A stretch of DNA of 64,000 nt. Source: Lunularia cruciata. Its lineage: Eukaryota > Streptophyta > Marchantiopsida > Lunulariales > Lunulariaceae. The position numbers and the translations under genes are program-made. Positions 1 through 64,000 of this stretch are shown here, piece by piece; position 1 is the stretch's first letter, and each line of letters starts with the position of its first letter. The stretch spans positions 75,282,333 to 75,346,332 of the forward strand of contig OX419756.1 in assembly GCA_948567375.1 (NCBI GenBank), written 5' to 3'. A model generated the notes under the pieces. That model searched no databases, had not been told where the DNA came from, and saw nothing but the letters and a program-made list of their open reading frames with translations.

Positions 1-354
1 ACTTGAATGAGGGAAAACTCCGAATGCCTAGCATGAGCTTTGGCCTTGGTATTTATAGGTAGCATACAAGACCCTTGAAGCTTCTCAAGAAACTTCCTTG
101 AGCCGCTTTCTTGGAGTGCAAGCCAAGTTAACTAGGAAGCTTCTCAAGAAGCTTCCTTCTAGAAGCCGCCTACTTGGCGTGCAAGCTAAGCTAGTTAGAA
201 GCTTCTAGAAGCTACCTGCTTAGGGTGCAAGTTAACTAGTTGGGAAGCTTCCTAAGAAGCTTCTTAGATGCTTCTAGAATATTCTAGGCTATTTTGTCTT
301 ATTCTCTACTTTGTAAGCCCAACTAACTTTGTCACTAAACTCCATATTGTTACA
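1..354 (-). repeat. LTR of chromovirus B family, cut by window edge
   Basis: This is the reverse complement of most of the LTR at 36,348-36,758. On the minus strand it begins TGTAACAATATGG at 354 and runs off the left edge. It shares the GCTTCTNGAAGCTTC-rich block and the TATAAATACC promoter-like box (about 45-60). About 354 of an expected 411 bp are present. It abuts element-D-family sequence at 355, so it was probably inserted there, but the other flank is not visible and no target duplication can be checked. Confidence 0.85.
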
Positions 355-1341
355 TCCACCTTCAATTTGACTTTATGAGCGCAACTCGTAGCAAATTGTT
401 CATGCCTTCACCTCTTGAGCTCAAAATCACAACCATTACTCAAAATTTGCTCCTGGCCAAAATCTGACGTAAACCCCAACCAAAATTTGACGTAAAATCT
501 AACGTAAACCCTAAAGTTGGCTATCCACCAAATCCCCCGCTGACTTTCCACTCGAGCCAAATTGACAAGACGGGTTTCAACAAATCACAAATTCATGAGA
601 ATAGCTTCCCAACTCCACCTTCAATTTGACTTTATGAGTGCAATTCGTAGCAAATTGTTCATGCCTTCACCTCCTGAGCTCAAAATCACAACCATTACTC
701 GAAATTTGCTCCTTCTTTGCTCAACATTTGGCCAGCGCTTCCGCACACCGTCTACCTAACTGCCAAATCTGCATCAATTGAATGAGCTTTGGCACACTAG
801 GGAAACATTGAACTTGAATCGAGCTACCAACAATCCACCAAGCTTAGAAATACCACCAACACTCAAAGTTCTTGCACCCGATTTCCCTCTGACTTCACTT
901 CTCTGATGTAATCAAATTGCTTACCACTCTCAACTCAACTCAACACAGATCAGTACTTGATCTATCACTCTATAAACAGCCAACAATTGGGCATTGATTA
1001 CAATCAAGCTACACCCACTCAAGCATAGAGAATCCAGGTGACGCTCGCTGGCCTTTGTCCACCATAGCCAAGAACTCAAAGGCTCAACATCAGAGAAGTG
1101 AGCTCTTTGAAGCTCACTTTGAAACTATACCCCCTGGACTTGAGCTAGCTCTGAAACCCTAATGGTCCCACTGACGGCTCACTTGATGGTGCAAACGGTG
1201 CAAAGTGACGGTGGGCTCCACCATGAAGTCAGTACCCCGAACACAAAATCTGACCGTTGGAAAGTAGTCTTTGAGAAACTACTGAAATAACTCTAACTAC
1301 TATCATTGGAACTCCAGTGTCTGAGGAATCTAGATGTGACA
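355..1341 (-). repeat. Element D family LTR/leader fragment (second copy)
   Basis: Read on the minus strand from 1,341, this follows the start of element D (43,971 to about 44,900) almost colinearly. It begins TGTCAC and carries the ACACTGGAGTTCC block, the CCACCGTCACTTTGCACC block and the AGTTGAGTTGAG run. It lacks about 17 bp just after TGTCAC. It starts at the same TGTCA as the copy at 43,971, which supports that being the true left terminus of the family. A stretch of about 100 bp (about 356-455) is repeated at about 612-715, a duplication not present in the 43,971 copy. No coding part of the element is here. Confidence 0.8.
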
Positions 1342-4300
1342 CTACTAATGGTGTGATATAGTCTTTGGAACATGTGTCTTGTGCTAGTTGATATAGACAA
1401 TATCTTTGTGGAAGAGAAAAGCATCTTGCCTCTAGAGATCTTTCTTTGCTTCATAAATCTAGTCTCTCATTCACTTGTCTCTTGTTCCTGTTCTCTATCA
1501 TCCTCATGGTCTCCCTCTCTAACGGCTTTCCTTGTAAGGGGTTCCTCATCTTCAAAGGTATTTAGTGGACATGGAAAGTAACCAAAATCTGATTTTGATC
1601 TCCTCTTGTTCTCTTGCCCCTTTGATTTGATCTCATCCTCTTGCTCTTTTCATCTACTCTTGTCCTCTTGCCCTTGCACATGATATTCCTCAAAACTATG
1701 AAATAATGGTACATAGGGAAATAAATCTTGGGTGCTAAGAACAAAAAACCGATCAGTGCTAAGACCACAAAACCTATATGTGGGTGTTTCATCAACACAA
1801 TCCTAGGATGGAAATTCAAGTATAACATGAGATCCCATATCCTCTTCTATGACCATCTCCTCCAAAATTGTGTTTTCAACCCCTAAGGATACTAGGACGG
1901 GTGGAGAAATGTTAGCTTTTGAACCAAACATAAGATCAATTCTTGAATAATGTGGACATTTGTGATTTAGTTTATCATCAATGATTTTCTACCCTTGCTT
2001 GATTTCTTTATCAATGATCCTTTCTCATGTGCATTTATCTTTCTATGTCTTGACAGACTTATAAGAAACTATGTATCAAGCCCATTTCTTCTACAATCTA
2101 TCTCCCATCATAGATTGTGGAAAATCTCTCCCAAACTTCACTAGATAAGTGGCCATATGATTGCGGTGCTCTTTTGTATAGGTTTCTTACTATTCCCTTT
2201 GTGTATTTGCTTGAAATGATCAGGGTCTTCTAGATAATCCAAAATTTGACTATAATGGTGAGATATCATTCTAAATCTATCATCTTCACCTCTTTTGAAT
2301 TTTAGAAGCTTTTGATTTGACATCTTTAAAAAAAGCCAAACAATGGACCAAAAGAAACCATGGCAAGAAGACCTAGAAATTTTAATAGTGAAGAATGAGA
2401 ATGCAAGGCACAGTGAGACTTCTTAGGAGAATGTGGAGTATTTAAGTATTTGAATCCGCAAGAGGTAAAGCAACTATTGTAGAATGCTCAATATTAGATA
2501 TACCATGAGAAGCAAGATCTTGCAATTCAACAAGAGGATGGTAACTTGGTAATAGGAATGAAACTCTTGTCAAGCGGTTCATAGGCTAGTGCAATTACTT
2601 CTTTTCTCCATTGCCACCCATGAATGCACTTTGCCAAAATTAATGCCGCCCATCAATAAAATTTTAAATTTTTTTATTGAAACTTCCAATCTCTAAGAAT
2701 GAAGAGTTGACAAACTCTTTACTCTTTACCTGGCTAATGGAAATGAGATTTTGGAGGGAATAAGATAAAAAAAAACTCTATTAGTAGGTGCGAGTGGGAA
2801 TTCAATTAAGCAAGGGTTTGAGGAAGTGGGTTTGCCAATTAAATTACACATTTCTTCCAATCAAAGTAGAGTTTCCAAATTCAAAATCTGCCCCCAAACA
2901 TCATTGCCATTGCTTTTGCACATGCATCCATGTTTGACTTTTGCACATGCATCCATATTTTATGAAGCTTGACTTCTAATCCTATTTATTACTAGATATT
3001 AATCATATTCATTCAAAATTCACCTACCTTGCCCAATCTCTTTGGCCAATAGCTGCCCAATCTCTCATCCCTATAATTGGATATAGAGAAAGTGAAATGG
3101 TCCATATATTATCAAAGTTATTGTAAAGTATTTTATGTCCATTTCATTTTTGGGGTAAATAATTATTACGTGTGGTTATTGAAATCACTACAAGCTCCCA
3201 CCTACCTCTATAAATATCCCATAGGAAAAATTTTGGAAACTCCCTAATATTTTCAAAGTACCTCTAAAATAATTTACTAAAAAAAGAAACATCCAAACAA
3301 AAAAATTTACAAGTCCCACCTACTTCACTAGTAATTTACACTTTCCTACCAATTGTACAAGATTAAAGTTTATGATAATCATATCCAAACCACTTTTTAT
3401 TAATATGAATGATCAAGTTATAAATATCATTAAGGTTTGTGGGATGGTTTATAACCGTGGTTTCCAAAATAGATCCAACATTGAGTCAACAAAATCCATG
3501 TGTAGAATTTGAATTGTTATTCTTGCACCACATGATTTGAGTCTATTTGCATGATAAAGAATAATTATTCCCTAAGCTCTGTCTCCAAATTTTGGTATGA
3601 GATCATTAATCATTAGTGAAGTTCACCATGGTTGTTTTTGCTAGTTTTCCAATTCATGGTCTATTGATGGAATTGAAATTTGTAGTGCAATAGAAAATTT
3701 TAATCTTGCTTTTTGTGCACCAAGGTTTGACAACACGCTAGCATTTTAAGGAGTGGAGAGAGAAATTAAGTGCTCTTGCTACATAGGGAATTGAGAATTG
3801 GGGGTTGATTGTGGTAGTAGATATGGAGTGCTCACACCTCCCTTGAAGTGGCAATTTTATATCAAGTATTGAGTCTCATTCCATGTGATTTGACTGTAGA
3901 TTCTAGAGTGGTAGTTCTTTATTATTAGTGTAGGCATTATGCAAGAATGGATCTTCTATTTGCTGAAGAGCTAACATTTCTCCACCTGCTCTTGTATCTT
4001 TAAGAGTTGAAAGTAATTTTTTGAAGATGGTCATAGATGAGGAAATGGTATCCAAGTTTTATTTGAGCAACCATTGGAGGATGGTGTAGAACAAGAAACA
4101 AGAAAAAATTGGATTAGGAAACAACACCCAACACCCATGTACTCCATTGCATTCACAAGTTTTTATGTTCCTAGTACCTAATAGTCATTTCCTTTTGTAC
4201 CTTTCTCTCACGGCTTTAAGGAGGATTATATTGTGTAGGGGTAAGAGGAGGAGAGCCAAACTACATCGTTTCATCAGTCAAGATTGGAGTGTGAAGACTT

Positions 4301-4448
4301 TCCAGCTCAACCAACTACCCACATAGATGACGAACCATGATCATGAGAAGCTGATAGAGAATGAGAGCATGAGGGTAATAAGGATAGAGAACGGGAGACA
4401 AAATTTCAAAAATGAAGAAAGGTCTTGAGCTAAGACATCCTCTTCTTC
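1342..4448. other. AT-rich intergenic DNA, no supported gene
   Basis: There is no open frame longer than about 90 codons with ATG and convincing composition. A 60-codon minus-strand frame at 2,141-2,323 has a charged, helical look (ILDYLEDPDHFKQIHKG) and may be a fossil of coding sequence. I cannot name a family. The rest looks like unconstrained AT-rich DNA. Confidence 0.5.
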
Positions 4449-4638
4449 TATGGGAAGAAAGACACCCACTTTAAAGATACTATCTTGGCTTTTGCACAAG
4501 ATCTTTCAAATGTGACCAAATTCAGAAGCAAATCAATTGAAGCTAGAGAGAGATGTAAACTAGCAAAAATTGAAGCCCATAAGATTGCCAAGATGGAGAA
4601 GTTAGACTCAAAGGGAAAGTTTAAAAAAGAGTATTGAT
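4449..4638 (+). other. Possible decayed coding fragment, charged helical peptide
   Basis: One frame stays open for about 62 codons and reads as a Lys/Glu-rich, probably helical peptide (contains DTILAFAQDLSNVTKFRSKS and ends KFKKEY before TGA). It has no ATG of its own, no recognised motif, and is surrounded by stops. It could be the remnant of a transposon protein or of a host exon. It is listed because its composition is more protein-like than its surroundings. Confidence 0.2.
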
Positions 4639-7540
4639 TTCCAAGTTAGAGAAGAGGAGAATTAAAGAAAGTAACTCAAAATACAAAAGGATTCACTCTA
4701 GATTTTAGAATTAGCAAAAGTAGAGAAGACACACAAAAGTTAAAAGCATAATGAATATCATGTTTGATATAGATAGTACACCAGTTGAGAGTTACATTAA
4801 CAAGACTAAATGCCCCGACCAGGATACCTTCCTTGCATCTCAATTGACAACAATTAGTGTAAAAGAGTGCCTGCTATTAGTGGAAAAGAATAGTGGATTA
4901 ACAGTTATTTTTTTATTTATGTCAAAGCACATGTTTTTGGGTTTTCATATTTTATATATAAAGATTTACCATGTGTTTTTTATATGTATCTGTGTAAAAT
5001 TGATGTACATTTAGAGTGAAGTTTACTTTTGTTAAGAATCTGCTTGGACAAGTGTGAAAAGTTGGGTGTGTTGTGTTTGGCTTGCTATTCAAGCTATGCC
5101 TGACCCGGTCATATTGATGGCTGTCTCAACCAGGACAGAAAGTGAACCACTTTATATTATCATGTTGTCTTTCATTTTTCATTTAATGGGGTATTCGAAA
5201 TGTTGTTCTGGGAGTATCTCAGGGTGGCGCTTGGATTTTGCTAGGAAAGGGGTTTCGCGCCATTGTCAGTTGGGTTGTGTCGGAAAAGTGGGGTTTGGCA
5301 CCCTGGTCGCTCGGGTCTCGCATAAAATGTGGGTCTCGTTTGCAGCTTATGCGGGTTGCACGTGTCTAGCTCAGGTTTTGCTAGAGATGTTTTCTCTCTT
5401 GCAAAGTTGGGCTCGGGTTTTGATGCAGATGTCAAGTTTCACTACGTTGACAAAGACAAATCCACCGGGGTTTCATGAGGGTTTTGGGGGACATGAGTGT
5501 TGTGAGATTTAGTGGGGTATTTGTACGGCAAGGTCTCGCTCTCTACAATCAAGCACCAAATATATCCTCTCTCTCCTTCTTCTCCTTCGTGACCTCTCTG
5601 TCCATTGATCTTCTTGTCCTCTCTCTCTCCTTCCTCCTTTGCCTTTGAAATTTCTCTTCCTGTCTTATCTTGTCCTTCATCGTTTGCAAACTGCTCCTTT
5701 TGTCTTCCCTATCCTTCCCCTCTTGCCCATTCGATAGTTATTCCGTCCTCTCTCTTTCGAAATTGCTCTCTTTCCTCTCTGATTTTCCCCTGTGCCTCTT
5801 TCTTTTGAAAATGATCTGTTCTTACTCTCCCTTGCGTAATCCCTCCTCCTCGATAGGTGTTCCTGACTCCCAAATTTTGAAGAGAAATTTCCATGAAATT
5901 CCTCTTCAAAATTTGGTACGGAGGAATTTTCCTTTCCATGTAATTCCTCTGTACTCCCTCTGTTGAGGCTCTCTTTCCCCTCCTCCTTTTTTAAAAGGCA
6001 AAAGACGACCGCGTAGAATAAAAGAAGGATGAAAGTGAATCTCTCTGAATTCTCAGTTTGGATTTCTGCACTTGATTTTCTTTACAAATATCACTCCCCG
6101 ATATCCAAAACTGGACTTCTTTACAATCCCTCCCGAATATCTCACTCTCTAACCTCTGGGGAAACTCAATTTCAAATTCGATCTCTGTGACTCAATTTTC
6201 CCCACATACTTAATGAACTTGGTTTCCGCAACCTATGGGGGCACTCAATTTCAAATTGGATTTCTGTGACTCAATTTTCCCCAAATACTCGATGAACTCT
6301 GTTTCACTGAATCGCAGAAACTCAAAGCCCCATTTTATAGAGAGGAGAAGTCCTCTCTCGAAGGTGACTCTTCACCTTTCATACAGCGACACCAACATCA
6401 AAATATGTCATTTCTTTTTTAATCAACTTCAAATGAACTAAGTTCAAATGAAGATTCTAATATATTCATAGATATATCGAGGTGAAATGTATATATTAGA
6501 ATTCAAATTTAAATTTATCATATTCAACTTGGGAAAATTTGAGTTCTTACAAGTATTAATATCTCTATTTTACCCCTAAAAATCCAAATTTGCTCGGAAT
6601 GAGGTTTACAAAGCTACCTTATCACTATTTTCACATGGAAATTCAATTTCTGAATTCAATTCAATTGGAGAATTGTGTATCATTATCAATATGATTGAGT
6701 GCAAATTTAAATATTTTCCAACTCTCAAGTCTAATATTGAGGTCTACAAGGAAAAAATAAACTCACATCAAGCTGATACCCGTCAAACACCTCTTTTCTA
6801 CATAGTGACACCCTAGCTATACCCCAACTACCGAACCAAGCCCCGTCAAACACTTCTTTTCAAAATAGCGATGCGCTGATTACCTGAACCAAGCCACGCC
6901 CAAACAATAATTTGCCACCGTCCACACTCGGAACAGTACCGAGCTTTCTTTTCTACCAGGACGAACATTTTATTAACACAAAGAACATTTGAACCAAGTG
7001 AAAATTTTATTAACATCCAACTTGAACAATACCGAGCTTTGTTTTCTACACGTATGAACATTTTATTAAGGATTCAACATTCTTCCTGATCCGTGAACGC
7101 CTTCTCGTCCAAAATCCCTCATCGCGATCACTGTTTGCAAGTAGAGCATGCATACATCTTTTTATTTCATTCTTCAACTCTTGTCGAATAATGCATGGCA
7201 TGTCAATATTTGTAAGCGGTGACAACCTTCTTCTCTCACCTCTCCACTCTCCTCCGCAAATTCGTACCGCCCATCGTTCATAAAATGGAGATTGACCCTC
7301 TCTTCTAGCGCTCGGGTAAGTTTTTGTCAAGTGTAGTGACCCTAAAACTCTCTTCTTACACTCAGGTCCTTCCAGTCACTAAATTGAAATCTGCACTCAG
7401 GTTTTACGTTCACGTTGTTTCTATCACTAAATTCAACTCCACAAATTACATTTCTAGTATAACTGTAATTTGTACAAACGGTCAACTTTCAAAAATTCAT
7501 TTCGTGTCCAACCTTGATCCCTGGGAGCAAGATCGATGAT
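4639..7540. other. Non-coding region with pyrimidine tract and short tandem duplications
   Basis: I see no supported gene. A strongly pyrimidine-rich stretch lies at about 5,555-5,810 (CTCTCTCCTTCTTCTCC and similar). A tandem duplication of about 79 bp lies at about 6,152-6,310 (unit core ACTCAATTTCAAATT, then TCTGTGACTCAATTTTCCCC). A direct repeat of about 45 bp (ACCGAGCTTTNTTTTCTAC, then GAACATTTTATTAA) occurs at about 6,938-6,985 and 7,029-7,070. The open frame at 5,054-5,512 starts with GTG and has no recognisable domain. Confidence 0.5.
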
Positions 7541-10500
7541 TCTTGTGTTTCTTTCATTTTGCATCCACTGCTTCATGTTCGTGCTCCTCTCTCTTTCAAT
7601 TTGAATTATGAAGATCTATTTTGATACACATGTCCTTCACTTAATGTATGCCTAAGGTGATTAGTTTCAGGTGATTCATAACCCTAAAAGACTACGCGTC
7701 GCATTTTGCAGTGCTCGATAACGTTTTACGGCTACGAGGAATACCCCTAAATTTACAATTATCCCCTCCACGTCACTCGTAAAAAAGTTAACGATACTTG
7801 TAAAGGAATTTACAGGACTTGTATGGGAGGTGAAAACCCCATTTTTTAAGCAAATTAAGATCTTATAGAAAAATATCTAGAGATAAAATTTTAATTTGGA
7901 GAGACTAGTTCGTTGGGTCACTTTTATAAAATAAGCAAATTTTGCTATAGATATAGAATCGAAGCAAGTCATAATCATAAAGTCAAATTTTATAAACAAA
8001 TCTAGAATTTGAGTGAAAGTTTAGAGTTTGATACAAGAAAGAGGTGTTCAATGATGAGTATTCTTTGTCATTGCGCTTTCACTATCAATTTTAAGTTTAT
8101 TCTTAGAATCATTAAGGTTTAAATCCTATTTGTCTAGCTACACAACAATGTTTATCTTGTAATTTGAGTGACTTTGAAATTTTTATACCCTTGCAATTTC
8201 TTCCTCCCTACTTCGTTTAAAATCATACTTTCATACCACTAATATATTCATTTAAAATTGAACTACATCAATCTTTGTAAACCTTTTCTATATTATCAAA
8301 TATTAGATATTATTGAAAGGAATAAATAGAAGTATGCTTTAAGACTATAGATATATGAAATGAATAAATGAATACATATATCCATAATTATGGATTTTTA
8401 ATTATAGTTTAATTATTTTTAATAAATATCTGATATTAATTTCATGAAAAAATCACAAAGACTAACTAAAAATTATACAAATATTTAAATAATTTAAGCT
8501 TATTCTATAAAACTTAATTCATTTTCTGATTTGGACAGCTTAAAATATCATCCATATCATAAAATAGATAATAACTAATTTAGATTAAGTACAAAAATTA
8601 TCACTTATAATAATTAAATTTATCAAGATTGAATTTAGACTAAGTAACATAATATAAATTTTATTAAAATATTAACATTTTTTACTTTGAATTTTCAATT
8701 TCAACCATATATAAAAATTACAAATTGTTGTATGTTTGTTTTATCAAGGCTTTTGTCACTTGATAAAAACGTGTATAAGAATTGCAAAACCAAAATATAA
8801 ATGTGAAAGAAAACAAGGTGAAGATGAAAAACAAGAACTAATATAAAAGCTCCGTAGCAAGAATGAAAATAGGAACTAGTTACACAATCCTTAGTCATTA
8901 CATTGAAGGTGGTCAAATCAACATACTACTTGGAGAAAATGACGATTAGAACTAGATGCAAAGTCTATTGAGTTATCAACATCGATATTCTAACTATTTA
9001 GCAAAAATGAAAATGGAATCAAATACAAAATATAATGAAAATTAAGGACAAAAAATGCTCTATATACATTTAATTTTATGAAGTTGAACTAAAAACACAA
9101 TTCTTCAATATATCCATTTATCAAAACGATAGAAATTATGGTTATAGAATTGCTTTGAGAAGTAAAAGATATACCTAAACAACAAGTTTAGTGTATCGAA
9201 ACTTTATGAAGTTCAAGTCCATGTTTTGTTAATATATCTAGGTTGATTGTTGATAAGGAGTTTTGACAGGTTTGATTACCTATGGAGGTTTTACTATATT
9301 TTAGTTGATTAGTTTGCTGGCAGTTTCACTTTAGAATTACAAGGATTAATGTCAAACTACAAAATATTAATTCAATCATGTCTATTTTATTATGTTTGGA
9401 CTTTAGGAATCTTTATAGCTTTACTTTTGTTACATTCTGATTAGTTTGTCTAAAATTAACTCAAATAAGGAAAAATTTCATCATAAGGAATTTAAAATTG
9501 ATAAATTGTTTATGTATTTTTTATTTAAATTAAAAATAGGTCAATAGTCTGAAAATAGCTTCAAGAGAAGAAGAAAAGGAGAGCCCTTGAAATTCAATAA
9601 GTACATAAATCCTTGGGTAGTGTGGAGTTGTGAGATTTACTCTACGTTGAAATGTACTTTAAATATTAACTTGAGTAGGAGTTTATTTTATCTCAATTGA
9701 TGTCTTCTCTTTGAAAATTTATTCTCTATGTTTATACATGTATTTTAGAATTTTTATACTTCTTAACACTTCTTCAATCGTCTTAAATCATTCTAGAACC
9801 ATTTATATTTATCTGGTTTATATAATTATTATTTTAATTTAAATTCCATATCCACTTATAATTTAATAATAGTTTTAAATTTATTATAGTTGATCATGTT
9901 AAGTTCACAATATCTTTGTTATTAGTAATTTTTCACTATGACATATTTTACAAATAAAAGATGATTACAAAATATAATATCTAAAATGTATTTAAACCTC
10001 TTGGTCCACCCTCTTCCAATATGAAACTTATCTGCAGTGTTATATCCAATTATCCAATATAATACTCAAATATGAAATATATTTACATATTTAAGGAAAA
10101 TATAAAATATACATTTTTAAAATAGAATGCCATGCATCCAAACTAAATAAATGGCTATTATTGGAATTCATATGTTTAGAATAAAAACAAAATATCTAAT
10201 AATTATAGTGAAATGTACACTTTGATAACTCACATGTCCAATATAAAACCAGATGACCATTATAATTTCCGATATTTCCAAGGTTCAGAAATTAAAATAC
10301 AAATATTGAAGTTTAAAGGTAGAAAAATTTCACTGTATGTGTAAACTATATGGTATCATACGGATAAGATTACAAGTAATAAAAAAGCATTTCTGATAAA
10401 TAGATTAATCAATTCAACATTGTAAGAGAAGAATGTTAACTTATGAATGATTTTGAATCATTCGTAGATGGTGGAAACAGATTCAGAAGAATTTGATGCA

Positions 10501-12900
10501 AAAATGAAAAGTAGAACGAGAAACTTGTTTTATTCGTGAAGTATCGGTTGGAATTACCAATTGCCCGGACATCTGCAGCCCGAGGATATAGAATCATCAG
10601 TACTTTTACACTAAGGTGCAAATACAGAAGACTCTGACGATTTTGTTCTTAATCGATGTTCCATGATACCTTCATCTTACAAACAGGTGAGTCTCTTAAT
10701 CCGGCATTGCAAATCCGTCATTGACAAGTTGATAAGTAGACAAGTGCGATCTCGCTGCCGGAAAGGAGACGTCGCAAGACGTGCGACGTCTCCTTCCCGC
10801 ACTTGTGGAAGTTTATAGTTATCCAAAACCTGGAGAAGGTGACCGCGTGTGCAACAAGAATAATGGGAAGACCCCAAGGAAAAGACTTGAAACCCTACAA
10901 GGAAAAGACATAGGGGTAAAATGGAGTCAAATCCGATACTGATAGTATCGGGAAGAGGAATCTAAAACCTCCACCAGTGCGATCTCGCCGGCGGAAAGGA
11001 GACATCGCACTTGTCGATTATATCAACTTGTTAATGAGGGATTCATTTACCCAAATGAAGTGTAATTTTTAGGAAACACACTAAATCCACCTCATTTTTT
11101 CTGTTCATTCACATTTAAATAAACCAATCAAACCACTCTTGCTATGTTATGAGCTTGGCTACAATGTTGAAACATGACGTTAAAAGTATCCTATAACCAA
11201 GACCCAGCATGCGACAACGACCAATTTCACACAATTGACCACTCTGATTGGCTAGAAGTGTTAGAATAGGAGGTGTGAGGTGGATGAGCAGAAAAGGTGA
11301 GGTGGGTTTACAATTGCTCTAATTTTTATTGAAACTCTTAGTGACCAAGAGTCGGGGTTCACAATGGATAACTGCAATTTCATTAATTAAATCTGCAGTT
11401 ACAGAGAGTAAAGCCATTTTAATATTAAACTTGAAAAATTAGTCTAAAATAGAACTTCTTCATATAAAACTTTTCTTTAATTGACTTTCAAAATTATCTT
11501 TATAAAGGATTGCATTCAAAATATTGTCTGTTGTGGGGAAGTTCTTGGGATCATTTCACTTGTAAAGGGTGCAATTTATTGGTATATTTTATTTTATTTT
11601 ATATTTTCTTTTACTCATGGCAGCATGGGGAGTTGAAACTTATCCAACTTGCACTTATCGAGAGTGCAGGACCTTGATCGCATCATGATTACATCTGAGT
11701 CTAAGATAGATGATCCAAATCGTCCCTTGATCAAAATTGCGGCTCAAAACGGAATGCCTGACTCACAACTTTAGCATGTGTCCAAACATAAGATTCCGAC
11801 TTTCCTAAACTAAACGACCAACATTATTCTTAAATGTCTCCAGATTCTTGATTCTAGATGGACTCGACATAACTATCTATACGTCCCATGGTCAAAATTC
11901 TACACATTTCTTGCTGTCCGTGGTTCACAATCATCGATCTGTTCACACGCTGGATAAATTTCTAGTTGTTGCCCGAACAACTTCCTCAGACAAATCATTG
12001 ACAAGAAGATAGACGGGATCACCCCTGTTGGTCTTGCTTGTCCAACCTCCATGGAGTCATGAGAGGGTAAAGACCAACGAAGTTTGAAGGCAGATGAAGA
12101 ACATTGGAGCGACCTCCAAGGTCTCGACCGAGCAGCATGAGACCAACCTTCCCAGAGACCAGAAGACGTATCCTTGACGGGAAGATTGACAGGAGGTCAA
12201 ACTGCGCCGGTCTTAAGTTTTCACCCTCCTTGGGCTCACCAGCGATAAAGACCTGAAATTTAGAGCAAAAGAAGCAGACTTGCGGGACCACCAAGTGCAG
12301 GGTTGGCCATTCACCACGTGAAGCCATCAGTCAGCGTTGTTCAAGACCAATGATTTATACAAGGAATTGTGGCAGAAAAAAATCAATTTAATCAGGTCCG
12401 GTGAAAGGGTCGATGGAAAATATTAACAAAGTTAAATTGAATTAAGATGGATATTCTCGAATATTTCAATAAGAACTACATAATTATTCATCGAAATAAT
12501 TTTATCGGTATAATTTTATTAAGTTAACCAAAAACTATTATACAGCTAAAAAATGAATATTGTAACCCTCAACTGAACTAATATATTTATAGATCTAAAT
12601 ATATGACTGAGCATTTACATACAAGCTCGGGAAGAGCTAGGTTTGTGATATACAAAACCTATTTAACCCGAACAATCAAGAGCAGTTTCCACGTTTTAGA
12701 TTATTCATATGGAACTTATTCAAGATCACAGCCTAGTATACACAATAAAATGCTTTGCGGATTGCGAGAGGGCTATCCTGCAGCTGTTCTCAAAGGATAT
12801 TGGTTTCATCGTGAGTCTGACTTCAGCGGCTTAGTCACATCCATGAGTGATATCATGGCTAAATGAGACTAAACATGACATGTTATCATAACTAGCATAT
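7541..12900. other. Long AT-rich intergenic stretch
   Basis: The sequence is very AT-rich, especially at 8,200-10,400, with only short chance ORFs. Small inverted repeats are present at 10,763-10,795 (perfect 14-bp arms) and 10,933-10,951 (CCGATAC...GTATCGG). A 102-codon minus-strand frame at 12,019-12,327 has ATG but no recognisable domain, and I do not call it a gene. Confidence 0.5.
10741..10808. repeat. Inverted repeat (hairpin)
   Basis: AAGGAGACGTCGCA at 10,763-10,776 is followed, after a 5-base loop, by its exact complement at 10,782-10,795. Flanking CAAGTGCG and CGCACTTG extend an imperfect stem to the whole interval. A related version (AGTGCGATCTCGCCGGCGG, then AAGGAGACATCGCACT) recurs at 10,975-11,011. 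Confidence 0.8.
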
Positions 12901-12907
12901 AACATGA

Positions 12908-12910
<3 letters not shown>

Positions 12911-12953
<43 letters not shown>
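12911..12953. repeat. (TA)n microsatellite
   Basis: This is an uninterrupted TA dinucleotide run of about 40 bp. A shorter one is at about 15,341-15,367. Confidence 0.95.
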
Positions 12954-12955
<2 letters not shown>

Positions 12956-13219
12956 TAATTGCGGATCTCGACGACAACAATAGTGTTTGTCTCTCATCAT
13001 GGACATGCTACCATTCATCCAACTGGCCTTCGTGTACTGGCAGTTTGCAAAGTAAGTTACAAGGACAAGATATCACCTGTTTCGAGTTCAACTAGACATG
13101 ATCTAACATATAATAGAAAGTGAGGAAAGTGTATATACATATATATGTTTCCCATCCAGGACATTCACATGAACTTAGGTCTGGTTCTCCCCTTAAGAAG
13201 CACTTTCCTAGAAGCATAC

Positions 13220-13600
13220 GTACATGAGTATCCATGGACACATCAAATTACACAGACCCACAAAAGTGTCAGACTGTTCCGTGATCTCAAGCAAGAGCAA
13301 TAAAAAAGTTATAATGGATTGCTATTCATACATGAGTGTCCATGGACACATCAAATTACACAGGCCCACAAAGTGTCAGACTGTTCCGGGATCTCAAATC
13401 AAGAGCACTAAAAAAGTTATAATGGAGTGCTACTCATATATGAGTGTCCATGGACACTCATACTCATGTATGACTGGATGTCCATGGTCACATCAAATTA
13501 CACATGGACGATCATGTTACACAGGCCCACAAAGTGTCAGACTGTTCCGTGATCTCAAATCAAGAGCAATAAAAAAGTTATAATGGAGTGCTATTCAGTT
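13220..13600. repeat. Three-copy tandem repeat, ~110-bp unit
   Basis: Units begin ATGAGTNTCCATGGACA and end AAAAAAGTTATAATGGANTGCTA. Units 1 and 2 (about 13,222-13,331 and 13,332-13,438) are about 110 bp each. Unit 3 (about 13,439-13,600) carries an extra block of about 45 bp after its first 20 bases. The 119-codon open frame over this stretch is just the repeat in translation. Confidence 0.85.
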
Positions 13601-15335
13601 TACATTGTAATGTGAGGCCAAGTTGAGTACAATCTTGGTAACCTTAGACTCTTCGAATGGGAAGAGTCACAACGAACACGATCCTAAAATTTCTGTTTGC
13701 CTTCTGAATGCTCGTGCAACTATCGTTTAGAGGTCACCACTTCAGAGGTTTCCTCAGTGATTCGCTCCTGTCTTTCACCATAGTTTGCAGATGCCAGATG
13801 TATATAGCAATAATAACGTGGGGTGTTTCTCAGCAAATCTATGTGATCGGAATCCCTCATGTATACGTTCTTTCGAGTCGAATTTGTACTTTAGATTCGT
13901 AAGAGCTATTTTATCGGAGTTATCAATTAGTTATTTTCCTGATAAGAAACACAGAGTGCATCGACAAACGGCATTTCGGGAGCGTTCCAGTTTCTGCTCG
14001 ACATAAAGGAAACATTTGACCGACAGACAACACTGTACGTCTGTACGCACTGGTAATTTTTTATGAATTTCTCCAGACCTTGCTCATACCAATACTATTG
14101 CTCATACGATGCTCCATTTTACCTTTTCTGGCTTTTTCCGTTATACATGGTCTGATGGGTCTTCCATCCTTTTTATTATCTTACGAGGTCTCCCTGTTCC
14201 AGCTATCGGGGTCTGATGAAAATTATAGAACGATGTCCTATATATCCTAAGAATCACGGAATGGAATGGAGTTAATAAGCAGGGAATAAAATGGTTAAAT
14301 TGAAATTTACATTTCGAAATATTTAAAAATTTGCAAGTTTAGAAAATTAAATAATATAAAATTATTTTAAATAAAATAAATATAAACTTTAATAATAATT
14401 TAAAATTATATTTATTACATAAAAATGAGGTTAAAAAATTCATGAAACACCTAATCAATATGTAAAAATTTAGAGATACAAATCCTATCGCCTAAACAGG
14501 AGGAATTTGCAGACGGACTAGGATAGGGTCAGGCACACCTAGGCTAGAGGTTGGCAACTTTGTCCACCATGTCTAATAGCTGACTCGGCATGGACGCTAA
14601 CGTTGTACTCGTGAGGCTGCCCATTGCAATTAGGGCGGCTGCTTTGCCGACAGACAGATTTACAGACCTCAAGGGCCCGGCAATGTGAACGCAATGAGCT
14701 GAAGTATTAGTTTACACGATGATGAGATAAGCGCTAACTTGATCGACTGCCGAGTAATAGTTGTATGTCCCCGTAAAGCATTTCATTAACTTTTTCACTG
14801 ATGCAGGAATAGTCTTCCGGTCATCACTAGGGTGATGACTTTCCTTTCATAAACCTATGCTATGTCCGAATTCGGATAAGGACAACGTCATGGTGTGGAC
14901 AGCTCCAGTGGCGACAAAGAAACTTCGTAAAACATGCGGCTCATAGTAGCCACCTAGGTGGCCATTCCAAACCCAACTCCGCGATTCTTTGCCAACTTGA
15001 GTGCATTCTTTACTAGTCTTCTGCTTAGGTTCTCGAAAGGCCAGCATTATTAATACTGAGCACACGATTCAGAATAACATTATACAAGTTGCCTGGGTGG
15101 GTCAAAAACTCAAGGTGGGCTCTACCCAGATCACCTTCCTCTATGGATATAGCACTATCTCAACAGTCGGTAGATTCGAATTTGTTCTTGATCATAAACT
15201 TCGGCCTTTTAAGTGTGCATCGAGGCTTGTTTCTCTTTCTTTCTTGGTCAATTGAGACTGTTGGGCTTCGCGCTTATTTTTTATTTCGCACTTGGTTGGT
15301 TGTGCCCTGTACTCCTTTCCCTTTCTTTCTGAGTT

Positions 15336-15372
<37 letters not shown>

Positions 15373-17600
15373 AAATTTTAACTTGATAAAGTGCTATTAG
15401 CCCTGTGAATTAAACATCCCCTGAGCTTGAGAGAGTAATTAGAGAACATATGCTTGTACAACTGAGAGCAAGGACTGAAGCAAAGTCCCCTACAACTGTG
15501 TGGAGATTCTGTCCGAACCATGACACTGTCTTTGTTAAACTGGTGTTTTGAGTCCACATTAATCATGACGACCAATCGCGAAGTTCTTAAACGGATTGTT
15601 CGGCGGGTGGCAATAATAGAGAATGTCTTGCAGGCATAATCATACCAGATTTTGGAGCTCCTTGGGGATACATTTGATTGATTATTCAGTGAGGCACCTG
15701 AAAGGCTTCCCTAGTGGCCACTTGCAGGAGGCAAACGCGAATCCGTTCCTCGAGAGTCTGCCTCACGGCAATTGTAATTTTTGTTCCTCCACTCGTTCTC
15801 CCTACAGCAATGGGCTTCCAGTTTTGACCAATTCAATCTAAAATACAAATTCAACTCTAGTAGATGACGATGAATGAATTCAGACAGGGGTGACTGGATT
15901 TGTCTCAAACCCTTTCAACGAGTCACCCTCTGGCTTGGTCTCTGGGTTTTAATTGGTTATTCTTTTCCTTTAGCTTAAGCCTTATGCTAAGGCTGATAGT
16001 TGATTGCTATTCCTTTTCTCTTTGGCATGAGGCTCTGCGTTCTTCCGCAACAATGTTCGTCTTTTCTTATTATACATTTCTCACTGCGTTGTACTCCTTT
16101 TTCCGGGTATACTATTTGATTCGGTTTAATCTAATAAATCATTAGGTCGCCATTCACTTCACTAATTGATTCGCTTCACTAATTGATTCGCTCATAATCC
16201 TGGAGTTTAAGCTTGTGTGTGATCGTGTTCGAAGATACCGGCTCTTGGACCAGCTGCTCGTGGAGGGGATAAGAAAGAACACGGAGTGTGCAGGCGCTAT
16301 GCAAGTTTCCTGGAGCTAATTCTTTTAGAATCATTAAACTACAACACAGGCCGGAGACGGTCGAACGTCGATCAAGTAACGACAAGGTAAAGAGACGAAA
16401 ATCGACCGTGAACGTTTTTGACAAACATCTGATTGAGTAGAATATCAAATTATGCTGTTCCCAGAAATATTATGAAAATATTGTAGTTGAACTGGAGAAC
16501 TGGAGTTGAACTAGCCAATTGAAGAGACAAAGGTAAACAGTGAATTTCACTTTATTGAAACACGATCGAAACTGTTCCCGCCCCGAAGAATCACCCGATG
16601 ATATCAGATGTTCCTTACTATGAGACCCATATGCATTTGCTGCTGAGGCGAGCAAGAGCGCGAGAGGATCACTCAGTTCGGCATTAGATTACTTTGTGTC
16701 TTTCGCTTTTGTTTTTGCCGTTTTCTTTGCGTCGTGACGGGAGGGGGATGAAAGGGGGAGGCGATGAAAAGGGATGACAAGAGAGAAATTAAGGAAGATT
16801 AGAGAATTTTTGAAATGTATGAGAGTATACTAGTATAATACACGAGTGGAGAGTGAGTTCTCTTTGTCTTTTAATTCCAATTCCATTGGTACTCGAACTG
16901 AAGGCTATAGAAATTCAGTAGAAAATATGATGATATTTAGTCTTATAGGACTTGGAGTGATCATTTTAGTACGAGAGGACTGGGTTGTTGAAATGTGAAT
17001 TCACTTGTTTTAGAAACTAATTAGTTCTAATCTCTTTGTTATCAATGTTTTAATCTCTTAGTTTTCTGGCTTTAGTTTCGTTAGAAACGAGTTTAAAAAT
17101 ATGAAATAGAAGTGAGGAGAGTTTATAGTTTAAGCATTTCACTTACTCATGTGAGGTGAGATATGAGTGGATAGAGGTTTTGTAGGAATGGGAGATATGA
17201 GAAGGAGCATCTCTTATTACTATTTTCATTCTTATGCTAGTTATGGTTTTATTTTCTCATGTGGAGTGGTCTGGGATACACCATGCTCTTAGTATCACTT
17301 ACTCTTTACATCACAAGGGGTGAAAGGGATACACAAGGACTATGATTGGATCACTTAAGATGCTCATGTGAGGTGAGTGCCATATTAACATCATTGACAC
17401 TAGGGTTACATATCACAAGTTCATTCCTTTGTTGACCATCTCGTAAATACTACTCAAGTGTGGGAGTTTGTATTTCATGTCCACATTTGTTCCATAAGCT
17501 TCCCATGCACTCTATGATGAGGCTAGACATGCTTTTTGCTTACCATTTGGTTGATTGATACAGGATCCCTTGGATGAATCAACATGGTTCTTAAAAGAAA
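13601..17600. other. Intergenic DNA, no supported gene
   Basis: Several overlapping short ORFs on both strands (about 60-90 codons at 13,700-14,000, 14,850-15,340, 15,620-16,450) have no recognised domains and contradict each other by overlap. A 20-bp match to the sarcin-ricin loop of large-subunit rRNA is at 16,966-16,985. Confidence 0.45.
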
Positions 17601-17639
17601 TTTGTAAGTGAGTTAGTCAAGTGCTTGTAAACGTCTTGC

Positions 17640-18560
17640 TCTAGAGAAGGATACACGGGGCTTTAGACCAATTACTATTGAGGATGTCTTCTTGAATTTG
17701 TTAGTTATACCATTGTCCTTAAGCATGCTACAAGAAGTGTCTGACTTCTTGTAGCATCTTAGTCCATTTTAATTTAGAGTTGCTACATTGGGACATTATT
17801 AGACTATTTCTCTAAGTATTGGAGCACTTGTAGATATCCACCTAGAGTGGTTTGTTCTATAGATAGATGTTGAGAACATTTTTAATAGTGTCTCACGTAC
17901 ATCCATCTTTAGAGAGCTTAGAGAGTCAAGTGGATCCTGGCTAGTCTTATTCTTTGCATGTAATACTTTCTCTTTTTTCCTTCATCTTTTGATTACCAGT
18001 ATGGTTTTTCACAAGAGCGAATCACCATCATAAACTTGGTTGTCAATACATGAAATACAAATTCTTTAGGTGGATTTTTATTTTCCATGGCTCACTTTCA
18101 AGCTCTCTTATCAACTACAATGCCATGCCATGTTGTGTCTTTCTCTCCTTGGCAAACAATACACATTGTGTACCTTATAAATCTGATTAGACAAGTCTCT
18201 TTGACCTCTTGACTACCAAGCTTCACATTGAAGACTCTGAGTGAGAATCAAGTGTCAAAATGCAAAACATGATCTCCTTTAGGTATCCCTCCTCACCTCC
18301 AATTTCCAAAAGAGTGTATCCATCTACATATAGTCTATGTATTCTTTTAATACCAATAGGATTGGAGGATTTTGTCACACTTGTTATATCTTGCTCTTGT
18401 AGAGGATATTGTAGTTATGGATGACCTCTCTTTATGAGGAGATCCTCAAGGGATATTTGATATATTTTCCTCTAATATTACCTATCAATCTGCATCCATT
18501 CCACCATCGTCCTTATGAGGTAGCTTGGTCAACTATATCCCACCAGGATGCAACTAGCTG
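17640..18560 (+). pseudogene. Decayed LINE-type reverse transcriptase
   Basis: No long ORF survives, but joined frames keep the landmarks of a non-LTR reverse transcriptase in the right order. These are RGFRPITIEDVF (about 17,655), DVENIFNSVSR (about 17,865, matching the D-x-x-x-F-x-x-V block), IFRELRESSG, GGFLFSMAHFQAL (about 18,067), a ruined catalytic box where FADDTHIV would be expected (reads FSPWQTIHIV), SKCKTxSPLGIPPHLQFP (about 18,260) and IPIGLEDFV (about 18,350). Several in-frame stops and frame changes make it clearly dead. Assignment to non-LTR elements is from family knowledge. The clade is not decided, and no 3' tail or target duplication was found. Confidence 0.6.
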
Positions 18561-21507
18561 GTGATATGAAAAGAATGGAAGACATGAGCATAATTTTCCA
18601 ACTTTTCAAGTAGAAGTTCCCATCCTTGGCTTAAAACCAAAACCTTTGGTGAATCACCTCGCGATCGGACCAGACAAGTACTACCCCTATCCTTGTCAAT
18701 CAAGCACCCCATCTGATCTCCAACGTGGAAATGTCTGCGCACGTAGCTCCTTCATTACTGTATTGTGTTGCACTAATCTCGCTTCTTAATTAGCTGGTCG
18801 ACTCTTTCCTCGCCACTTCTGGTGGAGCTTGACGTGGTCAAATGGCAGCGCAGTCTCCTAATGAGTGTGGAAGACCACATTGGTCAGGAAATACATATTA
18901 GGTGGTTTCTCGAACCGAGTCGTTCTCAGCCTGTATTCTCATTCCCAGACTCAGTTAATTCTTGTGTAAAGCACAAGCCTCCTCCACAAGGAAGTTTTCT
19001 GGAACTCATTCTTGATCCCCTCTTATATCGTGTTGTACTTCGGACATCTATCTCTATGTCATGGAGTCACCTTGTTTGTTTAACTTTGTTGAGAGTAACG
19101 GTATAATGGGCATTTTGCACACTCTTATTCCATGAACCATATGCATATAAATGCATTTAGTTTGCATTTTAATAATTACACGAGGACTCAGAAGTTCACT
19201 TTTGTAAAGCCTTTGGATGAAAGAGAGGACGTCCGCTTTCAACACATGTCGTTCGCTGAACTCTGAAGGGAATCATTTGTTTAATGCTTTCAGTCATGCA
19301 AAATCGGAGCACTAACAGAAAAATCGTCGCGCTTGGCAATATAATAGAATCCTCCAATTCATCTGAAAATCAAAGTCGCACTAAGGCAACTCCTCTTGGC
19401 ACATTTTCAGCAACCAGAGCATGTCACTATTAAGTTGTATAAATCAGAAGGCAACAGAATTGGGGAACGATGGCAGCCTATAAGGAAGTTGGTCAAAAGG
19501 CGTCAAGAACATAAGTACATGTTGCTTACGACATATGGCAGAAATACCGCCGAAAACGGTTCTGTTCAGATTTAACTGGGTCAGAACACTAATGCCTGTC
19601 TTGTTCCAATTCAGGCACATGATTGTGTGAAATTCGAAACCTCCGCGATAACCATCGAAATAAAGTCTCAAGTCTTCATATGAAAATCTTCTTCGGCAAT
19701 TGGTCGTGAAATTGTACAGGGGCTTCTTCCCTTTGAGCTGTCAGCCTCTCGTAACTCTAGAGGTAACAAATCCCAAGGCTGTTCTTTTGTTGGAACGAAA
19801 TCCACTGGGTGCCGAGCACTCGCGTATTATCAATCGAATCCAAAATCGAAGATCGACTGTAACCTAAGATCTCAAGATGCTCACTGCAAACTTGAGTATA
19901 TTGCCCAAATAAAGTAAGTCCAATGAAATAATATACCAGAAACATATGAGTGCGTTGACTAGTGTGGGACCTCTAACCGAGGGTTTCTCTTGGAGTCTAC
20001 CTACAGGTACAGTAGTCAGACAGACAGACAGACTTTTACGTCAGACTTTCCTCACCTTCATAAGGTAGAAGTCTGCTGGCTGGATCAAAAGATAACTCCT
20101 TAGTTAGTACTGCTGAAATCATCATTTCAATCGGTTCGACACATCCCCAGTTCTTACGAGTATAAGCCGTCGGATGTCCGTCAGATTTGGTGTCCTTGAC
20201 ACTGTCTTTATTATCTCAAGCAAGCTAGGAACAGACCAGGAACTTGAATCCGCGTGAGTTGGGGACCCTGCCTCCTAGATGTGGCCCACGAGCCAGAAGG
20301 CAACCCGACACCGCTTAGTGGTAAGTGTCCGGAAATCATGGCCCTAATTAGCGGAGTCCTAATCTGACATTTTGGGGCCTCGTCACTCGCGGACATTGGG
20401 TATATGAAGGTCTCGCTCAGTTTTGGTTCAATCCCCCATCACTATCAAAATTTCCCAACTCTGCTTTGATTTTCCTCCTTCACGTAATAATTATAGCACT
20501 ACAGTAATCCCCCTTGTTTTGGAAGAAACTGTGAGCTTGCTGTTCTTCTTCCTTTTCTTCCTTTCGAGTTTTCTTTGGATCTTCGGCGGCGATTTTCCTT
20601 GTCGCCGGTTTGCTTGGCAATTTCATCGAAAAATTGAGACCTAGAGAGATGGTTGTGAGGCTTGCAAGTTATGAAACAGCGACTCGACCGTATCGAAGTT
20701 CCATTGTGAGGTACCTTTCAAGCTTAAGCACAACCCCAAGTGTAATTCCGTTCGTAGAATCCCCGAAAGATGGTAGAGTAGTAGAACTTTCTGTTCCTGT
20801 CCCCGGGATTAGGACCTTCCCTGGTCCTCACGCGGATCTTGCAATTGCCAACTCTATGCTACGCTTGATTCCACTCGTTTGAAGTCGGGCATCGATCCAA
20901 ATCGAGGAAATTTGTCCAACGTCGTGTCAAACTCTGGTTTCCCGATGGGGTTCGTAGGTCATACCGTCCAAGAATTTTGTCTTCGGTGCTGTGTAGTTTC
21001 TGCAGGAAATCAGCATGTTGCCTCAGTAGAACTTGTTTCTGGTTTTTGACATCTTCCGTGTAACCTTGTCAAATCATCGACCCTACAACATCATATAACA
21101 TACCGTTGAAGACTGTTCCGACCAAAAGCTAATTATTAATAGTCGAAATGGGCCTCATCAGGATTAGGACAGCTTTCTCCCGACGAAAGGCGCGCAATTT
21201 GAATCTGTCTTCAAGCCACTATTTACACATTTGTAACTGCTGCAATTGCTGATTCATTTTCGCAGTAAGTAGCTCTGGAAAAGAGGCCGGCCAGAAGCGC
21301 GTCCAGGAGTTAAAACTCTGCATTTGCCTGGTCAAGAGCTCCGACGCTTCCAAACCAATTGACATCTGGGCCTGTTGAGAACACGAATAGATTTTGCTGT
21401 CAACTGGAGTGAGGTGCTTCAAGCAGAAACCCGGATTTGATTTCTACCTGGAGCGTCGGACGGTGACATAGTTACAATTTGAGGTTGCGGAGGTTCTATT
21501 TCGAGAC
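18561..21507. other. Intergenic/5' flanking region of the F-box gene
   Basis: I see no confident gene. A frame at about 20,649-20,882 (ATG start MVVRLASYETATRP) follows a pyrimidine-rich, 5'-UTR-like stretch and ends at TGA. It could be a small gene or a first exon, but I recognise nothing in it. A short (GACA)4 run lies at about 20,018. Confidence 0.4.
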
Positions 21508-22699
21508 ATGATGAAGTGGAGAAGATGTACCAGTCGCCTGGGGCAGCTGACCCACGCAGAAAGTAGCAACAGTACCACGGAATTAGATCCGGATTGGTCT
21601 ACTCTTATACACGAGGCGCTAGCGGAGATTTTCCAGCGTTTACCCCTAGAGGATAGATTGCAGGTGGTGCCTTTGGTATGCAAGAGCTGGAGAGACGCAG
21701 GAAGTGATCCAACAAGCTGGAAAATCATAAACATGGTGCCATGGATTCACAGGAAGATGGAAGAGGAATGGATGTGGGAATACTCCTGTGAGGGTTTAGT
21801 CGACCGCCTTGTCAGGAATCTAGTTGATCGTAGCCGTGGTCAACTTCGGGAGCTTCGCACGATGTATGTCTCGGACTATGCCATCGAATACTTGGCAGAC
21901 AGGTTCGTTCGTTTCCCACACCAATCCACCGATCCATAAAATTAATCCAGTGGCACATACGCGAAGTTAAGGAAACAATTTCACAAACAAGTCTGTATCT
22001 CATGCTCAGAAATCAGTACTGCTCACATAACATGTGGTCCAGTTTTACATGAGATATTCAATTCATCCTATTTCCTACAGCTAATTTTAACGAAATGAAT
22101 ATGACTATTGATCGACTACCTCTTTGACAATCCAACACAGCAGTGTACTGATATATGCTCGTATGCTTTTATTATTGTGCAGCAGTCCATGGCTTGAAGT
22201 TCTGACGATACCATCGAGTTTGGGTGTGACGGACAAATCGGCATTGAAGCTTGCAGCGCTCTCCCCGAGACTAATGCACCTAGATGTGAGCGACTGCTAC
22301 AACATATCGAATCAGGCGCTGGTGGCCTTCGGAGACAATTGTCCAGGTCTTGAAAGGCTGGGCCGCAATATGGTCAAACAAACTGAACTGAGACACTCGT
22401 TTGAATCAACTAGTTCACCAGGCGGTGATGAAGAGGCAATTACGATGTCAAGGCACTACCCTCAACTGAAGCACCTGGAGATGAAGAAGACTTCTATTTC
22501 AGACACAGGATTGAGACACTTGGCTATTGGCTGCCGAAATCTGCAAAGCCTGAACGTCGCCTGCTGTTACGTACTATCCCCAAAGGCTCTCGACGATGTA
22601 AGCAAGAATTGCACGAATCTCACGGACTTCACAAAACCCATCACTCCAAGAATGCACATCTGCCCCGACGATTTCCAGAGCACGATGCTGTTCGAATGA
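21508..22699 (+). CDS. SKIP1: SKIP1-like F-box/LRR protein, two exons
   Basis: Exon 1 is 21,508-21,902 and exon 2 is 22,183-22,699, giving about 303 residues. The splice interrupts a codon and restores the frame exactly (CAG|GT donor, TTATTGTGCAG acceptor). The length fits plant SKIP1 proteins (about 300 aa). An N-terminal F-box spans roughly residues 30-70 (LIHEALAEIFQRLPLEDR, then VCKSW). Leucine-rich repeats follow (LTIPSS, LMHLDVSDCYNIS, LKHLEMKKTSISDTGL, LQSLNVACC). By family knowledge, F-box proteins of this kind bind Skp1/ASK and act as substrate receptors of SCF ubiquitin ligases; the substrate is unknown. The ATGATG at 21,508 is the first start in frame. The conserved GxNCPxLxxLxRN block between LRRs is typical of SKIP1. 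It is the only well-preserved host gene in the window. Confidence 0.85.
21903..22182 (+). other. Intron of the SKIP1-like gene
   Basis: The 280-bp intron has GTTCGT at the donor and TTATTGTGCAG at the acceptor. Removal joins ...YLAD with SPWLEV in frame. Without splicing the frame hits TAA at 21,937. Confidence 0.8.
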
Positions 22700-25600
22700 C
22701 CTCTATAATCAGCTATCTATTGATAACCTAAGGTGGTCATGAAGGCCTACTTTTAGTTTTGCACGAGGTTCAACGATGTACAACTTCTGCCGAGCCAAGC
22801 CAGAAGACTGTTTGGCATCAATGCTTGTGAAAGTGGGAGTTCTACATCGACACAGTACCTACCTTATGAAGGTCCGAGTCTGTAAAATACGCTTGGAAAT
22901 CTTTCCCACAGCTTGAGAGAGGAACGTTTGAATTTGGTGTGGACTCTGAGAGATGGAATCTGCACATCTGGTCTTAATGTAAATTTTGTGGGAGGTCTAT
23001 CGGCAGGCGGCTGGATTCGATCCAATTCACACCACGCTATGTATCATACCACGCTACGCTTACCAACAATTGTTTCGATCAACTTCTTGTCAGAAGAGCA
23101 TTGCTACAGATTGATTTACCCAGCTCCTTGCACATTTACGCGTTTTGAAACGCAGGAGCGAAATTACTTGACAATTAGTTCACTGATCATGGGTTTCGAC
23201 GAACTTGCTGAAAGAACTTATGGGCAACCTGCCTGATACCTCAAACCAAGGTTTCCTTCCTTACCTGTCACTTATAGTAGCGCTACACATTAGTCATCTT
23301 TAAATACACCAAACTGTCAAGAGCATTAGACATTTTAAACTTGCTCTGCTCTGATCCACGTTTCTGCCCTGCCACATTAGAATTATCGCGGAAAGTTTCT
23401 CAACACCTGTTGAGATTTGGAAGTTAGACTAATCATCCCCATTGTATTATCTGAAGAAATTCCTTACTCTAAGAAAGATGGGGATGAAATTACTCGGGGG
23501 CCATTCTGAATTGCAGTGGAGTATTCTTTAAGTTCCTTAAGCATGACTTTGGTGGCAATCCGTCCACTTGCTCTCAGTTACAGTCACCAAATATGTAGAA
23601 TATTCCGGATTGAGTTTGTGCTCTCTTACACGGAGTGTACTAATACAAAGATTCATGTCGATCGATTTAGAGACATGTATGTATACCATCAATTCACATC
23701 TATTCCTTCTACACAGAGTTCCTCTCTATGCTCTCACTCAGTATTTTGTTCTTAGACCTCTCATGTTGCATGTAGTTTTGTTCTAGATGTGATGAGACAG
23801 TGCTGAGTCGTGCTAGTTGTGCATGCATGTTTGGGAAGCTTCGCCTTCTGGTAGCTTCTGGTAGCGTGCAGAAATGATGTGGCATTGAACCTTTAACATC
23901 TAGGAAAAGCTCCATACATGGGTCATGAACGGCCAACGTGTCTGAATCTGAACAGGGGCAAGGCCAACGAGTCGGGAGTGCCTGTCGGTGACTCTGACTT
24001 GGGACGCCCTCCCAGACTCAATAGGTCTTAAGCTCTGTAGCAATGTGCTTGCTTTTACTTAGAGCTGCTTTATTTGCCAGTCGCTTTCTGATTTCGTCGG
24101 CCCTACACAATTTATTAGTAAAAGTTTTCCTCGCCAAAAACTTACTCTCCAGAGTTTGGTTCAGAAGATTTCCCCAGCTATGCATCGCGGATTTGAAGCT
24201 ATGCCAGCTTCACCTGCATGTGTTACACAGTAATTAGAGGCATGCAGGTCTTTTGTGATTATGTACATCAGATGCTAACTGGAACATTGCATGAAACATG
24301 ACAAAGCCAATATTATGTTATGTGTATACCTATGTGACCGAGTATGGAGCAACGAAACCTAGCGCCAATGTGGATTATGACTTATCCGTTAGTAACTGTC
24401 ATGGGCTAGGTCTGGATCCGGATCCATACTTAAAGTTGATAGTTTGGTACCGGATACACCAGACACATTGAACGATGATCATGCATGAGTTCTTTTATAC
24501 AGATTTTCTTGATTTTATTCTTTCTTGTTGAATAGATTTTACCCGTTCTCCTTCGTTCCTACATTTTGTTTGCATATGTTTGTTAGTGCTTGAATCTGGT
24601 GTACATATGTGGAGAATCAGAATATGCTACCACGTTTATCCTCTTCCGTTGTGAATTTAAGTCCGGCCACATAAGCAACACCTCAGCGTTCAACTAAATT
24701 TGGAACAAACCAGGTTAAAGGTGTAGTGAGAATCCATGTATGGGAGAAAAGAATCTGCCATGTGATGCACTTAAACGAGGAGATTTTCCTCCCATCTACT
24801 TGCACTATCTTTGAGAAAGCGAAGTATGCGGCGAGTTCTCTATGGGCCCTTGTTTGTATCCTTAGCTTACTCCAGGGTTTCCGGATTGTAATATCCTGTC
24901 CTGTGTTTTCTTTGTCGGTGGCTTGGTGCTTTACAATGGTGAACACCACATTGGATCTCACCATTCAATTGACGACACTTATTGTCTTCAATTGAATGCC
25001 TTCTTGAACTGTTCTGATCTATGCAGGAAGTGGTAAGAGCAGTAACGACAAGCTCAGGAATCTGAAATTGCCACTTGCACATTTGTCAAAGCGGCAATAT
25101 CAGAAGCAACACTCGTGGAAGCAGCGTGGACTTCAAAATTGGTGAATGACTCAGTAGCCCGTCTCTTGATCTAGTTCTTGTGCATCCTATCCAGACCTCG
25201 GTCTTTATATTTGCTAATTTGTGATTCCCATGGCCGCCCGCAGTCTGTGGGAGAGGACGCTACATCCGTGACCTAGTCAGATACAATAGTCAACAATTCT
25301 ATTTGGCTCCGTTAGAAAAATTTCTGGTAATACGAGAAAGAGCAAACGCGAACGCGAACGTTGAGCAGAAGATAAGAGGATCCTTAATTTGCGGGCAAGA
25401 AGAGACAGGTCATAGCACCAAATGTGCTTCCACTTACCCATCTTAGAGGCTTATTACCCATCTTAGAGACCTATTGGGGCTTAGCCCCATGTTACATTTT
25501 TTTTCTCTCCCTTGTACGGCTCGATGGGGTCTTCCCATCCTTCACTTTTCCTACGCGGCCACCTTTTTTCTTCTTAGAGACTTATAGGAGATATAGAGTC

Positions 25601-27510
25601 TATCAGATGGCTTCGGGTTTCCATCTTACGTCGATGGATAAGGTATAGTCACAGCAAATCCGATGTCAGCACAAAACACTATACTAGGGAAGGTGAATAA
25701 GCCGAGAATTACCGCGCCGAGAATTCTTATATTATTTAGCCGTTGGCTCGGTCTATATGTTCCGTCGATGAAATCTTGGTCATTTATTCCATTATTTGAG
25801 TGTTTGTAGGGCTCCTATGAATGAAACAACAGGAGATGGAATAAATCCCACCCTGGAGGAATACAAGGAAAAGAGAGGAAGCACAAGTTACCGACCATCT
25901 GGCTTCCCTCATGCTACTGTGTATGAGGAACTTCCATGACTTATTAGCGTACTTCTTATCCCACGCGTGGGATAAGAAGTTGCCCTGATGATTCGAAAAT
26001 TACAGCACAAGAAACTGTTCAACAGAACGATACTTTCATCGAAGTCATGGGAGTACGTCAAATCCTCAGGCAAAATCTTCCTGGGCTTTTTCTCCAATGT
26101 CTGGTCGTCCGACAGGCATTCACATTCAAGATCTGTCGTGATGACAAATCTGAAGCCCTTGTGCCCATAATCCACTCTAGACCAGCAGTGATACAAACAG
26201 AAACCAGCTCCAGTAGCTCCCATGGATTTGGTAGACAATTTATATGCTAACTTAAAGGAGTGCACATCGCCTTGAATCAGTGACTTTTGATAGTTTCTGG
26301 AGTCTGTACGACTGCAGTCAGCCCTCGTAAACTGCTGGTCGCGAGAGCAGAGAATTTTCAGACTTCAACCAGAGGGAGACGTAACGTGGTTGCAAACCAT
26401 GTCATGTCATTTTTGATGGCAAGATGGAAGATTGCACTCTTCCTTTACATACAGATACAGCTCAGGGCTAGCTCCACCGCCAGCGAAAAACTGAACGTAC
26501 TCTTACGTATAGAACGTGCGCACTGGTTTCTGTGGGGGTACCAATCTGAAATTCAAAAGTCATGTCTCAAACGATCACAGTTTACTCTTCACCTGTGTCT
26601 TGATCAGAACCAGAAAGTCGACCCTCGTTCATTTAGGTTTTTCTGACTGAGTATATCCAAAACCTGTCGAAAAGCATACATTGAATACAGAACTTGACTG
26701 ATCCAGTTCAAACGAACTTAATCTACATCGTAATTCTGCAAATGGACTTTCTCAGCAGACATTTGCAGAGTATGGATAACAAAGGTTCATCTCGAAATTG
26801 TAGGTAGGGATCCTGCAATGAAATTCTACTAGATTACCGGTCAGACCACGATGTCTGCTGTCCTGTCTAGTTTTATCAGTCTAATCGGGATTGATTCTTG
26901 GCCAATCCAGTTAGAACAAGTATACTTTCCAGATTTTACTTCTCAAAAACCATGTCACATTTCCCAGCTTCAATTCCAATTTGAGCCATCCTAAATTTCT
27001 AATTGTCTAAGCGTCACAGGATCAAGATCCGCTTGAAGCTGGTGAAAGTAAGTTCCCTTAGTCCTGGAGTTCTCCTCGGTGAAAATCACCGAGCTCACGC
27101 AAGTTTCTGACCTGTCTCACTAGCTAGTTCTTAGAGCCCTCCGAAACATCAGGAGTGATAAAAGGATCCACAAAACCTTCTACCTTTACATACGTAGACG
27201 AATACAAACGACCATGGCTCTGACGTTGATCAGCGTATTACAAGAACTGTCACCGGAACCTGGGTTAATCTTCACTTTCTTTTCATGGAATGCAAATCCA
27301 TGTCCTAATTCCTTACATTGCTATCCCTCGTGCAGTGTCACCTAATCTGAGTGGTTGGAGTTCCAGTCTCGTCATCAAACACTTCTGTAAAGTGGATATG
27401 CCAAGCCTAACAGCAGCTCATAAAAAGTTTGATAAGAGGGGCTGAAAGTAATCATAACGAACATTAAAACAATGGGAGATGATGACAACAATTTCCACTG
27501 CGACTAAGTT
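22700..27510. other. 3' flank of F-box gene and intergenic DNA
   Basis: No supported gene. 22,700-23,250 is probably 3' UTR and flank. A perfect 30-bp palindrome is at 25,951-25,980. Minus-strand frames around 25,909-26,265 (starts GTG, contains GHKGFRFVITTDLECE) look slightly protein-like but lack an ATG and any recognised motif. The other ORFs overlap each other on opposite strands and are treated as chance. Confidence 0.4.
25951..25980. repeat. Perfect 30-bp palindrome
   Basis: ACTTCTTATCCCACG is followed immediately by its own reverse complement, with no spacer. The centre is ACGCGT. Confidence 0.95.
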
Positions 27511-28260
27511 TCAGACTTGCAAGTTTCTCCTGAGCTTGCAATTGATTTTATGTACATCTTGATCAGCAGTTGTGAGCTCCTCGCCCCTGTTGTGAACTCT
27601 AATGATCCAGCTTATAAGGATGAGAGGCACCGATATAGCGAGTGGTACAAGAACATACCATGGAGTACGACTCAGCGCTCGAGAAACCACGGTGATTGCG
27701 AAGAAAGCTCCGAAGAAAATCCAATTGACAGCGACCACCAAATCAAAAGTCATTACGGCAAGGATCAGTGAGCAGAAACCTAGGAATGCAAAGTAAATAG
27801 CAACCTGCAAAATTGCAGGTAATTTCTCCAACCCTGTGAGATTATCCATATCTTTCAGCTGCGGATAGCTTTTCACAATTTGGTGACCAGTTGCGAAAAT
27901 GACAGCGCTTGCAATAAGGATAAGAGTGCCGGTCTCTCGATTTTCCGGAGAAGCTGAGTGTGGAGTGTAATTGACTAGCCATAAAAGTATGGCGAGATAA
28001 GGACCCACGAGGAGAAGAACCAAGGAGAAGATGAAGGTGCAAACGATCAGCCCTGCTACTCCAAGCGACCACCACTGCACGGCTTGTCCCGCGGCTCTCC
28101 TGGGAAGGCGAATCCAACCATGTACCCTGCTGAAACCTGAATTTTCTCGCAATCGAGAACCTAACATGAGGGCCTTCTCTCCTACTGTGGTGACGTTTAT
28201 GAGTACTCTGCATGAATCTGTAAGAAAAGTTGGGCTGGATGGATTTCCAACAGACAGCAT
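27511..28260 (-). CDS. Multi-pass membrane protein, family not recognised
   Basis: The 249-residue frame starts at an ATG (28,258-28,260) and ends at 27,511. Hydrophobic segments lie at about residues 65-97 (long enough for one or two helices), 111-125, 148-170, 172-195 and 201-220. They are separated by short charged loops, and both the N-terminal 60 residues and the C-terminal 28 residues are hydrophilic and basic or mixed. This predicts five or six transmembrane helices in some endomembrane or plasma membrane. I do not recognise the family and assign no function. A second frame on the same strand (27,842-28,588) overlaps it; the membrane frame is favoured because its hydrophobic pattern is regular. 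An upstream exon may be missing. Confidence 0.5.
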   Translation of the reverse strand: MLSVGNPSSPTFLTDSCRVLINVTTVGEKALMLGSRLRENSGFSRVHGWIRLPRRAAGQAVQWWSLGVAGLIVCTFIFSLVLLLVGPYLAILLWLVNYTPHSASPENRETGTLILIASAVIFATGHQIVKSYPQLKDMDNLTGLEKLPAILQVAIYFAFLGFCSLILAVMTFDLVVAVNWIFFGAFFAITVVSRALSRTPWYVLVPLAISVPLILISWIIRVHNRGEELTTADQDVHKINCKLRRNLQV

Positions 28261-28734
28261 CCCTCTCGGACGATTCCCGAGGTATCAAAACTCCATATTT
28301 CTTTCTGCTGCAGATAAACTGATCCTCATCGTCAAACTGCATGAAGTAAGGTCCTTGAGAAAAATTTGAGGACAGAGACTCTCGGCACAAATTGTATGCA
28401 AGAAACTCTAATCGGATGCGTGACCTACCAGAATTTGTCAAAGACCAATTCCACAAACGTAAACTGCTGCCAAGGAGCTCAACGAGCCGTACTTGGGGGA
28501 TTGGAACACAGAACGCAAGAGTCAACCGCAGAGCACTTAGAGGAATACTGAAGGACAATCGTCTGTCGTTCGTTTGAAAACCATCCAAATGTGGTTAAGA
28601 TGAGCTTCTATATCGACCTATCCTCATCATCAGGTAAGATGTAAGCTTGCGCGGCAGACTAATCTCCTGTCTAGGTCAAACTCTGTTTTCGTGGCAGGAC
28701 TTCACTCCTGTGCTCTTTTGGGCCTTCTGTAACT

Positions 28735-29157
28735 TTGACTAACGTCGCGTTGCAAAGTGCACATTGTTCGTCATCACAAGTAGAGTTTGCTGGAAGGTTT
28801 TTACATGATGGAACAAACTTTTATTCGTTGCTGCAGATTAGGAATGATTTCATGGCGAGTCTTCCTCATATGAGTCTCTACAGTCTAGGTGAAGCGGACG
28901 CGTCTGTCAAGCGTGCAATGCGGGACGAGACTCAAGTCGAGAACCCTGGACGAACTCGTGTCATCTGGCAGTTGCAAGAGGTACACTAACATTTAACAAC
29001 GCTAAAGCATACGATGATCCTGTCCTTTGCTTGTTTGCTGGAACTTGGGTCTATGCAGATCTACTTCGACGATTTTCTCCGCCTACTCACACTAAAGGAT
29101 TTTGACAACTTGTTTGTCGGAGTCTCCAAGCGATGGTGTGTCGAACATTGCAGTTAA
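28735..29157 (+). other. Possible exon pair of an unrecognised gene
   Basis: An open frame ending at a GAG|GTACAC donor (exon end 28,980) can be joined, in phase 0, to a frame that begins after TCTATGCAG at 29,059 and stops with TAA at 29,155. The joined peptide contains RTRVIWQLQE followed by IYFDDFLRLLTLKDFDNLF, which looks protein-like. There is no ATG at the upstream end, so an earlier exon would be needed. No family recognised; it may be a gene fragment. Confidence 0.25.
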
Positions 29158-29580
29158 CCTATTCATGAAGCGTAACTCGACTTCTGCATGATGTTCTTTC
29201 GTTTTCTCCAGTTACCCGCATAAATAACTTGCTCCGCAAGAATATACGTGAGGATTCACCCAAAAAGGCCAAGTCGAATACTCCAAAAGGAAAAGAAAAG
29301 GAATACAAGGCACCCAGTGGTGTTTGCAAAATTGCAGTCAGCCTATTTATGAAGCGTAACTCGCGTTTGTTCTTTCGTTTTCTCCAATACCCGCATAAAT
29401 AACTAGCACCTCAGTAATAATGTGAGGATTGACAAGGTACAGGAGATGTATCAGCCTTTCCATCTGGTGGTGGAAGACATTTTGTTTATCTTTGTTAAGG
29501 GGCCCAAAAGGCCAAGTAGTATACTCCGAAGTAAAAAGAAAAAGAATACAAGGCACCAAGATGTGCAAAATGGGACAACG
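29145..29580. repeat. Imperfect tandem duplication, ~190-bp period
   Basis: The run TGCAGTYAACCTATTYATGAAGCGTAACTCG, CTTTCGTTTTCTCCA, CCCGCATAAATAACT, GTGAGGATT, AAAAGGCCAAGT, TACTCC and ATACAAGGCACC occurs twice in the same order, first at about 29,147-29,315 and again at about 29,332-29,562. Insertions distinguish the copies. Confidence 0.7.
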
Positions 29581-32500
29581 AGCACGAGGCTCGAAGAAAA
29601 AGGGCCCGGCTAAAACCCAATTCAGAACTAACGGCCCCCAAAATCTAATCTACCAGGTTTTGGTCTGTACGCCCAGACAAAGATGATAGCGAGATCGCCA
29701 AAAAATAATAGAGAGTTGAACATCTTTTTCGCAAAGAACAAGTTTGCTGCTCATCTAGATGCCAGAGTATCGCACTTGCAGTCGACATCGAAGGGAAGTA
29801 AAGTTCTTTCATCACATGCTCTTGTCTTATGCTCTAGTCTTTCGGTCACAATCCATATCCCAGGTGAGGTCCCCTCCTGGGTCCATTTCCTTGGTGTGTT
29901 CACTCTTTCTACCCATAATTCTAGGATGACGCAAGAAAGGGAATCTAGTGAATCCTGGTTGTATAAAGAGTTGAAAAGGCTGGAGTACCAGATATGTCAA
30001 ATTATGATATAGCATAGCATGGCATGTGAGACGACCTGATTCGAACATGATATACGAGGTTCCATTCTACCCTTTAGATTTTCCTTGTAATTGGGTCTCC
30101 CGATCTTCTGCGCTTACAGGGTTTGGTAGTTTGGTGAGGATATATTATGGTTTGGAATGGTAGAAGTATATCATATAAATATATTAGGATAGATTTCGAT
30201 ACTCCCGCTCTCAGAACAAAGAATATATTATCCATTTGTTTAAATATAACTCTTTGCTTTGTATAATTTCCTGCAAAAATGGTTAGTGATCTCAACAAAA
30301 TTATTATGGTTAATAAAAAGTAGGGTTAAGATTTAGCTAGAGATTATCATTTGATTGGCATCTTGTACCAAACTGACCAATCAGTAAATATACGTCACTG
30401 GAACTTTATATCTAGGCCGTGGTACTAGCAGTATGTCACCAATTGAAGAACTATCAGCATTCGAGAAGATGTAATTATTCTTCTAAAATAAAGTATAGCC
30501 ATACTCTTGAGAGCTGCCAATTTCGTGCAAGAACAACGTTCGAATTTAAACCTAGATGTCTAATTTTCATAAATCCAAAGTCAAGTTAAATGCACATAGT
30601 CTCTTATCTGGATGGATGAACATTATTGAGATAGAGATTATTTTCTTCCTTTAATTCTAATGAATATATTATGTCAAAATTTTCAAATGTAATAGGATTA
30701 TACAATCAACTTATAAAATGCATAATTTTTTTCAGTATATATGTAATCTACAAAGAATTAATTTCTCACAAGGCTATTCATTTGCACAAAGAAGATTGGA
30801 GTGGAAAAAAGTAACATTAATTTGCATAAATTTTGAGAAACATACCCATAATGAACAGATGTCTATTATCCTGCTTTTTAATGGAAATATGACAGTGATT
30901 GCACGCCTTTAAAGAAAGATTACCATTATGAACACAAGTGGATTAACCAGCCTTTTAAAACATTAGCAAGCATAACATGAATATAAAGTGTTTCTCATAA
31001 CCAAAGCAAACCTATGTTAGCAATAAGCATGACACAAATACTTTCTATTAATGTCTGCTTGAAAAGGCAATTACAGTTTAGTCAAAAGTTGGTTGAATTT
31101 TTCATTTTACAAAATTTTATATACACTAAGTAATTTTTGTTTAAGTATTCTAATTTCTCTTGGACTCTTTGCAACTCATCATCTTATGTCCCTTCTCTCT
31201 CACTAAGGCTTACTAAGGAAGGCTCTAATTTTTTTATCAAATTTTTCTTCAACAATCTTAGCTATGTCTGGCTTTAAAAAAGTAAATGCCTTGCTGCTTA
31301 AGGTCTTTTAAGGATAAGCTTAGGTGTTTATTCCTTTCTTCCACTTTGTTTGCAGGTATGACCTAACCCATAGTTTGGTTATGAGACACTATGGGACAAA
31401 ATTGCAGGACAGCCCTTATGCAGTTGGCCCTTCTCCAGGCTTGGGGAAGAACTGTGGGAAAGATTCCTATAGTGTACGTAGTCTTACAGTGAGACCAGGT
31501 CCACCGTAGGACACTTAACCTTAGAGATGGTTCATAGGTTTGTCACCCTTGAGAGCCGCCAACCTCCTCAGTTGTCACTCTCTACTACAGGACTACAAGA
31601 CATCTCATAGTGAGGTTAGGTTAGCCAGGATGATTGCTAGAGTTAATGGATGATTATGAAAACTGTATGAATTGGTGTTCTTGTTAAACCTCGCTAACCT
31701 CGCTAACCATTAACAAGAACACCAATTCATACAATTTTCATAATCATCTGTTAACTCTAGCAATCATCCATACAAGAAATTGAGAGCCATGATATACAAG
31801 GTGCTTAATATTTATATCCCTTGGGTGCAAGCTATCACTTTACACTAGAGGGCCATCCCTACCTTGTGAGGAACATCCTAATACTATGGGATCCTCCTTC
31901 CTCTACTTGAGTCCTTCTCCTCACTCTCTAATAAACTGCTATTGATTGATTCTTGAGAACTTTCTGCACTTACACCAACAACCATAGACTAAGCTCCATT
32001 TTATATGTGGGGTCAGACCCTAAAAAGAATTTCTACTTCTCAGACAACACTTCGTCCGTGACGGCCGTCTCCTTCCAATGCCACCTCCATCAATGCCAAT
32101 TGGCTTATAATCCTTGATTCTAATCTAGATTACATTGCCTGACTTGGTCAACATGCCACCTTTGCATATATTACCTACCTAATTTTGTCTTACTATATTA
32201 CATACACGTAGTATTCTCTATCCATTCTCTTGTTTGTCTTCATAGAGAGAATCCTGTAAAATAAGTCCCACACTCCAATTTCCATAACATTGACTTGCCC
32301 ATAGCTGACATAACTCTTAGCAACTACTTTGCTTGGACAACACACTCCTCTCGAAAATAGACTTTGCGATGATTATGACTCTCATCAACTTAGAAATATA
32401 AATACCTAAGTTTTTTGACAAGCTTAGCTTAGGTGGCAATTCATCTTTTCATTCCTTTCCAAAATGAGTTTTAAGATAAACCTCATGAGGTTTATCAAAG

Positions 32501-33053
32501 TTATCTCCCTAATTGCAAGATATACAATAATCATAATTAGCTTTGCAATAATGTTGATAATAGATAAACTACTCTCTTATTGTAACAAATCACTTTAGAA
32601 TTGTTATCCTTTTTAGTGGTTTTTGTTATTGTTGTTTAAGCCTTGATAGATATAATCAACCATCAACTATTGCAACATAAGAAGAACATAAAAGGTATAC
32701 AATTTTTATAAATCAAGATACAATGCACCGATGAAAGGATTATTGATGATATACATATGGCTTTGGCAACCAAAATCATGTATGTAAAGTAATACCACCA
32801 AAAGTAGATGGAGTTCTAATAATGCTACATATGTTACTAAAAATAGAACCAGAAGCATTACTAAGCTCATCAACATGACATTGTGTCATAGAAGTCAAAG
32901 ACTTAAAATATACATAAATAACAATATGCAATCACCTATTTATGCAAGGCCAATTATTTAATGCCCAAAAAGACTTTAGGATGTATGAGATAACAATAGT
33001 AGATCCCACATTTATGCAAGCCCACTTGTTTGATGTGCAATTGGAAATAGAAT
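29581..33053. other. AT-rich intergenic DNA
   Basis: No supported gene. A long inverted repeat is at 31,628-31,769. The frame at about 31,355-31,509 is not recognised. The region ends at the left terminus of chromovirus A1. Confidence 0.5.
31628..31769. repeat. Long inverted repeat (60-bp arms, 22-bp loop)
   Basis: The left arm (31,628-31,687) and right arm (31,710-31,769) are complementary over about 60 bp with about three mismatches. The loop contains CCTCGCTAA twice. Transcribed, it would fold into one long hairpin. No transposon termini or target duplications were recognised around it. Confidence 0.85.
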
Positions 33054-33649
33054 TGTAATACTACGAGGACAAGAGAACTCTTCAAGAGAGATACAAGACA
33101 GAAAACACAGATTTCACACTCAATCCTCCTATGCTCCAAAGGAGCACCTTCTCTTTATTATATAGCCAAGGAGGATCTCCTCCAAGGAAGCTCCATCATA
33201 GGATTAGGTACATGGCTAGGTGACATGGTCAGCAAGCTCCACCCTTAGATTACTTGCTTGGATGGGTGACATGTCGGTCATGGTCCTATCTGGTTGATCA
33301 AATAGACTTTGACCAGAGAGAATTTTTGAGAGAATCTTCCTATAGGAATCTCAAAATCACATGGATGAGGTATTGTTGGAAAGCTCTTGGTGAGAAAAAC
33401 CAAGCAGAGGGAGGACCAATCTTCTTAGCAGTTGGGTAGGGGAGTTTTCAAGGCCTAATTCATCTGTTTAGGCTTCCAAAATTGCCTCTGAAGTTTTTAG
33501 GCCTATTTTGGTTTTTTGGTATATTAGTAGAAGTAATCTTTTGGTGATACCTCTAGCTTATCTACTTAGTCCATCATGTATAACATCCTTCCAAATTTTA
33601 CCAAACCAAATTTTATCTCCAGATCATCTATCTAGCTATTGGAATTACA
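33054..33649 (-). repeat. 3' LTR of chromovirus A1
   Basis: This 596-bp LTR is bounded by TGTAATACTACGAGG and GGAATTACA on the plus strand (TG...CA). It is related to the 745-bp LTR at 38,982-39,726. On the minus strand a polypurine tract (AAAAGGAGAGAGTTT, 33,650-33,664) directly precedes it. The left flank is AGAAT; the matching duplication would be outside the window. Confidence 0.85.
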
Positions 33650-33880
33650 AAACTCTCTCCTTTTAAGATGCAACGTTGTCGTTGCAAAGTTGTTGCTCAA
33701 AATATTTCACTAACAATGGCACGTGGGTCAAGTTGGTTGCTGGCTCCTATGTTGCTTGATACAAGAGGTACCCTTTCCAATGTAACAAGTATTCCACATG
33801 TGGATGGCGAGTACCTCGGATGCGCTTTTGGAGAATGTGTTTGACTTCATACTCCTCTGTGTCATCAACCAGGGTTGGAT

Positions 33881-34237
33881 TGTAACACCCATTTGTGCAT
33901 GTGTGTGGTTGTGATATTTAGCTTGGTATTACAAGTACTTGAGAGATATTATTTATATAGAGATAAAGGATGGTTCCACATTAGTCATGATTAGCTAAAG
34001 TTAGTCATAGTTAAGATAGAGGAGATCTTACTTTAGAGGAAGTGAAAAAGATGAGCACCATTATTTTGGATTCTAGTGTGTTGACTTGGTATTATTCCTA
34101 GGTGTTTGGATTTGAGGAAAGAGTTGAGAACTCTTGGAGGAGTATGATGGAGTTGGGGTTCCTTGCCTTCTTAGTCCATGGTGCGCTACCATAATAGCCA
34201 TCAAAGGTTCATCTTGAGTGAGAGACAGACCGGCTCA
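33881..34237 (+). repeat. Shortened solo LTR of element E family
   Basis: It begins TGTAACACCCATTTGTGCATG and ends GAGACAGACCGGCTCA, the two ends of the element E LTRs (about 690 bp) in the opposite orientation. The 357 bp present imply a deletion of about 330 bp in the middle. It interrupts the decayed integrase C-terminus of chromovirus A1 (host text resumes GGACAAGGAC). Only a GGA is clearly shared by both flanks. Confidence 0.8.
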
Positions 34238-35560
34238 CAGGACAAGGACAACTTTTTTGGATGGAAGAGAAGTGGAGTGGCTGGGGAGAATATAGGTAGA
34301 ATAAGGAAACATGAAACACTAGGTGGATCTTCATATGTGGTGGTAGCTCAAGGTGATAGGCCATGGCTCCGATGCCACAAAGGATAGAGAAAGGTCTAAT
34401 AAAACAAGGTCTAAGCTTATGAGGACCAACTAACTTGAAGACGGTGGTTGACATCCAGACTTGATCTCATACATTGAACTCCATGTGTTGGCGGTGTGCA
34501 TTTACATACTACTTCTACCGATTTTGGGTGACCTGCAACTTGTGCTTGGCATGCTCCACCTTTGGTTGGATTTAAAAAAAAAAGTGTTGATAGCATCTAC
34601 CTTGGTAGCCATTGGATGGACCTTCATCAAGCTTGAAGGTGTGAAAGGATGCTCTCTATACATGAGGAAGAACAATGTGACTTGTATGGAGGCATTCACT
34701 GAATTGTTGTAAGAAAATTCCACCAATGGGAGTAAGGTATCCCAAGTCTCTTGCTCATCCAAAGTAAAGCCCTAAAGCATGTCCTCAATAGTGCAATTTT
34801 CCCTCTCTATTTGTCCATTGGTCTGTGGATAGTAAGCTAATTTGGTTTTGAAGAACCCAAAGAGTGTTCTCCAAAACAAACTAGTGAATTGAGTGCCTCT
34901 ATCTATGATGAGCGCTCAAGACAAACCATGATGAGAAAAGACTACATCTAAATACAATTGAGCTAGTTGCGGGGCATTCACACCCTTGGTGGTAGGACAT
35001 ACATGAATTATTTTGTTGAGTTGGTCAACAAAGACTACGATGGAAGTAAACCCAAAGGTGATCTTGGGCAATTCACAAACCAAATCCATGCTTACCTATT
35101 CCCAATGTTGTGTAGGAGTGGGGAGAGGTTGGAGGAGTCATGTGGGGAGCTTGATTAAAAGCCTTATTTTGTTGACAAAGTAGGAAACTCCAAACATATT
35201 CTATCACATCATTGCTCATCTTGGGCCGATAGTAATGGCATTTGATTGCATCCAAGGTCTTGTCCGTTCCAATGTGACCTACAATGGCAGAATCATGACA
35301 GTCTGCTAGGATGGTGGTTTTTAGATCCATATCATCTAGGATTCACAACTTACCATCAAGGAAGGTGAGTCCTTGGGTGCTAGTGATACCTTTGGATGAT
35401 TGATCACCTACAATCTGTGGATCAATTTTTGTAGCAGCAAGAATCTTAGGCCATAATTCAAGGTTCATCTTGATTTCCACCACCAAAATGTTTGCCATTG
35501 GCATTTGGGTAAATGCATCTACAAGTTGCTTCTTTCCTTCCACATATCTGATTGTTATGT
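34238..35560 (-). pseudogene. Integrase remnant of chromovirus A1
   Basis: Short broken frames match the A2 integrase in order. They include the GPHKLRP and HMKIHLVFHVSLF region (34,209-34,454), WDTLLPLVEFSYNNSVNAS (34,502-34,762), and the zinc-binding region with GHIGTDKTLDAIKCHYY and LLCQQNKAFNQ (35,073-35,330). The catalytic Glu motif reads GQIERE here, so the Glu is retained, unlike in A2. Multiple stops and frameshifts; not functional. Confidence 0.75.
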
Positions 35561-36347
35561 TGAATTGTTGTCTCCATTTTGCCCACCAAATCTATCATGA
35601 GAAAGATCCTTTTGTGTCTCGAGGTAGACTAGAGGTTTGTGGTCCGTCTCTACTACAAATGCCTTCTCACCCAAATAGTGCTTCCAATGCTTGGTCGTAA
35701 GGACAATGACCAACTCTTCTTGTTTGGTGGTGTGATAATTTCATTTTGTTGGTAGTAGCTTATGAGAGAAATACACAATTGAGTGCCATCCATCATGCCA
35801 TTCTTGTTGTAGAACTGCTCTTATTGCTACACCTAATGCATCTATAGCCATCTTGATTGGACATGTTGGGTCATACCATTGGTGCATGTAGTAATTTGTC
35901 TTTCAACTCTTGAAAGTCAAATTCTTGTGTGGTTCTCCCATATCTACCTCTTCCCCTTGCACAATAGTGTTTTTAGAGGTTGTGCAATTTTGGAGAAGTC
36001 CTTGACAAATTGATGATAAAACCCTATCAATCCCAAGAAACTCTTGAGTTGAGTTTGATATTTTGGAGCACTCCATTTTTGAATGACCTCTATTTTATTT
36101 GTTAACACTTGGATACCCTCCACACTTACTCTATGCCCTAAGTAGTCTACTTTAGATTTACCAAACTTGCACTTTGAGATTTTTGCATACAATTGATTCT
36201 ATTGTAGAATCTGGAGGACTTCTTGCAAATGTTGCTTGTGCTTTGCCAGCATCCTACCATAGACTAAGATGTCATCAAGAAAATGACAACAGATTTATCC
36301 AAGTACAAATGAAATATATCATTCATCAAACTCATGAAAGTGGTTGG
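35561..36347 (-). pseudogene. RT/RNase H remnant of chromovirus A1
   Basis: An 82-codon frame (35,944-36,192) matches the RT thumb and connection (YAKISKCKFGKSKVDYLGH, FLGLIGFYHQFVKDFSKIA). Flanking sequence matches the A2 RNase H and RT with stops. The match ends at 36,347 at a position corresponding to about 42,071 in A2, which identifies the insertion site of chromovirus B. Confidence 0.75.
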
Positions 36348-36758
36348 TGTAACAATATGGAGTTAGCGATGAAGTTGGTAGGGCTAACGAAGTAGCAAAT
36401 AAGACAAATTAGCCTAAAATATTCTAGAAGTAGCTAGGAAGCTTCTCAAGAAGCTTCACGGATAGCTTAGCTTACACCTCATGTAAGTAGCATCTAGATG
36501 CTTACAACTAGCTTAGCTTGCATGCCAAGTAGGCGGCTTCTAGAAGAAAGCTTCATGGGAAGCTTTCTAGTTAACTTGGCTTGCACTCTAAGAAAGTGGC
36601 TCGAGGAAACTTCTTGAGAAGCTTCTCAAGGGCCTTGTATGCTGCCTATAAATACCAAAGCCAAAGCTCATGCTAGGCATTTGGAGTTTTATCTCATTCA
36701 AGTGTCCTAATGTGAGCTTCCATTTTCCTATTTCTCTCCTCGGTCTTGGTCTTTTACA
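36348..36758 (+). repeat. 5' LTR of chromovirus B
   Basis: The 411-bp LTR begins TGTAACAATATGG and ends GGTCTTTTACA. It contains GCTTCTCAAGAAGCTTC-type inverted motifs and a TATA-like box (CCTATAAATACC at about 36,645). A partial second copy is at 1-354. Confidence 0.85.
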
Positions 36759-36771
36759 TTGGTATCAGAGT
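36759..36771 (+). other. Primer-binding site (initiator Met tRNA)
   Basis: TTGGTATCAGAGT follows the LTR directly. TGGTATCAGAG is the usual complement of the 3' end of plant initiator methionine tRNA in Ty3/gypsy elements. Confidence 0.85.
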
Positions 36772-36789
36772 AGGAAGGGGATGGATGGA

Positions 36790-38000
36790 ATTTATGGACC
36801 ACCAAATCCACTTCTACCAAACCATTGGGATTTCCATGTCCAAATATTACCCAAGCATCATTTCACACAATTCATCACCTCGCACTTTGGGCAGGATTTT
36901 TTGCATATGATCACCTTGTTTGAGGAACCCTTGATACTTTCGATTATAACTTATGGAGAATGGTGGACATGCTGCATCTATGTGTTAATCAATTAGGTAA
37001 ATTGAGAGTAGTGGAATAGAGTAGTAACTATGGCAGCAATACTAGACGTTATCCTTGCAATGCAATAACAAATCAAGCACCTTACTCGATTTTTGGATGG
37101 ACAAGACTAGCAACGATGAGAACATATAGAGAGAGTGCTAGTTCAAGATGGAGAAGGTTACATTTGATTTCCAAAACCCAAGGTGTTTGAAGGCAAGAAT
37201 CTTCTGAGCACGGTGGAGAATTTTGTGTTTGTTTGTGAACGTTACTTTGAAGCCACCAATCTTCACGATGAACAAAAACAAATTCTCTTGGCTTCTAGCC
37301 AATTGGATGGCATGGCAAAACTTTGGTGGTGATTCCGAGTGGAGCAAGCTGAACGACAGATTGTTGCACCAATTTTGATATAGGCAAAATTCAAGGATGC
37401 AATACTTGGTTGATTTCAAACTATAAATGCCACCCAAGCTGCACGAGATAAGTTGGCAAAGTTGAAGCAGATTGGCTCAATAAGGAGCTACATCGCACAA
37501 TTTTAGAACATCATCATGCAAATTCCAAATATCTAAGAAGGTGAAGTTCTAGATCGATTTGTGCAAGGATTGAAGTCATGAACCAAATTGGAGGTGACCA
37601 TGCAGGAGCCACAAAACATAGAAGAAGCCATGCAATTGGTTGAGCACTTTGATTCCTTGGTTGCGAAAACTTGGTCTTGACCTCGACCTACACAAAGCCT
37701 ATTAGTACACTACGCACGGGTGGAAGAACCGGCACCAATGGAGATTGATGCTATCCAACGGAGACCACTTGGTACAACAGATAGAGAAAGATTATGACAA
37801 AATGGAGGTTGTTTTTATTGTTGCCAAGTTGGACATCGCATTGCTGAATGTCCACTTAGGAATGGATGACCTCAACAAGTTGCCCAAATGGAGTTTATGG
37901 AACAAAATGATCAGGGAATTGAAGAATCCCGGTAGGAGATTTTGAGGCACCTACTAGGAGCTTGATTAGTTCCAATAGGATTGAAGGCTCGATCTATGCA
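36790..38000 (+). pseudogene. gag remnant of chromovirus B
   Basis: Several short frames with stops cover a gag-like region, with blocks resembling FEGKNLLSTVENFVFVCERYFEA, LDGMAKLWW and FVQGLKS when read across frames. A zinc-knuckle remnant (CYNCCQVGHRIAECP-like) lies at about 37,800. Position after the PBS and the order relative to protease support gag. Not functional. Confidence 0.6.
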
Positions 38001-38981
38001 AGTTTTCTTCACTTGCAAGGTACAATATCTAATTGAGGTTGTAGGATTTTGGTTGATTTTGGAAGTCAGAGAATTATATGTTTATGCAAGTAGCAAAGGA
38101 ATTGGGTATTCGTATCAAGCCAATGATTGGAAGTAGATTGATGATGGCGGATGGTAGACGGGGTTTTGCATTCCGTACCTCACATCCTATTACTTTTAAG
38201 ACTGGGAAGGAGTATTTGGAGTGTATGAGGTTTGTAGTGGCACCTCTACACTATGATATCATTTCTAGGACTACCTTGGCTTGAACATCATAAGGTTCAA
38301 TTTGATTGGACCCGATGACAAATTCAAGTATAACACCAAGGTAGGAATTTCCGATTAGGTTGTCTGGCACCTTTGAGTAAGACATCTAAGAATAGTCAGT
38401 CCCAAGATGGGAAGTTTGTCAAGAAGGTAGCCATGGAGCATGCCTTGAAGAGAGAGGAGCTCCAAGATAGGAAGTTTGCTAGGAAGGCAACCATGGAGCA
38501 AGCTTTGAAGAGAGATGAGCCCCTAGATGGGAAGTTTGTTAGTGAAGTAGCCATGGAGCAAGCTTTGGAGGAAGATAAGTATGTTTTTGCGGTATGGATC
38601 AAGCGATTGCACAAGGACAATCTAAGGAGAGCCAAGAGCCTCATCAAGCAATGGTTGATCAAATAGTTCAGGAGTTTGCGGACATGTTTCTAGATGATCT
38701 GCCGAAGGAATTACCCTCCAATCATGGAATGCCCTTCAAGATTGAGTTATTGCCAGGGAGTACTCCAGTGAGTAGACCAATCTATTAGCTCTCACCAAAG
38801 GAGTTGGAGGAGTTGAAAACAACACTTATGGAGTTGTTGGAGAAGGACTTCATACGACATAGTACCTCTCCTTGGGGAGCATTGGTACTATTTGTTCCAA
38901 AGAAGGATGGAGGACTTCATTTTTGTATTGATTATTGTGGGCTCAATAATAAAATAGTGAAGAATGTATATCCCTTGCCTC
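38001..38981 (+). pseudogene. Protease/RT start of chromovirus B
   Basis: The protease remnant (about 38,030-38,284) has the flap-like and C-terminal blocks but no intact catalytic triplet; it reads VDFGSQ-like before MQVAKELGI. A linker with three 20-residue repeats follows (38,406-38,585). RT then begins with DMFLDDLPKELP, ELLPGSTPVSRPIY and [19 protein letters not shown] stops at VYPLPL where the A2 LTR starts. In-frame stops separate the pieces. Confidence 0.7.
38406..38585 (+). repeat. Three exact-period 60-bp tandem repeats in pol
   Basis: GATGGGAAGTTTGT at 38,406, GATAGGAAGTTTGC at 38,466 and GATGGGAAGTTTGT at 38,526 start three 60-bp units. Each codes for about 20 residues of the form DGKFVKKVAMEHALKREE. 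The period is a multiple of three, so the frame is kept. Confidence 0.85.
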
Positions 38982-39726
38982 TGTAATACTCCGAGGACAA
39001 GAGAGGAGAGAAAACACAGATTGCACACTCAAACAATCGAGGCCACAAGGGAGCACCTTCTCTTTATTATATAGACAAAGAGTATCTCCTCCAAGGAAGC
39101 TCCACCATAGGATTAGGGACACAGATAGGTGACATGTCAGAAAGCTCCACCCTTGGATTACTTACTTGGATGGGTGACATGTCTGGTCTAGGTCCTATCT
39201 GGCTGGTCAAATAAGCTTTGACTAGAGGGAATATTTTAGGGAATCTTCCTATAGGAATCTCAGAATCACGTGAGTAAGGTACTATTGGAAAGTTCTTGAC
39301 GAGACAAAGTAGGGGGGCGGGGGGGAGGGAAGGCCAACCTTTTCGTATGTTGGGTGGGGGGGGGGGGATCTGCACATTTTCGAGCCTAATTTATCTATTT
39401 AGGCCTCCAAAATTGCCTTCAAAGATTTCAAGCATATTTCGGTTCCTACTCTATTAGTAGAAGTCCCCTTTTGGTGATACCTCTTTCTGTAACATCATGT
39501 GTAACATCCTTCCAAATGTTACCAAACCAATTCTCACCTTTAAATCATATGTCTAGCTATTGGTTCTAAGGTTCTCAAGTCTATTTCAGTTTTTGCCTTA
39601 TTAGTAGAAGTACTCTTTTGGTTATACTTCTATCTTATCTATTTTGACCATCATGTATAATATCATTCTAGATGTTACCAAACCAAATTTCACATCTAGA
39701 TCATATGGCTAGCTCTTGGTATTACA
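38982..39726 (-). repeat. 3' LTR of chromovirus A2
   Basis: The 745-bp LTR is bounded by TGTAATACTCCGAGG and CTTGGTATTACA on the plus strand. It contains G-rich tracts at about 39,309-39,369, including a run of about 13 G. On its right a polypurine tract (minus strand AAAAGGAGGGAGGTC, 39,727-39,741) marks the internal boundary. The partner LTR is at 63,447 onward. Confidence 0.9.
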
Positions 39727-39739
39727 GACCTCCCTCCTT

Positions 39740-41017
39740 TTAAGACGCAACGTCCTCGTTGTGCAATTGTTGCTCAAATGCTTGCACCAACACCGATGCA
39801 TGTGCCAAATTGGCAGTGGGCTCCCAGGTTGCTTCATAGAGGGGGTAACCTTTCCATTGTAATAGATAGTCCACCCACGGGTAGTGAGTACTACGCATGC
39901 ATTTTTGGAGAATCCGCTCCACTTCATATTCCTCTGTGCCATCAATGAGTGTCGGACAAGGTCGAATGTTTAGTGAGGAATGACCCTGGCCTGATCGGGG
40001 AGCATATCTGCGTAGTAGGGAGACATGGAACAATGGATGGATCTTCATGTGTGGTGGTAGCTCAAGGTGATAGGCCACAACGCCGATGCGACGAAGAATC
40101 GAGAAAAGCCCAATAAAACGAGGTCTGAGCTTATGAGGTCCAACTAATGTGAGGTTGGTTGTCGATAGCCACACTTGATCCCCAACATTGAACTCCATGT
40201 GCCGACGGTGTGCATCAACATATTGCTTCCGTCGATTTTGCACAATCTGTAATTTGTGCTTGGCGCTCTCCACACCTTGTTGGATTCTAGAAACAAATGT
40301 GTTGACTGCATCGACCTTGGTAGCCACTGAACGGATCTTCATCAAGCTAGAAGGTGTGAAGGGATGCTCACCATACATGAGGAAGAACGGAGTGACCTGG
40401 GTGGATGCATTCACTGAATTGTTGTAAGCGAATTCCACCAACGGGAGTAGGGTGTCCCACCTCTCTTGCTCTTCTAAGGTGAAGCCGCGTAACATGTCTT
40501 CAATCGTGTGATTAGCCCGCTTTGTTTGGCCATCTATTTGTGGGTGGTAAGCTATGGACATGGCTAACTTGGTTTTGAAGAAACCAAAGAGTGTTTGCCA
40601 AAACAAACTGGTGAATTGGGTGTCTTTATCGGTGATGAGTACTCTAGACAAGCCATGGTGAGCAAAGATTGCATCTAAGTATAATTGAGCTAGTTGTGGA
40701 GTGGTCACTTCCTTGGTGGTAGGGCATACATGAATCATTTTGTTGAGCCGGTCCACAAAGACCACAATGGAGTCAAACCCTGAGGTGGTCTTGGGTAATT
40801 CACAGACGAGATCCATACTCACATGTTCCCAACGTTGGATAGGAGTGGGGAGAGGTTGAAGGAGCCCTACAAGAGCTTGATTAGAAGCTTTGTTCTGTTG
40901 ACAAAGTAGGCAGCTACACACATAGTCCATCACGTTGTTGCTCATCTTGGGCCAATAGTAATGACGCTTGACTACATCCAAGGTCTTGTCCACTCCGACA
41001 TGAGCTGCAATGGCCAA
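39740..41017 (-). pseudogene. Integrase with C-terminal chromodomain (A2), active site lost
   Basis: This 425-codon open frame holds most of an integrase. It has the CLLCQQNK half of the zinc domain, catalytic Asp in SMDLVCELP and in ITDKDTQF, the GPHKLRPRFIGLF module and a chromodomain near the C-terminus (EEYEVERIL...YLLQWKGYP...ATWEP). By family knowledge, chromodomains steer integration to methylated-histone chromatin. The catalytic glutamate is replaced: the motif reads DGQTKRAN instead of DGQTERAN (codon AAG, plus strand 40,520-40,522), which should abolish integration. The frame is otherwise uninterrupted, and the N-terminal part continues into broken RNase H. Confidence 0.85.
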
Positions 41018-41700
41018 ATCATGACATTCCGCTAGAATGGTGGTGCGTAATTCTGGGACATTTGGGATCCATAATTTGCCATCCCAAAAGGTGAGTCCTT
41101 GGGTGCTGGTGACACCTTTGGATGATTGTGCTTCTACAATCTGTGGATCAATTTGTGTAGCAGCCGGAATTTAGGGTTAATCTTAACCTCTACCACCAAG
41201 TTGTTGGCCATTGGCGTGCAGGTGAATCCATCTACAAGTTGCTTCTTACCTTCCACGTAGATGATTGTCATGTTGAAGCGTTGTCACCACTCTGCCCACC
41301 AAATTTGGCGACGAGATAGATCCTTCTACGTCTTGAGGTAGACTAGAGGTTTGTGGTCTGTCTCTACTACAAATGCCTTCTTGCCCAGGTAGTGCTTCCA
41401 ATGCTTGGTTGCTAGAACAATGGCCAACTCTTCTTGTTCTGTGGTATGGTAGTTGCGCTCTGCGGGTAACAACTTTCAAGAGAAATATGCAATTGGATGC
41501 CATCCGTCATGCCACTCTTGTTGTAGGACTGCTCCTATTGCTACGCTTGATGCATCTATAGCCAACTTGATTGGACGTTTTGGGTCATACCACTTCAAGA
41601 TTGGTGCATGTAGCAAGGCGGCCTTCAATTCTTGAAAGGCCAACTCTTGTGCAGTTCCCCATGTCCACTTCTTCCCCTTGCCCAGTAGTGCCGTTAAAGG
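41018..41700 (-). pseudogene. RNase H remnant (A2)
   Basis: Sequence between RT and integrase in the expected place. Fragments such as ALPGQEGICSRDRP come from shifted frames, and the true frame is broken by stops. The parallel region of A1 (35,340-35,940) aligns well. Confidence 0.6.
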
Positions 41701-42825
41701 CTATGCAACCTTGGAGAAGTCCTTGACAAATCTACGATAGAATCTCGTCAACCCCAAGAAGCTCATAAGTTGAGTCTGATCTTTTGTGGCACTCCATTTG
41801 TGAATGACCTCTATTTTATCTATCAATACTTGAATGCCCTCTGCACTTACTCTATGCTCCAAGTAGTCTACTTCAGACTTGCCAAACTCACACTTTGAGA
41901 TTTTGGCGTACAATTGATTTTGTCTTAGAATCTGGAGGACCTCTCGTAGATGTTGCTTGTGTCTTGTCATCGTGCTACTATATACTAAGATATCATCCAA
42001 GAAGACGATAATAGACTTATCCAAGTATGGACAAAATATGTCATTCATTAGACTCATGAAAGTGGTAGGTGCATTGGTGAGGCCAAAAGGCATCACAAGA
42101 TACTCAAAGTGGCCATACCTGGTTCAAAAGGCAGTTTTGTACACATCCTCCTCTGCAATTTGGATTTGATTGTAACCGCTCCGCAAGTCCAATTTGGTGA
42201 AGTATCTCGCTCCATAGAGTTGATCAAACAGGTCATCTATGCAAGGTAAGGGGTATTTGTTCTTCATTGTTTGTTGATTGAGATCACAATAGTCAATGCA
42301 CATGCGCATTGTACCATCCTTCTTCTTCACAAACAAGACAGGGGCCCCATATGGTGATACGCTAGGTTGGATGGACCCTTTTTGTAGCATCTCCTCAATT
42401 TGAGTCTTACACTCCTCCAACTCATGAGGTGATAGGTGATATGGGGCCTTACAAGGAGGCGTCTTCCCCGGAAGTGTCTCAATTTTGTGATCTACTCGCT
42501 GCTTTGGTGGTAATCCTGAGGGTAGATCATCAAGAAAGACATCTTGAAACTCATCCACCACCTCCTTCAATTTCTCAGGAATTTGTCCATTGAGTTGTGC
42601 ACTCTGGACTTCTCTTATTAGACCCATAAAACATCTATTGGTCTTACAGATAGTTGCCATCCCTACGACATATACAGGCAGTTTCTGCCTATATGATTTT
42701 TCTCTAACCCCAATGATTGACCATTGGTGGGTTCTCACTACTTTCTTCCTCCAATCCACCATAAAGTTGTATTGCTCCATCCATGGCATGCCTAAAATTG
42801 CATCATAACGAGCTAACTGTATCAC
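41701..42825 (-). pseudogene. Reverse transcriptase (A2), one in-frame stop
   Basis: Two open frames in the same phase (42,825-42,124 and 42,096-41,701) are split by a TGA (42,121-42,123) in the conserved TTF-x-TRYGHFEY block. Visible RT landmarks: [41 protein letters not shown], the catalytic FLDDILVYS, and [17 protein letters not shown]. This is chromovirus RT by sequence pattern. The upstream part includes the linker after protease. Confidence 0.85.
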
Positions 42826-42828
42826 TTG

Positions 42829-43086
42829 CTACTCAATTGCTTCCTGATATTCTCCTACAGAGAGGGTTACCCATCTAGGTAATGATTCAATCCTCTCAAT
42901 TTGCCCATTTGGTAACTCTACTTCTTCACTTCCATCTCTCTCTAGATCCATTCCCAATCTTATTGCAACAAAGCGAGACAAGAAATTCTCTGTTGCTCCC
43001 GGATCTATTAATACTCTCACTTGATTACCTTCTAGCATTCCATTCACGACAATCAATTGTGAGGTTGCCTTTCGGGATCTTTGCAC
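42829..43086 (-). pseudogene. Retroviral-type aspartic protease (A2)
   Basis: An 85-codon frame with VLIDPGATENFLS, corresponding to the catalytic D-[ST]-G-A motif with Pro in place of Ser/Thr. It is separated from RT by a TAG in the same frame (42,826-42,828). Gag upstream is in another phase. Confidence 0.75.
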
Positions 43087-43970
43087 ATTATTCTTCTTCC
43101 TTCCCTCGCTTTTATGCTTCCTTATTGAGCTAGTAAGGCCGTGAGGTACCTTTACTGGCGATCTTCATTTTCCAAAGTGATTTCCACCTCCTCCTCTTCA
43201 ATGTGCCTCTCCATGTTGTTCAAAGATCGCTTGAACGAAGGCCGAGGGCCTCTAAGGAAACAAGTGCAACAGTTGGTAGATATGTGCCCAATAAGGCCAC
43301 AATTGTAACAATAGCGTTGTTCTCCTCAAGTTCCTTCTCCTCGTGGGACTCCATCTCTTCGTTCTTCTACCCGTCCCCGCTCCCCTTGAAGCGGTCGTGC
43401 TCCTCAATCCTGGAATCATAGGTTGCCCAATTCCATCGGTACTGGTCCACCCATGTGTGGCATTTCTGCCCGATAGTGTTGAGGTGGAGCTACTCTTTCA
43501 CCTCCACCTAATGCTCCTGCTATTCTCTGCACACAAGCAATGGCTTCAAATACCATGCGAGGATTTTGCACCATGACTTCTTGGCAAATCCGCTCTTTCA
43601 ACCCTCGTTTGAAATTGTCAAGAGCCTCTGCTGGACTCATGTCGATAATTGCAACTTTTAGATCCAGAAATGCCTCCATGTACTCTTGTACGCTATTCTT
43701 TTGTCTCAATCCCTATAGTCGGGTTTGAGCCATTTGCACAGAATCCACCGATTGGAAATTCTTCAGCAGTCCTTCTTGCATTGTTGTCCATGTGACCTCC
43801 CTTCTCTCTGCCAGCATGGATCGTTCCCAAGCATCATACCATGTGAGGGCTTTATCGGTCAAGTACCCACATGCAAACACGCCTGCATCATGCTCTGTGA
43901 TCTCTGTTGAGAATAATTAGAAATATCGATTCATTCTCAAGATCCAATTTTCCACTACTCCTATCGAACG
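43087..43970 (-). pseudogene. gag, C-terminal part (A2)
   Basis: The gag core includes VVENWILRMNRYF at the junction with element D, then a block with MRQKNSVQEYMEAFLDLKVA, then FKRGLKERICQEV in a 97-codon frame (43,416-43,709). A degenerate zinc knuckle (CYNCGLIGHISTNC-like) lies at about 43,260-43,320. Stops and frameshifts present. The N-terminal part is at 62,571-62,843. Confidence 0.8.
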
Positions 43971-44409
43971 TGTCATGCCATTTGTAGTTCCGCATCTAGC
44001 TGCTCGGACACTAGAGTTCCAGTGATAGTAGTTAGAGTTATTCTAGTAGTTTCTCAAGGACTACTTTCCGACAGTCTGATTTGGTGTTCGGAGTACTGAC
44101 TTCACGGTGGGGCCCACCGTCACTTTGCACCAATTGCACCGTCAGCGGGACCGTTAGGGTTCTAGTGCTAGCTCGAGTCCAGGGGGTATAGTTTCGAAGT
44201 GAGCTCTAGAGAGCTCACTTCTCTGATGTTGAGCCTTCGAGTTCCTGGCTATGGTGGACAGAGGCCGGCGAGCATCACCTGGATTCTCTATGCTTGAGTG
44301 GGTGTGGCTTGACTGTAATCAGTGCCCAGTTGTTGGCAGTTTATAGAGTGACAGATTAAGTATTGATTTGAGTTGAGTTGAGTTGAAAGTGTTAAGCAAT
44401 CTGATTACA
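43971..44409 (+). repeat. 5' LTR of element D (region shared with 3' LTR)
   Basis: 43,971-44,407 matches 62,014-62,463 with roughly 95% identity and one 11-14 bp indel near 44,140. Homology ends after CAATCTGATTA. The LTR may be longer: the fragment at 355-1,341 continues colinearly past this point, and a PBS-like TGGTGGCAGAGTC (three differences from TGGTATCAGAGCC) is at 45,336-45,348, which would give an LTR of about 1.36 kb. A TATA-like TTTATAGAG is at about 44,339. Confidence 0.75.
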
Positions 44410-45762
44410 TCAAAGAAGTGAAGTCAGGGGGAAATTGGGTGTAGGAACGTTGAGTGTTGGTGGTATCTCCAAGCTCGGTGGATCGTGGTAGCTCGATTCA
44501 AGTTCTGTGTTTCCCTAGTGTGTAGAAGCTCGTTCAAGTGATTCAGATTTGGCAGTTAGGCGGACGGTGTGCGGAAGCGCTGGCCAAATTTTGAGCAAAG
44601 AAGGAGCAATTTTCGAGCAATGTTGTGATTTTGAGCTCAGGAGGTGAAGGCAGGACCAATTTGCTGCGAGTTGGGCTCAGAAAGTGAAATTGAAGGTGGA
44701 GTTGGGAAGCTCTTCTCATGAAATTGTGATTTGGAGAAACCCGTTTTGTCAATTTGGCTCGAGTGGAAAGTTAGCGGGGGATTTGGCGGACAGCCATCTT
44801 TAGGGTTTACGTCAGATTTACGTCAGATTTAGGGCCAGATTTGGAGGAGTTTTCGCTGTTTGGCCAGATTTGGAGGAGTTTTGCTAGTTTGGAGGACTTT
44901 CGTAGATTTGGAGAAGTTTCACCAATTTTGGAGGAGGTTCGAAGTGGCAACAAGAAAGGCCTCATTTGGCTAAATTTTGGCGTTTAAAGGCTTCGAGGCA
45001 TAGGGCTGTGGGCTATGAGAGGCTACGAAGGCCTAGAAGGGCCAACAAGCCTTCTTGCTGGCGTGAGGCTAGCTAGTTTAGAGTAGATCTTGGTCATTGG
45101 TTGGCAAAATCTGCCTTTCTTGCTAGATTGTGCGCAACAGGGTTTGACCCCTAGATCTCTTGTTCCTAGACTGGTGCCCTAGCCAACTGGTCCACACTCA
45201 CTTGTTGTCCTAGTGACTGCGCCACTGTTAACTATACACATGTAGCTTTGGCTAGGAGAGGCAATTTGATCCCATTCTTGGTGATCCTAGTAGCTTAGGA
45301 CTTAGATACGAACTGCTCTTATGTCAAATGCCAAATGGTGGCAGAGTCAGTCTTGTGTTGTGTTATGAGATGGAGGGTTTTTGTTTAGATTTCTTGTGAT
45401 TGAATCCCCTCCATTCTCTGCTCCCTATTTTTGCACCACGTTTGTGTGAGGTGCCATGACTTTTGAGCGTTGGTGCTCTGGTGTGCTCTCGGTGGTGAGG
45501 CTGGAGTGATGACCAGCCAGACTACCTTTGTTTCTCTCCGGTGAGGTAGGAAGTGATGACCTGCAGACCGTGAGAGTGCGTGTTATGATGATAGGTTACA
45601 GGTTGCCTTTCCCCTAGTGTAGTTATCTCGGTTAGAGTTACATTAGTGGGTGGTGTTTAGTTGGTGTTGGCACGTGGTGGTGTTGGCACTTGGTGGGGCA
45701 CTTGCGGTTACGACTTGCGGTTGCAGTTGGTGGTTCGGGTTTGCTGTTGTGGTTACTTGGTC
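44410..45762 (+). other. LTR 3' part or leader of element D
   Basis: Non-coding stretch before gag. It matches the fragment at 355-1,341 up to about 44,900. It contains short repeated GATTTGGAGGAGTTT motifs (about 44,840-44,940), a tRNA-like segment on the minus strand (about 45,126-45,235) and the weak PBS candidate at 45,336. No protein-coding frame before the ATG at 45,763. Confidence 0.6.
45126..45235 (-). other. tRNA-like segment with A- and B-box motifs
   Basis: On the minus strand, TGGACCAGTTGG fits an RNA polymerase III A box, and GGGGTCAAACCC about 45 bases further resembles a B box. A second A-box-like GTGGCGCAGTCACTAGG lies just upstream. A partial acceptor stem can be drawn, but the anticodon stem does not pair. 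It is a tRNA-derived or SINE-like relic, not a working tRNA gene. Confidence 0.35.
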
Positions 45763-46426
45763 ATGATGGAGTTCTTTGGAGATTCCAGAGGAGTTAGCCC
45801 TGCAATACGCAATGGGTTTACTCGGAGTGGTGCTCGGTATCAGCCTGTATCTCAAGTCCCAGTGAGGGAGGAGATTGACTCTGAGTTGGAGTTCGACACA
45901 GGAGCTGATTCAGTTGAGAGTGCACTTGGTGTGTCTGCACCGTTGTTGTGGGACATGGATGAGATTTATAGGGCCTCCAAAGGCCCTAGGTGTTACTCTG
46001 GTATAGTGGGTACCATTGAGTTGGATGACTTCATCCATGAGTTTGATAGTTGGTGTGATCTGCAGCAAATGCGGAACCCGACTTTGTTCACACCCTTCAT
46101 GGCATGGAAGGGGTTTCAGCATCTAGAGGGTCCGCCAATGGATGATTACCATGAGTTCAGGAGAGCTCATTTGGAGGAGATTGAGTTATGGAGACAGTAT
46201 TGGTCTCCACACTATATTTCCATCACTTCAGGCTCAGTGGCCAAGAGTAGATCGGCTGTACCCACGAGTTCTAGCTCAAGTAGTGTTGGTGGAGCTAGTG
46301 GAGGTGCACTAGCTGGAGATAGTGCTACTACGAGTGGAGGTACCGCAGCAGGAGGTGGTGTGGTACCGGGGTTTAACCCCATGGTGGAGTTCTTCCTATG
46401 TTTGAGGTAGAACTACCAGGGAGTGC
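45763..46426 (+). pseudogene. gag of element D, N-terminal part
   Basis: The frame is open from upstream; the first ATG is at 45,763 (ATGATGGAG). It encodes about 215 residues before a TAG at 46,408 (one change from CAG). It then continues in frame (NYQGVRTDKLRSLQEF) across the element E insertion to 55,137 onward. A low-complexity Ser/Gly/Ala stretch lies at about 46,250-46,360. Capsid-like features are weak here; identity rests on position and on the gag C-terminal part downstream. Confidence 0.7.
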
Positions 46427-46432
46427 GGACTG
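46427..46432. other. Target site duplication of element E, left copy
   Basis: GGACTG here is repeated at 55,137-55,142, directly after the right end of element E. The five- or six-base match is ambiguous by one base because LTR and duplication share G. Removing element E and one copy restores the gag reading frame of element D exactly. Confidence 0.85.
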
Positions 46433-47120
46433 TGAGCCGGCCTATCTCTCACTCAGGATGAACCTCTGATGGCTATTATGCTAGTGCACCATGGACTGAG
46501 AAGGCAAGGAACCCAAACTCCATCATACTCCTCCAAGGCTAACACTCCAAGACTCAAGACATTGCTCACTAGAGAACTCAATGAGAGAGAGATAGTTGTA
46601 AATGAAAGGATGATGAGTACCTCCTCACCCCTTGTTTATATACTTGTGAAATAGTTACGTACCAAAGTTACTAATTACCGTAGTAACTCAAGTTACTAGA
46701 CTAAAAGTCAAGTAAAGTCAAAAAGTAGAAAGGAATATCCATTCACATAGGCATATTCCTCTAAGCATGTGGTCTTATCTTGACCCAACCACTAAGTCAA
46801 GGATTCTTTCACATGGGCTATCCTTGGACTAAAGAAGAATCCAAAACAAAAAGGTTTGCGGGCCCAAGAGTTCTCAACTCTTTCCTCAAAGCCAAACACC
46901 TAGGAATAATACCAAGTCAACACACTAAAATCCAAAATAGTGGTGCTCATCTTTTCTACTTCCTCTAAAGTAAGGTCCCATCTATCTTAGCTATGACTAA
47001 CTTTAGCTAACCATGACTAATATAGAACCATCCTTTATCTCCATAAATAATATCTCTTAAGTACTTGTAATACCAAGCTAAATATCACAATACCACACAC
47101 ATGCACAAATGGGTGTTACA
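46433..47120 (-). repeat. 3' LTR of element E
   Basis: 688 bp. On the plus strand it runs from TGAGCCGGCC to GGGTGTTACA. A polypurine tract (minus strand GTCCGGGGGTAAA, 47,121-47,133) adjoins it. Related copies at 53,553-54,238 and 54,447-55,136 differ at a few percent of sites. Confidence 0.9.
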
Positions 47121-47168
47121 TTTACCCCCGGACTAAGTTTTCACTTTGTCCTCAAAGTGAAGGTCTCT

Positions 47169-48335
47169 CTACCTTCTATGGTACATCTTCAACTTATCAT
47201 GGTTAATCCTATCAAAGTGTCTTCCTCCCAACTCCTTGAGATCATAGGTGTAATTGCCCCACACCTTCTCCACTATGAAAGGTCCAAAGTACTTAGGCAA
47301 AAACTTCTTTTGCACTCTCTTGAATCGAATGGAATCAAACAACATTACCCAATCACCTTCTTTGAAAGTCTCCACCTTCTTCTTGCCTTGCCTCTTGTCA
47401 TAGCTCTCCTTTTGTTTCCTTTGGGCTTGCTCCACTCGAACCATAGCAACTGCTCTTGCCTCTTCCAACTCCATGAGTTGATCCTTCCTTGACTTCTCTG
47501 CATCACCTCCTTGTGCTTTCTTCAATCTCCTATGAATGCTTTAGAAGGTAGGAAGATCAAAGTGAATAGGTAAGGTAGACTCAATACCATACACCAATTG
47601 AAATGGAGAATATCCGGTGGAAGTTTTCATGGTTGTCCTATACTCCCACAAAACTGCATGAATCCTCTTGTCCCAATGATGTTTAGCCCCCTCCATTTCT
47701 GCATTTTTGGCCAACATCATGCACAAGGTCTGATTGGTTCTCTCTGCCAAGCCATTGGAATTTGGCTTATAGGATGTAGTTACTCTATGTGTGATAGAGA
47801 AATGTCGTAGCATGGCTGTAGTAATGCTTCCTGTAAACTCTCCTCCTCTATCAGAAACCAACTCCAAAGGGCATCCAAACCTAGTGATAATGCGTTCATA
47901 AAGAAATCTACCCACTTCATCTTCATTCTTGTCCCTCAATGGTCTAGCCTCAACCCACTTGGTAAGGTAATCAGTAATTACCACAATGTACCGATTGTTC
48001 CTTGGGGTTCTATTGAGAGGACCTACAAAATCAATTCTCCACTTCTCAAAAGGTCTTAGCAATGGAATTGATCTAAGTGGTGGAGTGGATGTAGACTTTC
48101 TAGCAAAAGCTTGACAAACATGACAAGTTTTGCAATAATCAAGAAGTTCCTTGAAAATCCCTCTCCAATGGTAACCTGCATCTAGAATCTTGAAAGCAGT
48201 CACCTTTCCTGCAAAGTGTCCTCCACATACTAAACCTTCATGAAACTCCTTTATGAGTAGGATAGACTCTTCCTTACCCACTGCTCTTCGAAGTAGACCA
48301 TTTGATCCTTGGTGAAAAAGAATATCCTCCACCAT
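47169..48335 (-). pseudogene. Integrase of element E
   Basis: Two same-phase frames: 48,335-47,541 (264 aa) and 47,525-47,169 (118 aa). They are separated by one stop (47,541-47,543). The first has the HHCC zinc domain (EFHEGLVCGGHF ... CKTCHVC) and the catalytic triad: Asp in RIDFVGP, Asp in VSDRGGEF, Glu in NGLAERTNQ. The second carries the KVWGNYTYDLKEL, FGPFIVEK-type C-terminal module. No chromodomain. The phase differs from the long gag-pol ORF, so at least one frameshift plus the stop separates integrase from gag-pol. The active-site residues are intact. Confidence 0.88.
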
Positions 48336-48408
48336 TGTGTAAGGTCTAGATCTTGCTGCAAGGCCTTCCTCTCCCTAGCATGCATCCCTTCTGGATAGTT
48401 ACCTTTTG

Positions 48409-51400
48409 TCACAAATTCACAATCTCCTTGTACTCCATTGGAACCTCTTGAGTGACTGAGATTGTCATGAGCTCCTCATCCGGGAAGGAATCATCCACTG
48501 GCTCATCTCCATCATGATCATAGGCTCTAGATAATAAATCAGCATTTGCATATTTCTTTCCTGGCCTATCTTCAATGGTGTAGTCATACTCAGACAAGAG
48601 TATCATCCACCTTGCTAGTCTCCCTTCAACATTAGGCTTGTTGAAGATGTACTTCAAAGCCTTGTGATCCGTGACAATTGTGGCTTTCCCTCCAATCAAG
48701 TAGTGTCTAAACTTCTTGAGACCAAAGATCACTGCCAACCCTTCTCTCTCCATGACAGAGTAGTTCTTCTCTGCTGAAACCATCTGCCTACTAGCATAAG
48801 CTATTAGATGATCATGCCCATCTTGGTCTAATTGACTAAGAGTGCATCCTATAGCTACATTAGAAGCATCAGTGTAGAGGATGAAAGGCTTACTCCAATT
48901 AGGTTTAGCAAGAATTGGAGCTACAACAAGGGATTGCTTGAGCTCCTCAAAAGCTTTAAGAGCCTCCTTGTCCTCCAAAATCACCATGTAATCTACACCC
49001 TTCTTCATGTAGATGGTCAATGCATAAGCCTTGTTGGAAAATGAGAAGATGAACCTCCTATAGTATCCAACCATCCCCAAGAATTGGCGTAACTTTGTCA
49101 AGCTTGAAGGGAATGGAAGGTCTGAGATTTTCCTCACCTTCTCAGGATCAACTACTATTCCATCCTTGGAGATGATGTGCCCCAAAAGTAGACCTTCTTC
49201 ACATCCAAAAATGCACTTCTCTGGGTTGAGTGATGCATTTGCCTCATCCAAGCATTGCAAGACTTTGATTAGGTGTTCAAAGTGCTCCTCCTTGCTCCCA
49301 TAGACACAAAAGTCATCAATGAAGTCTCTCACAAATTTCCCAATGAAAGGTTCAAATACCCTGTTCATGAACCTTTGGAATGTGGTTGGAGCATTGCAAA
49401 GCCCAAAAGGCATGACCTTGAAAGCATAAGTTCCCCAAGGTGTGATGAACGTGGTGAGTTGTTGATGCTCTGGTGCAATCTTGATTTGGTTGTATCCACT
49501 ATAACCATCTCCAAAACTGTACCTCTCATGACCTGCAACCTCCTCCAAGATCTCATCAATGAATGGCAATGGGTAGTAGTCCTTCTTGGTAACAACATTG
49601 AGCTTCTTGTAATCCACACATACCCGAAGCTTGCCATTCTTTTTCTTCACAATGACAATTGGAGACACCCATTCTGAATTCTCCACCTCAAAGATAAATC
49701 CAGCATCCTTGAGCTTATCAATCTCCTCCTTCACAACCAAAGATATTGGTGGGCTAATGCGACGTTGCTTTTGGCGGACTGGTCTTGCATGTGACTCCAC
49801 CTCTATCTTGTGCTCCTCCAAGGTGACTTCCTTCAAATCCTTGTAATTGAAAGCAAACACATGGATGAACTTGCGGAAAATCTCCTCAAATCTCACCTTC
49901 TCCTCCTTGGTAACATTTGGACCATACTTGAGGGTAGCTAACCTTCTCTCTACCTCCTCAAGTGTCAATGGTGATTTGTCTGGGTCCTTCAAAACCTCTG
50001 GCTTAGGTGCACAATCCATAGCACACAAAGGATACACATCTGAATCAGATTCAGATTCATCCTCCTCCGTGGAAGTCTCCTCTTCCATGCTTGTGTCCAC
50101 ACCTGAAGCTCCTTCTTCAGAATCTGATTCCCAATAATTAGAAGATGGGGTATCTGAATGTGAAGTGTTGGTGGTGTTAGTCACAGGAACAGTGACTCTA
50201 TGGTTTGATGGCCCAATCCTCAAGTACCCTTTGTGCCATCGATCAGTTGTGCGTGCTGCTCTCAACCATGGCCTCCCAAGAAGTAAGTCATAGCTTGAAT
50301 CCTTCAAGACTTGGAAAGTCATGAGATTTTGAACTCCCATAACTGAAACTACCACCTTATCCATCACCCCTACTGGTCGAACTTGTTGCTTGTTTGCCAT
50401 GCTCACCACAAATGTTGAAGGTCTTGAGGGTATCATACCCAACGTCTTCATCAACCTTTCTGGCATGGCATTCACTGCTGATCCTCCATCAACCAATGCA
50501 TCCTTGATGTTGTGACCATTCACTCTCACATCAATCTTGGAGGCATATTCACAAGCCTCCCATGGTGCTGGCTTGGCATCCACCACCCCCATTGATACTG
50601 GAACTTTTGCCTTCTTCTTCTTCTTGCTCCTTGTAGAACTCAAACCACCTCTAAGCTCCTTTCTCAAGGTAGGGTTCAAAGCAATTAATTGGCCCACTGT
50701 GATGTTAGCCTTGTGACTACTAACATCCTCCAACACATTGTAGTTCCATTGTTGCTTTGAGATCAAGAAGTCCTCCATCCCCAACTTCTTCCTTGGAGTC
50801 TTTGTTGTTGATGGTGTTGAGGTGCGAGTGCTCCTAGTAGACATAGGAGTATCCTTGCTTGAAGTAAATCCTTGAGAAGAGTGAACATCCTGTGCAAAAC
50901 GAGCTCTCTTCTTCTCTTGTGCCAAAAGCTCCAAATTAAGACCCTTGGAGTTTGAGCACTCTCCCTTCTCATACTTGCTCTCAACCACATCTATGGATGC
51001 TATCTCCTTACCTTTGTTGGGATTAGGAGCTACTTGGGTTTCACTACCTCCCTCTTTCTCTCTATTGGCTCCCTCATAACTCCTTCCTCCATGGTAAGTG
51101 GAATTTGGGCAATTCCTTTGGATATGGCCTCTTCCTCCACAACCAAAACAATTTTTATCATTGAAATTGTTGGCTGGTTGGCCTCCTCTATATGGATAGT
51201 TTCCATAACTCCTAGGCCCTCTCCCTACATTATGATCCACCTCTCTCTTCTCCCATAGTTGCACCACATTGATCTTGAGATCCGCAAGTTGTTCTGTGAT
51301 GGTTTGGAGTGGATCTTTTGGTGGAGGTGCAAGAACTGGAGCAACTACTACTTGTGGTGCAACCCTTGTCATCAAAGTATCAGAAGTTCCATCATACTTG

Positions 51401-51993
51401 TAGCCTTGAGGAGGATGCACAACCTCCTTCACCACCAAATCACTCTCATCCCCTTCCAAACTCTCCTCCATACGAATTGCGATCTTGATAGCTTCAACCT
51501 TGGAAGAAGGTTTCTCATATCTCACCTTGCTTCTAATTTGTGGTCTCAATCCTCCCACAAAATTCTTGGTGAGCATGGCCCCTATGCCAATCATTGTAGT
51601 CTCCACATCATCCCCACCCTTCCTCAACACTATGCGAAATCTGGACTCCAACTTTTCCACTCTTTCCACATAGACTCTCACTTTCTCTCCTTCTCCTTGC
51701 TTGAGAAATGTAACCTCACTCATCAATCTCTCATAACTCTCATCAGGAAGAAAGTTCTCAATGAGAGCTGAAGTCAAAGTCTCCCAAGACTCCTCTTCCC
51801 CATCTCTCCTCTCTCTTTTTTGGTATTCTGACTCATACCATGTAAGTGCTGCATCCTCAAAGAAATCTGGTAATAATGAGGCCAACTCATTCTTCCTCCT
51901 CTCATTGTTTCCTATGCAAGCTCTCTTGAAGTCTCTCACAAAGGCCTCCACATCTTCTCCATCCTTGCCAAAGAAAACTGGAAGTTTTCCCAT
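48409..51993 (-). CDS. gag-protease-RT-RNase H polyprotein of element E
   Basis: Intact 1,194-codon ORF with ATG at 51,993. Gag capsid is about residues 1-180. One CCHC knuckle (CFGCGGRGHIQRNC) is at 282-295. An aspartic protease (VDGGSAVNAMP, Asp at about 502) has Gly in place of Ser/Thr. An acidic Glu/Ser linker spans about 620-652. RT runs about 755-980 (VCVDYKKLN, FGDGYSGYNQI, VMPFGLCNAPTTF, catalytic FIDD at about 891-894), and RNase H about 1,036-1,160 (YTDAS, MEREGLA, VTDHKAL). Such polyproteins form the virus-like particle and copy the RNA. The ORF stops before integrase, which is out of phase, so the copy is probably non-autonomous now. It has the best-preserved coding capacity in the nest. 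Confidence 0.92.
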   Translation of the reverse strand: MGKLPVFFGKDGEDVEAFVRDFKRACIGNNERRKNELASLLPDFFEDAALTWYESEYQKRERRDGEEESWETLTSALIENFLPDESYERLMSEVTFLKQGEGEKVRVYVERVEKLESRFRIVLRKGGDDVETTMIGIGAMLTKNFVGGLRPQIRSKVRYEKPSSKVEAIKIAIRMEESLEGDESDLVVKEVVHPPQGYKYDGTSDTLMTRVAPQVVVAPVLAPPPKDPLQTITEQLADLKINVVQLWEKREVDHNVGRGPRSYGNYPYRGGQPANNFNDKNCFGCGGRGHIQRNCPNSTYHGGRSYEGANREKEGGSETQVAPNPNKGKEIASIDVVESKYEKGECSNSKGLNLELLAQEKKRARFAQDVHSSQGFTSSKDTPMSTRSTRTSTPSTTKTPRKKLGMEDFLISKQQWNYNVLEDVSSHKANITVGQLIALNPTLRKELRGGLSSTRSKKKKKAKVPVSMGVVDAKPAPWEACEYASKIDVRVNGHNIKDALVDGGSAVNAMPERLMKTLGMIPSRPSTFVVSMANKQQVRPVGVMDKVVVSVMGVQNLMTFQVLKDSSYDLLLGRPWLRAARTTDRWHKGYLRIGPSNHRVTVPVTNTTNTSHSDTPSSNYWESDSEEGASGVDTSMEEETSTEEDESESDSDVYPLCAMDCAPKPEVLKDPDKSPLTLEEVERRLATLKYGPNVTKEEKVRFEEIFRKFIHVFAFNYKDLKEVTLEEHKIEVESHARPVRQKQRRISPPISLVVKEEIDKLKDAGFIFEVENSEWVSPIVIVKKKNGKLRVCVDYKKLNVVTKKDYYPLPFIDEILEEVAGHERYSFGDGYSGYNQIKIAPEHQQLTTFITPWGTYAFKVMPFGLCNAPTTFQRFMNRVFEPFIGKFVRDFIDDFCVYGSKEEHFEHLIKVLQCLDEANASLNPEKCIFGCEEGLLLGHIISKDGIVVDPEKVRKISDLPFPSSLTKLRQFLGMVGYYRRFIFSFSNKAYALTIYMKKGVDYMVILEDKEALKAFEELKQSLVVAPILAKPNWSKPFILYTDASNVAIGCTLSQLDQDGHDHLIAYASRQMVSAEKNYSVMEREGLAVIFGLKKFRHYLIGGKATIVTDHKALKYIFNKPNVEGRLARWMILLSEYDYTIEDRPGKKYANADLLSRAYDHDGDEPVDDSFPDEELMTISVTQEVPMEYKEIVNL

Positions 51994-52217
51994 CTTAACC
52001 CCTCACTATCTTTCTTTTCTCTCAAATTTTTTTTTTCTCTCACTCTATTACTAATAGAGTATATACATGACTAACACCATCTGAGAATAATCCACTCTAG
52101 GGAAAATAAAAGGTTCAGGTTGCTCCAAGATTTCTATAGCAACATCAAATCCTAGAGTGCATATTAATCTAACTCTCATGGATAGTTTATCCATAAGTTG
52201 AAAGATTATCTCCATCA

Positions 52218-52821
52218 CTAATCTTGAGAACTAGCTGATGAAGGTGGTAATATTTCTGTAGCTGTACTAAGACTCTCTCCAAGATCCTTCACCAAAGTTT
52301 CCAAAAGTGCTTTTACTCTACTACACTCATGTCCTTTTGGAAGTCCTTCAACTCCACAAACCTCACACAACTCCTTGGTCTTAGATCTTCTCCCTCCCAA
52401 TCTTGGTGAAGAAGGTCCAACATGCAAACCCAAGTCAAGTAAGCCTCTCCTTTCCCTCAATCTCTTGCTCTCAAAGGTCAATGGACATGAACTTGCCTTA
52501 TGTCCCTTCTCTCTACATAGAAAGCACTTAGACTCACTCTTTCCTCCAAGTGGTGTGGGTTTTTGGATCCTCTCAATACTCTCTTCAAATTCTATTGTAA
52601 ACTCTCTTTTTCTCAAATCAACCCCTATAATCACCTCAAACCCTTGGGGAACCTTGCATAATCTCAATTTCCACTCTTGATGACCCTCCATATTCCCAAG
52701 ATGAATCTAAACACTCAAACATGCTTTTTGTTGATCTCAAACTTCTCATGCATGAGATCTCCACTTTGCAGAATTGACCATTCCTCACAATGTCACTCAA
52801 ATCTCCCAACCAATGTGTCAC
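52218..52821 (-). pseudogene. Extra zinc-knuckle ORF upstream of gag (element E)
   Basis: Two overlapping frames (52,821-52,636 and 52,691-52,218) probably represent one protein of about 200 residues with a frameshift. The C-terminal part has a canonical CCHC knuckle (CFLCREKGHKASSC), followed by a second Cys/His cluster (CEVCGVEGLPKGHEC). The block before the knuckle recalls the CCHC-terminated gag-like proteins of plant LINEs, but this is only a pattern impression. It lies about 220 bp upstream of the gag start, where Ogre/Tat elements carry an additional ORF1. A nucleic-acid-binding role is inferred from the knuckle. Confidence 0.65.
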
Positions 52822-53338
52822 AGTCCTCTGAAATTTTGCACACTTGATAACAACTCAAGGGCGTCCCTCCCTGCAGAATTTCAGATCTTTTCATCTAGCC
52901 ATTTGGTCTAGACACCTTTCTATTCAGCACCCATATTTCAGATTTGGTCTGAAAACAACCCCCCTCACTTCAAAAACTCATTTCTCCCTGCGCAAGAACG
53001 ATCTCTCTCTAATTTTTGTGCCAGCAAGTAGGATACAATGCACTAAATTTCCTTGGAAATTTTCAGGACAATTCACTGAAAATTGAAGAAATGGCAGACT
53101 CTGTACAATTTTCTAGAGAGCATGCAGTTGCGGGAGCACTTTACCCTATCAACTTTCAAAAATTCTAGCCCAGTGCGCATAGAAGCTCTCACAATAATTT
53201 CAAGTGTGCTAACTGAAAGATAACTGAAGCTATCATGTGTAGAAATCTCAAGTCCAGATCTCAAACTTGAGATTTTGCCCAAAATCACCTTAATCCCCAA
53301 AATCTACAATCCACCTCACACAATCTCTCCAATTCCTC

Positions 53339-53509
53339 TCATGTGTACAAGATGTACAAAATCACCTCAAAGACATCATAATGAACTACAGGGTATACAA
53401 ATGGATCTTGGTTCTCTAACATAAGTTCAGCACTCTCCTCTCCTAATGTTCTCTCCAAGTGAGCTCTCATAACCTCCTTCTGCCTAATGTAGAATTGGAC
53501 GCGGAACAT
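53339..53509 (-). CDS. Small leader ORF of element E
   Basis: 56 codons from ATG (53,507-53,509), starting 20-odd bases after the PBS; the frame is also open upstream into the LTR, without ATG. The peptide reads MFRVQFYIRQKEVMR, then GEESAELMLENQDPF, then VYPVVHYDVFEV. It resembles the two leader ORFs of chromovirus A2 (62,877-63,306). No family recognised. A near-identical copy is in the duplicated leader at 54,239-54,403. Confidence 0.5.
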   Translation of the reverse strand: MFRVQFYIRQKEVMRAHLERTLGEESAELMLENQDPFVYPVVHYDVFEVILYILYT

Positions 53510-53529
53510 TATCTTGCCCTCTAGAGAGG

Positions 53530-53546
53530 TCCCGGCAACGGAACCA
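53530..53546 (-). other. Primer-binding site of element E
   Basis: Minus strand TGGTTCCGTTGCCGGGA, six bases after the LTR end. It is close to TGGCGCCGTTGCCGGGGA, a tRNA-complementary PBS common in plant Athila/Tat-type elements. A second copy is at about 54,425-54,440. Confidence 0.7.
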
Positions 53547-53552
53547 AAAATG

Positions 53553-54238
53553 TGAGCCGGCCTGTCGCTCACTCAGGATGAACCTCTGATGGCTATTATG
53601 GTAGCGCACCATGGACTAAGAAGGCAAGGAACCCGAACTCCATCATACTCCTCCAAGGCTAACACTCCAAGACTCAAGACATTGCTCACTAGAGAACTCA
53701 ATGAGAGAGATAGTTGCAAATGAACGGATGATGAGTACCTCCTCACCCCTTGTTTATATACTTGTGAAATAGTTACGTACCAAAGTTACTAATTACCGTA
53801 GTAACTCAAGTGACTAGACTAAAAGTCAAGTAAAGTCAAAAAGTAGAAAGGAATATCCATTCACATGGGCATATTCCCCTAAGCATGTGGTCTTATCTTG
53901 ACCCAACCACTAAGTCAAGGATTCCTTCACATGGGCTATCCTTGGAATAATGAAGAATCCAAAAGAAAAAGGTTTGCGGGCCCAAGAGTTCTCAACTCTT
54001 TCCTCAAAGCCAAACACCTAGGAATAATGCCAAGTCAACACACTAAAATCCAAAATAATGGTGCTCATCTTTTCTACTTCCTCTAAAGTAAGGTCCACTC
54101 TATCTTATCTATGACTAACTTTAGCTAACCATGACTAATATAGAACCATCCTTTATCTCTATGAATAATATCTCTTAAGTACTTGTAATACCAAGCTAAA
54201 TATCACAATACCACACACATGCACAAATGGGTGTTATA
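53553..54238 (-). repeat. Inner 5' LTR of element E
   Basis: 686 bp. On the plus strand it runs from TGAGCCGGCC to TGTTATA (the expected terminal CA reads TA). This copy directly precedes the PBS and coding region. It is followed by a second leader and LTR. Confidence 0.88.
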
Positions 54239-54446
54239 GTACAAGATGTACAAAATCACCTCAAAGACATCATAATGAACTACAGGGTATACAAATGGAT
54301 CTTGGTTCTCTAACATAAGTTCAGCACTCTCCTCTCCTAATGTTCTCTCCAAGTGAGCTCTCATAGCCTCCTTCTGCCTAATGTAGAATTGAACGTGGAA
54401 CATTATCTTGCCTTCTGGAGAGGTCCCGGCAACGGAACCAAAAATG
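54239..54446 (-). repeat. Duplicated 208-bp leader segment of element E
   Basis: Matches 53,345-53,552 base for base in length (208 bp) with a handful of substitutions. It includes the PBS and the start of the small leader ORF. Together with the adjacent LTR it makes a tandem repeat: 53,345-54,238 (894 bp) and 54,239-55,136 (898 bp). Confidence 0.9.
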
Positions 54447-55136
54447 TGAGCCGGCCTGTCTCTCACTCAGGATGAACCTCTGATGGCTATTATGGTAGCG
54501 CACCATGGACTAAGAAGGCAAGGAACCCAGACTCCATCATACTCCTTCAAGGCTAACACTCCAAGACTCAAGACATTGCTCACTAGAGAATTCAATGAGA
54601 GAGAGATAGTTGCAAATGAAAGGATGATGAGTACCTCCTCACCCCTTGTTTATATACTTGTGAAATAGTTACGTACCAAAGTTACTAATTACTGTAGTAA
54701 CTCAAGTTACTAGACTAAAAGTCAAGTAAAGTCAAAAAGTAGAAAGGAATATCCATTCACATGGGCATATTCCTCTAAGCATGTGGTCTTATCTTGACCC
54801 AACCACTAAGTCAAGGATTCCTTCACATGGGCTATCCTTGGACTAAAGAAGAATCCAAAACAAAAAGGTTTGCGGGCCCAAGAGTTCTCAACTCTTTCCT
54901 CAAAGCCAAACACCTAGGAATAATACCAAGTCAACACACTAAAATCCAAAATAGTGGTGCTCATCTTTTCTACTTCCTCTAAAGTAAGGTCCCATCTATC
55001 TTAGCTATGACTAACTTTAGCTAACCATGACTAATATAGAACCATCCTTTATCTCTATATAAATAATATCTCTTAAGTACTTGTAATACCAAGCTAAATA
55101 TCACAATACCACACACATGCACAAATGGGTGTTACA
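54447..55136 (-). repeat. Outer 5' LTR of element E
   Basis: 690 bp from TGAGCCGGCC to GGGTGTTACA on the plus strand. It abuts the right-hand target duplication GGACTG (55,137-55,142), so it is the true outer end of the integrated element. Confidence 0.9.
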
Positions 55137-56000
55137 GGACTGACAAGCTGAGGAGCTTGCAGGAGTTCCAGCGAAAGGCTGGAGAGAGCCTACGTGAGGC
55201 ATACACTCGCATGAGGTGGCTGATCTGTTTCACTCAGGGAGTTACTGAGGCCCAGGCAGTCCAGTTTTGGTATGGGATACTGGATAGGGAGTTGAGACGT
55301 AGAGTTCGTGATGCTATGTTGTTGCAGGCTACTTCACCCACTTTGGCAGTAGTCTTCGGTTTGGCTGAGCGTATTGAGCTCAACATGGTGGAGGAGAGAG
55401 TGGTGACATCTGGATTTGGTAGAGAGACCACATCCACGGTTGTGACTTCTTCTAGAGTGCAACAGAGTGCACCACGCCCAGTTGGTTTTTGAGGACAGGG
55501 TGGACAGCCCAGATCCTATGGAGCGAGTGGAGGGCCTAGTGGAGTTAAACCCTTGCCTTCATTTTTGGGTCAGCAGCAGCCATTGAGTGGTGGTGTTGCT
55601 TGTTGGACTTGTGGTGGACCTCACCATAGGAGAGAGTGTACTCAGGGCAGCGGACCTGATACCTCTGGTGCATCACAGCTAGCACAGAGGCAGTGTGAGC
55701 ACTGCCATAGATTTGGTCACACTAGTGACCGGTGTTTTGACCTACACTCGGAGTTACGGAGTGGTAGGGTTGCTATGGCAGGTAGTAGAGGAGCTCCAGT
55801 TCATGGAGGACAAGGTGGTAGAGGTGGTGGTAGAGGATCTACACCTAGTAGGGGTGCAGTACCTGCCCTTACTTCTGACACAGCTATGGCTACTCAGATT
55901 GAGCAGAGATTGGCTAGTATGGCTATTGCTCAAAGGAGATCAGATTTGGGTGCTGAGGCTTCTACCTCATATGCTGGTGATAGAGATGCTTTGGACTTCA
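55137..56000 (+). pseudogene. gag of element D, C-terminal part with two zinc knuckles
   Basis: Continues the gag frame of 45,763-46,426. Capsid C-terminal-like block (FQRKAGESLREAYTRMRWL, then VQFWYGILDRELRRRVRD). A TGA at 55,490 (one change from CGA) interrupts it. Two knuckles follow: CWTCGGPHHRREC (C-X2-C-X3-H-X4-C) at about 55,600 and CEHCHRFGHTSDRC (C-X2-C-X4-H-X4-C) at about 55,695. A Gly/Arg-rich stretch comes after. By family knowledge this is the nucleocapsid that packages element RNA. Confidence 0.85.
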
Positions 56001-56518
56001 TGTGCGGAGCAGCCCAGGTGGATGCATCTGCAGCAGTGACTAGGAGTGCAGTATGTGCTCCAGAGCCTAGAGGAGCATCAGTGGAGTTGGACCCACAGAG
56101 AGGAGAGGTTGGGAGACAGGTCAGACTTCCCCAATCTTTCACGCTATCTGAGGCATTACAGACAACATCCATGGTTCCTAGATGTCCCAGTGCAGGTGTG
56201 GTAGGTGGTGATGGAGTACTTGATGGAGTACCTGCTAGTCAGCCACCTGCTACTACACAGACTGCATCTAGCATGATGTTGGGGGCGGGTCAGCTGATTA
56301 TGCGGCATCCTTTATTTTCAGCCAGTGACATGTTTACATCGGGAGTTGACCTAGCCCCAGTATTCCGGTTGGCTGCCACGTTGTGTGAGAGTAGGGATGG
56401 TGCAATTCCTACTACTAGAGCAGAGGTGGTTGGTAGTGGAGCTGACTTGGTTGAGGAGCATGGGATCCGTTCAGCGACCAATGGTTTATGGTAGGCAGCA
56501 GCGGCTAGACTGGAGGAG

Positions 56519-56830
56519 TTGCCAGCTAGACCGGCCTTTGAGAGAGCGCGGTTTACACCTGGTGTTGTCCTATTGGATAACCAGAGGGAGATTTTTTGTT
56601 TGGTGGGACCTTCAGGGAAGGTCTATACACCACAGAGAGTCTTGTTAGACTCTGGTGCGCAACCTCTTATGTTGGGGAAGGCTGCAGTTGTCGGTCTGGA
56701 GTTACGGAAGATCGATGTGGAGAGGTGTCCATTTCAGATCCAGACATCTCTAGGTGGTGGTTCGACATAGTACATCACACGTGGGGAGCTTTTTGTCCAG
56801 GTTCAGCTTGGTCATCCGACTGATAGCTCG
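56519..56830 (+). pseudogene. Aspartic protease of element D
   Basis: In the same frame as gag. Catalytic motif VLLDSGAQPLMLG (Asp codon 56,648-56,650). TAG codons at 56,492 and 56,768, each one change from CAG, bracket it. The region to about 57,330 links protease and methyltransferase without recognised domains (contains DVLVGGAVLYPMGFSIDYW). Confidence 0.8.
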
Positions 56831-57334
56831 GTGGTGAGAGCTCAGGCTATTGCGACGATAGCTGAGTCATATGATGTGCTAGTTGGGGGAGCAGTGTTAT
56901 ACCCTATGGGTTTCAGCATTGACTATTGGGAGGAGACAGCCTCTTATAGACCTGGTTGGCAATCTGGTGAGGGATGGGTATGTCGCCTACCAGTACGCTT
57001 CAGTAGTGGCAGTCTTGGCTCATTACAGTCCCGGACCATGGCAGCATCAGTTTTGGCTTTCAGCGGTGTAGTTACTTGGCCTGGTGACTTGTTGGAGGGG
57101 AACGCCCATGCAGAGGATACTCCAGTACCAGAGGAGATCACTCGGCTTTGGAGTACGAGTGGGATTGTTCCATCCACCTTGGATGTTCCATTGTGGAGTT
57201 TAGAGGAGGCATTGCAGCAACATGCAGATCAGTTGGTGCAGCAGGCTTGGAGTGGAGCCTTTGTACCATCAGGGGATGAGTGTGAGGATGAGCCTCCAGA
57301 GGCGATTGCTTTGACACCTCTGGATACCACACTC

Positions 57335-58300
57335 ATTGCTTGGCAGTATCCAGTAGAGGGGATATGTCTATTGGAGTTGTTTGGTGGGATCAGCACCGGA
57401 CTAGCTGCGGTGTTACAAGCGGGTATACGAGTACAGAGGTACTTGTATGTAGAGAGAGATGAGACTGCTAGGTGAGTCTCTCTACATCATGTGGCACACT
57501 TGGCTTATCGGTATCCGGAGTTATTACCGATGTCAGCAGTCAGAGGTTACCAGAAGGCCTTACCAAGAGACATTTCCTTACTGGGGGCGCATGACCTAGA
57601 GAGACATAGGCCTATTCACTGGGTGATTTCTGGATGGCCATGTTAGGGACATACACGTGCGGGCCACGGTTTGGGTCTTCAGGATCCTCGTTCTGGTGTG
57701 TTTTGGGAGATGTTATGGATACTACGACATCTCCAGGTTCATCAGTCTGTTTCTCCAGCTTACCTTTTGGAGAATGTTCCTTTGATGGGTGATTCTCGCA
57801 CTAGAGTGGTGGCGAGTACACATCAGATCCATTCTTGGATGGGACCTGCTGTATTGTTAGATGCAGCCAAAGTGGGATCACGGGCTCATCGTCTTCGTCT
57901 TTGGTGGATGAACCTCTTACCCAGAGAGGTTCTACAACGTAGTTATGATGGGATTCAGCGACTAGACCACATTCTTGTTGATGACATCTTGGATGATGGA
58001 CGTCAGTCTCAGACAGTGGTAGTGGCTGATAGGTCACCTATGGCAGTGGTGAACCTAGTTGGACAGCCTAGAGCTGCATTTCCCACACTCATGAGTTTCC
58101 CAAGGTCTCATGCTTTTCGAGAGGGAGGACCCGGACTTGTTTGGGACTCACAGTTACAGCAGTTGGTGGAGCCCAACGCTGATGAGAGAGAGCGGGCGAT
58201 GGGTTTTTGCACCGGTATTACCGCTATTCCAGCAGTGTCAGAGGCATCCAGGCGTCAGGTGTTAGGTCAGGCTATGGACCTGAACTGTTTGATCTGGATT
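57335..58300 (+). pseudogene. Dnmt3-type cytosine-5 DNA methyltransferase domain in element D
   Basis: All catalytic blocks of a C5 methyltransferase occur in canonical order in one frame. Motif I is CLLELFGGISTGLAAVLQAG (57,365-57,424), the S-adenosylmethionine site. Motif IV is WVISGWPC with the catalytic Cys at 57,641-57,643. Motif VI is LLENVPLMG (Glu at 57,770-57,772). Motif VIII is LLDAAKVGSRAHRLRLWW (about 57,854-57,907). Motifs IX/X are ERERAMGFCTGIT, then SEASRRQVLGQAMDL (about 58,184-58,285). The spacing, the RYL after motif I and the AHR block follow Dnmt3; the order is not permuted as in plant DRM. There are two stops: TGA at 57,473 (from CGA) and TAG at 57,644, exactly in place of the Gln expected after the catalytic Pro-Cys. 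The ancestral product would methylate cytosine in DNA; this copy cannot. Confidence 0.9.
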
Positions 58301-58871
58301 GTGAGCCTTGGTTTGGCAGAGCAGCGTAGGATGCGCTTGATAGGCATCACCACTCGGACACTTGTGAGCCCTGTGCTATCGAGACGATTCAGGCACATGT
58401 TGGGGACGATGGACCAAGTGGACATGGTATTCTTGGGACACATCCAGTAGCTACTAGGGAGAGTGGTCTACTTGGAGTCCATCCAGGTGAGCGTGGGCTA
58501 CTTGGATTACACCCTTGGTCCACATGGGATGCAGCCAGAGGACGTGTGGAGCTTGCAGCCAGAGTGGAGGGAGTTTTTCACACAGGGGCTGGGACCTCTA
58601 GTGGTCGGGAGCATGACACTATTGCTCCCAAGGGCCAAGTGTAGCAGTCAGTCAATACGTCTTCCACTCCTACTATAGTTACAGAGGATACTTGGGAGCC
58701 AGATCTTGGACCCAAGCTTACTAGAGAGGAAAGACGGAGGGTTTGGAGGTTCTTGAGGAGTCACATGAGTTGTTTTGCCTTCAGTATGAAGGATTTGGGT
58801 GCTCTGAAGGGACATGGTATACGGATTGAGCTGACTAGCGACACATCTGACGTCCTTATCGATATAGTGAG
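58300..58871 (+). pseudogene. Methyltransferase-RT linker of element D
   Basis: In a frame one base earlier than the methyltransferase, the sequence reads through short repeats (ESGLLGVHPGERGLLGLHP) to DTWEPDLGPKLTREERRRVW, then FLRSHMSCFAFSMKDLG and GHGIRIEL, the usual N-terminal approach of a Ty3 RT. A TAG at 58,642 (from CAG) lies in this frame. Another -1 change near 58,840-58,850 leads to the RT frame. Confidence 0.65.
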
Positions 58872-59460
58872 ATGGAGAGGACATTGATTCAGAGCCGGAG
58901 TAGTGATCTTTTTGAGGCTGGTTTGGTGGAGATTTCACATGGAGAGTATGCATCAGCGACAGTGATGCCAACCAAGAAGGATATGCATGGCAACTATATA
59001 GATAGGCGGATGTGTGGAGATTACCGTCCTATCAACCGACAGACCAGGGCTGATCGGTATGCCATGCCTACACCGGAGGAGATTTTTGATGCGATTGGGC
59101 ATGCAAAGGTCTTTAGTACTTTGGATCTTCGAGCGGGATATCATCAGTTGCCGATCAGGGAGGAGGATAAGTCCAAGACAACATTTTGGGCTATTGATCC
59201 TCACGGCAAGGATGTGTTACATCAGTGGAGGTTCTTACCATTTGGGTTGAAGAATGCTCCCGCTGAGTTCCAGAGGGTCATGGATAGGATCCTAGCTGGA
59301 TTGGATTTTGCTCGGTGCTATATTGATGACATTTTGGTTTATAGCACTACTGTGGAGGAGCATGAGAGACAATTGTTGGAGGTGTTTGAGAGGTTGAGAT
59401 CTCATGGACTCAAATTACATCCTGGGAAGTGTAGGTTCTTCCACGACAGGTTGAGTATTT
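58872..59460 (+). pseudogene. Reverse transcriptase of element D
   Basis: Frame with MCGDYRPINRQT, TLDLRAGYHQLPI, FLPFGLKNAPAEF and the catalytic YIDDILVYS (Tyr codon 59,319-59,321). At about 59,455, after KLHPGKCRFFHDR, a third -1 frame change occurs. The downstream frame continues YLGHTIYPGGLGV and, past a TGA at 59,555 (from CGA), AFLGLANFYCRYV. RT motifs are complete and recognisably Ty3-like. Confidence 0.88.
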
Positions 59461-60640
59461 GGGTCACACTATCTACCCCGGAGGACTTGGTGTCCATCAG
59501 ACCAAGGTGGAGGCTATTGCACGTATTCCTCGGCCTACGGATGTGAGCAGAGTGTGAGCATTCCTTGGGTTGGCAAACTTCTATTGCCGCTATGTTAGAG
59601 GATTTAGTGCCATTGCCAAGGCCTTGACAAAGCTGACCAAGCTTACACAAGAGTGGTGTTGGGGAGATGAGCAAGAGAGAGCTTTTGTAGAGCTCAAGGA
59701 GAGGCTGACATCTGCTCCTATTTTGAGGAGATCGATCAGGGGACGACCATTTCAGGTTCACACTGATTGGAGTATGTTGGGGCTTGGAGCGGTGCTCACC
59801 CAACATGATGATGAGGAGAAGGAGTTTGTGGTGGCCTATGCTAGTCGCTCCAACAATTCAGTGGAGGTGAAGTATAGTTCATATGAGGGAGAGTGCTTGG
59901 CAGCAATTTGGGCAGTAGCACATTTCCGATGTTACCTATTTGGTAACCCCTTCACTCTCATCACTGATCATCAGCCGCTGAAGTGGTTGATGGAGTCCGA
60001 CAAGCTTTCAAGGAAGCTTGCACGATGGGCTCTGATTTTACAGGAGTATGATTTCACGGTTGTTCATAGACCTGGAGTGGTGAACCGTGATGCAGATGGG
60101 TTGAGTAGAAACCCATGTCCCAGCAAGCAGGATCAGACCGGAGCACGTTGGCATGGTGAGACAGATGAGGAGATGGTGCCAGGTTGGCATGCATTGGCCT
60201 TTCTGTGTATATTTGTAGAGACTTTGGTGGTATCTCTCTCAGCGCATACAGGAGGAGTTATTGAGGTCACAGATCCAGAGAGTGAAGATATTGGTACAGT
60301 TCAGCGAGACATTCATGATGATATCTTAGTGATGGACTATCTTCGCACTGGTGTTGTGGGTGGCACAGTTGGGGCCAAGGAGAGAGACTGTGTTCTTCAG
60401 CGAGCCAGACGGTTCAGATTGGAGGGTAGACATCTTTTGTGTATATGGGAGGATGGTAGAGTGCGAGTAGTACCACTTCCATCACAGAGACCACAGTTGG
60501 TCCGTCATGCTCATGAGGAGCTAGGACATTTTGGAGTAAAGCGTACATATAGCTTACTTCAGAGTCATTATTGGTGGCGCGGTATGTAGACCGAGGTATA
60601 GCAGTTTGTTGCCAGATGTGTGGTTTGTGACCGAGTTAGA
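59461..60640 (+). pseudogene. RNase H and integrase zinc domain of element D
   Basis: The open frame 59,558-60,589 has RNase H landmarks: Asp in VHTDWSMLG, Glu in YEGECLA, Asp in ITDHQPLKW, then HRPGVVNRDADGLSR. The integrase HHCC domain begins with HAHEELGHFG. A TAG at 60,587 (from CAG) splits it from the CVVC half (VARCVVCDRV, about 60,612-60,640). Confidence 0.88.
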
Positions 60641-61590
60641 GCATCATTCAATGCTCCTACGCCGTAGTTACACATGGGATTGGGTTACCGTTGGAGTTTG
60701 GACTTTGCCGGACCTTTACCGCTGACTGTGAGACATCATCGGTATGTTTTGGTGATGATGGAGCACTTCTCCAAGTGGATTGAGTTGGTGGCACTTCCTG
60801 ACAAGTCTAGTGAAGGGACAACTTACTCGTTTCTAGATTGAGTTCTTAGTCATTTTGGTGCACCAACTGAGGTTTTGACTGATCAGGGTACGGAGTTCTT
60901 GGGGGAGTTTCAGGTCTTGTGTGACAAGGCTTTGATTGATCATCATACTACATCCCGAGATCATCCTGAGGCAGATGGCTTTGCAGAGAGAGTGGTTCAG
61001 ACGGTGAAGAGAGGATTGCGAAAGTATGGTTTGCAGAGAGGCCACTTGGGAGATTGGGATCTCCAGTTACCTTGGTTGGCCATGGGGTATCGATTCAGCC
61101 GGCTATCCTCCTTAGCATCCTTCTTTCCATACTTTCTACTCTATGGACGAGATCCAGATTTACCTACAGCCATTCGTCGAGATGCTACTGTAGTTTTGGA
61201 CTTGGATGACCCTGATGTATGGATGAGCGCATGTTCTCAGCGGGCAGAGATCTTTCGGAGAGTGATGCCGATGGCCTTTGAGAACTTGGCGATTGCTCAG
61301 CATAGAGATACTTTACGCTATGCTACCATTCAAGGAGGAGGTTATAGACCCTCGATCCGTTGATTTTATCCAGGCGACTATGTATATCTACAGCAGACAG
61401 CACCGACTACACTTGATGTTTCTACAGGCCACACTATCTTGAGAGTGCGTGAGGTTTTGCCATCTGGAGTCCTTGTGTTAGAAGGACGTGATGGTGTTGT
61501 TTGGAAGGATCATGTGCGCAATTGTGTGCCATGCCACCTCCCAAACATTGATGGTACTATGGACCCAAGCTTGGCACTTGTACGTGTAGG
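60641..61590 (+). pseudogene. Integrase catalytic core of element D
   Basis: Same frame as RNase H. The D,D,E triad is present: Asp 60,701 (SFDFAGPLP), Asp 60,881 (LTDQGTEF) and Glu 60,986 (ADGFAERV), with 34 residues between the second and third. Stops TAG 60,665, TGA 60,839 and TGA 61,361 are each one change from CAG or CGA. The C-terminal module FYPGDYVYLQQ and TILRVREVLPSGVLVLEG leads into the PHD finger. Confidence 0.88.
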
Positions 61591-61738
61591 CTTGAGGTGT
61601 ATGTTATGTGACTCTTCTGGTGGAGCTGCTACTATGTTAGTGTGTGATAGTTGTTTGAGAGGATGGCATATGGCATGTATGACTCCTCCTCTCATGGTGG
61701 TTCCTCAAGGACAGTGGTTATGTCCTAGATGTACTTGA
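61591..61738 (+). pseudogene. PHD finger at the integrase C-terminus of element D
   Basis: The last 48 residues of pol fit the PHD consensus Cys4-His-Cys3 completely: CMLC, eleven residues, CDSC, four, H, two, C, then a 14-residue stretch ending in GQW before LCPRC. Terminator TGA at 61,736. By family knowledge PHD fingers read the histone H3 tail. Position at the integrase end is that of the chromodomain in chromoviruses, so a targeting role is inferred. No stop lies inside the domain. Confidence 0.88.
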
Positions 61739-61905
61739 CCTATAGCTAGTTCATTCTTATATGGTATAGATTGCAGACAGGCGACTAACGATGGGGCTCC
61801 ATAGCACCCGGCCTCCTGATCTTTGCCCATTAGAGGGTATACCATATACTTAGAGTAGATGGCTATCTGGAGTTAGAGGGACCTAACCGCCAGCTAGGGG
61901 GGCGA
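61739..61905 (+). other. 3' untranslated region and PPT-like tract of element D
   Basis: Non-coding. It ends with GCTAGGGGGGCGAT (about 61,893-61,906), a polypurine-tract-like run that lies immediately before the 107-bp repeat rather than before the TGTCAC of the LTR copy. Confidence 0.6.
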
Positions 61906-62012
61906 TTGTGGCACTTTACAATCTATGTATGACTTATGTGTGAGTTGTGCTTCTATAGAGTATGATGTTGACAGCGATGTATGTTGTGTAGCGATGTATA
62001 TACGCACGACAA
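61906..62012 (+). repeat. 107-bp direct repeat, copy 1 (inner)
   Basis: TTGTGGCACTTTAC...ACGCACGACAA. It recurs at 62,464-62,570 with about five differences. It separates the PPT-like tract from the 3' LTR copy. Confidence 0.92.
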
Positions 62013-62013
62013 C

Positions 62014-62463
62014 TGTCACGCCATTTGTAGTTCTGCATCTAGCTGCTCGGACACTGGAGTTCCAGTGATAGTAGTTAGAGTTATTCTAGTAGTTTCTCAG
62101 GGACTACTTTCCGACTGTCTGATTTGGTGTTCGGGGTACTAACTTCACGGTGGGGCCCACCGTCACTTTCCACCATTCGCACCGTCAAGTGTGCCATCAG
62201 TGGGACCGTTAGGGTTCTAGTGCTAGCTCGAGTCCAGGGGGGTATAGTTTCGAAGTGAGCTCCAGAGAGCTCACTTCTCTGATGTTGAGCCTTCGAGTTC
62301 CTGGCTATGGTGGACAGAGGCCGGTGAGCGTCACCTGGATTCTCTATGCTTGAGTGGGTGTGGCTTGACTGTAATCAATGCCCAGTTGTTGGCAGTTTAT
62401 AGAGTGTCAGATCAAGTACTGATCTGAGTTGAGTTGAGTTGAAAGTGTTAAGCAATCTGATTA
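62014..62463 (+). repeat. 3' LTR copy of element D
   Basis: 450 bp from TGTCACGCC to CAATCTGATTA, matching 43,971-44,407. At the end the sequence switches to the 107-bp repeat instead of the ACATCARAGAAGTGAAG seen in the other two copies. Confidence 0.88.
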
Positions 62464-62570
62464 TTGTGGCACTTTAGAGTCTATGTATGACTTATGTGTG
62501 AGTTGTGCTTCTATAGTGTATGATGTTGATAGCGATGTATGTTGTGTAGCGATGTATATACGCACGACAA
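62464..62570 (+). repeat. 107-bp direct repeat, copy 2 (outer)
   Basis: Second copy of 61,906-62,012. Its end (CGACA at 62,569) abuts AACG, which matches the left flank AACG at 43,967-43,970. The integrated DNA therefore appears to end with this repeat. Confidence 0.9.
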
Positions 62571-62843
62571 ACGCTGCTCCTTGTAAGGCTCAATGTTGCA
62601 GGTCTTCTTCATCCGGAGTAGCAATGTGGCTTCATTGTTGATAGGGTTTGTAGGCACGGGTGCCTCTCCAAGTACTTCAGTCGCAGGTATTGGGTTTTGA
62701 GACGGCTCTTCTTCTTGCATGGCTTGATCGTTCCTGAGGATCTACACTTGACTTTGTAATGTCTCCATGGTCATCTTAATCTCTCAAAGTTCATTCAACA
62801 TCCCTTGCATTCCTTGCACCAACTCTTGCAATTGTGGATCCAT
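62571..62843 (-). pseudogene. gag, N-terminal part (A2)
   Basis: ATG at 62,841-62,843 (MDPQLQELVQGMQGML) opens a frame with an N-terminal coiled-coil-like stretch typical of chromovirus gag (contains EIKMTMETLQSQV). A TGA and a TAG interrupt it in the first 35 codons. The frame runs on through a Pro-rich stretch to NIEPYKEQR, where element D is inserted, and resumes at 43,970. Confidence 0.8.
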
Positions 62844-62876
62844 GGTTCCTACAACACTCAATTGATAATGTCTACT

Positions 62877-63080
62877 TCAATACAGAGTCAATATAATCAC
62901 TCTGGAAGGCGCACAAACTATCGGAACTACCATTGGGACCTCAGAAGCTATCACTCGTTGATAATACTCCTCACCAAAATTCCTAATCACAAAATCTCTA
63001 AACATCACTTTCGGCCTCACTACATAACGGATTTCTACTTGAGTGTTGAAAGGGAGAGGATTTGGGACATTCATATCCAT
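62877..63080 (-). CDS. Small leader ORF 2 of chromovirus A2
   Basis: 67 codons, ATG to stop, between leader ORF 1 and gag. Contains VEIRYVVRPKVMFRDF, then FGEEYYQRVIASEVP, then MVVPIV. Its pattern (basic start, FG, RVxxS, PxxxPxV) resembles leader ORF 1 and the element E leader ORF. It begins five bases after the stop of ORF 1, in another phase. Function unknown. Confidence 0.45.
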   Translation of the reverse strand: MDMNVPNPLPFNTQVEIRYVVRPKVMFRDFVIRNFGEEYYQRVIASEVPMVVPIVCAPSRVIILTLY

Positions 63081-63084
63081 TTAA

Positions 63085-63306
63085 TCATAATAGAATGTAG
63101 ATTGTCAAATCCCACTCTCTATCATATATCACCATAGGTAGAATCACCGGGTTTGGTGAGTTCATCACTCTATCCATGAATTTTGCACCAAAGTGATAAA
63201 CTAGCGATACCCTCATCTGCTCACGCTGGATGTACATAAACTTGATGTGGAATAGGTTTGAGAATGGAAAGCTAGGTGTGGGAAATTGGCCTCCCGGCGC
63301 ATCCAT
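63085..63306 (-). CDS. Small leader ORF 1 of chromovirus A2
   Basis: 73 codons, first ATG about 130 bases after the PBS. Contains FHIKFMYIQREQMRVSL, then FGAKFMDRVMNSPNPV, then PMVIYDREWDLTIYIL. It aligns by eye with the element E leader peptide from MR onward (shared MR, L, G, P, P, V, YD, YIL in register). It may be the remnant of a longer leader-encoded protein. Confidence 0.45.
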   Translation of the reverse strand: MDAPGGQFPTPSFPFSNLFHIKFMYIQREQMRVSLVYHFGAKFMDRVMNSPNPVILPMVIYDREWDLTIYILL

Positions 63307-63433
63307 CCCATCCGCTCTCTAAAGTCCTTCCTAAGTCTAGCAACTACTCTATGTTCTCCACCTCAAAGTACTCAATTTCAGTAGTTCGTGCTATTCCAAG
63401 AGGGGTGATCCACTCTCTTGGACTAAAATACTT

Positions 63434-63445
63434 GCTCTGATACCA
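63434..63445 (-). other. Primer-binding site of A2 (initiator Met tRNA)
   Basis: Minus strand TGGTATCAGAGC, one base after the LTR end. This is the standard initiator methionine PBS of chromoviruses. Confidence 0.9.
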
Positions 63446-63446
63446 T

Positions 63447-64000
63447 TGTAATACTCCGAGGACAAGCGAAGAGAGAAAACACAGATTGCACACTCAAACA
63501 ATCGATGCCCCAAGGGAGCACCTTCTCTTTATTATATAGACAAAGAGGATCTCCTCCAAGGAAGCTCCACCATAGGATTAGGGACACAGATAGGTGACAT
63601 GTCAGCAAGCTCCACCCTTGGATTACTTACTTGGATGGGTGACATGTTTTGTCTAGGTCCTATCTGGTTGGTCAAACAAGCTTTGACTGGAGGGAATCTT
63701 TTAGGGAATCTTCCTGTAGGAATCTTAGAATCATGTAAGGTACCATTGGAAAGCTCTTGATGAGACAAAGTAGGGGGGAGTGAAGGCCAACCTTTCATAC
63801 GTTGGGGGGAATCTGCACAATTTCGAGGCCTAATTCATCCGTTTAGGCCTCCAAAATGCCTTCAAAGATTTTAGGCATATTTTGGTTCCTACTCTATTAG
63901 TAGAAGTCCCCTTTTGGTAGTACCTCTTTCTGATCTGTTTAGTCCATCATGTGTAATATTCTTCCAGATGTTACCAAACCAATTCTCACCTTTAAATCAT
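63447..64000 (-). repeat. 5' LTR of chromovirus A2, cut by window edge
   Basis: 554 bp of an LTR matching 38,982-39,726 from TGTAATACTCCGAGG onward, with some small indels, including a shorter G tract. The rest lies right of the window. Confidence 0.9.

Follow-up and report, generated by a model that had tools for sequence, protein, structure and literature searches.

A DNMT3-type methyltransferase domain in the polyprotein of an abundant Ty3/Gypsy retrotransposon family of the liverwort Lunularia cruciata

Introduction

Retrotransposons that carry DNA methyltransferases (DNMTs) have been published from the alga Klebsormidium nitens (KnitGypsy-Dnmt3) and from dinoflagellates (SymbioDIRS-Dnmt3) (de Mendoza et al., 2018; PMC5890265). 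The text of that report describes DIRS-like repeats for KnitGypsy-Dnmt3 (legend to its Fig. 4) and a DNMT under purifying selection; in yeast this DNMT gave no methylation, a result that the authors call inconclusive, human DNMT3B having failed too. For SymbioDIRS-Dnmt3 the same text reports de novo CG methylation in yeast. A paper of 2025 mentions, in its accessible part, retrotransposon DNMTs in streptophytes and dinoflagellates (PMC12344493), and the accessible part of an opinion paper states that they do not occur in land plants such as tracheophytes (PMC6338049). No description of methyltransferase (MTase) retrotransposons in liverworts or mosses was found in the literature searched, which included the accessible parts of PMC9033089, PMC6453930, PMC5784723 and PMC8616336 and lay outside most subscription journals and bioRxiv.

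The present analysis concerns a stretch of 64,000 nucleotides (the window) from the genome of the liverwort Lunularia cruciata (contig OX419756.1, positions 75,282,333 to 75,346,332), in which a complete DNMT3-type MTase had been predicted within a Ty3/Gypsy polyprotein. The placement of such a domain in such a polyprotein was borne out and is repeated across the genome; the Ty3/Gypsy family concerned is abundant, and its copy in the window has decayed.

Results

Anatomy of the element in the window

The features of the element are collected in Table 1. Reverse transcriptase (RT) and RNase H are followed by a DDE integrase, the order of Ty3/Gypsy elements, according to Pfam in both the window copy and L044, a sister copy with an open frame whose integrase matches H2C2 (E = 3.8e-19) and rve (E = 3.6e-13). 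The 5' part of the element (repeat A1 and the start of gag, 43,971–46,432) lies beyond the part that had been recognized originally and is split off from it by a second LTR element nested in gag. With this insertion, several stops and a change in length, the window copy is dead.

The nested minus-strand element is itself Ty3/Gypsy-like and, at its right end, carries a tandem pair of LTR-like units, each of ~895 bp (53345–54238 and 54239–55137). Elsewhere in the window, on the minus strand at 355–1361, a further copy of the MTase element is represented by a 5'-end fragment with A1 and leader sequence, ~88% identical. The 3' flank of L044 (its positions 9943–10000) matches same-family gag (window 56150–56207), so that L044 sits inside another copy.

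Table 1. Features of the MTase element and of the element nested in it (window coordinates).
Feature	Position	Strand	Basis or remark
Target-site duplication, left (AACG)	43967–43970	.	matches 62570–62573
Repeat A1, left element end, starts TGTC	43971–44407	+	aligns with A1 and A2 of L044
5' leader and N-terminal gag; Met of MDEIYRASKGPR at ~45955	44408–46432	+	93% to L044 30–2487
Nested second LTR element in gag, foreign to the MTase element	46431–55136	-	GGACTG at both junctions
Polyprotein frame of nested LTR element	48409–52002	-	1197 codons, gag-pol
Remaining gag; CCHC-type knuckles from about 55601	55137–56494	+	sequence; stops in window copy; no Pfam match
Retropepsin-like protease region and linker; VLLDSGAQP, presumably the retropepsin-like motif, at 56639–56665	56495–57361	+	sequence; no Pfam match in window copy
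DNMT3-type C5 methyltransferase domain	57362–58327	+	translation, genome search, solved-structure ranking, Pfam of sister copy, alignment
Motif I	57368–57403	+	within MTase domain
Motif IV, Cys	57641–57643	+	within MTase domain
Motif VI, ENV	57770–57778	+	within MTase domain
Motif VIII	57881–57898	+	within MTase domain
Motif IX/X	about 58178–58291	+	within MTase domain
TAG then CAG TCA, between MTase and RT	58642–58650	+	UAG CAR YYA context; in frame with both in sister copies
Reverse transcriptase	58651–59546	+	Pfam RVT_1 7.7e-28
RNase H	59558–60140	+	Pfam RT_RNaseH 6.8e-36
Integrase: H2C2 zinc finger and DDE (rve) core; stops in window copy	60479–61590	+	H2C2 1.2e-10; rve 0.013, below cut-off
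PHD finger, C-terminus of integrase frame	61598–61732	+	Pfam PHD 2.2e-10; 8.4e-11 in L044
Polypurine tract (AGGGGGG), putative	61896–61902	+	sequence; putative function
Repeat B1	61905–62011	+	sequence comparison
Repeat A2; 2-nt spacer of B1/A2 joint at 62012–62013	62014–62462	+	sequence comparison
Repeat B2, right element end, ...GACA	62463–62569	+	sequence comparison
Target-site duplication, right (AACG)	62570–62573	.	matches left copy

The methyltransferase domain

Re-translation of 57,335–58,300 gave the canonical motif order that had been predicted, with segments that we take to be motifs I (LELFGGISTGL), IV (SGWPC), VI (ENV) and VIII (RAHRLR) followed by IX/X, i.e. the non-rearranged arrangement of the DNMT3 family. 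The domain had also been called complete; it does have its full extent, from motif I to motif X, but it is not intact, with in-domain stops at 57,473 and 57,644 and a length of 1,361 nt for 57,281–58,641 where 32 of 37 copies have 1,362 nt. The Pfam profile PF00145, proposed as a check on the same interval, found no match at E ≤ 0.1 in the stop-free pieces of the window domain, and sister copies were therefore used instead; L044 matches the profile with E = 5.1e-7, which passes the curated cut-off.

When solved structures are ranked against the L044 MTase, the best relatives are DNMT3A (1.2e-11) and also DNMT3B, with M.HaeIII (0.0005), DRM (0.002), HhaI (0.015) and DNMT2 (0.04) far lower and DNMT1 absent among the 54 matches. 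A 12-sequence profile of relatives gives DNMT3A 3.7e-14, M.HaeIII 1.9e-5 and plant DRM 3.5e-5. By this ranking the element MTase is nearer to DNMT3 than to DRM, DNMT2 or the bacterial enzymes, and its place may be either inside or beside DNMT3. An AlphaFold model of the relative P0003 (12-row alignment) had a mean pLDDT of 39.8 and was discarded.

Copies in the host genome

When the host assembly (74 contigs, 565.8 Mb) was searched with a piece of the MTase, 11,206 candidates resulted, the best of which were scored; at least 150 places have the domain, and these come from the top of the candidate list. Those other than the window are 93–96% identical over 226–227 of 227 residues, with open frames of up to 1,447 codons. 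Twelve ten-kb copies all follow the window element colinearly, apart from an inner gap in one and an early end in another, and less damaged copies with the same domain order, the search for which had been suggested with the prediction, exist in L041 and L044, both with intact frames. The B1/A2 joint, of which each element should have one, was counted 1,377 times in the whole genome at up to two mismatches (reversed pattern: 0); were all of these full-length elements of roughly 9.9 kb, they would make up ~2.4% of the genome. In the first 54 Mb of contig C1 the stop site between MTase and RT lies 3.36–3.42 kb upstream, in the same orientation, of 28 of the 39 exact B/A joints and is absent at 11. 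Divergence between A1 and A2 within single insertions is low (K2P 0.004–0.027, 11 copies), so that these 11 are recent on a relative scale.

Taken by itself the window copy, broken, nested with another element and lacking a Pfam MTase match in its own pieces, could suggest a host gene that landed in a single copy by chance, or an assembly artefact. We give this practically no credence, since the domain is in 150 scored places, 28 of the 39 exact joints (all but 11, first 54 Mb of C1) have the stop site upstream, relatives occur in Marchantia and Sphagnum, and the host DNMT3-like genes are separate, exon-split and on another branch of the tree. Insertion by chance into one copy, the case that had been named as fatal to the prediction, is excluded by the scored places together with the 12 colinear copies, and a host gene is ruled out likewise by copies, relatives and tree.

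A conserved stop between methyltransferase and reverse transcriptase

Gag, protease and MTase form a single frame of 1,431 (L041) or 1,428 (L044) codons, counted from the preceding stop, which ends at a stop; in both copies RT resumes in the same frame after this in-frame TAG. The domain order gag-protease-MTase, then RT, RNase H and integrase, is thus as predicted, but RT shares the frame only past the TAG. The context TAG CAR YYA surrounds the stop in all 37 distinct copies, the window copy included. The extended stop site has 975 exact matches in the genome and its reversed control none; the pattern had TAG fixed, so the stop-bearing share is known from the 37 copies only. In tobamoviruses UAG CAR YYA is a readthrough signal, as documented in the accessible text of PMC3542737.

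Among the 46 database matches to the MTase, eight proteins were chosen for inspection of their C-termini (P0001, P0002, P0003 and P0013–P0017), and all eight end soon after the MTase, whichever stop codon closes them. In the database models P0004, P0006 and P0012 (Marchantia), P0019 (Sphagnum) and P0043 (Closterium) the MTase is continuous with RT, a fusion that may be annotation or real. The layout suggests that the MTase would be produced at the level of Gag and packaged in the particle. Many metagenome relatives have the MTase after RNase H, so that Gag-level dosage would not be universal.

Repeats, termini and integration

Copies are laid out as A1-coding-B1-A2-B2, A being about 449 nt long and B about 107 nt. 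The classic Ty3/Gypsy arrangement, in which identical LTRs close the insertion on either side, is not seen: A stands at the left, B at the right, and B-A is internal. The element is Gypsy by its domains, with non-standard repeats. Ends were analysed in 22 copies, 14 readable at both ends and 8 not; these 14 and the window copy all have a 4-bp target-site duplication outside A1 and B2 (15 of 15), with TG...CA ends. The putative polypurine tract lies just 5' of B1, a position from which reverse transcription would be expected to produce a long B-A repeat; the integration ends, ...GACA and TGTC..., lie inside that repeat. The B/A spacer is GC in 18 of the 20 joints read, GT once and AC once; the window copy has AC. 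With GC the joint GACAGCTGTC (GACA-GC-TGTC) is a perfect palindrome. The simplest way to turn a B-A...B-A cDNA into an A...B-A-B insertion would be to join its ends into a circle and then cut one B/A joint. No clear TGG marks the start of a tRNA primer site in the sequence that follows A1.

An A-coding-B-A-B layout is that of DIRS elements, as the text of PMC5890265 describes them, and could be the work of a DIRS-type tyrosine recombinase acting in trans rather than of the element's DDE integrase. This is very improbable: 4-bp duplications are found in every readable copy, the ends are TG...CA, the element encodes its own DDE integrase and zinc finger, and the CA/TG spacer is GC in 18 of 20 joints, hence not target-derived. 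A tyrosine recombinase, the DIRS trait, was found in none of the window frames and L044 pieces (1713–9110) given to Pfam, which returned the DDE integrase instead.

The PHD finger

By sequence, the nearest solved relatives of the C-terminal finger are the PHD fingers of CHD4, KMT2D, KMT2C, PHF12, DPF3, KAT6A and KDM5B, and by analogy we infer that it may bind histone H3. A PHD finger is annotated in 17 of the 46 MTase matches (precomputed domain column). Since such a finger could bring the fusion protein to chromatin, the MTase might act in trans on the host genome (host promoters, rival elements) rather than on the element's own cDNA; very many copies would supply the dosage, and effects on the host methylome are discussed by the Symbiodinium authors in the text of PMC5890265. 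The main product, however, would be Gag-PR-MTase, with neither PHD finger nor integrase, and we consider an action on the host genome distinctly unlikely.

Conservation and selection

Between L044 and the Marchantia protein P0001, identity is 74% for the MTase (329 of 329 residues), 70% for the gag N-terminus and 53% for the gag linker; the MTase is 71% identical to that of P0002. For these two Marchantia proteins the protease region gives 57% and 56% and the stretch after the MTase 40% and 34% (57% and 40% being P0001), and RT is 77% identical to P0012 and 67% to P0006, the latter a gapped model. Against the more distant P0013, the MTase is at 53%, gag at 27% and the protease region at 37%. 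Judged by these identities, MTase and RT are similarly well conserved between liverwort genera, and the MTase is the best-kept part of its own ORF, with the gag N-terminus close behind in Marchantia.

The motif-IV Cys is kept in 36 of 37 aligned element sequences, the exception being a gap in a gene model, and the motif-VI Glu-Asn likewise in 36 of 37; motif VIII is mostly kept. The alignment left out 10 of the 46 matches as partial or gapped (P0004, P0005, P0007–P0011, P0018, P0020 and P0021), and the GWPC pattern is absent from two of these, P0004 and P0009. In 15 of the 37 rows (e.g. P0022, P0026, P0041 and P0043) motif IV reads GWEC, not GWPC, the normally invariant Pro being replaced by Glu with the catalytic Cys kept, and two further rows (P0039 and P0042) have GPEC; PCQ is retained in the group of L044, Marchantia and P0003. 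The loss of the usual Pro-Cys in these 17 rows, together with the inactivity in yeast of the KnitGypsy-Dnmt3 DNMT given in the text of PMC5890265, would suit a fold kept for a non-catalytic job (e.g. nucleic-acid binding in the particle) or an enzyme that methylates RNA, not DNA. We regard either as unlikely, since the Cys and Glu-Asn, and mostly motif VIII, have been kept across deep divergence, PCQ persists in the group to which L044 belongs, and DNMT3 ranks far above the tRNA enzyme DNMT2 among solved structures.

Within the genome, pN/pS is 0.36 for the MTase (half-samples 0.27–0.54), 0.47 for the linker after it and 0.76 in a simple neutral simulation. The sample consists of the 22 stop-free copies out of 37 picked by query similarity or long frames; because it is biased towards intact copies, the ratio supports selection on the MTase weakly. 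Differences between C and T among the 37 copies amount to 4.4% per CG, 3.4% per CHG and 1.0% per CHH site. Past methylation of the copies at CG and CHG is probable, and since host enzymes are enough to account for the bias, the element's own enzyme need not be invoked.

Relatives and descent

The 46 database matches to the MTase comprise 14 from Marchantia polymorpha, one from Sphagnum fallax, one from Closterium and 30 others, metagenomic ones included; identity to the MTase query is 71% for Marchantia P0001 and 48% for Sphagnum P0019. Several of the other and metagenomic relatives have the order RT-RNaseH-MTase-integrase-PHD, which was checked in P0022, P0026 and P0034. By eye, P0022 and P0034 have a further C-terminal stretch that is SAM-methyltransferase-like, where Pfam gave no match, and comparison of P0034 with viral contigs found no relative. 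P0013–P0017, from ENA contigs of 7–10 kb, have the same Gag-PR-MTase ORF with an MTase 49–53% identical.

Among the host's own genes, recognized by eye from their motifs, are a DRM (L002), DNMT3-like genes split into exon pieces (L001 and L004) and one CMT-like exon (L003). For the DRM frame, Riccia sorocarpa is closest (63–74%) in the 120 matches listed out of 982, followed by Sphagnum, Calypogeia, Diphasiastrum and fern proteins (54–56%). The DRM thus points to a land plant, most probably a complex thalloid liverwort, and the wider distribution foreseen should the host be a land plant holds.

In the MTase tree (36 rows; P0012, P0040, P0044, P0045 and host L004 dropped from 41) a 100/100 branch separates the element MTases from DNMT3A, the host DNMT3-like L001 and the host DRM. 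L044, Marchantia, Sphagnum and P0003 form a group with 100/99 support; P0046 and Closterium are on long branches. A phylogeny had been called for; this one sets the element MTases, Closterium included, apart from its only three non-element rows. The RT tree, limited to the 23 rows in which more than 120 positions matched, joins L044 and the window copy with two Marchantia rows (100/99) and places 16 metagenomic elements on one side (97/96); its base is unresolved, and the single plain Gypsy row cannot root it.

One old capture of the MTase, followed by its relocation within the polyprotein, fits these data best, as judged from the trees and domain orders. A capture by the bryophyte elements independent of that in Klebsormidium, or horizontal transfer from algae, is possible but doubtful: Klebsormidium is absent among the 46 matches and the RT tree has no resolved base, whereas the position of all element MTases, Closterium among them, on one side of the 100/100 branch favours one shared capture, given three non-element rows and the long branches of P0046 and Closterium.

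Discussion

We lean slightly towards a reading that joins these observations, as far as sequences can carry it. A eukaryotic DNMT3-type MTase would have been captured long ago by a Ty3/Gypsy family. Most translation would yield Gag-PR-MTase, and readthrough of the leaky stop a minor fusion that also contains RT-RH-IN-PHD. Made at the level of Gag, the MTase would be packaged in the particle in which cDNA is made and could methylate the element's own DNA, either in that place or in the nucleus, where a circular form would be the substrate. The circle would be opened by integrase at the palindromic B/A joint, and the PHD finger would tether integrase to histone H3.

A bolder and much more tentative proposal is that the circle with its B/A joint (GACA-GC-TGTC) is the true integrase substrate and is methylated by the Gag-level MTase before integration, so that copies would be born methylated, across bryophytes and the algal relatives. 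If so, the element would install its own silencing mark, perhaps hiding from the sensing of foreign DNA or limiting damage to the host.

A land-plant genome with an abundant family of MTase retrotransposons lets one ask why a transposon should make the mark that usually silences it. Close relatives in Marchantia, a tractable model plant, make this question directly testable, and the leaky stop and displaced integration ends are two further testable oddities.

Compared with KnitGypsy-Dnmt3 as described in the text of de Mendoza et al. (2018), the Lunularia element is likewise a Gypsy with a non-rearranged DNMT3-type domain in its polyprotein ORF and A-coding-B-A-B repeats, a likeness judged from the published description. 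The hosts differ, an alga in one case and in the other a land plant with 1,377 B/A joints, and the Lunularia element is further set apart by the UAG CAR YYA stop that closes Gag-PR-MTase, the C-terminal PHD finger, the measured 4-bp duplications and the palindromic joint; the main text of that report, as distinct from its figures and supplements, mentions neither 'PHD' nor 'target site'. SymbioDIRS-Dnmt3, in the same text, shares the DNMT3-type domain in a retrotransposon polyprotein and the A-coding-B-A-B repeats, but is a DIRS element with a tyrosine recombinase, whereas the Lunularia element is a Gypsy with a DDE integrase. Literature listings gave nothing closer for split repeats in Gypsy, PHD fingers in Gypsy or readthrough in retrotransposons.

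Among the relatives, P0001 and P0002 of Marchantia polymorpha have the Gag-PR-MTase order of the Lunularia element. These and other relatives in Marchantia and Sphagnum fallax (P0019 among them) are annotated only as hypothetical or domain proteins, and the literature searched held no description of them as MTase retrotransposons. Chromoviruses are Ty3/Gypsy elements with a chromodomain, a chromatin reader, at the C-terminus of integrase; the Lunularia element has a PHD finger there and the MTase in addition. The dUTPase of betaretroviruses, encoded in the Pro region, is a DNA-maintenance enzyme made with the Gag-Pro product; it is a different enzyme from the Lunularia MTase and the parallel is one of analogy only. 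The Lunularia family is of a known kind, the MTase retrotransposon, here in a land-plant form whose expression signal is unusual, whose integrase has a PHD tail and whose integration ends are displaced.
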